NCBI GenBank assembly: GCA_020725605.1
Contig: DYER01000048.1
Location: forward strand, 1 to 34,307
From: Ammonifex sp.
GTDB taxonomy: Bacteria; Bacillota; Desulfotomaculia; Desulfotomaculales; DYER01
Direction of reading: 5' to 3'
DNA length: 34,307 nt
The notes beneath the pieces were generated by a model, which was given only the letters and a program-made list of their open reading frames with translations, made no database searches and had not been told where the DNA came from. The translations under genes were made by a program, and so were the position numbers. Shown piece after piece: positions 1 to 34,307 of the stretch. How positions within the stretch are numbered: position 1 is the stretch's first letter; the number at the start of each line of letters is the position of its first letter.

Positions 1-647
1 GCGTTGCACACCACGTACTTCTGGTCGCCCGGCGCGCTGCGGGTGAACTGCCACTTCATGCCGGTCGGGAAGCCGGCACCGCCGCGGCCCCGCAGGCCCG
101 ACTTCTTGACCTCCTCGATGACCTGCTCCGGAGTCATCGAGCTCAACACCTTCTCCAGGGCCTCGTAGCCGCCGGTGATGATGTACTCCTCGATGCTTTC
201 CGGATTGATGCGGCCCAGCCGGGAGGTGACGGTGCGCACCTGCTTGGCGTAGTAGGGCGTCTCTTCCATGAAGGGAATGTCGGGGTAGGGCTCGGCACCG
301 TCCGGGATCTGCATGACCGCCAGTTCGGTCAAAGGCTGACCGTTAACCACGTGGCTTTCGACGATCTGGGGCACGGCCTTCACCGTCACGTCGCCGTAGA
401 CCACACCAGCCCGGCCCGGCAGGACCACCTCTACGACGGGTTCCTTGTAGCACATGCCGATACAGCTGGTGGTGATCACGTCCACCGCCAGCCCGCGGGC
501 CGCCGCCTCTTCCCTGATGGCGGCCATGATCTTCTCACCGCCGGCCGCGATGCCGCAGGACCCCAGGCCCACCCGGATCAGCGGTTTGGTGAAAGCGCGG
601 CGGAACTCCTCCTGGAGGCGCTGGCGCAACTCCGCAAGACTCTTCAT
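1..647 (-). CDS. NuoF/HndC-like NADH-binding flavoprotein subunit (partial, 3' end outside window)
   Basis: Reading from an ATG at 647 gives a protein beginning [15 protein letters not shown]. Its first ~100 residues form a thioredoxin-like [2Fe-2S] domain with cysteines in GSCG and TSCIGMC. A linker ([15 protein letters not shown]) follows, then the start of the NuoF flavoprotein core with the FMN-loop motif [13 protein letters not shown]. This N-terminal ferredoxin-like extension is typical of the 51-kDa-like subunit of multimeric [FeFe] hydrogenases (HydB/HndC) and NAD-dependent formate dehydrogenases rather than of plain complex I NuoF. The subunit binds FMN and NAD(H) and passes electrons between NADH and the iron-sulfur chain. 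It lies 17 bp downstream of the nuoE-like gene in the same direction, so the two are surely co-transcribed. The catalytic partner is outside the window, so hydrogenase versus formate dehydrogenase cannot be decided. Confidence 0.93.
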
Positions 648-664
648 ATCCCCTCTTTACCCCC

Positions 665-1162
665 CTACTTGTACTGCTTCAGCACTTCGGGCACCTTGCT
701 GGGCGTCATGCGGCCGTGGGTATCCTCGTTCACCATCATCACCGGCGCCAGACCGCAACAGCCGAGGCAGGCCACGTACTCAAAGGTAAAGCGCCGGTCC
801 GGCGTGGTCTCGCCGCTGGGTATGCCGAGGGCGTCCTCGGTCGCCTCGTAAATCTTGGCCCCGCCCCGCACATGGCAGGCCGTACCCAGGCACACCCGCA
901 CGATGTTGCGCCCGCGCGGCTTCAGGTGGAACTGGGCATAAAAGGTGGCCACCCCGAAGGTCTTGCTGAAGGGAATGCGGAGTTCTTTAGAGATGCGTTC
1001 CATGACTTCCTTCGGTAGGTAGCCGAAAATGTCCTGCGCTTCCTGCAGTACCGGTATGAGTGCTCCCTTCTCGCCGCGGTACCTGGCCAGCAGTTTCTCG
1101 AAGGCCCTTTCCTGTTCCGGCGTGAACTCCGACGCTGGGGCGGCACAGCACTGACACGCCAA
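665..1162 (-). CDS. NuoE/HndA-like [2Fe-2S] subunit of NADH-dependent hydrogenase or dehydrogenase
   Basis: The 165-residue protein has the usual 24-kDa subunit layout: a helical N-terminal region (GALIPVLQEAQDIFGYLP) and then a thioredoxin-fold [2Fe-2S] domain. Cluster ligands are visible as CLGTAC and CLGCC (C-x4-C ... C-x3-C pattern). It pairs with the flavoprotein encoded just downstream to bring NADH electrons into a soluble complex such as a bifurcating [FeFe] hydrogenase. The start is a TTG; it is preferred because AGGGG lies 6 nt upstream and the reading frame fits the family length. The N-terminus carries three extra cysteines (MACQCC) whose role is unknown. It begins only 2 bp after the stop of the formyl-THF cyclo-ligase gene, so translation is probably coupled. 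Confidence 0.93.
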   Translation of the reverse strand: MACQCCAAPASEFTPEQERAFEKLLARYRGEKGALIPVLQEAQDIFGYLPKEVMERISKELRIPFSKTFGVATFYAQFHLKPRGRNIVRVCLGTACHVRGGAKIYEATEDALGIPSGETTPDRRFTFEYVACLGCCGLAPVMMVNEDTHGRMTPSKVPEVLKQYK

Positions 1163-1164
1163 AA

Positions 1165-1794
1165 CTATCCCCTCCCCGAATGTGATTTACACGGCCGGCA
1201 GCCCCGTCCCGCGCGGGGCCTGCCGGGACGCAAAATCCTTTCTTCGGTCACGATGCAGTGCACCGGGCAGTCACAGGGTTCCGCCTCGATCCGGTCGACG
1301 ATCTGCAACTCGAAGGCCGGAGCGACCCAGAAACAATCCTCTCTGGTTAGAGGCAGGAAACGGTCGTAGAATCCGCCTCCGTAACCCAGCCGGTTCCCGG
1401 CCGGGTCGAAGGCCACCCCGGGCACCACCACGAGGTCGATCTCCTTTACGGGGATTGGCCGTACGTACTCCGGCCTGGGTTCCGGGATGCCCCAGGTTCC
1501 GGGAGCCACCTCTTCGGGATAGCGTATCAGCAATGAGGGAATCAGACGGCGTGCGGCAGCCTGCGTTACCGGCACCGCCACCCGCTTGCCCTGGGCGAGG
1601 GCGGCCACCACCAGCGGCCCGGTCTGCACCTCGCGGCGGAAATCCAGGTAGGCCATCACCGTGCGGGCGGCCCGGTATTCGGGCAAATCCAGCAACCGGG
1701 CCACAATGTGGGTGCTCTTCTCGGTTACCTCCTCGGGTGTCAGCGCCCGACGGGCCGCCAGAATCCGTTTTCTTATTTCGCCCTTGAACCCCAC
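1165..1794 (-). CDS. 5-formyltetrahydrofolate cyclo-ligase
   Basis: The 209-residue protein matches the 5-FTHF cyclo-ligase family throughout: N-terminal basic helix (KGEIRKRILAARRAL), central VMAYLDFRREVQT, and the conserved segment VVVPGVAFDPAGNRLGYGGGFYDRFL that contributes to the ATP/folate site. The enzyme uses ATP to convert 5-formyl-THF to 5,10-methenyl-THF in the cytoplasm and so recovers a dead-end folate. In an acetogen or sulfate reducer this feeds the methyl branch of the Wood-Ljungdahl pathway or general one-carbon metabolism. The start is GTG with AGGA close upstream. The last ~20 residues are Arg/Gly/Pro-rich and look non-conserved. The gene sits between the ACT gene and nuoE-like in one tightly packed operon. 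Confidence 0.93.
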   Translation of the reverse strand: MGFKGEIRKRILAARRALTPEEVTEKSTHIVARLLDLPEYRAARTVMAYLDFRREVQTGPLVVAALAQGKRVAVPVTQAAARRLIPSLLIRYPEEVAPGTWGIPEPRPEYVRPIPVKEIDLVVVPGVAFDPAGNRLGYGGGFYDRFLPLTREDCFWVAPAFELQIVDRIEAEPCDCPVHCIVTEERILRPGRPRAGRGCRPCKSHSGRG

Positions 1795-1804
1795 GTTCCT
1801 GCCC

Positions 1805-2236
1805 CTACAGCCGGTACACTTCCTCCCCGGGCACCAGCCGGATCCCGCGGGCCTGAAGGACGTTTGCCGCCTCGTCCATCTGCTCCACCCGGAAAACCAC
1901 CAGGGCCGCGTCCCGCGCCTTCTGCACGAAGGCGTAGAGGTATTCTATGTTCATGCCGGCCTCGGCCAGGGGCTTAAGCGCCTGTGCCAGCCCCCCGGGC
2001 CGGTCTTCCAATTCCACGGCCAGCACGTCGGTGAGATTTACGGTGAAGCCGGCTTCCTTCAACAGGCGGTAGGCCCGATCGGGGTCGCTGACGATGAGGC
2101 GTAAGATCCCGAAGTCGGTCGTATCCGCAATGGACAGGGCCCTGATGTTAACCCCTCCGGCCCCCAAAACGTCGCTCACCTGGGCCAGCCGGCCCGACTT
2201 ATTTTCGAGAAAAACGGAGATCTGCTTCACCCGCAT
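1805..2236 (-). CDS. tandem ACT-domain protein (PaaK-associated)
   Basis: The protein has two ACT domains: residues ~3-68 (QISVFLENKSGRLAQVSDVL, then ALSIADT) and ~70-140 (VLAVELEDRPGGLAQALKPL, then GMNIEYLYAF). Stand-alone double-ACT proteins of about 145 residues usually follow phenylacetate-CoA ligase genes in Firmicutes and archaea and are thought to bind an amino acid or aromatic ligand as a regulatory subunit. The start is taken as the ATG at 2236 because AGGAGG ends 8 nt before it. An in-frame GTG at 2245 overlaps that ribosome binding site and is unlikely to be used. The gap to paaK is 12 bp. The ligand cannot be read from the sequence. Confidence 0.9.
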   Translation of the reverse strand: MRVKQISVFLENKSGRLAQVSDVLGAGGVNIRALSIADTTDFGILRLIVSDPDRAYRLLKEAGFTVNLTDVLAVELEDRPGGLAQALKPLAEAGMNIEYLYAFVQKARDAALVVFRVEQMDEAANVLQARGIRLVPGEEVYRL

Positions 2237-2248
2237 CGGTTGCACCTC

Positions 2249-3550
2249 CTAAAGTTCCCGGCGGTCCACCACGCGCCTGGCCTTGCCCTCGCTCCGCGGG
2301 ATGGTGCGCGGCTCCACCAGCTTCACCCGGGCCCTGATGCCCAGCACGCTGTCGAGTTCGCGGGCGATGCGCTGCTCCAGTTCCTCCAGCCCCCGCACCG
2401 CGTCCGTGAACATGCCCTCCGAAAGCTCCACCCAGACCTCCAGTTCGTCCAGCCGGCGCGCCTGACGGTCCACCACCAGCAAATAATGGGGTTCGGTGTA
2501 ACCGAGCCCCAGCAGCACGCTTTCGATCTGGGAAGGAAATACGTTAACGCCCCGGATGATGAGCATGTCGTCCGTGCGGCCTGTAATTCTGGCCATACGC
2601 ACGTGGGTGCGTCCACAGGCACAGGGCTCGGGGTAGAGGGCCGAGATGTCCCGGGTGCGGTAGCGCAGCAGCGGGAAGGCCTCCTTGGTGAGGGTGGTGA
2701 AGACCAGCTCGCCGGTCTGCCCGTAGGGCAAGGTCTGGCCCGTGGCGGGGTCTATGATTTCCGGTATGAAGTGGTCCTCGAAGACGTGCAGTCCCTGCCG
2801 GACCTCGCACTCCATGGCCACCCCGGGCCCCATGACCTCGCTCAAACCGTAGATGTCGTAGGCCTTCAGGGGCCAGCGGGCCTCGATCTCCCGCCGCATG
2901 TTCTCGGACCAGGGTTCGGCCCCGAAAATGCCGGACTTGAGCTTCAAGCCCTTCAGGTCTACACCCGCAGCCTGCGCCTCTTCGGCCATGTACAGCGTGT
3001 AAGAGGGCGTGCAGGTCAGGACCGTGCTACCGAAATCCTGCATCAGCATCAGCTGCCGTTTGGTGTGTCCCCCGGAAACCGGCACCACCGTGGCCCCTAT
3101 TCTTTCCGCCCCGTAGTGAATGCCGAGGCCCCCGGTGAAGAGGCCGTAGCCGTAAGCGTTCTGAATCACGTCGCCCCTGGTGGCGCCCCCCATGGTGAGG
3201 GCCCGGGCCATCAGGTCCGCCCAGGTCTCGATATCCCGCCGGGTGTAGCCCACCACGCAGGGCTTGCCGGTGGTACCCGAGGAAGCGTGCACGCGGATCA
3301 CGTCCTCCAGGGGCACGGCGAAAAGGCCGAAGGGGTAGTTCTCCCGCAGGTCCTCCTTGGTGGTGAAGGGCAGACGCCGCAAATCCTCCAGGGATTTGAT
3401 GTCCCCCGGTTCACAACCGGCCTGCCGCAGCAGTTCCCGGTAAAAAGGCACCCTTTCGTAGATGCGCGCCACCATATCTCGCAGCCGCGCGAGCTGAAGC
3501 TTCTCGAGTTCCTCCCGCGGCATGGTCTCGCTGGCCCGATCCCAGAACAC
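2249..3550 (-). CDS. paaK: phenylacetate-CoA ligase family (aryl-CoA ligase)
   Basis: The 433-residue adenylate-forming enzyme has the family start ([19 protein letters not shown]). The phosphate-binding loop SSGTTGKP lies at residues 90-97, followed by [22 protein letters not shown] and the hinge/C-terminal region [20 protein letters not shown]. It activates an arylacetate with ATP and CoA to the acyl-CoA. In anaerobes it often works in aromatic amino-acid fermentation with indolepyruvate:ferredoxin oxidoreductase. CACGRTH contains a cysteine pair common in this subfamily. The start is GTG at 3550 with GGAAGGGG about 8 nt upstream. It is the first gene of the paaK-ACT-cyclo-ligase-nuoE-nuoF run. 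The substrate is inferred from the family only. Confidence 0.92.
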
Positions 3551-3692
3551 CTCTTGCGCCCCTTCCTTAGGTGGTCGTTATCGGAATCGTGTATATATTC
3601 CCTAAAGCAGCCCCGTGTTCCTGCCGGCACAAAAGAAAAAGTCCCTTTGACCCGCGGCGCAATCCCGGGTACCGCCGCCCTCGCCCGCCCCC

Positions 3693-4508
3693 TCAACTCT
3701 GCGGCCGGCCCGCCAGGGGCTCGGTGGCCTCGTACTTGGTGCGTAAGATAACGAGGTCCACGCGCCGGTTGAGCTGGCGGTTGGCCTCGGAATCGTTGGG
3801 CACCCGCGGGCGGTACTCTCCGTAGCCGGTGGCCGAAAGGCGCGCGGGCGCTATCCCCCCGTTTTGGATGAGGGCCTGCACCACGCTGGTAGCCCGGGCC
3901 ACCGAGAGCTCCCAGTTGGAGGGAAAACGGCGGTTGTTAATGGGCAAGTCGCAGGTGTGACCCTCCACGCGCACGTAGTTGGGCAGTTCCCGCAACTCCT
4001 GCCCCACCCTCCTGAGGATCTCGCGCGCCTGGGGGGTCAGCTCGTCGGATCCGATGGGAAAGAGCACGGTGTCGAGAAAGGTCATGACCACGCCCCGCTC
4101 CTCCACGCTGACGGTCACGCGGCCCGCGAGGCCCTCCTGTTCCAGCCTGGCCCGCAAGCGCGCCGCCACCTGCTCCATGCGGGCCGCCTCCCCGGCCTGC
4201 ACGGCGCGCTGGAGGTCCTGCAATTCCTTTAACCGGTCCGCCTGTTGCTGGCCGGCGCTACCCTGCACGATGGACGGGCCGGGGTAGTTCAGCACCATAC
4301 CGCCCCCGCCACCCAGGGCCCGGCTCAGGGCCTCGGCAATGGCGGCAAACTTCCTGGCGTCCACGCTGCTCAGGGCGTACATAACGACAAAAAAAATCAA
4401 GAGCAGGGTAATCATGTCGGCGTAGGTGAGCAGCCACCGTTCCATCCCGGTGGCGCCGTGACCACCCCCGCCGTGCCCGCCCTCTCCTTTAGCTTGCCGC
4501 TTTCTCAT
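3693..4508 (-). CDS. motB: flagellar motor stator protein MotB
   Basis: The 271-residue protein has a glycine/histidine-rich cytoplasmic tail, then one membrane helix with WLLTYADMITLLLIFFVVMYAL. Asp31 in this helix is the proton- or ion-carrying residue. The C-terminal half is an OmpA-like peptidoglycan-binding domain with VEGHTCDLP and the NWELSVARATSVV region (residues ~160-255). With MotA it forms the stator that converts ion flow to flagellar rotation. It overlaps the end of motA by 20 nt and has GGAGGAGGG 4 nt before its ATG. A Ser/Gly-rich linker separates plug and OmpA domains. No other flagellar genes are in the window, so this is a separate stator operon. Confidence 0.95.
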   Translation of the reverse strand: MRKRQAKGEGGHGGGGHGATGMERWLLTYADMITLLLIFFVVMYALSSVDARKFAAIAEALSRALGGGGGMVLNYPGPSIVQGSAGQQQADRLKELQDLQRAVQAGEAARMEQVAARLRARLEQEGLAGRVTVSVEERGVVMTFLDTVLFPIGSDELTPQAREILRRVGQELRELPNYVRVEGHTCDLPINNRRFPSNWELSVARATSVVQALIQNGGIAPARLSATGYGEYRPRVPNDSEANRQLNRRVDLVILRTKYEATEPLAGRPQS

Positions 4509-5301
4509 AGCCCTCCTCCGCCTCCGACTCGGCCTCCCCGACAGGGCGTCTCCCGGGCTTGAGGAAGGCCGTGAGGCGCTCGCGGATCAGGATGGGATTG
4601 TTCCCCGCCTGCAGGGACAGGACGCCCTCCAGCATCAGTTCCATAAGGCGGGTTTCCTTCTTGCTGAGGTTCTTGAGCTTGGTGGCGATGGGCAGCCACA
4701 AAAGGTTGGCCGTGGAAACCCCGTACAGGGTGGCGATGAAGGCCAGGGCTATGGAGGGCCCCAGACGCTCGGGCTCGGTGAGGTTACTCAAAACGTGCAC
4801 CAGGCCCATAACCGTTCCGATGATGCCCATGGTGGGGGCGTAGCCGCCGGCGGCTTCGAAAATGCTGATGCTGGTCTGGTGCCGCTCGTGAACCGAGTAA
4901 ATCTCGGTTTCCATGATGTTGCGCACCAGCTCCGGTTCCGTGCCGTCGATGACCAGCTGGAGGCCCTTGCGCAAGAAAAGGTGCGGCACCTGGTCCAGGT
5001 GGTTTTCCAGGTACAGCAGGCCTTCCCGGCGCGCCCGCTCCGCGAGCTGCACGATCAGTTCGATCATTTCCAGCTCGTCCGGCAGCTTCTTACTCAGGGC
5101 GGTCTTAAGGGCCGCGGGTACGGTGCGCAGCTCCGGCATGGAGAAGCTGCACACGGTGGCCCCGATGGTGCCGCCCAGCACGATGATGGCGGCGCTCGGG
5201 CCCAGCAACCCCGTGACGTGCCCGCCCTCCATAACGAAGCCCGTAATGAGGGCCGCAAACCCGATGACGATGCCTCCGATGGTGGTTATGTCCACAGCCA
5301 T
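4489..5301 (-). CDS. motA: flagellar motor stator protein MotA
   Basis: The protein has the MotA pattern of four membrane helices: two near the N-terminus (GGIVIGFAALITGFVMEGG; AAIIVLGGTIGATVCSF), then a cytoplasmic loop (residues ~55-150), then the paired C-terminal helices in GGYAPTMGIIGTVMGLVHVL and GPSIALAFIATLYGVSTANL. The conserved proline of the PTMG motif is present. Three starts are possible: GTG 5307, ATG 5301 and GTG 5295. AGGTGGGG lies 2 nt before the ATG and 8 nt before GTG 5295, so 5295 is a real alternative that would give the usual MDI start. MotA and MotB together form the ion channel around the flagellar rotor. Confidence 0.95.
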   Translation of the reverse strand: MAVDITTIGGIVIGFAALITGFVMEGGHVTGLLGPSAAIIVLGGTIGATVCSFSMPELRTVPAALKTALSKKLPDELEMIELIVQLAERARREGLLYLENHLDQVPHLFLRKGLQLVIDGTEPELVRNIMETEIYSVHERHQTSISIFEAAGGYAPTMGIIGTVMGLVHVLSNLTEPERLGPSIALAFIATLYGVSTANLLWLPIATKLKNLSKKETRLMELMLEGVLSLQAGNNPILIRERLTAFLKPGRRPVGEAESEAEEGYEKAAS

Positions 5302-5378
5302 CCCCACCTGTCAACACTTAATTCGGCGCACCCCGCCCACGGGTTTATAGTTCTCCACCGGCCATGCGGCTCCTGCCG

Positions 5379-7055
5379 CTAAAACCGGCCGGAACGCAAA
5401 ATGGCGATCAAAAGCCAGAAACCCATGAATCCGGCCAGCACGAAGCCCACTTCGGCCAGGGGCAGGCCCCCGAAAAAGCGGTACCCGGTGGCGGCCAGGG
5501 TAGAGGAGCCGATGAACAGGGCCGCCACCACTATGCCGAAGATGATACGGTTGACCATCCCGCTGGCCCGGAAAAGCACCCGCTCCAGGGACGGATTCTC
5601 CTGCTGCACCTTGAGTTCTCCCCGCGCCAGCAGCTCCAGCACCTCGTGTAACCTGCGGGGCATTTCCAGGAACGTTTGCGCGTACTCCGCGAGGCCGCGG
5701 CCCAGCACCCGCTTCAGGTGGCGCGGCCTGTAGCGTTCCGCGAGCAACCGGCGGCCGAAGGGCCCGGCAATGCGTGCCAGGCTCAGTTCCGGGTCCAGCC
5801 TGGCCACCACACCCTCGGTGGTTACCAGGGCCTTCACCATCATGGTGAACTCCTTGGGCACCCGGACTTTGTATTTGTAGGCCAGCTTCATCAGCTCGGC
5901 CAGCGAGTCGGCCAGGCGCAAATCCTGCAGGGGCACGTCGTAGTATTTGGCCCGCAGCCGGTCGATGTCCTGCCTTAAAGAGGCCAGGTCCGCCTGGCGC
6001 GGTACGACGTTCAGGCTCAGGACGGCCCGCACCACTTCGGGCGTATTCTTGTTCACCAGCCCCAGCACCAGCCGCGCGATGTGCAGCCGGGTCTGCTCGC
6101 CCAGGCGCCCCACCATGCCGAAATCCAGAAAGGCGATCTGCCTGCTTTTCAGCACCAGGAGATTGCCGGGATGGGGGTCCGCGTGAAAGAAGCCGTCGAT
6201 GAGGATCTGCTTCAGGACCGCGTGCACAACACGCCGCGCCAGCACCCTCGGTTCTACGTTCAGGGCCGCGAGGCCGCCCACATCCGTGATCCGTACCCCG
6301 TCCAGGTATTCCATGGTCAGCAGCCGCCGGGTGGTGTACTCCCAGTAGACTTCAGGGACGTAGATGTGGGGATCATCCCGGAAGTGGCGGCGGAAGGTGT
6401 CGATGTGGCGGGCCTCCGCGGTGTAGTCGGTCTCCTCCTGCATGGTGCGCTCGAATTCCTCGACCAGGCCCGTAAAACCGTAAGTCCTGCCCCAGGCGGT
6501 GTGGCGGTCGGCCCAGCGCGCCAGGTCGTAGAGGATTTCCAGGTCCGTGGTGATAACGCCCGTGACCCCCGGCCGCTGAACCTTGACCACCACTTCCTCC
6601 CCGGAGGGCAGGGTGGCGCGGTGCACCTGGCCTATGGAGGCCGCGGCCAGGGGTTCGGGTTCGAAGCGGGCAAAAACCTCGTGCACCGGCCGGCCCAGCT
6701 CGCCCTCGACCTGCATCAGCACTTCGGAGAGGGGAAAGGGAGGCGCGTGGTCCAGCAGGCGGGACAGTTCCTCGACCAGGTCCGGGGCCAGCAGGTCCGA
6801 GCGGGTGGCCAGCACCTGCCCCAGCTTGATGAAGGTCGGCCCCAGCTCCTCCAGCGCCCGGCGCAGGCGGGCCCCCCGGGTGTGGACCGGCTCCTCCCTG
6901 CCCGTCAGGAGGCGGCGGGGCAGGCTCACCAGGTCCCCCAGCCCCAGCTCGTGCACCGCGTATCCGAACCCGTGCCGCACCATCACGTTGGCGATTTCCC
7001 GGTAGCGCTTCAAATGGCGGTAGCGCCGCCGGAAACCCAGCTCCACCTGCTCCAC
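5379..7055 (-). CDS. ABC1/UbiB (AarF) family kinase-like protein
   Basis: The 558-residue protein has all hallmarks of the atypical UbiB kinase family. These are the KxGQ motif in TFIKLGQVLATRSDLL, the alanine-rich loop AAASIGQVHRA in place of a P-loop, the lysine in VVVKVQRPG, HADPHPGNLL and the metal-binding FLDFGMVG. Two C-terminal hydrophobic helices (residues ~495-520 and 525-550) anchor it in the membrane. In respiratory bacteria UbiB supports quinone synthesis; in anaerobic Firmicutes the role is less clear and may concern menaquinone or other lipid handling. The start is GTG with GGAGGGG just upstream. It faces away from the tRNA-Val gene and is the last gene before the accessory island. 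Confidence 0.92.
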   Translation of the reverse strand: MEQVELGFRRRYRHLKRYREIANVMVRHGFGYAVHELGLGDLVSLPRRLLTGREEPVHTRGARLRRALEELGPTFIKLGQVLATRSDLLAPDLVEELSRLLDHAPPFPLSEVLMQVEGELGRPVHEVFARFEPEPLAAASIGQVHRATLPSGEEVVVKVQRPGVTGVITTDLEILYDLARWADRHTAWGRTYGFTGLVEEFERTMQEETDYTAEARHIDTFRRHFRDDPHIYVPEVYWEYTTRRLLTMEYLDGVRITDVGGLAALNVEPRVLARRVVHAVLKQILIDGFFHADPHPGNLLVLKSRQIAFLDFGMVGRLGEQTRLHIARLVLGLVNKNTPEVVRAVLSLNVVPRQADLASLRQDIDRLRAKYYDVPLQDLRLADSLAELMKLAYKYKVRVPKEFTMMVKALVTTEGVVARLDPELSLARIAGPFGRRLLAERYRPRHLKRVLGRGLAEYAQTFLEMPRRLHEVLELLARGELKVQQENPSLERVLFRASGMVNRIIFGIVVAALFIGSSTLAATGYRFFGGLPLAEVGFVLAGFMGFWLLIAILRSGRF

Positions 7056-7106
7056 ACCCCCCTCCGGGGCCGCTGCCGGCCGGACGGCCGGCCGGGCACA
7101 TGACCC

Positions 7107-7135
7107 TTGTCAAACGCCTGCGCCCGTGCTATACT
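7107..7135 (+). promoter_or_regulatory. sigma-A-type promoter of tRNA-Val
   Basis: TTGTCA at 7107-7112 and TATACT at 7130-7135 are separated by exactly 17 bp. The predicted start site lies 3-5 nt before the mature tRNA 5' end at 7146, so the tRNA would be made with almost no 5' leader. Confidence 0.75.
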
Positions 7136-7145
7136 TATTATACAC

Positions 7146-7220
7146 GGGCGCGTAGCTCAGAGGGAGAGCGCTTGACTCACATTCAAGAGGTCACAGGTTC
7201 GATCCCTGTCGCGCCCACCA
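7146..7220 (+). tRNA. tRNA-Val (anticodon CAC), CCA encoded
   Basis: The 75-nt gene folds into a standard cloverleaf: acceptor GGGCGCG/CGCGCCC, D-arm GCTC/GAGC, anticodon stem CTTGA/TCAAG with loop CTCACAT (anticodon CAC), a 5-nt variable loop and T-arm ACAGG/CCTGT with TTCGATC. The discriminator is A and CCA is encoded. Its first 47 nt differ from the tRNA-Ala(CGC) at 26382-26456 at only two positions, one being the middle anticodon base. Pair 3-70 is G-C, as expected for valine identity rather than the alanine G-U. The 3' end abuts an integrase remnant, so it probably served as an attachment site. Confidence 0.95.
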
Positions 7221-7260
7221 GGAAAATCAAGGCTTCGCGGCCTCGGCCGCAAGAGTTAAA

Positions 7261-7295
7261 GGGTCGGCTGACATCAATTTGACATCAACCGACCC
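7261..7295. repeat. inverted repeat enclosing a 9-bp direct repeat, next to tRNA-Val
   Basis: GGGTCGG (7261-7267) and CCGACCC (7289-7295) can pair. Between them TGACATCAA occurs twice, 2 bp apart. It sits 40 bp after the tRNA 3' end, inside the integrase C-terminal remnant, where arm-type or core-type recombinase sites often lie. No second copy of the tRNA 3' end was seen in the island, so the other attachment half was not found. Confidence 0.4.
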
Positions 7296-7320
7296 TGCAA
7301 ACCGAATACCTAACCGGCTT

Positions 7321-7349
7321 ACCCTTCCCTTGCGGAAGGGTTTTCTTTT
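7321..7349 (+). terminator. intrinsic terminator downstream of tRNA-Val
   Basis: ACCCTTCC (7321-7328) pairs with GGAAGGGT (7334-7341) around a 5-nt loop, followed by TTTCTTTT. It lies about 100 nt after the tRNA and within the apparent C-terminal reading frame of the integrase remnant, which is running the other way. Confidence 0.65.
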
Positions 7350-8168
7350 ACCTGCAGGACGCCTTCCAGCCTGGCCGCGGCCCGCTCCTTGAGGCCGGGC
7401 CCTTTTCAACCGCTCCTCTTTCCACCGGATCCGCCAGGCCTTGAGGCTCCTCACCACCGGCCCGGGCAGCGGGACGGTGCGCCGGCCGCTCCTGGTCTTG
7501 GGCTCCTGGAACACCGGCCCGGTGCGGGTGCCCACCAGGGAACGCTCCACGGTGACGGTCCCGGTCTCCAGGTTCACGTCCTGCCACCTCAAGGCCAGCA
7601 GTTCCCCGCGCCGGAGGCCGGAGCCCACCAGCAGGTGAAAGGCCGGGGAAAGCCGGTACCCGCGCGCCGCCTCCAGGACGCTCCTCGGCCCGCAGCTTCT
7701 CCAGCGGCGTGGCCGCCAGCTTGTCCGTCACGTGCCGGCGGACGATGACCTCGTAGTTCTCCCAGGTGGTCTACCGCACGTGGGGCTTCTTGAAGACCTC
7801 CAGCCACGTTTTCAGCCATTCGCCCAGGGTGACCCTGTTGCCCCTGGGTGACACCAGGCCGGCCTGGACCTCGGCCAGGGCCCGGTTCACCCTCTCGGCC
7901 ACCTCCTGGCGGGTGCGGCCGTAGAAGAACTTCCGCACGTACTCGCCGGTCTCCGGGTCGCGGCCCACGATTACCGCGCCCTGCCAGCGCCCATCCCTGC
8001 GCCTGGTGATGCTCCCTTCGTTGTTGCCGCGCTTCTTGCCCATGTTTTCCCTCCCTTTCGTGTAGAGGCCCGAGAAGGCCGGTCTAACTTCGCGCAATCT
8101 TTTTTCCCTATGCACCCACGCGCGAGATGGGCCTCTACGCAACGGCGGACCGCCCGCTTCCCTAGTTT

Positions 8169-8399
8169 CTACAGCAGCTTCTTGAGTTCTTCCGCCGACA
8201 GCCGGGAGCTCTTCAAAATGGCCTGTACCACTTTGAGCGGCAGGGTTTCACCGGCGTGGACGGGCACCGTAGCCCACCGCGTCGGGTCTTCCGGGTGACT
8301 TAGAAAGTGATGGCTACCCGCCACCCGCACCACCACGAAACCGGCCCGCCTCAGGGCGCGGAGCATTTGCCTGCCGGTAACCCTGGGCAGTCTGCTCAC
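8169..8399 (-). CDS. hicA: HicA-family mRNA interferase toxin
   Basis: The 76-residue protein has the double-stranded-RNA-binding-like fold signature of HicA: VTGRQMLRALRRAGFVVVRVAGSHHFLSH, with the catalytic histidine in GSHHF, then WATVPVHAGETLPLKVVQAILK. HicA toxins cleave mRNA on the ribosome when released from HicB. The start is GTG at 8399, overlapping the hicB stop by 4 nt, so the two are translationally coupled. Nothing in the reading frame suggests inactivation, although neighbouring phage genes are dead. No clear terminator follows; only a small GC hairpin without a T-run is seen. Confidence 0.92.
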   Translation of the reverse strand: MSRLPRVTGRQMLRALRRAGFVVVRVAGSHHFLSHPEDPTRWATVPVHAGETLPLKVVQAILKSSRLSAEELKKLL

Positions 8400-8620
8400 G
8401 CCGGTACCACCACTTCCACCACAGAGACGTCTACGTCACCCGCAGGCACGGGCTGGCCGGTGGCCTTCAAGCCTTGCACGGTGGCCGTGATGGCCTCCCG
8501 CACCCGCTCCAGGGCCTGCTCCTTTGTCTTTCCGTAGGTGGCGCAACCCGGCAGGGCGGGTACCATCGCCACGTAGGCACCGCTTTCCGCGTCCCATTCC
8601 AGGACTACCGTGAACCTCAT
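8396..8620 (-). CDS. hicB: HicB-family antitoxin (short form)
   Basis: The 74-residue protein has the ferredoxin-like HicB N-terminal domain: FTVVLEWDAESGAYVAMVPALPGCATYGKTKEQALERVREAI. It ends after VVEVVVPA with no helix-turn-helix or ribbon-helix-helix extension, so it is likely to neutralise HicA but not to bind DNA by itself. ATG 8620 follows GGAGAGGG and overlaps the upstream XRE gene by 4 nt (ATGA). The order regulator-antitoxin-toxin with two 4-nt overlaps makes one compact operon. Confidence 0.92.
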   Translation of the reverse strand: MRFTVVLEWDAESGAYVAMVPALPGCATYGKTKEQALERVREAITATVQGLKATGQPVPAGDVDVSVVEVVVPA

Positions 8621-8847
8621 CGGCCCTCTCCTTTCTGATTATCGTCCGGCACGTACACCAGCAGGTCCCCGGGTTGGCAGTCCAGGGCCTTGCAAAGACG
8701 GGCCAGCACGTCAAAGCGGATGCCTTCGGCCCGGTCGTGGTAGAGACGTAGCAAAGTGGTCTTACCAATTCCCGTCCTGCGGGCTATTTCCGTCATCTTC
8801 AACCGTTTGGCACCCAAAATGTAGGACAGCCGGCTCTCTATGCGCAT
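8617..8847 (-). CDS. XRE-family helix-turn-helix regulator
   Basis: The 76-residue protein is a single Cro/CI-type HTH domain: LSYILGAKRLKMTEIARRTG followed by recognition helix IGKTTLLRLYHDRAEGIRFD and LARLCKALDCQPGDLLVYVPD. The start is the ATG at 8847, chosen because AGGTGGG sits about 7 nt upstream; the frame is open further to 8952 but this extension would cover the promoter region. It is the first gene of the XRE-hicB-hicA operon and faces a near-consensus promoter on the other strand, whose spacer contains an ACCGGT site also found upstream of this gene. It is therefore a good candidate for an autorepressor and for the repressor of the phage-like gene. Confidence 0.88.
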   Translation of the reverse strand: MRIESRLSYILGAKRLKMTEIARRTGIGKTTLLRLYHDRAEGIRFDVLARLCKALDCQPGDLLVYVPDDNQKGEGR

Positions 8848-8863
8848 GGTATCACCCACCTTT

Positions 8864-8892
8864 ATTGTAACCGGTAACGATTTTTTTAGCAA
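8864..8892 (-). promoter_or_regulatory. candidate promoter of XRE-hicB-hicA with overlapping operator
   Basis: On the minus strand TTGCTA and TACAAT are spaced by 17 bp. The nearly palindromic GTAACCGGTAAC (8867-8878) overlaps the -10 element. The expected start site would fall close to the ribosome binding site, so the transcript would be nearly leaderless; this weakens the call. Confidence 0.4.
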
Positions 8893-8933
8893 CACCCACG
8901 AAAACTTTTTCTCCGTAAACGGCAAAAAGGGTA

Positions 8934-8962
8934 TTGACAATGGTATCGTCACCGGTTATACT
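8934..8962 (+). promoter_or_regulatory. near-consensus sigma-A promoter facing the phage-like remnant
   Basis: A perfect TTGACA (8934-8939) and TATACT (8957-8962) are separated by exactly 17 bp. The spacer carries TGGTATC and ACCGGT sites. The first start codon downstream is the ATG at 8997, preceded by AGGAAG. It is among the strongest promoter matches noted in the window, yet it drives a broken gene. Confidence 0.8.
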
Positions 8963-8996
8963 GGTATCAAAAGCAATACTCAGGAAGACCGATAGC

Positions 8997-9660
8997 ATGA
9001 CCGACACCCTGAAAGAACTGGTCGAAAAGGCCCGTACCCTGCGGAGCAGGTGGCCGAGCTTACGGCCCAGCTGGCCGCCAAGCGGCAGGCCCTTCGTGAC
9101 CTGCCGGCCGGGCAGAAGGAAATTGAGGCCCAGGTGGCGGGAGAAGTGGCGGCGGAGGGGGGGCGGCAACGGGAAGAAGAAGTACCCGAACGAGGAAGCG
9201 CGGAAAGGCGAAGTGGCCCGCCGGCTCAAGGCCGACACCCGGTACCAGGCCATCGAGAAGGAGCTTGCCAGGGTACGCCTGGAGCTGGTAGAGCTGGAGA
9301 CTAACCTGGAGCGGGCCCGCCACGAGTTCCGGGGCCGCCAACACCCTGCTCACCCTGCTGGCCTCGGCGGTGCAGGCCAACCGGCCCGAGATTGAGCAGG
9401 ACGTACTGGGCGGCACCCAGGCCGCACCCCAGGCCCCGGCCGGCAACGGCAGGGAGCAGCACCTGCAGAACTTCGCCCAGGCCGTGAACCAGGTGGCCAA
9501 CGGCGCCCCGGCGCCGAAGGCCGAGGCCAGGAGCGACGCCGAGGAGCTGGAGGCCGGGGTTCTGGAGGTCAGGCCCGGGAAGCAAGGAAGGGACATTCCA
9601 GTTCTGGTGCGAGACGCCCGAGGGCAAGCAGGCCGTGTTCGCAAGAACAACAAGTGGACG
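8997..9660 (+). pseudogene. phage-like coiled-coil protein, multiply frameshifted
   Basis: From ATG 8997 the product starts MTDTLKELVEKARTLR. It continues in another frame as EQVAELTAQLAAKRQALRDL, then back as YPNEEARKGEVARRLKADT and RYQAIEKELARVRLELVELE, and then in a third frame as ANTLLTLLASAVQANRPEIE. The pieces join end to end into one plausible mostly helical protein of about 200 residues, followed by an Ala/Pro/Gln-rich linker and a short FQFWCETPEGKQAVF segment. At least three or four frameshifts prevent translation. The precise family was not recognised; an early phage gene is suggested by position right after a repressor-controlled promoter. Confidence 0.65.
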
Positions 9661-9775
9661 GTGCCGAACTGCTGCGCAGGATTACCGTCAACCCCGAAAT
9701 CTTCGGGGGCAAGCCCACCGTACGCAATCTCCGTATCAAGGTGGAAAACGTGCTGGCATCCGCCAGGAAAGCCGC
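9654..9775 (+). pseudogene. DUF433-family fragment
   Basis: MDGAELLRRITVNPEIFGGK followed by PTVRNLRIKVENVLA matches the start of DUF433 proteins (RIxxNPEIxGGKPxVRGxRIxVExVL), small proteins often paired with PIN-like toxins. The conserved second half is missing; the frame runs into unrelated Arg/Pro-rich sequence. It is best read as a remnant of a toxin-antitoxin module truncated by rearrangement. Confidence 0.6.
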
Positions 9776-9858
9776 GATGGCCTCCGGCGGCACGCCGACC
9801 CGCCGGGTAAGGCGCCGTACCAGGGGCGGCCCGTCCCGCCCGCGCCGGGGGCTGCCTC

Positions 9859-10143
9859 CAAAAAGCGAAAGGCCCGGCCGCGCAGGATGCGCCGCGCCGG
9901 ACCCCTGGTCACTTGGTCCTTGCAGATGTCTTCCCGTCCGCAGCCCCAGGTGCCCTACCGGCCGGAGGCTGCGGAGGTGGCACTCGCAGTCGTGCCGCCG
10001 CTTGGCCCCGAAAGGGGAGCCACTTTGGCGGTCTCGAAGGTCAGCACCGCCAGGTTGTGGTTGCACAGGACCTCGACGTACTGAGATTCGATGGCAGGAG
10101 CTGCTCCGAGGCCTGAAGGACCTCCAGGCCGGTGCCCACGCCC
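9859..10143 (-). repeat. decayed copy A of the tolC 3' end with its terminator hairpin
   Basis: Translating 10113-10000 on the minus strand gives AIESQYVEVLCNHNLAVLTF and ETAKVAPLSG, nearly identical to the C-terminus of the TolC-family protein at 12889-14301. The GGCCCGGC...GCCGGACC hairpin of that gene is also present here at 9871-9903. About 280 bp are recognisable; the frame is broken before and after. It lies between the phage/DUF433 remnants and the vapBC-like pair. Between 10144 and 10289 nothing coding was recognised. Confidence 0.8.
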
Positions 10144-10289
10144 GCTCAGTCGCGCCTCTACGACGAGCTTGACCTGCTCCTTGACGACCTCGAGGGCTTT
10201 TTCCGCCATCCCCTTGGTATCGCCACCACCCCCCGCCCGATATCCCCTTGGGCCCAGCTCGCGGCCACGATGGCGCGGAATTCGGTCAC

Positions 10290-10318
10290 TTGACTCTCCC
10301 CCACACAACGGGTATCCT
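10290..10318 (+). promoter_or_regulatory. sigma-A-type promoter of the vapBC-like pair
   Basis: TTGACT (10290-10295) and TATCCT (10313-10318) are separated by 17 bp. The antitoxin ATG at 10353 follows with AAGGAGG at about 13 nt spacing. Confidence 0.6.
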
Positions 10319-10352
10319 GTAAGAAAGTAAGGAAGGAGGAAAGAAACAGGGT

Positions 10353-10628
10353 ATGAGGACCACCAAAGTTACCGCTAAAGGCCAGGTAACCCTGCCAAAG
10401 GAGGTGCGCCAGAAGCTGGGCCTTCAGGCCGGCACGCGCCTGGAGGTGCGCCTGCGCGGCAACGAGGTGGTGCTCAAACCGGTGCCCCGGGAAGCCGACA
10501 CCGAGCAGTTCCTGCAATTCTGCCGGGCCAGGGCGCACGGCGCCGACCTTGCCCGGACCAGGGACATCCTGAAGCGCCTCAATCTCCCCATGCCCGAAAG
10601 GGTACGGCAACTGCGGGAGGAACGCTAG
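10353..10628 (+). CDS. AbrB/MazE-type antitoxin (VapB-like)
   Basis: The 91-residue protein starts with a swapped-hairpin AbrB domain: MRTTKVTAKGQVTLPKEVRQ, KLGLQAGTRLEVRLRGNEVV. The C-terminal ~40 residues are charged and helical (FLQFCRARAHGADLARTRDI) and would wrap around the toxin. Such antitoxins repress their own operon. The toxin gene starts 5 bp after the stop. The pair lies between tolC-tail copies A and B. Confidence 0.9.
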   Translation: MRTTKVTAKGQVTLPKEVRQKLGLQAGTRLEVRLRGNEVVLKPVPREADTEQFLQFCRARAHGADLARTRDILKRLNLPMPERVRQLREER

Positions 10629-10633
10629 CCCAC

Positions 10634-11074
10634 ATGGACACCTTTTTCCTGGACACCAGCGCGCTCTTTAAGCGCTACCGTTGGGAAGAAGGCTCTGCCA
10701 CCGTTGAGGGTCTCTTCGCGCGCCAGGCCGGCCGGCTCATTGCCGAGGTGACCCTCCTGGAAGTGGTGAGTAACCTGCGGCGGCTGCTCGACGTGGACCG
10801 GCTCATTACCGACGAAGAATTCGACGTTCTGCTGGCCACCTTTTTCGACGACCTGGCGCGCGAACTCCTGCAGGTGGTGAGACTCTCCCACGCCGTACTC
10901 GCGACGAGTCTGGATATCGCCTCCCGGCTGTACGTAACCCCCCTCGATGCGGTGCAGTTGGCCTCCGCCCTCGCACTGCCCGAACCACCGGTATTTGTCT
11001 GCGCGGACCAGAAACTCCTGCGCCTGGCGGAGGAACTGGGTCTCGAAACGGTGGACGTATCCCGCGACGTGTAG
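10634..11074 (+). CDS. PIN-domain ribonuclease toxin (VapC-like)
   Basis: The 146-residue protein shows the four acidic PIN positions: D7 in FFLDTSALFKRY, E43 in LLEVVSNLRR, D105 in TPLDAVQLASAL and D125 in VCADQKLL. These would hold the metal ions used to cleave RNA. The sequence is intact and of normal length (about 130-150). ATG 10634 has GGGAGGA about 13 nt upstream, within the antitoxin end, so the two are probably coupled. Target RNA cannot be predicted. Confidence 0.92.
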   Translation: MDTFFLDTSALFKRYRWEEGSATVEGLFARQAGRLIAEVTLLEVVSNLRRLLDVDRLITDEEFDVLLATFFDDLARELLQVVRLSHAVLATSLDIASRLYVTPLDAVQLASALALPEPPVFVCADQKLLRLAEELGLETVDVSRDV

Positions 11075-11200
11075 ACCCCGCCACCCGGACCCTGACGGCC
11101 GGATACTTTTCGGAGAGCACAGAGGAACCCCGTCTTCAGCAACATCCTGCCGAAATCCCTCACCAGCGCTTTCCCCCGGTCGGGGTCCGGCGCCCGCCTC
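11075..11200. other. spacer after vapBC, nothing recognised
   Basis: No gene, hairpin with T-run or repeat was recognised here. Together with repeat copy B it makes a gene-free gap of nearly 700 bp. Confidence 0.5.
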
Positions 11201-11683
11201 CAGTTTACACCACTCCGCCAACTTCCCGCAGGGAGAACGCGGCACTCCCCCCGTAGGGTGAACCCGGCGCCCAAAAGCCAGGGGCCCGGCCGCGCCGTCA
11301 GAGCGCGCCGGACCCCCGAACCTGTGCTTTTACTCCCACGTACCACCGGCACGAAGCAGCATTATCGCTGCCGCAGGCCGGGCCCTTGAGCCCGCACTTT
11401 TACGCCACCCGCGCCCGGCCGTGCCCCTACCGGGTAGAGGTCGAGGAGCCGGCGCCCGTGGAGGTCCCGGCCGAGAGGCCGGACACGGGGGCCCACCATG
11501 GCGGTCTCGAAGGTTAGGAGGGTCAGGCTGCAGTTAAACAGGGCCTCGACGTACTGGGACTCGATGCGCAGCAACTGCTCCGAGGCCTGGAGCCCTCCAG
11601 ACCGGTGCCCACGCCACCCCGTAGCGTACGCTCGCCAGGCGGTGGTTCTCCCGGACCCGCTCCAGACGGGCCTTCCGGCGAAC
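11201..11683 (-). repeat. decayed copy B of the tolC 3' end with downstream flank
   Basis: The minus strand encodes EQLLRIESQYVEALFNCSLT and LLTFETAMV, matching the TolC C-terminus at 12889-13140. The nucleotide match extends to about 11683 on the gene side. On the other side it reaches the hairpin GGCCCGGC...GCCGGACC (11283-11314) and the 13-bp CAGTTTACACCAC at 11201-11213, which recurs at 12733-12745 beside the intact gene. Small deletions have destroyed the frame. It lies between the vapBC-like pair and the Rpn gene. Confidence 0.85.
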
Positions 11684-11761
11684 ACAATCGGGTACGACGG
11701 ACCGGCGATGACACCGGGCGCAACCCTCCCGGCCGACCTGATGGACCAGAAGTAAGGCGCT

Positions 11762-12694
11762 TCAGTTGTGCGAGCCAACCACCTCGGCCAGGAAGGCCGT
11801 GAATTCCTCAAGGCTGCGCGCCCGCGCCGCCTTTCTCAGCAGCGCTTTGAGCACCGCCGGGTCCTCCACCTGCTCCAGCCTCCCGGGCAGGTCCTGCGGG
11901 TAGGCTCCCACCGTCTCCGCCAGGGCCTCCAGTACCGCCTCCACCAGGCCGCGGCGGCGGCCCTGGTGTAAGCCCTGCTGCAGTCCCTGTTGCAATCCCT
12001 GCTGTAATCCCTGCTGTAATCCGTGCCGTACTCCCTGGTCGATCCACTTTTCCCGGATGCCGTCGAACAAGGGCGATTGCTCCATCTGGCTCACCTCGAT
12101 CACCTTGAGAATCACTTCCCGCGCCACGCGCAGCGAGGCGAATATCCCCAATCCCAGGTACAGGTCCGGCCGCGCCTCAGGCGGAGCCTCCCGCACCCGC
12201 TCCGCGCACGCCCGCAGCACTTCCTCTTCCGGTTCCTCGTGCCGCATCAATGGCACCAGCGGTATCAGGCCCACCGGTCCTCCCGCCAGTACTCCCGCCC
12301 CCGGTACCTCGGTCAGGTTGATCTGCCGGTACCAGAAGCTCACCACCCGCACTCCCAGACACTCGAAGCCGTACAGCCCCTGGGCCGGGCAGCCCGTGAG
12401 GTTGAGGACCACCGGGTACACCGGCAGGCCGTAGGCGCGGTGGTGCAGGGCCGTGTATTCCAGCAACCTCCGCGCCATCTCCGGGTCCGGCCGCGTCTGG
12501 ACCTCCATGAGCATGAGGTATTCGTAACCGTTTTCCCGGACCTGGAACAGCAGGTCCGTCTCCCGCCGCGTGGCTACGGCTTCCTTTTCCGCCCGCCGTA
12601 CCTCGCTCACCGGTTTGCCGCGTACGAATAAGACAAAGTCCGCCGCGTACCTGGCCGCCAGGGCCTTGAACACCAGGTCGATCTCTTGTGCCAC
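11762..12694 (-). CDS. Rpn-type PD-(D/E)XK nuclease / putative transposase-like protein
   Basis: The protein (310 residues) fits the Rpn/PDDEXK_2 family: KALAARYAADFVLFVRG, then an active site with D47 (ETDLLFQV) and E64-V-Q66 (LMEVQTRPD), then YPVVLNLTG. Rpn proteins are DNA endonucleases that stimulate recombination, often in multiple variable copies. The C-terminal part has a GLQQ repeat (five units) before a helical tail rich in Glu and Arg. Start GTG 12694 was chosen because GGAGGT ends 5 nt upstream; a TTG at 12718 lies ahead of that site. The frame is complete. It sits between two tolC-tail copies. Whether it acts in recombination or phage defence is not shown here. Confidence 0.85.
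   Translation of the reverse strand: MAQEIDLVFKALAARYAADFVLFVRGKPVSEVRRAEKEAVATRRETDLLFQVRENGYEYLMLMEVQTRPDPEMARRLLEYTALHHRAYGLPVYPVVLNLTGCPAQGLYGFECLGVRVVSFWYRQINLTEVPGAGVLAGGPVGLIPLVPLMRHEEPEEEVLRACAERVREAPPEARPDLYLGLGIFASLRVAREVILKVIEVSQMEQSPLFDGIREKWIDQGVRHGLQQGLQQGLQQGLQQGLHQGRRRGLVEAVLEALAETVGAYPQDLPGRLEQVEDPAVLKALLRKAARARSLEEFTAFLAEVVGSHN
11970..12029 (-). repeat. 12-bp tandem repeat within the Rpn gene (5 units)
   Basis: Five near-identical 12-bp units, two of them exactly AATCCCTGCTGT, encode the peptide repeat GLQQ on the minus strand. Because the unit is a multiple of three, copy-number change would lengthen the linker without breaking the frame. Confidence 0.85.
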
Positions 12695-12732
12695 CGGGCA
12701 CCTCCGCCCAAACGTCAAAGGTCCTTCATCCT

Positions 12733-13140
12733 CAGTTTACACCACATCAGTGCTTTTCGGCAAGGAGGAGGGAGTCCCGCCCGCGCCGGGGAACTCGGCT
12801 CCCAAAAGCAAAAGGCCCGGCCGCGCGAGATGCGGTGCCGGACCCTTTCCCTCTGAGAGTACTCTCCCACCCGCAGAAGTCCGTGCCCCTACCGGGTTGA
12901 GGTCGAGGAGCTGCCGCCCGTGGAGGTCCCGGCCGAGAGGCCGGAGACGGGGGCCACTCTGGCGGTCTCGAAGGTCAGGACGGCCAGGTTGTAGTTGAAC
13001 AGGGCTTCGACGTACTGGGACTCGATGCGCAGCAACTGCTCCGAGGCCTGGAGGACCTCCAGGATGGTGCCCACGCCCACCTCGTAGCGCAAGGACGCCA
13101 GGCGGTGGTTCTCCCGGGCCTGCTCCAGGCCGGCCTTTAA
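12733..13140 (-). repeat. parent copy C of the repeated tolC-tail unit
   Basis: This is the intact counterpart of copies A (9859-10143) and B (11201-11683): CAGTTTACACCAC at 12733-12745, the terminator hairpin, and the last ~250 bp of the tolC-family coding sequence. The shared stretch GGCGGTCTCGAAGG (12961-12974) is an easy anchor; it recurs at 10027 and 11500. Confidence 0.85.
12810..12846 (-). terminator. intrinsic terminator of the tolC-family gene
   Basis: On the minus strand GGTCCGGC (12844-12837) pairs with GCCGGGCC (12821-12814) and is followed by TTTTGCTTTTGG. It ends the tolC transcript 45-80 nt after the stop codon. The same stem is conserved in repeat copies A and B. Confidence 0.75.
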
Positions 13141-14301
13141 GTAGTCAAGTGCTTCCTGCGCAGCCCTCACGCTCAGGTACGCGGTCGTTATTTCGCTGGC
13201 CGCCTGCTTCTTTTTATCTTCCAGCGCCAGCTCCGCCTGCCGCAGGTCTACCTCGGCCAGTCGGGAGGTAAAGGTGTTGGGCGCGGTGTAGGCTACGGCC
13301 AGTCGGTGGGCTTCCCGCGCAACCTCGACGGAAGCCACAGCCTGCCGTACGTCCAGGCGCTTCTCCTGGGCTTCTGCTATGGCCGTATCCAGATCAACCG
13401 TGGCGTCTAACTGCAGGCGCTCTACCACTCCTTCGGGCTTGATGGCAACGTTCAGCGGCAATCCGACCTGACGGGCAAGCTCGACCTCGGCGGTCCGCAC
13501 CTGGTTCTCCGCCGCGGCAAGGTCCGCGCGAGCGCGCGCCAACCCCGCTTCCGCGGCCAAGACGTCCGTCCGCGATACGGTTCCGGCGGTAGAGGCCGCC
13601 CTGGCCTGAGCGAGCTGCTGGGTGGCTCGCTCCACCGCCCGCTTGTTGGCGTCAACCAAAGCGCGCGCCTTAACGAGAGCATAATAGTCTTTGCTGATCA
13701 ACAGCCGGACTTGCTCCCTGGTAACCTCGAAAGACCTGTCGGCTATCTCCAGAGCCAGTTTTTTCTGCATGTCCGCCAGGTACTTAACCTGTGCCTGCGA
13801 CAAACTGCTCACTTTCTCCAACCGGCGGGCCGCTTCGTACGCCTGCTCCGCCTCGATACCGGCACGCGTCCGGGCCAGTTCTGCCTGCTTGATGAGGCTG
13901 TTGTTTTCGAGGGCCATATCGATAGCCTCTGTCAGGGTGAGTGTGATGCCCGACGAGTTACCATCAGTCGCTGCCGCAGGCAAGCCCGTGGAGGTTCCCC
14001 TTTTGAGGTCCGTAGATGATGCTCCGCCAGCCAATGTAGCGATAAGTGCCGTTGGCCTAAGCTGGCCATTGGCTTTTTGGAGGGATAATGCGTCCCCGTG
14101 AGCCTCGCTTGCTGTCTCTACCCTCAGGCCTCGCACATCCGCGACCCCGCTCGAGGCCTGCGCATACTGAGTTTTGTGGCCCAACTGTTCGCCTGTCAAA
14201 TAGACCGGGGGTTCCGCGTTTAGCCCTGCTACAGGCTCCGCGCCCAAAACCGTAACGCCTACAACCAGACAAACAGCTACCACAAATAGGCGACGGGTCA
14301 T
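12889..14301 (-). CDS. TolC-family outer-membrane-efflux-like protein
   Basis: The 470-residue protein has a signal peptide (MTRRLFVVAVCLVVGVTVLG), a ~100-residue low-complexity segment, and then two repeated OEP-type coiled-coil modules (residues ~120-290 and ~300-450). Typical patterns are TLTEAIDMALENNSLIKQAE, SRTDVLAAEAGLARARADLA and LRIESQYVEALFNYNLAVLT. TolC proteins form trimeric channels through outer membranes, fed by inner-membrane pumps. Homologues occur in some clostridial Firmicutes where an outer membrane is not expected, so the role here is open. ATG 14301 has GGTGGAAGG directly upstream; an in-frame ATG at 14319 is the alternative. No pump or adaptor gene is adjacent; neighbours are a propeller protein and an S-layer protein. 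Confidence 0.88.
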   Translation of the reverse strand: MTRRLFVVAVCLVVGVTVLGAEPVAGLNAEPPVYLTGEQLGHKTQYAQASSGVADVRGLRVETASEAHGDALSLQKANGQLRPTALIATLAGGASSTDLKRGTSTGLPAAATDGNSSGITLTLTEAIDMALENNSLIKQAELARTRAGIEAEQAYEAARRLEKVSSLSQAQVKYLADMQKKLALEIADRSFEVTREQVRLLISKDYYALVKARALVDANKRAVERATQQLAQARAASTAGTVSRTDVLAAEAGLARARADLAAAENQVRTAEVELARQVGLPLNVAIKPEGVVERLQLDATVDLDTAIAEAQEKRLDVRQAVASVEVAREAHRLAVAYTAPNTFTSRLAEVDLRQAELALEDKKKQAASEITTAYLSVRAAQEALDYLKAGLEQARENHRLASLRYEVGVGTILEVLQASEQLLRIESQYVEALFNYNLAVLTFETARVAPVSGLSAGTSTGGSSSTSTR

Positions 14302-14393
14302 CCTTCCACCCCAGTGCATTTTTCCTGTTTCCTGAATGTCCGAAAATGCCCGGACGCTCCGTACGTCCGAGAGGCAGAGGTACCTTGCTTACG

Positions 14394-15818
14394 CTATGAA
14401 CCGCCGCGTGCTAGACGCACCGTTTGGGTCGCGCCATCCCACTCAACGGTGGCGCCCAATGCCTCTGCGACACGGCGTACCGGTACCATAACCCTACCTC
14501 GTTCAAGGAACGGACTAACCTCCATTGTTATGGACAGACCGTCTACCACTGCTTGGGCGTTGCCAACCACCACACACGCTTCCCGCCCGCCGCAGCGAGC
14601 CGTCACCGCCCGCGCATCGGGGTCCCATTGCACGCTTCCCCCGAGTGCCTCGACCACAAACCGGAGGGGAGCAACGGTCCTGTTATCCACCAGGCGAGGG
14701 GGCACTTCCATGATAACCTCGCCCGCCGGGGTATTCGTAATAGCTGATCCAATCCGTAGTTCAACCCACCATTCGGGGGCCTCCGGAAGTTGTCCCCCGG
14801 CGCCGGTCTCCGCCAGGTCGGCTAATACCACCTCAACCTCGTCGCCCTTCTGCCTGAGGAAAGCGACCCGCCCGTCCCCGATGGCGGGCTTGTACTCATT
14901 ATAGGAAGTCCCGGCCAGGCCTTGCTCGACACCAGTCTTGAGATCCATTATAAAGATGTCATCATTGCCATAGCGCCGATCCGTCCAGACGACCACATCC
15001 CGCCAGATGGCAGGCTGATACTGGTCCGCGCTGTTGTTCGTCAGGCGCCGCTCCTCACCCGTGCCCACGTCATACAGGTAGATGTCCCGGTTCCCGTGCC
15101 GGTTATCGGTCCACACAATACGCGTACCCCATACCGCCGGCTCGGTCTGCACGCTGTCTACCGTGGTTACCGGCCTTTCCGTTCCGCCGGTGAGGTCCCG
15201 GTACCACACCCGCGGCCGCCCGGTGCGGTAATCGACCCAGGCCACGATGCTACCGGAAACGGTCGGGCTGCGCTGGTGGGCCGGGTTGTCGGTAACCCGG
15301 GTCTCCATGCCGCCCACGAGGTCGTAGGCGTAGATGTCGTCATTGCCGTTGCGGCGGTCCACCCAGACCAGAGTGCTACCGTCCGTGTTGCAACCGTACT
15401 TATAGGAACCCGGTGCTACTAACCTGCGGGCCCTTCCCACTACTAGGTCCATAATATAAAGGTCACTTCCGGCCGCTCCCGGTTGAACCCAAGCCAGCCA
15501 CCGGCCACCGCCGGCCAGCCTACCTGCCAGATCAACCCTCTCCGCAAGCCGTAACGGCTTGCCCGCCTCCAGCGACCAGTACGCTTCTCCTCCTCCCCCC
15601 CGCTGGGCCAGCCACGCCACGCCATTCCCGACGACCCACGCCTGCCTGACCCCGGAACCAAGGTACAGCACCATCTCCGCACCCTGCGCGATATGTCCGC
15701 CCACCAGGAGCGTACTGCCGACCAGGGCCAGTACCACCACCCTCCAAACCGCGCCCGCCGTTTTCCAGCGGCCAAAATTCAACCCGCCCAGCCGCGGACA
15801 CCCATGACAGCCGTTCAA
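14394..15818 (-). CDS. secreted TolB-like beta-propeller protein with copper-amine-oxidase-N-like (stalk) domain
   Basis: The 474-residue protein has an N-terminal hydrophobic export segment (WRVVVLALVGSTLLVGG). About six WD/TolB-like blades follow at residues ~50-340, with recurring WVDRRNGNDDIYAYDL, WTDNRHGNRDIYLYDV and WTDRRYGNDDIFIMDL. The last ~110 residues form two copies of the stalk module seen in copper amine oxidase N-terminal-like domains (RLVDNRTVAPLRFVVEALGG, FLERGRVMVPVRRVAEALGA), common in extracellular clostridial proteins. The start is TTG 15818 with a G-rich site 7 nt upstream; a later GTG near the hydrophobic segment is possible. It lies between the SLH gene and tolC in the same direction. 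Binding to cell wall or S-layer is inferred, not shown. Confidence 0.85.
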   Translation of the reverse strand: MNGCHGCPRLGGLNFGRWKTAGAVWRVVVLALVGSTLLVGGHIAQGAEMVLYLGSGVRQAWVVGNGVAWLAQRGGGGEAYWSLEAGKPLRLAERVDLAGRLAGGGRWLAWVQPGAAGSDLYIMDLVVGRARRLVAPGSYKYGCNTDGSTLVWVDRRNGNDDIYAYDLVGGMETRVTDNPAHQRSPTVSGSIVAWVDYRTGRPRVWYRDLTGGTERPVTTVDSVQTEPAVWGTRIVWTDNRHGNRDIYLYDVGTGEERRLTNNSADQYQPAIWRDVVVWTDRRYGNDDIFIMDLKTGVEQGLAGTSYNEYKPAIGDGRVAFLRQKGDEVEVVLADLAETGAGGQLPEAPEWWVELRIGSAITNTPAGEVIMEVPPRLVDNRTVAPLRFVVEALGGSVQWDPDARAVTARCGGREACVVVGNAQAVVDGLSITMEVSPFLERGRVMVPVRRVAEALGATVEWDGATQTVRLARGGS

Positions 15819-15856
15819 CCACGCACCACCCCCCGGATATCACCGCGACTCACTAG

Positions 15857-15888
15857 CAAATCGGGGGCTCCGCAGGGGAGCCCCCGAT
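15857..15888 (-). terminator. strong intrinsic terminator of the SLH gene
   Basis: On the minus strand a perfect 12-bp stem, ATCGGGGGCTCC / GGAGCCCCCGAT (15888-15877 with 15871-15860), encloses the 5-nt loop CCTGC and is followed by TTTG. It separates the SLH transcript from the propeller gene. Confidence 0.85.
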
Positions 15889-15911
15889 CGCCTTCGGTTA
15901 GCAGCGACTGG

Positions 15912-18584
15912 CTAGTTGTTGACCACCATCCACTTGATGACGCCCTTGTCGGCGTAGAACCGTACCGCGTCGTCCTTGCCGACATCGCGCAACGTCATCG
16001 GCATCGGGTCGGTCTCGTCGATGTCGTAGATGATGGTGTCGCTGTCCACCAAGTACCAGTTATCCGTGTCGTCCGCCGGGTCCGCGGTGCCCTTCGTGTC
16101 CACGATCCGCACGCGGTTCTCACCGCTCTTGACTTCCTTAACATACACAGCGCTGGAGACCGTACTGTTCACGTTCTCTACGCCGGTGAAGTCAAAGCCA
16201 TTAGTGTAATCCACGGCACTGATCTTGCCCGCCGAGAAGGTGAGCTTAATCACGTCACCCTTGGTGACCCTGCTCCACCCGGTGGGCGTGCCGGATACCT
16301 TGTACGTGGTCGCCTGTCCGGCGCGGTCGACCTTGAGCCACCAGCCGTCGGCGTCCCTGCCCTTGTCCATTACCATGTAGAAATCTTTGGTCGCGATATC
16401 CTCGGTGGCCATCACGACAATGTAATCCACCAGCCCGTCGGCTCCGGAAGAGTAGTACGCAATCTGCACATCCTGCCCTCCGTCCACCGCATCGTAAAGA
16501 TCCCTATACTTAACGACTGAGGCGTAGGTGTCGCCCTCGGTCCTGAGGCTGAAGACCACCACGTCGTCCGCGACCTGCAGCCATGTACTCCCGTTGACCT
16601 GCATGCGGCCGGTGTCAACATCGGTCATGGTCGCCCGCGTCCAGACGCTGCCTCCAGGCACAACCCCATCCGTCAGGTCGTCAAAGCTGTCGACCACACC
16701 GGCAGAGGTCACCGTGAACTCGACGAATACGTCGACATCCTGCTCGGAAGCGGCATAAGCATTCCTGAAGGCCTTTGCCTCGTCGCTGGAATCCTTATTA
16801 ATCTCGTAGCTGGCCTCGGTACCGTCCGCCTTAAGTACCTTGATGTAATCTGTCACGCCGCTGGCGGAGGCTGCCTGCCGGATGACCTCCGTAACCACTC
16901 CGTAGATCTTATTGCCCGCCGCCTTCGTGCTGGTGATAAGCAGCTGGACCTGGCCCGCAGGATTGAGCCGCACCTCGACGTCCTGGTCGATCAGGTCCTT
17001 GTCAATGTTGCGCGCAACAGTCAGATCTCCATCGAAGTCGGTGCCGCCGTCGGTAGAATAAGTGGCGTTTTCGGCTAGTTCGTACCACTTGTCGCCGACC
17101 TGGATCTTGGTGGCTACGTCGGCGTTCGAATCGCTAACCTGGTAGGCGGTCAGCCTGCCCTGGGCCTTCTTGTCGGTGGCATCGAAGAGGTACTGCACGC
17201 CGCGCCCGTAGTTGAATACTAGGTCGTTCTCCTTCAGGTCGCTAAGACCCGCAAGCTTGCCGTTCTTAAACACATAATACTGTCCGTCCTTGTCGGAGAG
17301 ATCCAGGCGCGTAGCGCTATAACCGTACCGCTTGCCGTCCTGCTTGAGCCGCACGACCTTCCTGTCGGCGTCCACCGAGTCGACGACCGCAGCCTGCCGC
17401 CAGTTCAGGAACTTGATGCGGACCGCCTTGCCGTCCTTGTCGATGGTCACCTTGTAAAGCTGGTCGGCGTCAAGCTTTTCACTGCTAGCGTTCGCCCACA
17501 CGGTTGTGCCGTCGCTCCTATATACCACGCCAGCAGTTGTTATGCTGTTGCCATCCCAGCTAGCTCCGACTTGACGGCCGGTGCCGACGAACGTGGCGTT
17601 GGCCGCCACCTCATAACTCTTCCCGTTAATTTCGATGCGTGTTAGCTTACCGCTGCTGTTCGTGGTAACTTTGACCTCGTCCGCCGTCTGAACATCGTAC
17701 TTTGCCTCAACGTAGTTGGCGTACCACTTGTCGTCCGTCTTATCGTAGTATATGATGTAGTCTACGACCCTATCGAGCAACGCCGGAAAATTCGCTACCC
17801 CGTAGAGCGTATAGTCCTTCGCCAGCTCGACGGTATCTCCGTTGGTGAGTACTAGACGTAGCTTGTTATCATGAAGATCGAAGTTAGTTACAACCTGATC
17901 CTTTACCAGTACAGAATCCTTAAAGCTGTCCGCCCGCAACGTGATCGGCTGGCCGTTGCGCAGCTTCTCCGTGAACACATTCTTTTCGGCGTCATAATCC
18001 ACAATGTTCTCGTCGAGGGTTGCGTCGGTCAAGATCGCAACTTCGCCGCGGGTAGCCGGCATGGCGGCGCGCACGGTTATGTCCTCGGTCACACCAAGCT
18101 TTGCCGCCTTGGCGAGATAGTCGAACGGCCAATCGCCGGGTAGGTTGTCGTTATAACCCAGCAGGCGCATCAGTACAGTGATGACTTCCTGCTGCGTGAT
18201 CTGGGCGTCGGGCTTAAAGGTTCCGTCCGGATAGCCCTTCACGTAACCTTGGGCCGCGGCGATGTTAACCCACCCCGTATACCACGCGCCGGTGGGTACA
18301 TCGGCGAACGGGGAAGGTACGTTCTCGTACCCGGACGCCACGTCCTTCAGCCCGGCTGCAATCACGGCAAACTTACAAAACTCGGCGCGCGTGATGGTGT
18401 TGTCCGGTCGGAAGGTGCCGTCCGGATACCCGTCTATCACGCCCTGGGCGGCCAGCCGCATGATGGCACTCGCGGAGGGCTTACCTTGGATGTCGGAGAA
18501 GACCGCCGCGCTGGCCACCGCCGCCAGGCCGAAGACCGCAGCCGTGAGCACGAGCAGGAATAGCAGGTATTTCGCGCGTTTCAT
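15912..18584 (-). CDS. S-layer homology (SLH) domain protein, probable main S-layer protein
   Basis: The 890-residue protein has a signal peptide (KRAKYLLFLLVLTAAVFGLA ending ASA). SLH domains follow at residues ~28-75 (GVIDGYPDGTFRPDNTITRA) and ~90-140 (GYVKGYPDGTFKPDAQITQQ), with a weaker third to ~190 (LGVTEDITVRAAMPATRGEV). The remaining ~690 residues are Asp/Thr/Val/Lys-rich, beta-type sequence without cysteine-rich or enzymatic motifs, as in structural S-layer proteins. SLH domains bind pyruvylated secondary cell-wall polymer. AAAGGAGG lies about 14 nt before ATG 18584. A structured GC-rich leader and a strong terminator frame it as its own high-expression transcript. Confidence 0.92.
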   Translation of the reverse strand: MKRAKYLLFLLVLTAAVFGLAAVASAAVFSDIQGKPSASAIMRLAAQGVIDGYPDGTFRPDNTITRAEFCKFAVIAAGLKDVASGYENVPSPFADVPTGAWYTGWVNIAAAQGYVKGYPDGTFKPDAQITQQEVITVLMRLLGYNDNLPGDWPFDYLAKAAKLGVTEDITVRAAMPATRGEVAILTDATLDENIVDYDAEKNVFTEKLRNGQPITLRADSFKDSVLVKDQVVTNFDLHDNKLRLVLTNGDTVELAKDYTLYGVANFPALLDRVVDYIIYYDKTDDKWYANYVEAKYDVQTADEVKVTTNSSGKLTRIEINGKSYEVAANATFVGTGRQVGASWDGNSITTAGVVYRSDGTTVWANASSEKLDADQLYKVTIDKDGKAVRIKFLNWRQAAVVDSVDADRKVVRLKQDGKRYGYSATRLDLSDKDGQYYVFKNGKLAGLSDLKENDLVFNYGRGVQYLFDATDKKAQGRLTAYQVSDSNADVATKIQVGDKWYELAENATYSTDGGTDFDGDLTVARNIDKDLIDQDVEVRLNPAGQVQLLITSTKAAGNKIYGVVTEVIRQAASASGVTDYIKVLKADGTEASYEINKDSSDEAKAFRNAYAASEQDVDVFVEFTVTSAGVVDSFDDLTDGVVPGGSVWTRATMTDVDTGRMQVNGSTWLQVADDVVVFSLRTEGDTYASVVKYRDLYDAVDGGQDVQIAYYSSGADGLVDYIVVMATEDIATKDFYMVMDKGRDADGWWLKVDRAGQATTYKVSGTPTGWSRVTKGDVIKLTFSAGKISAVDYTNGFDFTGVENVNSTVSSAVYVKEVKSGENRVRIVDTKGTADPADDTDNWYLVDSDTIIYDIDETDPMPMTLRDVGKDDAVRFYADKGVIKWMVVNN

Positions 18585-18850
18585 GCTTCTCGCTTAATCC
18601 TCCTTTGCGCTGGTCTTGGTTTGGGTTCGGCACCTCGCGGTACCCTGCGGGCGTCCGTCGCGCCCTCTCCCGCGGCGCGCCGTTGCGGTGCCGCCGCGGG
18701 CTCGAAATGTCTGCCTTCCGGGTATCCCCTCCCTCGCCGGTTGGTTGACTGGTTGCACTGCCGGTGACACCCCGCTTGTGGGGGGTCCCTGGCAGGCGAA
18801 CCACTTTATTAGACGATGGTCCGGCGGGTTTGTTCCGGGTTCGGGTTGAT
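18585..18850 (-). other. GC-rich structured 5' leader region of the SLH gene
   Basis: This stretch upstream of the SLH start carries no convincing gene. A two-level hairpin lies at 18758-18795: outer CTGCC/GGCAG and inner GACACCCC/GGGGGGTC. Closer to the gene, GGCACC and GGTGCC can pair around a smaller CGCGCC/GGCGCG stem. No known riboswitch signature was recognised. No clear -35/-10 pair was found; a TAATAA lies just upstream of the hairpin. Confidence 0.45.
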
Positions 18851-18900
18851 TAAGTGGCGACCCCGAATGAAGCAGGCGGCGCCGACAAGGAGCCCGCGGA

Positions 18901-18987
18901 ATGATCGCTCTGGTGGACTCAGGCGCGGTTCTGGCGCTGTTGAATCTGGCGTTGGCCCGGCAGGACCGCACCTTCCGACAGGGCCAT
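18901..18987 (+). pseudogene. PIN-domain toxin N-terminal fragment
   Basis: ATG 18901 follows AAGGAG and opens a 28-codon frame starting MIALVDSGAVLALLNLA, which resembles PIN/VapC N-termini with the first catalytic Asp in LVDSGAVLALL. The frame then stops, and no continuation was recognised. An upstream frame ending KEPAE overlaps the ATG by 4 nt (ATGA), as an antitoxin gene end would. It is probably the relic of a vapBC pair. The rest of 18988-19122 holds nothing recognisable. Confidence 0.4.
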
Positions 18988-19122
18988 TGACCATGCGGAG
19001 GGGGCGGGGCAAATCGCTCCGCCGGTCCACGGGAAGGCCCCGGTCCCGAGCGCGTGTTACCCGCGTCGGCCCACCCGGCGACCTTGCCGGGTCGATCCGG
19101 GCGGCGCGGCCGGGTGGCACCC

Positions 19123-19530
19123 TTACAAGCCCGTCAGCGCGGCCACGGTGTCCACCACCTCCGTGGCCAGTCCTACCGCCTCGCAGGCGGCCTTCTTGTT
19201 GTAGACCTTAGCCGGGATGCCGTCGGGCAAACCGTTGGGGTACCTGGTGGGGATGTAGTAGCCGTCCAGAATGGACCAGTTCACGCTTTTTTCCCGCACT
19301 CTCTCGTCGTAGCGGGCTGCCCTTTCTCCCAGGGCGCTTACGGAATGTCCCAAAACCACCGCTTCTCCCTTCGCGTACAGAAAGGCCTTCAGTGCCTTTT
19401 CTGCCACCTGCTGGGCCAGAAAGCAGGCGATGTGGTAGCCCCCTTCCTCCGCCAGTCTCCCGGCCCACTTCAGGTCCTCTCTGGCCTGTTCCAACCACCG
19501 CCTTGCCTCTTCAGTCGGCGCGGGCCTCAT
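19123..19530 (-). CDS. HEPN-domain protein (partner of MNT nucleotidyltransferase)
   Basis: The 135-residue protein matches the HEPN family: [44 protein letters not shown] and [21 protein letters not shown] pairs act as toxin-antitoxin systems in which the HEPN protein is the candidate ribonuclease and the nucleotidyltransferase modifies it. The RX4HXY motif that marks the well-studied HepT toxins is not visible here; the GH of GHSV lies where a catalytic histidine might be. Its start overlaps the MNT gene end by 20 nt. An intact module of unknown activity is the safest reading. Confidence 0.88.
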
Positions 19531-19861
19531 AGATTACCCTCCCTTCCGCAAGGGCCTTTTGCACGAAAGGCCGCCCCTGCATATTCTGCCACTCCTCGGG
19601 CGTGTAAACCAGGATGTCGGCCGCCACGCGCGGCGCCACCCACCTGTAAACGCTCGCCGTGCGTTCTACGTAGGGAAGGTCGGTCTCAAGGATCACGATG
19701 AGGTCCAGGTCGGTAAATTGGTCCGTACGCCCTCTGGCGTAGGACCCGAAGAGGATGACCTTTAACGCCCCCAGTTGCCTCAACCTGCGCACCATTCTAC
19801 GCAGCTCCTTTTTAAGGCAAACCGCGTATTTCGCTCCTTCCGGATGATTCCCCGACAACAC
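19511..19861 (-). CDS. MNT-type minimal nucleotidyltransferase
   Basis: The protein (116 residues) has the pol-beta-like signature [21 protein letters not shown]39-S40 and metal-binding D51 and D53, with a third acidic position in VAADILVYT. In characterised MNT/HEPN modules this enzyme adds AMP units to a tyrosine of the HEPN toxin and silences it. GTG 19861 was chosen because GGGAGGGG lies immediately upstream; the longer frame to 19921 has no ribosome binding site. The HEPN gene overlaps its end by 20 nt. Confidence 0.88.
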
Positions 19862-19955
19862 GCCCCCTCCCCGCTTTGCCTTGTCAGGATTTGTCCTCAA
19901 CGGAACCGTACTTTGATGCACCCAACGTGACGCCGGGAAGGCGGTCCGCCTTCCC

Positions 19956-21071
19956 TCAGCCGAGCATCCCGGCCACCAGGCGGGCGATGGCGGGCGAGGC
20001 CGTGAGGCCGGGGGACTCGATGCCGATGAGGTTGACGAATCCCGGGAGGCCGCGGTCCGCCTCGTGCCGGATTACGAAGTCGCGCGGTGGCTGGCCCGGC
20101 CCCTGGAGCTTGGGACGGATGCCCGCCATTTCCGGGCTCAGGTCCTCCGGCTCCAGGTCCGGCAGGAAGCGCCGCGCGCCCTCCCAGAAGAGGTGGCGCC
20201 GCTCCTCGCCCACGCCGTATTCCGGTTCCGAAACGTAGAGCGTATCGGGGCCCAGGCGCATGCGCCCGCCCAGGTCCAGGGTGACGTGAATGCCCAGCCC
20301 CGTGCCCTGCGGGTGGGGGACCGGGTAGACCAGGCGCGACACCAGGCGGCTTTTGGCCGGGCACACGCTGAAGTAATGGCCCTTGCAGTAGTGGAGGCGG
20401 TAGCCCAGCCGGTCCACGTCCAGGCCCGCCATGGCGGCCACGCGGTCGGCCCGCAGGCCGGCGCTGTTGACCACCACGCGGCTGCGGAAAGCGTAGGTGC
20501 CCTCGCGGTCGCGCACCCAAACCAGGTAGCCGGCACCGGTGAATTCCAGGCCCACCGCCTCGGTGCGGCACACCAGCTCGGCGCCCCGCTCCCGGGCCAG
20601 CCAGAGGTAGAGCTCCATGAGGCGGTGCACGTCCACGATACCCGTGTCGGGCACCAGCAGCCCCAGCCGGGCCCGCACCCGGGGCTCCAGGACCGCGACC
20701 TCCCGGGACGTCAGAAACCTCAGTCCGGCAACGCCGCTGGCCGAGGCGTTACTTGCCAGGGCCTCCAGGCGGGGCTCTTCCCCGGCCTCGGTGGCCGCCA
20801 CCAGCTTGCCCAGCCGCCGGTGGGGCACGCCGTAGCGGGCGCACAGCTGGTAGAGGAGACGGTTGCCCTCCACGCAGGTGCGCGCCTTGAGGGAGCCGGG
20901 AGGATAGTACAGTCCCGCGTGGATCACCTGGCTGTTGCGGCTGCTCGTCTCCCGGCCAATGCCCTCGTTTTTCTCCAGGATGTAGACCTTCCGGCCCCTC
21001 GCCGCCAGGGCCGCGGCCACGGCCAGGCCCACCACTCCCGCTCCGATCACCGTCACGTCTGCTTCCGACAT
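19956..21071 (-). CDS. L-2-hydroxyglutarate dehydrogenase (LhgO)-like FAD oxidoreductase
   Basis: The 371-residue DAO-superfamily protein begins with the FAD Rossmann motif VTVIGAGVVGLAVAAALAAR and continues with the family hallmarks ETSSRNSQVIHAGLYYPPGS, LVPDTGIVDVHRLM, VVNSAGLRADRVA, YRLHYCKGHYFSV and GIESPGLTASPAIA. LhgO-type enzymes oxidise L-2-hydroxyglutarate to 2-oxoglutarate and donate electrons to the quinone pool; related clostridial proteins may act on other hydroxyacids or glycerol-3-phosphate. Length is slightly below E. coli LhgO. It is divergently arranged with the NAD(P)H-type FAD protein, 100 bp apart, with an inverted repeat between them. The substrate is inferred from family similarity only. 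Confidence 0.87.
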   Translation of the reverse strand: MSEADVTVIGAGVVGLAVAAALAARGRKVYILEKNEGIGRETSSRNSQVIHAGLYYPPGSLKARTCVEGNRLLYQLCARYGVPHRRLGKLVAATEAGEEPRLEALASNASASGVAGLRFLTSREVAVLEPRVRARLGLLVPDTGIVDVHRLMELYLWLARERGAELVCRTEAVGLEFTGAGYLVWVRDREGTYAFRSRVVVNSAGLRADRVAAMAGLDVDRLGYRLHYCKGHYFSVCPAKSRLVSRLVYPVPHPQGTGLGIHVTLDLGGRMRLGPDTLYVSEPEYGVGEERRHLFWEGARRFLPDLEPEDLSPEMAGIRPKLQGPGQPPRDFVIRHEADRGLPGFVNLIGIESPGLTASPAIARLVAGMLG

Positions 21072-21141
21072 AACCCCTCCTCCAGGCCCGGGTGGAATCG
21101 GTAATGGTTAATTCGTCCCCGGCAGGAATCCACCTCTTTTT

Positions 21142-21156
21142 GTGGAAAAATTCCAC
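21142..21156. promoter_or_regulatory. inverted repeat between divergent FAD-enzyme genes
   Basis: GTGGAA and TTCCAC are perfect inverted arms separated by AAA. The element sits in the 100-bp gap between the lhgO-like start (21071) and the candidate start of the plus-strand gene (21172), where a dimeric regulator could control both. Confidence 0.45.
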
Positions 21157-21171
21157 CGAAGGTGTGGAGTC

Positions 21172-22422
21172 ATGTGGTCCGTCCGCGCGAAGGAGATGGT
21201 CAAAGCAAACCCCAACCGGCCCGGAAGGCGCATCGTGGTGGTGGGCGGCGGCCCGGCCGGCGTGGCCGCGGCCGAGGCGGCGCGCGCCGCGGACCCGGAC
21301 GCCGCGGTGCACCTGGTGGCCGCCGAGCCCCACCTGCCGTACTACCGCCCCCGTCTTTCCCACGCCATCGGCAAGACCCTTAAAATCGAGACCATTCACA
21401 TACACCCGCCGTCGTGGTACGCCGAACGCCGCATTGACGTGCGCCTGGGCCGCGCCGCCACCGGCATCGACACCGCGAACCGCAGGGTCCTCCTGGACGA
21501 CGGCACGGAGTTACCCTTCACCGCGCTGGTGCTGGCCCAGGGTGGCCGGGCCTTTTTACCCCCGGTGCCGGGGCACGACCTACCCGGTGTGTTCACCCTG
21601 CGGCAGTGGGCGGACCTGCAGGCCATTGCGCGGTGGGCCGGCGCGGCCCGGAGGGGAGCGGTGGTGGGCGGCGGGCCCCTGGGCCTGGAAATCGCCTGGG
21701 CCCTGCGCCGGTGGGACCGGGAAGTAACGGTGCTGGAAATGGGGGAGCGCCTGCTGGGCCGGCAGCTGGACGCCCGCGGGGCGGAGATCCTCAAAGAGAT
21801 CGCGGCGGCCAAAGGCATCCGCGCCCTGACCGGGGTGACCGTGGAGGGCCTCGAGGGTGCGGAGCGCGTGACGGGCGTGAGGGTACGCGACGCCGGTACC
21901 CTGGAGGCCGAGTTCGTGATCTTCGCCGCGGGTGTGGTGCCCGAAACAGGGCTGGCGCGGGAAGCCGGGCTGGAGGTGGGCCGCGGCATCGTCGTGGACG
22001 AGGCCATGCGGACCTCCGATCCGGACGTGTTCGCGGCCGGCGACGCGGCGGAATTTCAGGGTCGGGTCTTCGGCCTCTGGTCCGTGGCCGTGGAGCAGGG
22101 GCGCGTGGCCGGCGCCAGCGCGGCGGGCGGCCGGGCCCGCTACCGGCCGGTGGCGCCCTCCAGCGTGGTGCAGGTGCTGGAGACCGGCATTTTCAGCGTG
22201 GGGCAAACCGACGGGCCCCGGGTGCTGGTGCGGGACCGGGGCCCCCGGGGCTATACCAGGCTCGTCTTCGAGGACGGCCGCCTGGTGGGGGCGGTCCTCA
22301 TAGGCGACGTGCAGGCCGGTCCCCGCCTCAAGGCCGCCGTGGACGCAAGAACGACCGTGGCCCTGCGGCCGGATACGACCGTGGAAGAAGTGCTGCACTT
22401 GCTGACCCGCCGCGGGCGCTGA
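21172..22422 (+). CDS. FAD-dependent NAD(P)H oxidoreductase (rubredoxin/nitrite reductase flavoprotein type)
   Basis: The protein (416 residues from ATG 21172) is a pyridine nucleotide-disulfide-oxidoreductase-type flavoprotein. It has an FAD motif IVVVGGGPAGVAAAEAARAA, a YYRPRLSHAI segment typical of the NirB/NADH-rubredoxin reductase branch, an NAD(P) motif VVGGGPLGLEIAWALRRWDR, and the second FAD motif TSDPDVFAAGDAAEF. A ~100-residue C-terminal domain follows. No CxxC disulfide is present, so electrons pass to a partner protein such as rubredoxin or an iron-sulfur protein. The start is uncertain: ATG 21142 (inside the inverted repeat), 21172 or 21196. Being divergent from the lhgO-like gene it may share regulation with it. 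Confidence 0.88.
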   Translation: MWSVRAKEMVKANPNRPGRRIVVVGGGPAGVAAAEAARAADPDAAVHLVAAEPHLPYYRPRLSHAIGKTLKIETIHIHPPSWYAERRIDVRLGRAATGIDTANRRVLLDDGTELPFTALVLAQGGRAFLPPVPGHDLPGVFTLRQWADLQAIARWAGAARRGAVVGGGPLGLEIAWALRRWDREVTVLEMGERLLGRQLDARGAEILKEIAAAKGIRALTGVTVEGLEGAERVTGVRVRDAGTLEAEFVIFAAGVVPETGLAREAGLEVGRGIVVDEAMRTSDPDVFAAGDAAEFQGRVFGLWSVAVEQGRVAGASAAGGRARYRPVAPSSVVQVLETGIFSVGQTDGPRVLVRDRGPRGYTRLVFEDGRLVGAVLIGDVQAGPRLKAAVDARTTVALRPDTTVEEVLHLLTRRGR

Positions 22423-22497
22423 CCCCGCCCCCGGCCGGACCGCCGGAGGGCACGCCGGAAATCCCCGGCTACCCCGCCTGGTTGAGTCAAATAATTT

Positions 22498-22551
22498 GCC
22501 GGGGCGAGATCCGATGGGTGCCGCATTCACGCTTCGGATCCCGTCCCCGGC
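22498..22551 (-). terminator. long hairpin, possible terminator of the small gene at 22586
   Basis: GCCGGGG and GGGATCCG (22551-22536, minus strand) pair with CGGATCTC and CCCCGGC (22513-22498) with a small internal bulge and a 21-nt loop. AAATTATTT follows on the minus strand, a poor but present T-containing tract. On the plus strand it may also slow readthrough from the 22422 gene end. Confidence 0.45.
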
Positions 22552-22585
22552 GCACTTGCCTGTCAGGTTATACCATCACGATTGA

Positions 22586-22747
22586 TTACCGCGCGGCGCC
22601 CTGCGGTTGCGAAGCGGTGGGCAGGCGCCCTCTTACCGTGCAATTGGTCCGAATATCGCAGGAAGCCGCATTGATTTCTTTAATTTTTCGGAGCAAGGTA
22701 AAGAGGTCTGCGAAGTACACGGCGAAGGCTTCGCGCTTCCCGACCAT
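22586..22747 (-). CDS. small hypothetical protein (53 aa) with very strong ribosome binding site
   Basis: ATG 22747 is preceded by TAAGGAGGTGATACC, an almost complete match to the anti-Shine-Dalgarno region. The product begins MVGKREAFAVYFADLFTLLR with one amphipathic helix, and has two cysteines; its C-terminal half is Arg/Thr/Gln-rich and looks less protein-like. GGTAT about 30 nt upstream could pair with ATACC beside the ATG, placing the ribosome binding site in a hairpin. No family was recognised. It could also be the truncated start of a larger lost gene. Confidence 0.4.
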   Translation of the reverse strand: MVGKREAFAVYFADLFTLLRKIKEINAASCDIRTNCTVRGRLPTASQPQGAAR

Positions 22748-22751
22748 GGTA

Positions 22752-23215
22752 TCACCTCCTTACCGAGTGCAGCCGATCGGAATATACCCGGTGGGCCCGC
22801 TCAGGCCCCCGCTCGGTTAAGGCCCGTGTCACCTGCAGGCTCCCGGGCCCCACCGGTACTTCTCGTACCCGGAGCGCGTACGTCTTATACCTTACACGAC
22901 GCCGGATGCGGCCCGGACTCCGCGTCCGAACCCCCGGCAAAGGCGAAGACCCGCAAACCGTACGCGCACCGTTGCGGGCCTCCCCGATCGCGAGAGCCGT
23001 GCCACCGAGGGACTGACCAATCACCCTCGGGGTACATCTGGGTTCCACCGGTAGCTCGAATCTTAGCACACCGGCAATGGGGTGTCAAGGGCCGGTAGTC
23101 TTCGGTTTATGGTGGCTAAAGTCCACCTTCAACCGTGGGGAGTAACTATATTTTCCTATCGTGCCCTTCCGAAGCATAGGCCGCCGGGAGGGCTCTGATT
23201 GGATTTTGCGCGCCG
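22752..23215. other. gene-free stretch upstream of the small gene, with GC hairpins
   Basis: No reading frame here looks real. On the minus strand CTCCGGG and CCCGGGAG, and GGGCC and GGGCCC, can pair upstream of the small gene, and GTATAAG at about 22890 could be a -10 element. Riboswitch consensus motifs (TPP, SAM, FMN, glycine, c-di-GMP, cobalamin) were looked for by eye and not found. Confidence 0.4.
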
Positions 23216-24478
23216 TCACCGGTTCAGGCGCCCGCGCAAATAGGCCGGCACGTCCCCCAGGGGTATTTCTTCCTGTTGCCCCGTCTCCATGTGGCGCACC
23301 GCCACGCAACCCCGGGCCCACTCGTCGGCGCCCAGGATCAGGGTAAAGGCCACCCCGAGCCGGGCCGCGTGCTTCATCTGGGCCTTGAGGCTGCGTCCGA
23401 GATAGTCCCGGTCCGCGGCAAACCCGGCCCGCCTCAAACGACGCAGCAGGTCCGCCGCCGCGCCCTCGGGGGCCCCGGCCTCCACCAGGTATACTTCCGG
23501 CCCCCCGCGCGCCGGCAGCTCCACGCCCCTTTCGGCCAGATAGAGGAGGGTCCGCTCCATGCCGATGGCGCAGCCCACCGCCGGCACGTGCGGCCCGCCG
23601 CACTCCTCCACGAGACCGTCGTACCGTCCCCCGCCCCCGAGGGCGTTCTGGGCCCCGAGGCCCGGCACCGTGATTTCGAAGGCGGTGCGGGTGTAGTAAT
23701 CCAGGCCGCGCACCAGACGGGGGTTGAGGCGGTAGCCGATACCGTCCCGCTCCAGATGCCGCCTCAGGCCGGCGAAGTGGTCCGCGCAAGGGGCGCACAG
23801 GTAGTCGGGCGCCGTGGGGGCCCCGGCCAGCAGGGCCCGGCAGGCCCGGTTCTTGCAGTCCAGGACGCGCAAGGCACTGCGCTCCAGCCGCCGCCGGCAG
23901 TCCCCGCACAGGTCCGCCAGGTGCGGCGCGAGGTACCGCCGGAGGCGCTCCGCCAGCACGGGGCGGCACTCCGGGCAACCCACGCTGTTCAGTTCGATTT
24001 GCACGTCCGGAGTCCCGAGCTCGGCGAAAAAGTCCACGGTCAGCGCGATGACCTCGGCGTCCACGGCCGGGTCCGCGCTGCCGAAGACCTCCACGCCGAA
24101 CTGGTGGAACTGCCGCAGGCGCCCGGCCTGGGGTCGGTCGTACCGGAACATGGGGCCCAGGTAGAAAAGCTTCACCGGCTGCGGCCCGGCGTGCAGCCCG
24201 TTTTCCAGAAAGGCCCGCACCACGCCCGCGGTCCCCTCGGGCCGCAAAGAGAGTTCGCGGCCGCCGCGGTCCCGGAAGGTGTACATTTCCTTCTCGACGA
24301 TGTCGGTGCCCGCGCCCACGCTGCGCACGAACAATTCCGTGTGCTCGAATAGCGGGGTGCGGATTTCCCGGTACCCGTACCGGCGGCACAGGTCCCGGGC
24401 CCTTTCCTCCACGTATTGCCACTTCTCTACTTCCCCCGGGAGGAGGTCCGCGGTCCCCCGGGGACGGGTGGTCAGCAT
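23216..24478 (-). CDS. hisS: histidyl-tRNA synthetase
   Basis: The 420-residue class II synthetase shows motif 1 region (RRYGYREIRTPLFEHTELF), motif 2 (GPMFRYDRPQAGRLRQFHQF), the histidine-specific LVRGLDYYTRTAFEI, GGGGRYDGLV, and motif 3 GCAIGMERTLLYLA. The C-terminal anticodon-binding domain runs from ~residue 325. A cysteine-rich insertion (VGCPECRP, LCGDCRRR, YLCAPC) is a typical zinc-like element of the clostridial form. ATG 24478 has GGAGGGGAG 4 nt upstream; the frame is open to 24598 but without further support. No T-box leader fits in the 162 bp before it. It follows murJ in the same direction, separated by a repeated 45-bp element. Confidence 0.96.
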   Translation of the reverse strand: MLTTRPRGTADLLPGEVEKWQYVEERARDLCRRYGYREIRTPLFEHTELFVRSVGAGTDIVEKEMYTFRDRGGRELSLRPEGTAGVVRAFLENGLHAGPQPVKLFYLGPMFRYDRPQAGRLRQFHQFGVEVFGSADPAVDAEVIALTVDFFAELGTPDVQIELNSVGCPECRPVLAERLRRYLAPHLADLCGDCRRRLERSALRVLDCKNRACRALLAGAPTAPDYLCAPCADHFAGLRRHLERDGIGYRLNPRLVRGLDYYTRTAFEITVPGLGAQNALGGGGRYDGLVEECGGPHVPAVGCAIGMERTLLYLAERGVELPARGGPEVYLVEAGAPEGAAADLLRRLRRAGFAADRDYLGRSLKAQMKHAARLGVAFTLILGADEWARGCVAVRHMETGQQEEIPLGDVPAYLRGRLNR

Positions 24479-24518
24479 GCAGCTCCCCTCCAGAAAGTTA
24501 CGGGCGCCCGCGCGACCG

Positions 24519-24635
24519 GGGCACGAAAACCCGGCGCGGGGCGGAAAAATTTTTCCGAGGCAGTTACACATGGCGCCGCGCGCCGGCCACCAGGGCACGA
24601 AAGTGCGCCACCGGCGGGGAGAATTTTCCGGGCAG
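24519..24635. repeat. imperfect ~45-bp direct repeat between murJ and hisS, with 16-bp palindrome
   Basis: Copy 1 (24519-24563) and copy 2 (24593-24635) both start GGGCACGAAA and end around AATTTTCCG-GGCAG. Copy 1 contains the perfect palindrome CGGAAAAATTTTTCCG at 24542-24557; copy 2 has a shortened form. The role is unknown; control of hisS or a local duplication are both possible. Confidence 0.55.
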
Positions 24636-24640
24636 CCCGA

Positions 24641-26224
24641 TCAGGACGTCCGGCGGCGCACCAGGTCCACGCCCACGCGCCAGTAATACCCCAGGTCCTC
24701 CAGGCGCAACAGGAGGCACGCGGCCAGGTACACCAGGGCCCCGAGGGCCACCTCTCCCCCCACGCGCCCTGCAAGCCACCAGAAGCCCCGCGGAAAACCG
24801 GCGGCGAACTGCTCGGCCGCCAGCACGGCCAGGCACACCGCGGCGGCCCCGAGGCCCACGCGCACGAAAAAGGCAGAGGGCAGTTCCCCGGCCAGACCCG
24901 GGATGCGGCGCAGCAGCACCAGCACCAGGCCCAGGCCCAGGAAGCCGGAGGCCACGGTGTCCGCCAGGGCCAGGCCCGCGGCCTCCATCCGGGGCAGCAA
25001 AAGGAGGCTGGCCGCCAGCTTCACCCCGATACTGGCGGTGGCCAGCAATACCGGGGTCCGCGTGTCCCTGAGGGCGTAGAAGCTCTGGGTCAGCAGGGGG
25101 TTGACGCTGTAACCGATGAGGGCCGGGGCGAAGCAGGTCAGTGCGCCGGCCGTGACCGCGGCGGCCTGCAAATCGAAGGCCCCGCGCAGAAAAAGCAACT
25201 CCACCACGGGCCGGCTCAGCACGGCCAGGCCCAGGGCCGAGGGGACGCCGAACAGGACCCCAAAGCGCACGACCCGTCCCAGGGGGCGGGCCAGGGCCGC
25301 GGCCCCCGCGCCAGCCGCCCGATCGCTCAAGGTGGGGAAGACCGCCGTGGAAAGGGCGTAGGCGAACAGGCCCTGGCCCAGGAAGGCCACCTTCTGGGCG
25401 TAGTTCAGGGCCGCTATGCTGCCCGCCGCCAGACCCGAGGCCAGGAAACGGTCGATGAGCAGGTAAATCTGACCCACCGAGGCCCCCAGCATGACCGGCC
25501 AGACCAGGCGCGCCATCTCCCGCACGCCCGGGTGGCCCACGTCCAGGCGCGGGCGCAAGCTCAGGCCCACCCTCCGCACCACCGCCCCCTCCACGCCGGC
25601 GATCACCACCGCGCTCAGGGCCATGCCCGCCGCCAGCGCGTGGATCTCCCACGGTCCGGCCAGGGCCAGAACCGTGAGGATGATGGTGGTGTTCTGGATC
25701 ACCCCGTTGGCGGCCGGCACGCCGAAGATGTGGTTGGCGTTGAGGAGGCCCGTGTAGAGACAGGCCAGGGCCAGGAAGACCGACGAGGGCAAGAGGATGT
25801 AGCTCATCTGCACGGCCAGGGCCTGGGTGGCGGGCGCCATACCGGGCGCGATCAGCCGCACCAGCCGCGGCGCCTCCAGCAGGCCCACCAAGGTCACCAA
25901 ACCCGTAAAAATGACCACAAGAGTCTGAACCGTGGTAAAAAACCGCCAGGCCTCGTCCACCGCGTTGCGCGCCCGGTAGCCGGCAAACAGAGGGATGGCC
26001 ACCGTGGTCAGGGCCATCCCGAAGATGGTCTGCAGGGCATTGGGAAGGAAGAAGGCCACCAGGTAGGCGTCCACGGGGGCCGAGGCGCCGAAGGCGCGGG
26101 CAATGACGACCTCGCGCCCCAGCCCCAGCACCCTGGAGGCCAGGGTCAGGCCGGTTATCAGCAGCGCGGCCCCGGCCACCCTCCCGGCGGTGCCATGCAG
26201 ACGCTCTGCCACCCCCGACACCAC
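24641..26224 (-). CDS. murJ: lipid II flippase MurJ (MviN family)
   Basis: The 527-residue polytopic membrane protein has about 14 hydrophobic helices. Conserved MurJ segments are LTLASRVLGLGREVVIARAF at the N-terminus, AYLVAFFLPNALQTIFG, VAIPLFAGYRARN, and the RDTRTPVLLATASIGVKLAA region. MurJ moves the peptidoglycan precursor lipid II to the outer face of the membrane. The start is GTG 26224 with AGGGG just upstream; nearby GTG codons (26221, 26212) are alternatives. It is the gene upstream of hisS and lies downstream of the tRNA-Ala terminator on the same strand. Confidence 0.94.
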   Translation of the reverse strand: MVSGVAERLHGTAGRVAGAALLITGLTLASRVLGLGREVVIARAFGASAPVDAYLVAFFLPNALQTIFGMALTTVAIPLFAGYRARNAVDEAWRFFTTVQTLVVIFTGLVTLVGLLEAPRLVRLIAPGMAPATQALAVQMSYILLPSSVFLALACLYTGLLNANHIFGVPAANGVIQNTTIILTVLALAGPWEIHALAAGMALSAVVIAGVEGAVVRRVGLSLRPRLDVGHPGVREMARLVWPVMLGASVGQIYLLIDRFLASGLAAGSIAALNYAQKVAFLGQGLFAYALSTAVFPTLSDRAAGAGAAALARPLGRVVRFGVLFGVPSALGLAVLSRPVVELLFLRGAFDLQAAAVTAGALTCFAPALIGYSVNPLLTQSFYALRDTRTPVLLATASIGVKLAASLLLLPRMEAAGLALADTVASGFLGLGLVLVLLRRIPGLAGELPSAFFVRVGLGAAAVCLAVLAAEQFAAGFPRGFWWLAGRVGGEVALGALVYLAACLLLRLEDLGYYWRVGVDLVRRRTS

Positions 26225-26345
26225 ACCCCTGGATGTTCGGAATTGGTATTGGCCCGGCTACCTTCGCAGTGCCATTATAGACCCCGGCGGCAGGCCAGTC
26301 AAGGTGGCCTGTTGAGAGACCTTGAGTCGCGCCGGTGGGGGAATG

Positions 26346-26371
26346 CAAAAGGGCTCCAATCTCCGGAGCCC
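26346..26371 (-). terminator. intrinsic terminator of tRNA-Ala
   Basis: On the minus strand GGGCTCC (26371-26365) pairs with GGAGCCC (26357-26351) around a 7-nt loop and is followed by TTTT. It lies 10 nt after the tRNA 3' end. Confidence 0.85.
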
Positions 26372-26381
26372 TCAATTTTCC

Positions 26382-26456
26382 TGGTGGACGCGAGGGGAAT
26401 CGAACCCCCGACCTCTTGAATGCGAGTCAAGCGCTCTCCCGCTGAGCTACGCGCCC
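26382..26456 (-). tRNA. tRNA-Ala (anticodon CGC), CCA encoded
   Basis: The 75-nt gene folds with acceptor GGGCGCG/CGCGTCC, D-arm GCTC/GAGC, anticodon stem CTTGA/TCAAG with loop CTCGCAT (anticodon CGC), and T-arm GGGGG/CCCCT. The third acceptor pair is G-U, the main identity element for alanyl-tRNA synthetase. It reads GCG codons, which are frequent in this GC-rich DNA. Except for its T-arm and acceptor G-U it is almost the same molecule as the tRNA-Val(CAC) at 7146. Confidence 0.95.
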
Positions 26457-26466
26457 GTGCGCTATG

Positions 26467-26495
26467 ATTTTAACACGTTCGGGGCGCCGATGCAA
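26467..26495 (-). promoter_or_regulatory. sigma-A-type promoter of tRNA-Ala
   Basis: On the minus strand TTGCAT (26495-26490) and TAAAAT (26472-26467) are separated by 17 bp. The -10 element ends 10 nt before the tRNA 5' end, the same layout as at tRNA-Val. Confidence 0.75.
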
Positions 26496-26633
26496 CCCCC
26501 AATGCCTTCGCCCTTGCGGGGTTCCGGTTCTGAGGCGCCGCCGCGCGTAATTTTCCCACCGGTGGCCGCGCCGCGGGCGGCCCGGTTGCCCCGGCCCGCG
26601 GTGCCCGTTCCTTCGTATTCGAGGGCGGGGCCG

Positions 26634-28811
26634 CTACTCTTCCGGCGCCGGAGGCACGGGGACGGAGGTCAGGGACACGTACCCAATTTCCCGAAGATCC
26701 GAAAGCCGGTGCATTTTGACCAGGGATTCCGATACGGTGTAAAGCGTGTCTTCGATGTAAAGGGTTCTCCTGACCGGGTAAAAGGAATCTCTGGCGGGCA
26801 CGTTCGCTGGGCCCCCGGCGGATTCGCCGTAGTGGGCAATCCTGCCCTTTAACCCGATGCCTTCCGCGAGGGAAATGTCGAAAACGCAGGCTCCCTCCCA
26901 GCGACCCTCATGGGGCGCCTTCCCGGGCCCGGTCATGATGCGGAAGGGCGGGTGGAGGGAGACGGGTATGACCAGCAGGTTCTTCTCCCGGCTGAACAGC
27001 ACCGCCCTGTGGTCCTGCAGGGCCGGGGAATACGAAAGGGGGTTTTCGATTACGTACCTGGCCATCTCCCTCGGTGCCGCCGGGTCCGACACGTCGAAAA
27101 GGGCGATTTTGATCCCCAGATCCCGCACCGGCGGCGGGACGGTAAACGGCCCCTGCTGCTCGGGCCCGGGCGCCTCCGTGACCTCCCTGCCGATACCGAT
27201 GAGGTGGTTGTCATCGTAGGGGTGGAGGTAATCGGAATAGCCCGGAATCTTGAGTTCACCCAGCACCCGCGGCTGCCGCGGGTCGTGCAGGTCGATGACG
27301 AAGAGGGGGTCCACGCGCCGGAAGGTGACCAGGTAGGCGCGTTCGCCCATGAACCTGGCCGCGTAGATCCTTTCCGAAAGGGCCAGACCGGTCAGTTTGC
27401 CCACCACATGGAGGTTTTCGTCCAGGACGAAGATGTTGTTCCTCGTGGCCGGCCGCTCCGGGAACAGGAAGCCCTCCGTGGTGGTGGCGATCCTGAAGTG
27501 GCCGTGGTATTCGTCCATGGAGAACTGGTTTAGCAGGCGGCCGGGCACCTCGCCCCGGCCGAGGTACTCGACGTCCGCGCCCGCCACCCCGAGCTTGTGG
27601 ATCACGGTGCGGTCGCCCTGCCGCGCCAGCTCCCGGTGCCATTCCGCCCGCAGGGCCTCGATGCGCCCGGCCAGGTCCGCCGCGGCCTGCGTGTCCAGGG
27701 AGGCGAGGTAATCCTCCAGCAGGGCGCCCACTTCCAGCAGCTTCCGCCCACCGCCTACCTCTGCATCCCGTATGCGTTTCACTTCCTTCCGCAGTTCCTC
27801 CGGTACCAGTTCCGCAAGCCGGTCAAGCAACCCCCGCAACAGGGGTGTGAGGTCCGGCGCCTTGGGGCCCGTCAGGTACACGTGCTGCCGGGAGGCGTAG
27901 AGGTGCTGGGAGACGCCGGTGAGAAAGGTCTTTTCGGCCGGGGCCGCGGCGTCGTCCCGGACGTTGAGGGCCAGGACCATGGTGTACCGGTAGGAATGGT
28001 CCGGAAAACCGAAATAGTGGATGCGGGTGGGGGAAACGACGTGCACCTGCCCGTCGACGCTCAATTCGGGCAGCGCGATTTTTTCTTCGCCCGGCCCCGC
28101 CTCCAGGGGCAGGCTCAGGATCACGTAGACGTAATCGTCGATCATACGCGACGTCACGTAGTATCCCCGCACCCCGAGGTCCCGTTTCAACACCGGGGCG
28201 CTCCGGTCCCCGACGTCGTAAACCCGGATGGCGGTCTTGCCTCCTTGCGGCCCGGCCACGAAGACCACCAGCCGGTCCCCGTTGACGAAGGCCTCCAGGG
28301 GCCGGCCTTCGCACGCCAGTTCGGAAACCACACGGGCCTGCTCGGGAGGATGGGCCCGCACGAGGGCCACCTTGCCGCCGGTGAGAACGTAGAGGAACCG
28401 GCCGTCGGTTTTGACGACATCGGCCTCGTCCACACCCTGCACCTGGACGTTGGTGCCGGAGTAATCGGAAGGCACTTCCGCCGCCTGGGCCGCCACCCCG
28501 GGCGCGGGCTCCTTTGCGGCGCGCACGCGGCCGTCCGAAAGTATGCCGCCTACCCCGGGCAGGAAGAAATAGTACCGGTAGAACTCCCCTGCCAGGGCCG
28601 TGTTCTCCCGCACGTACCTTTCCAGTTCTTCATAAGAGGAAAAGGTCCGGGGTTCCGAAATTGCGCGTGGCATCCCTTCTACGCCGGGGTTGCCGGAAAT
28701 GACGGTGGCGGTCCGGGAATTCGTTTCCGCGGCGTAAACGGAAATCCCCGTCAGAGTGGCCGCCGCCACCAGGCAGGCCACCGCCAGGTAAAGCACCCCT
28801 GTCGCTCTCAC
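26634..28811 (-). CDS. secreted beta-propeller domain protein (Beta_propel family)
   Basis: The protein (725 residues) has a signal peptide or anchor (VLYLAVACLVAAATLTGISV). The family signature follows: YSGTNVQVQGVDEADVVKTD then GRFLYVLTGGKVALVRAHPP, opening a C-terminal beta-propeller of the kind distantly related to WD-40. Blade-like segments recur to the end (VRGYYVTSRMIDDYVYVILS; LHVVGKLTGLALSERIYAAR; PVRRTLYIEDTLYTVSESLV). A charged helical insertion (LLRGLLDRLAELVPEELRKE) interrupts the propeller. Members are extracellular and of unknown function. GTG 28811 places the signal peptide at the N-terminus and has AGGGGG 9 nt upstream; the frame is open to 28865. Confidence 0.87.
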   Translation of the reverse strand: MRATGVLYLAVACLVAAATLTGISVYAAETNSRTATVISGNPGVEGMPRAISEPRTFSSYEELERYVRENTALAGEFYRYYFFLPGVGGILSDGRVRAAKEPAPGVAAQAAEVPSDYSGTNVQVQGVDEADVVKTDGRFLYVLTGGKVALVRAHPPEQARVVSELACEGRPLEAFVNGDRLVVFVAGPQGGKTAIRVYDVGDRSAPVLKRDLGVRGYYVTSRMIDDYVYVILSLPLEAGPGEEKIALPELSVDGQVHVVSPTRIHYFGFPDHSYRYTMVLALNVRDDAAAPAEKTFLTGVSQHLYASRQHVYLTGPKAPDLTPLLRGLLDRLAELVPEELRKEVKRIRDAEVGGGRKLLEVGALLEDYLASLDTQAAADLAGRIEALRAEWHRELARQGDRTVIHKLGVAGADVEYLGRGEVPGRLLNQFSMDEYHGHFRIATTTEGFLFPERPATRNNIFVLDENLHVVGKLTGLALSERIYAARFMGERAYLVTFRRVDPLFVIDLHDPRQPRVLGELKIPGYSDYLHPYDDNHLIGIGREVTEAPGPEQQGPFTVPPPVRDLGIKIALFDVSDPAAPREMARYVIENPLSYSPALQDHRAVLFSREKNLLVIPVSLHPPFRIMTGPGKAPHEGRWEGACVFDISLAEGIGLKGRIAHYGESAGGPANVPARDSFYPVRRTLYIEDTLYTVSESLVKMHRLSDLREIGYVSLTSVPVPPAPEE

Positions 28812-29068
28812 GGTTCCGTGCCCCCTTGACCGGTCCGGAATTAGATCCCGGCAAGCGTTACGCACCGGCTCGGCCGCCCGGTGCAGCTTCCGTAACCGGT
28901 TTGCCGCCCGCTATAACGGAAGAACTTGGGAGACGGTCCATATGGGTTGCCCCGAGGCTCTACCGCGTAAGCCACTAACTAGAGACGGAAGAACTCCCGG
29001 AACGTTACGCCTCTCTCGAAGGGGTTTGTGCGGTGCACACAGAATAGCATAAACCGGGAGGGGACCGC

Positions 29069-31330
29069 GTGTCTGTGGAAAGCTTGCTGGCGGGCCTGCG
29101 CTCTTACCGGCAGGCGGTCGCGGTGAAGGAGATACCGGCCCGGGAGCCGGAGTACGCCCGGCCCGACCCGCCCCTGCCGCCGCCCCTGGAAGGCTACCTG
29201 GAGCGCCGCCACATCCGGCTCTACAGGCACCAGGTCGAAGTGCTCCGCAATTTACGCGAGGGCCGGGACGTGGTCCTGACCACGCCCACGGCTTCGGGCA
29301 AAACCCTGGCCTTCAACCTTCCCGTCTTCGAACACTTCCACTACAACAGGGCGGCCACGGCCCTTTACCTCTACCCCATGAAGGCCCTGGCCCACGACCA
29401 GCTCGCCGCCCTGCGGGAACTGTCCGAAGAAACCGGTATTCGGACCGAGGCGGCGGTCTACGACGGTGACACGCCGCGGGAAGAGCGCCCGCGCATCAGG
29501 CGCAGGTCGCGGCTCGTCCTCACCAACCCCTACGCCCTGCACCGCTACCTCCAGTGGCACCACCTGTGGGCGCGGTTTTTCGCCAGCCTCGCCTTCGTGG
29601 TGCTGGACGAGGCCCACTGGTACCGGGGCGTGTTCGGTTCCCACGTGGCCTGCGTCCTGCGCCGGCTCTTACGCGTGCTGGACCACTACCGGGCCCGACC
29701 GCGCTTCGTGGTGTCCTCGGCCACCATGGCCGACCCCACAGAACACGCCCGGCGCCTGACGGGCCGGAACTTCACCCTGGTGGACGCCGACGGCTCGGCC
29801 CGGGGCCGGAGGTTTTTCCTGTTCTGGAACACGGCCCTGTACCCGGAGATCTCCCCCCACCGGCAGGCGGCGGAACTCCTGGCCTTTTTCGTGCGCGCCG
29901 GACTGCAGACCCTTTGCTTCGCACCTTCCCGGCGGACCGCCGAATTCTACGCCCGCTGGGCCGCCGCGGCCGCGGGCGGGGTGGAAGTGGCGGCCTACCG
30001 GGCCGGATACCTCCCCGAGGACCGGCGCAGCATCGAACGCCGCCTGAAGGAAGGCGAGCTGCGGGGAGTGGCGGCCACCAACGCCCTGGAGCTGGGCGTG
30101 GACATCGGCGGCCTGGACGCGGTGATCATAGCCGGCTATCCCGGAACCGTGGCCTCCTTCCGGCAGCAGGCCGGGCGGGCCGGCAGGACGCGGCAGGACG
30201 CCCTGGTGGCCTTCGTGGCCCTCGACGACCCCCTCAACCAGTACTTCGCCCGACACCCGGACCGGCTGCTGGGCCGGGTGACCGAGCAGGCCGTCGTCAA
30301 CCTGGAGAACGATTACGTCCTGCGGCAACACATCTTGTGCGCGGCGGCGGAGCTGCCCCTCACGGAAGGGGACGTGGCCTGGTTCGGCCCCCGGCTGTTG
30401 GAAACGGCCCGCGAGCTGGCCGCGGCCGGTGGTTTGAGCCCGCTGGCCGGACCCGGCGGCCGGACCCGCTGGGCGTACCGCGGGCCGGAGGCCCCGGCCC
30501 TCGCGGTGAGCCTGGACGCCTTCGGCGAGGGCCTGGTGCAACTGGTGCACCGGGGCCAGGTGGTGGAATACCTGGATCGCCGCCGCGCCTGCCTGGAGGC
30601 CCACCCGGGCGCCGTCTACCTGCACCAGGGGGAGGCCTACGTGGTGAAGTCCCTGGACCTGGAGCGGGGCCGCGCCGACCTGGAGTACCTTCCGGACGCC
30701 GATTACCACACCACGGCCCTGACCCGCACCGAGCTGCGGGTGAGCCAGGTGCTCGCGTCCCGTGCCGGACCCTCTTACGGGCTGGCCCTCGGGCGCGTGG
30801 CCGTGAAGGAGGTCGTGACGGGTTACGCGGTCAAGAAGTACGACCGCGTCGTGGGCGCCCACGACCTGACCCTGCCGCCGGTGGAGTTCGACACCACGGC
30901 GGTCTGGGTCCATTTGCCCGAGACCCTCAGGTCCGGCGCGGCCCGCCTGGGAGACTGGGAAGGCGGGTTGCACGCGACGGAGCACGCCCTGATTGCCGCG
31001 GCACCGCTGCTGGCCATGTGCGACCGCTGGGACGTGGGGGGACTCTCCACCCCCTTGCACCCCGCGACGGGCCGCCCCACCATTTTCGTCTACGACGCCT
31101 TTCCGGGCGGCACGGGCATTGCCGAGCGGCTCTTCGAGTGTTTCCCGGACCTGATACGCGGGGCCCTCGACCTCATTTCGTCCTGCGGCTGCCGCGACGG
31201 CTGCCCTTCGTGCGTCATGTCTCCCAAGTGCGGCAACAACAACCAACCCCTGGACAAGGAAGTGGCCCGCGCCATCCTGGCCGCCCTCAACCGGCAAAAC
31301 GTCCGGGAGAATGAGGCCCCCGTCCCATGA
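29069..31330 (+). CDS. DEAD/DEAH-box DNA helicase with C-terminal cysteine cluster (MrfA/YprA-like)
   Basis: The 753-residue helicase has motif I TPTASGKT (residues 72-79), DEAH (180-183), motif III SSAT, and a second RecA-like domain ending with QQAGRAGRTRQDA. A DUF1998-type C-terminal domain carries metal-binding cysteines C706, C708, C712, C715 and C721 in CGCRDGCPSCVMSPKC. Bacillus MrfA works with the nuclease MrfB to repair mitomycin-type crosslinks; no mrfB-like gene is next to it here. GTG 29069 follows GGGAGGGG. The next gene, a LigD-type polymerase, starts 34 bp after its stop, suggesting a shared DNA-repair transcript. Confidence 0.92.
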   Translation: MSVESLLAGLRSYRQAVAVKEIPAREPEYARPDPPLPPPLEGYLERRHIRLYRHQVEVLRNLREGRDVVLTTPTASGKTLAFNLPVFEHFHYNRAATALYLYPMKALAHDQLAALRELSEETGIRTEAAVYDGDTPREERPRIRRRSRLVLTNPYALHRYLQWHHLWARFFASLAFVVLDEAHWYRGVFGSHVACVLRRLLRVLDHYRARPRFVVSSATMADPTEHARRLTGRNFTLVDADGSARGRRFFLFWNTALYPEISPHRQAAELLAFFVRAGLQTLCFAPSRRTAEFYARWAAAAAGGVEVAAYRAGYLPEDRRSIERRLKEGELRGVAATNALELGVDIGGLDAVIIAGYPGTVASFRQQAGRAGRTRQDALVAFVALDDPLNQYFARHPDRLLGRVTEQAVVNLENDYVLRQHILCAAAELPLTEGDVAWFGPRLLETARELAAAGGLSPLAGPGGRTRWAYRGPEAPALAVSLDAFGEGLVQLVHRGQVVEYLDRRRACLEAHPGAVYLHQGEAYVVKSLDLERGRADLEYLPDADYHTTALTRTELRVSQVLASRAGPSYGLALGRVAVKEVVTGYAVKKYDRVVGAHDLTLPPVEFDTTAVWVHLPETLRSGAARLGDWEGGLHATEHALIAAAPLLAMCDRWDVGGLSTPLHPATGRPTIFVYDAFPGGTGIAERLFECFPDLIRGALDLISSCGCRDGCPSCVMSPKCGNNNQPLDKEVARAILAALNRQNVRENEAPVP

Positions 31331-31364
31331 CGAATACTTTAAACGCAAGGGGAGGGACCCGACG

Positions 31365-32264
31365 ATGAAACTCAGGGTCAGGGCGGGAGACAGGGACGTG
31401 GAACTGGGCAACCTGGACAAGGTCTTCTGGCCGGCCGAAGGGTATACCAAAGCGCACCTCCTGCGCTATTACGCCGCCGTGAGCCCCTACCTGCTGCCCC
31501 ACCTGATCGGGCGGCCCATGGTGCTCAACCGCTATCCCGACGGCATCACCGGAGGATCCTTTTATCAGAAGGAATGTCCCTCCCACTTCCCGGAATGGCT
31601 GCCCACGGTGGTCATGCCCTCCGAAGGTAAGCGGAAGTCCATCAACTACTGCCTGGTGGAGGACCTGGCCGGCCTGCTCTGGGTCGTAAACCAGGGCGCC
31701 ATCGAGATGAATCCGTGGCTCTCGACGTGGTCGCGGCCGGATCACCCCACCGCGGCCGCACTGGATCTGGACCCCGAGCCCCCCGCGGGATTCGCCGAAG
31801 CCCGGCGCCTGGCCCTCCTCTTGCGGCCCCTGCTGGCGGACCTGGGCCTCAGGGCCTACCCCAAGACCTCGGGCGCCGGCGGCCTGCACCTCTACATTCC
31901 GGTGGCCGGCCGCTACACCTTCGCCGAGGTGCGCCGGGCCCTGGGAACGCTGGCCACGGTGGCCCGCGCCTCCTGGCCCGAACTCTGCACGCTGGAGCGC
32001 CCGGTAAATCGCCGCCGGGGACGCGTCTACATAGACGTGAGCCAGAACGGGCGCGGCAAGACCATCGTCTCTCCGTACAGCGTTCGTCCCCTGCCCGGGG
32101 CCCCCGTTTCCACACCCCTCACCTGGGAAGAACTGGCGGACCCCGACCTTTCACCGGCCGGGTTTAACATGGCCACGGTGCCGGAACGCCTGGCGGTCAG
32201 GGGCGACCTTTTCGCCCCGGTGCTCACCGAAGGCCAGAGCCTCGAAGCCCTGCTGCGGAATTGA
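31365..32264 (+). CDS. stand-alone LigD-type polymerase domain (archaeo-eukaryotic primase superfamily)
   Basis: The 299-residue protein corresponds to the polymerase/primase module of LigD. It shows NLDKVFWPAEGYTKAHLLRY, the catalytic D134-x-D136 in ALDLDPEP, KTSGAGGLHLYIPV with the conserved histidine, and VYIDVSQNGRGKTIVSPYSV with the third acidic residue. Such enzymes fill gaps and add ribonucleotides during end joining with Ku and a ligase; many Firmicutes encode the polymerase separately. ATG 31365 has AGGGGAGGG 8 nt upstream. No ku or ligase gene is in the window. It follows the helicase by 34 bp. Confidence 0.93.
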   Translation: MKLRVRAGDRDVELGNLDKVFWPAEGYTKAHLLRYYAAVSPYLLPHLIGRPMVLNRYPDGITGGSFYQKECPSHFPEWLPTVVMPSEGKRKSINYCLVEDLAGLLWVVNQGAIEMNPWLSTWSRPDHPTAAALDLDPEPPAGFAEARRLALLLRPLLADLGLRAYPKTSGAGGLHLYIPVAGRYTFAEVRRALGTLATVARASWPELCTLERPVNRRRGRVYIDVSQNGRGKTIVSPYSVRPLPGAPVSTPLTWEELADPDLSPAGFNMATVPERLAVRGDLFAPVLTEGQSLEALLRN

Positions 32265-32362
32265 ATTGCGGTGCATTGTGAAAAATTAGACGGTTTTCCG
32301 TTACCGTTCATCCGGCAAATCCGGCATTTGAGGATGAGTGTATTTCATTTTCCCAAAAACCG

Positions 32363-32368
32363 TATACT
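32363..32368 (+). promoter_or_regulatory. candidate -10 element upstream of the 71-aa gene
   Basis: TATACT lies 34 nt before the ATG at 32402 in an AT-rich patch that stands out from its GC-rich surroundings. No good -35 hexamer is at the usual distance, so the call is weak. Confidence 0.35.
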
Positions 32369-32401
32369 ATTGAAAGTACCATCGCCAATAAGAGGTGACG
32401 A

Positions 32402-32617
32402 ATGATGAGTTTTGTCCAAACATTAGAACTATTTCGGGCCATGGGGGTCAAGGCCCTGCCGGTGCCCGGCACCAACAAGTATACCATCCGCTTCGCCGAC
32501 GGCTATACCGCTTACGTGCGTGAGGCCACCCTGATGAAACTGCCGCCCTCCCACCACGACACGCGGGCCTTCCTGCAGTCCCTGCGGCAGCAGGAAGCCG
32601 GCCGCAAAGCAATATAG
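32402..32617 (+). CDS. small protein of unknown function (71 aa)
   Basis: The frame is MMSFVQTLELFRAMGVKALP followed by GTNKYTIRFADGYTAYVREA and a charged helix to the C-terminus. GAGGTGA sits 4 nt before the first ATG and 7 nt before the second (32405), either of which may be used. A good terminator follows at once. The composition is balanced and protein-like, with a beta-hairpin region (KYTIRFADGYTAYV) between helices. No family was recognised. It forms a separate small transcript between ligD-pol and gerW. Confidence 0.75.
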   Translation: MMSFVQTLELFRAMGVKALPVPGTNKYTIRFADGYTAYVREATLMKLPPSHHDTRAFLQSLRQQEAGRKAI

Positions 32618-32649
32618 GGGGCGTGAAGGAACCGCCCCCTGAAATTTTT
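32616..32649 (+). terminator. intrinsic terminator after the 71-aa gene
   Basis: AGGGGGCG (32616-32623) pairs with CGCCCCCT (32633-32640) around a 9-nt loop, followed by GAAATTTTT. It lies between two convergent genes and overlaps the stop codon. Confidence 0.8.
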
Positions 32650-32658
32650 GGCGCCCCC

Positions 32659-33078
32659 TCAGGTACGGCGCCGCTCCAGCATGTTCTGGATCTGGGCCAC
32701 GATCTGCGGCGCCAGGTCGATGAGCCGGTCCACGATGTTGCCGTCCACCGGCAGCATCCGCACCTGGCCCTGCCCGACCACGAGAAAGCCCACCGGGTGG
32801 ACCGCCACCCCGGCCCCGCTGCCGCCCCCGAAGGGCAGCGGCGTCTGGTCCGCCCCCCGGGGCCGCTCCGTCTCGAATTCCCCGCCCCCGGCCGCGAAGC
32901 CGCAGGATACGCGGGAAACGGGAATGATAACCGACCCGTCCGGCGTCTCTACGGGGTCGCCCACGACCGTATTGACATCCACCATGGCCTTGATGCTCTC
33001 CATGGCCGTCTTCATCAGGCCCTCGATGGGATGTTCCAATGCGTTCACCGCCCGCCGCTCTGCTTTAGCTGCCACCAA
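32659..33078 (-). CDS. GerW/YtfJ-family sporulation protein
   Basis: The 139-residue protein matches the GerW family: EHPIEGLMKTAMESIKAMVD, VNTVVGDPVETPDGSVIIPV, SRVSCGFAAGGGEF, FGGGSGAGVAVHPVGFLVVG. In Bacillus this protein is made in the forespore and is needed for normal spore germination, so the organism very probably sporulates. The start is uncertain: TTG 33078, GTG 33075 or GTG 33048 (giving MNALEHPIEG, closest to the usual family start); none has a strong ribosome binding site. Confidence 0.92.
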   Translation of the reverse strand: MVAAKAERRAVNALEHPIEGLMKTAMESIKAMVDVNTVVGDPVETPDGSVIIPVSRVSCGFAAGGGEFETERPRGADQTPLPFGGGSGAGVAVHPVGFLVVGQGQVRMLPVDGNIVDRLIDLAPQIVAQIQNMLERRRT

Positions 33079-33264
33079 TCAATATGGCCCGTTTCCGGCC
33101 CGGATATGCAGTTTGTCGCGAGGGTCGGGAGAAGCCCGTGTCATCTCGGCCGAGTGTGCGAATGGGGCACTCGACACCGCAAGAGACCCGCACGGTCCCG
33201 CCCGGCCCCCAGAATGCCCGCTGCGGCGAAGGGTACGTTCGAGGATAGAGAGACCCCTGACACG

Positions 33265-33347
33265 AGCGGGTGGTCTTCCGGCATCATGCGCGCGAAGATT
33301 TCCTGGTCGAAAAAGTTGGCCTGCGGGTTAAGTTTCTTTACCGCCAT
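33265..33347 (-). pseudogene. IS transposase N-terminal fragment
   Basis: MAVKKLNPQANFFDQEIFAR followed by MMPEDHPLV matches the N-terminus of IS1182/IS5-like transposases (ANFFDQExFxRMIPEDHxL). After about 29 residues similarity ends and the frame continues into unrelated sequence. The remaining gap (33079-33264 and 33348-33468) holds nothing else recognisable. Confidence 0.65.
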
Positions 33348-33468
33348 GAGATTGAAGGGTACCTCGCCTTCGACTAAAGCACGGTGAGAAACTGCCCCCG
33401 GCCCCGCGGGGTCGGATACCCGTAAACCTTTCCCTCAAAGACCGCATGCGACGAAGGCACTGCACCAC

Positions 33469-34307
33469 CTATGAAAAAGCGCAAGCGCGTTCTTCCGCCG
33501 CGAGAGGCAACGGTAGCTCCTCTACGACCAAGCGCCTCACCCCGCGCCCCAAATCGGACGCTTGCGCCACCGGATAAGGCACCGCGCGACGCTCCATCCG
33601 CTGCTCCTTGACCTGGGTCCGCAGGGGGTCGGCCACACGGTAAGGCTCGCCCCGGGTCAGGAGGGTCCAGATGAGGGTCAGCAGTTTCCTGGCCGCCGCC
33701 ACGATGGCCACCTTGTAGCCTTTACGGGCCCGGAGACGGGTGAAAAACGCCTGCGGGGGACCGGGCACCCGCACGGCCTGGTGGGCGGCCTGTATTAGAA
33801 TGCAGCGCAAGGTACTGCGGCCGGCCCTGGTGATGTGGCCGGTATAGCGCCGCTTCCCGGAGGCATATACCTGCGGTACCAGGCCGACGTAGCTGGCCAG
33901 CTTCTTGGCGGAGGGAAAGCGTTGCACCTCGCCTATTTCGGCCAGGATGGTCATGATGCCCACCACGTTCAACCCCGGCACGCCGAGCAAGAGCCGGACC
34001 TGCGGCATGGTCTTCGCTCTGGCGCAGAGTTCGCCCTCCAGGGCCTTGAGCTCCTTGTCCAGGGCGTCGATGAGCCCGAGAGCCGACTGGAGAATGATCG
34101 TTTTTGCTTGGGGCAGGGTCAAGGTCTTGAGGAACCCCCGGCCGCGCCGGCCGAAGAGGTCGCTCACGGGGCTCTGGTAGAAGTTAGCGCACCAGCACCG
34201 CATGGACGGTGTTCTTCAGGCGGGTTCTCAGTTGCACCGGGCGGGTGTGGTACTCGAGCAGCAACCGCAGCTCGCGCTGCTCGGGACCGGACACCCAGAC
34301 CTCGGGA
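33469..34307 (-). pseudogene. IS110-family transposase, frameshifted and cut by the window edge
   Basis: The C-terminal 244 codons carry the Transposase_20 domain: LLLGVPGLNVVGIMTILAEI, GEVQRFPSAKKLASYVGLVP, and the catalytic-serine region ITRAGRSTLRCILIQAAHQA. Upstream, 34307-34190 reads VSGPEQRELRLLLEYHTRPV then LKNTVHAVLVR in a different frame and meets a TAA. Continuing needs a +1 shift into the frame of NFYQSPVSDLFGRRGR. The N-terminal DEDD domain lies beyond the window. The C-terminus after GEPYRV is longer than usual and Arg-rich. The gene is probably inactive. Confidence 0.85.

What the first reader, a model, noticed from the sequence alone, without database searches (positions are those of the whole stretch)
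9859..13140. The tolC 3' end and its terminator occur three times, bracketing toxin and nuclease genes
Copies A and B encode recognisable IESQYVE...LTFETA remnants plus the same GGCCCGGC/GCCGGACC hairpin as the intact gene. The order is phage/DUF433 remnants - A - vapBC - B - Rpn nuclease - C (intact tolC). This would result if successive elements inserted at the tolC 3' end and each brought or duplicated a replacement tail, as integrases do at gene ends. Alternatively it reflects serial tandem duplication with cargo in between. A gene-end hotspot of this kind at a TolC-family gene would be new to me.
Basis: partly seen in the sequence, partly recalled or inferred. Interest (0 to 1): 0.62.

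Follow-up and report, generated by a model that had tools for sequence, protein, structure and literature searches.

The report
Decayed tolC-tail duplications in toxin island
Beside a normal tolC gene lie two broken copies of its last part, left by repeated local DNA duplication in a toxin-gene-rich stretch; a second stretch of the same genome shows the same pattern, and nothing indicates a new kind of insertion hotspot at tolC.

Summary
Two diverged copies of the tolC 3' end with its terminator (A 9833-10143, 76% to tolC; B 11257-11674, 87.5% over the tail) lie downstream of intact tolC (12889-14319, minus strand), in the order DUF433 remnant - A - AbrB/PIN - B - Rpn - tolC. They are the only copies in the genome. 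The gene-end-hotspot reading is not supported. The interval has no integrase and no common copy end, no free element ends in the tail, and three relatives' tolC genes carry neither cargo nor extra tails. Two details point to local segmental duplication and decay. Beside B there is an orphan rpn promoter (GTGGTGTAAACTG, found twice in 2.2 Mb, conserved upstream of rpn genes in other genera), so the duplicated unit reached into rpn. Copy A also keeps a piece of tolC residues about 192-208, so it was once longer. Contig C1 of the same genome repeats the pattern: vanZ 3' ends recur together with rpn, with other toxin-antitoxin genes between. Fragment repeats flank 9/20 rpn loci and 5/20 PIN loci in the order, against 3/20 random regions. 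Best reading: serial local duplication and decay in a toxin island, related to 'insertion with long target duplication'. Ordinary in kind; modest interest.

The parts
12889..14319 (-). Intact tolC (copy C), 476 aa, outer membrane efflux protein family
   Evidence: Pfam OEP PF02321 E 2.3e-32; only full-length copy in the genome
12799..12846 (-). tolC terminator hairpin (copy C)
   Evidence: fold -30.1 kcal/mol, z -2.9; aligned with A and B
12694..12745 (-). rpn promoter and leader: GTGGTGTAAACTG, then probable start codon GTG at 12694
   Evidence: TAAACT about 40 nt upstream of the start is conserved in rpn genes of other genera; the 12-mer occurs only here and at 11202 in the genome
11762..12718 (-). 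Rpn-like (PD-(D/E)XK) nuclease gene, 318 aa as listed; start by homology probably at 12694
   Evidence: 55-66% identity to relatives in other genera; weak TIGR01784 and PF04754 matches below cut-off
11405..11674 (-). Copy B: frame-shifted tolC tail, codons ~395-476
   Evidence: 87.5% to tolC, E 1e-90; differences spread evenly over codon positions 7/9/10
11257..11320 (-). Terminator hairpin of copy B
   Evidence: 85% to 12788-12826; fold -37.3 kcal/mol, z -3.0
11201..11213 (-). Orphan rpn promoter motif (GTGGTGTAAACTG) beside copy B, no rpn gene behind it
   Evidence: no rpn coding remnant detectable here
10634..11074 (+). PIN-domain toxin (VapC-like), 146 aa
   Evidence: PF01850 E 1.4e-9
10353..10628 (+). 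AbrB/MazE-type antitoxin, 91 aa
   Evidence: PF04014 E 9.5e-15; TIGR01439 E 1.9e-16
10166..10213 (-). Extra internal tolC piece in copy A, about residues 192-208, directly 5' of the tail
   Evidence: TolC-profile score matched by 0 of 600 control stretches; protein test p 0.005; DNA test p 0.03
9833..10143 (-). Copy A: tolC tail from codon ~415, terminator (9856-9905) and about 25 bp beyond
   Evidence: 76% to 12774-13078, E 1e-52; fold of hairpin
9654..9757 (+). Truncated DUF433 gene to the left of copy A
   Evidence: PF04255 E 1.6e-7 over positions 1-27 of 56

Best explanation
A and B are decayed remnants of local, serial segmental duplications that took in the 3' part of tolC, its terminator and, for B at least, the neighbouring rpn gene's promoter, inside a toxin-antitoxin/Rpn-rich island. 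One complete tolC stayed intact, presumably under selection. The downstream partial copies were free to decay, and toxin modules (AbrB-PIN, Rpn) were gained, kept or lost between them. Shown: the copies, their order, their decay, the orphan rpn promoter motif, the internal tolC piece in A, and a second locus (contig C1) where vanZ ends and rpn genes are repeated together. Inferred: tandem duplication as the copying step, A as the oldest copy (most diverged), loss of the first rpn body, and later arrival of AbrB-PIN. The molecular cause (illegitimate recombination at short homologies, template switching at breaks, or insertion with long target duplication) is not resolved.
For: (a) GTGGTGTAAACTG is identical beside B and C, 65-66 bp from each hairpin. 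Its 12-mer core occurs only twice in 2.2 Mb. TAAACT about 40 nt before the start codon is found upstream of rpn genes in other genera and on C1. So the duplicated unit contained the rpn promoter. (b) Copy A holds, in order and strand, a piece of tolC residues ~192-208 next to the tail (0/600 controls; p 0.005), so it was once longer and suffered an internal deletion. (c) Contig C1: vanZ fragments 3712-4063, 4793-4902, 8586-8938 (85-88%), rpn 5164-5913 with a remnant at 9777-10072 (88-89%), and an antitoxin 5' end 2063-2164/7655-7756 (92%), all in one direction. Gene tail and rpn were copied together and different modules lie between. (d) B differs from C evenly over codon positions (7/9/10): it was not kept as a gene. 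(e) Order-level test: fragment repeats (>=75%, >=75 bp, gap >=300 bp) at 9/20 rpn loci, 5/20 PIN loci, 3/20 random regions; own genome 0/6 other PIN loci, 1/20 random regions, that one at 77% identity.
Against: No coding remnant of rpn is detectable beside B or A, so the first rpn copy is inferred from its promoter motif only. No relative of the same family is held, so no pre-duplication or intermediate state was seen. The internal piece in A is 17 residues. A-C differences lean to third codon positions (11/8/17), which could mean A was a separate functional or foreign tolC rather than a local duplicate. The order-level difference between rpn and PIN loci (9 vs 5 of 20) is too small to mean anything, the repeat thresholds were set after a first look at the data, and some repeats at rpn loci have other causes (REP elements next to a REP-type transposase in L140).
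Confidence: 0.6

Rival explanations
1. Insertion with long target duplication: Rpn and, separately, AbrB-PIN inserted singly into the tolC 3' region, each duplicating several hundred bases of target, which regenerates an intact gene on one side and leaves a tail on the other.
For: Layout L-T-cargo-T-R fits. The Rpn insert 11675-12729 is little more than one gene. The phenomenon is reported for restriction-modification genes (PMC1643837, PMC3874152). A young analogue exists in the order: Rpn between two 100% identical 305-bp copies of the 5' end of a ZIP-like gene (L132).
Against: The orphan rpn promoter motif beside B means the duplicated segment already held rpn sequence. On C1 rpn is copied along with the tails. 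In the other young-looking analogue (Spo0M-like gene/AbrB-PIN, L182) sister genomes carry the module with a full Spo0M-like gene on the other side and no clean empty site.
Confidence: 0.25
2. Whole tandem tolC genes (three paralogues) that decayed in place, with cargo dropping into the dead copies.
For: Copy A retains a piece from the middle of tolC. Spacing between copies (1412-1531 bp) is close to the length of the gene with its terminator (1521 bp).
Against: B shows no tolC sequence beyond codon ~395. All three nearest relatives have a single tolC. The spacing match has no mechanism and may be coincidence.
Confidence: 0.12
3. Site-specific elements integrating at the tolC 3' end, each bringing or displacing a tail.
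For: Tails in the same orientation; intact gene at the promoter-proximal end; a decayed integrase at 7227-8142.
Against: That integrase abuts tRNA-Val (7146-7220), its likely own target. No integrase in 9833-12800. No fixed core sequence. No free elements. No cargo at tolC in relatives.
Confidence: 0.03

Closest known systems
Insertion with long target duplication (Nobusato et al. 2000, described in PMC1643837 and PMC3874152)
   Same: Selfish or toxic single modules bracketed by long direct repeats of the gene they sit beside, with one gene copy left intact; no transposase or integrase.
   Different: Defined by comparison with an empty site, which is not available here; described for restriction-modification genes; here the duplicated segment appears to include the cargo's own promoter.
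Rpn (YhgA-like, PF04754) recombination-promoting nucleases (PMC5350276, PMC10327210)
   Same: The cargo gene is a distant relative. Rpn proteins raise RecA-independent recombination and cut DNA without clear sequence preference; a template-switch model was proposed.
   Different: This gene is below the family cut-offs; no activity is known for it and no causal role in the duplications was tested.
Tandem gene duplication with pseudogene decay
   Same: Diverged, frame-shifted, same-strand partial copies next to an intact gene.
   Different: Unrelated toxin modules lie between the copies.

Membership tests
Insertion with long target duplication | Long direct repeats of target sequence directly flanking a single inserted module | tested here: met
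   B and C flank rpn; A and B flank AbrB-PIN
Insertion with long target duplication | Empty site with a single target copy in a relative | not testable with these tools
   no genome of the same family held; order-level tolC only 32-43% identical
Insertion with long target duplication | Inserted module absent from the duplicated target | tested here: not met
   rpn promoter motif present in both repeats
Gene-end site-specific integration | Integrase in the element | tested here: not met
   only an integrase remnant beside tRNA-Val, outside the repeats
Gene-end site-specific integration | Fixed crossover (core) sequence at each copy's end | tested here: not met
   copies end at different tolC codons, no common core
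Rpn nuclease | Match above the curated cut-off of PF04754 / TIGR01784 | tested here: not met
   19.4 of 21 bits and 27.4 of 52.1 bits
Rpn nuclease | PD-(D/E)XK catalytic residues | tested here: inconclusive
   RETDLLFQV...LMLMEVQTR resembles the D...ExQ core by eye; not modelled

The most novel reading that the evidence does not exclude
Rpn-type nucleases promote local duplication of the DNA around their own genes, so that rpn and companion toxin modules spread by copying the ends of neighbouring genes without transposase or integrase.
Probability: 0.08. Interest if true: 0.6.

Novelty: new member of a known kind. Interest (0 to 1): 0.3.

Why it matters
It shows how gene-tail copies with matching terminators can arise without any integrase, a pattern easily mistaken for an integration hotspot. 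Together with contig C1 and the two younger cases in the order it gives a small set of loci in which the way toxin-antitoxin and Rpn modules spread could be tested.

Tried and rejected
Rpn coding remnants left of A and B: first DNA alignments looked suggestive (p 0.04 and 0.18), but the Rpn profile gave p 0.26 and 0.68; dropped. Common start of units right of A and right of B: no similarity (p 0.73). tolC homology right of B: none. tRNA-Val 3' end repeated as the far end of the integrase element: not found in the window. Free elements: none in plasmids, phages or viral contigs. An Rpn-specific association with repeats: rpn 9/20, PIN 5/20, random 3/20, so not shown to be specific. L140's 60-bp repeats are REP-like and were not counted as support. 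A clean empty site for the Spo0M-like/AbrB-PIN analogue: the region is rearranged in sister genomes.

Full report
What is there. The window is a whole contig (C42, 34,307 bp) of a 2.2-Mb, 115-contig assembly about 85% complete. On the minus strand lies an intact tolC-family gene (12889-14319; OEP domain) with an intrinsic-terminator-like hairpin downstream. Further downstream are an Rpn-like nuclease gene (11762-12718, minus), a frame-shifted copy of the tolC tail with a hairpin (B), an AbrB/MazE-type antitoxin and PIN toxin pair on the plus strand (10353-11074), and a second tail copy with hairpin (A), followed by a truncated DUF433 gene. B is 87.5% identical to tolC over 272 nt and A 76% over 316 nt. 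The genome holds no other copy.

Fine structure. The right ends of the tails differ: A stops at tolC codon ~415 and B at ~395. To the left, A shares about 25 bp beyond the hairpin with C, while B and C share an identical 13-mer, CAGTTTACACCAC, 65-66 bp from each hairpin. Its 12-mer core occurs exactly twice in the genome. Read on the minus strand it is GTGGTGTAAACTG, directly upstream of rpn. In rpn relatives of other genera a TAAACT-type hexamer lies about 40 nt before the start codon, preceded by TG in several, and the same element precedes both rpn copies of contig C1. So the sequence beside B is best read as an orphan rpn promoter: the segment copied with B reached into rpn. No rpn coding remnant can be shown there.

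Copy A was longer. Next to tail A, in the right order and strand, a stretch reads MAEKALEVVKEQVKLVV, matching tolC IADRSFEVTREQVRLLI (residues ~192-208). With a TolC profile none of 600 control stretches scored as high; a protein-alignment control gave p 0.005 and DNA alone p 0.03. A therefore looks like a longer tolC copy with an internal deletion of about 200 codons. B has nothing of tolC beyond its tail. Differences between B and C fall evenly on codon positions (7/9/10), as for a copy dead since its birth; A shows 11/8/17.

A second locus. Contig C1 holds the only other rpn genes of this type found in the genome. There, parts of a vanZ-like gene occur at 3712-4063, 4793-4902 and 8586-8938, rpn at 5164-5913 with a remnant at 9777-10072, and an antitoxin 5' end at 2063-2164 and 7655-7756, all 85-92% identical and in one direction. 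AbrB-PIN, DUF433 and nucleotidyltransferase-HEPN modules lie among them (vanZ and several module names are by eye, PIN). Here gene ends and rpn were copied together, which is the segmental-duplication pattern with both rpn copies still visible.

How general. In 20 rpn loci of other genomes of the order, 9 held fragment repeats (>=75% identity, >=75 bp, >=300 bp apart, not touching rpn), against 5 of 20 PIN loci and 3 of 20 random regions; in the own genome 0 of 6 further PIN loci and 1 of 20 random regions, that one at 77% identity. Thresholds were chosen after a first look, so these are counts, not a formal test. If there is an excess, it belongs to toxin-gene islands rather than to rpn alone. 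Two young-looking analogues were read in detail. In L132 rpn lies between 100% identical 305-bp copies of the 5' end of a ZIP-like gene. In L182 an AbrB-PIN pair lies between 97% identical 540-bp copies of the 5' part of a Spo0M-like gene (gene names by eye). For L182, sister genomes show the module with a full Spo0M-like gene on the other side (L202), with a shrunken second copy (L204), or with hardly any of that gene (L203). That looks like differential loss after duplication, not a clean empty site.

Integration reading. Between A and C there is no integrase. The decayed integrase at 7227-8142 sits directly behind tRNA-Val, its likely target, and the tRNA end is not repeated elsewhere in the window except weakly at the tRNA-Ala gene. 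The tails have no common crossover point. Searches of plasmids (tolC query), phage records (9800-13150 query) and viral contigs (tolC and Rpn proteins) found nothing. Relatives G009, G011 and G096 have one tolC each (32-43% identical) with no toxin or rpn gene seen directly behind it. A hotspot at tolC is therefore not supported.

Relation to known things. [quoted passage not shown]). The layout agrees, but its defining empty site could not be tested, and the promoter motif shared by both repeats speaks against a simple insertion of rpn into a virgin target. Rpn proteins raise RecA-independent recombination and cut DNA non-specifically, with a template-switch model proposed (PMC5350276), so a causal role is thinkable but untested. 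I conclude that this is serial local duplication and decay in a toxin island: a new example of a known kind of event.

Noticed in passing
7146-8952: A decayed tyrosine-integrase gene (weak Phage_integrase match in one of its pieces) lies directly behind tRNA-Val (7146-7220), with HicA/HicB-like ORFs (by eye) and a Cro/C1-type regulator next to it: remains of a tRNA-targeted element separate from the tolC tails.
   Followed up: partly
L054 (contig C1) 2053-10951: Dense toxin island with AbrB-PIN pairs, two unlike Rpn genes, DUF433, nucleotidyltransferase-HEPN modules and repeated vanZ fragments.
   Followed up: yes
12892-18584; L055, L056, L057: A TolC-family gene lies near an S-layer (SLH) gene in the window and, by eye, in three distant relatives of the order (G096, G011, G009).
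   Followed up: no
11960-12030: The Rpn gene holds several in-frame units of a QQGL-type short repeat in its C-terminal third.
   Followed up: no
L140 5909-11344: Five REP-like repeats containing CGGGGGACTGACCCC around an Rpn gene and an Rpn fragment, with a REP-associated-transposase-like ORF at 4990-5508.
   Followed up: partly
L182 and L202-L204: A Spo0M-like gene and an AbrB-PIN module appear in different arrangements and copy states in sister genomes of one genus.
   Followed up: partly
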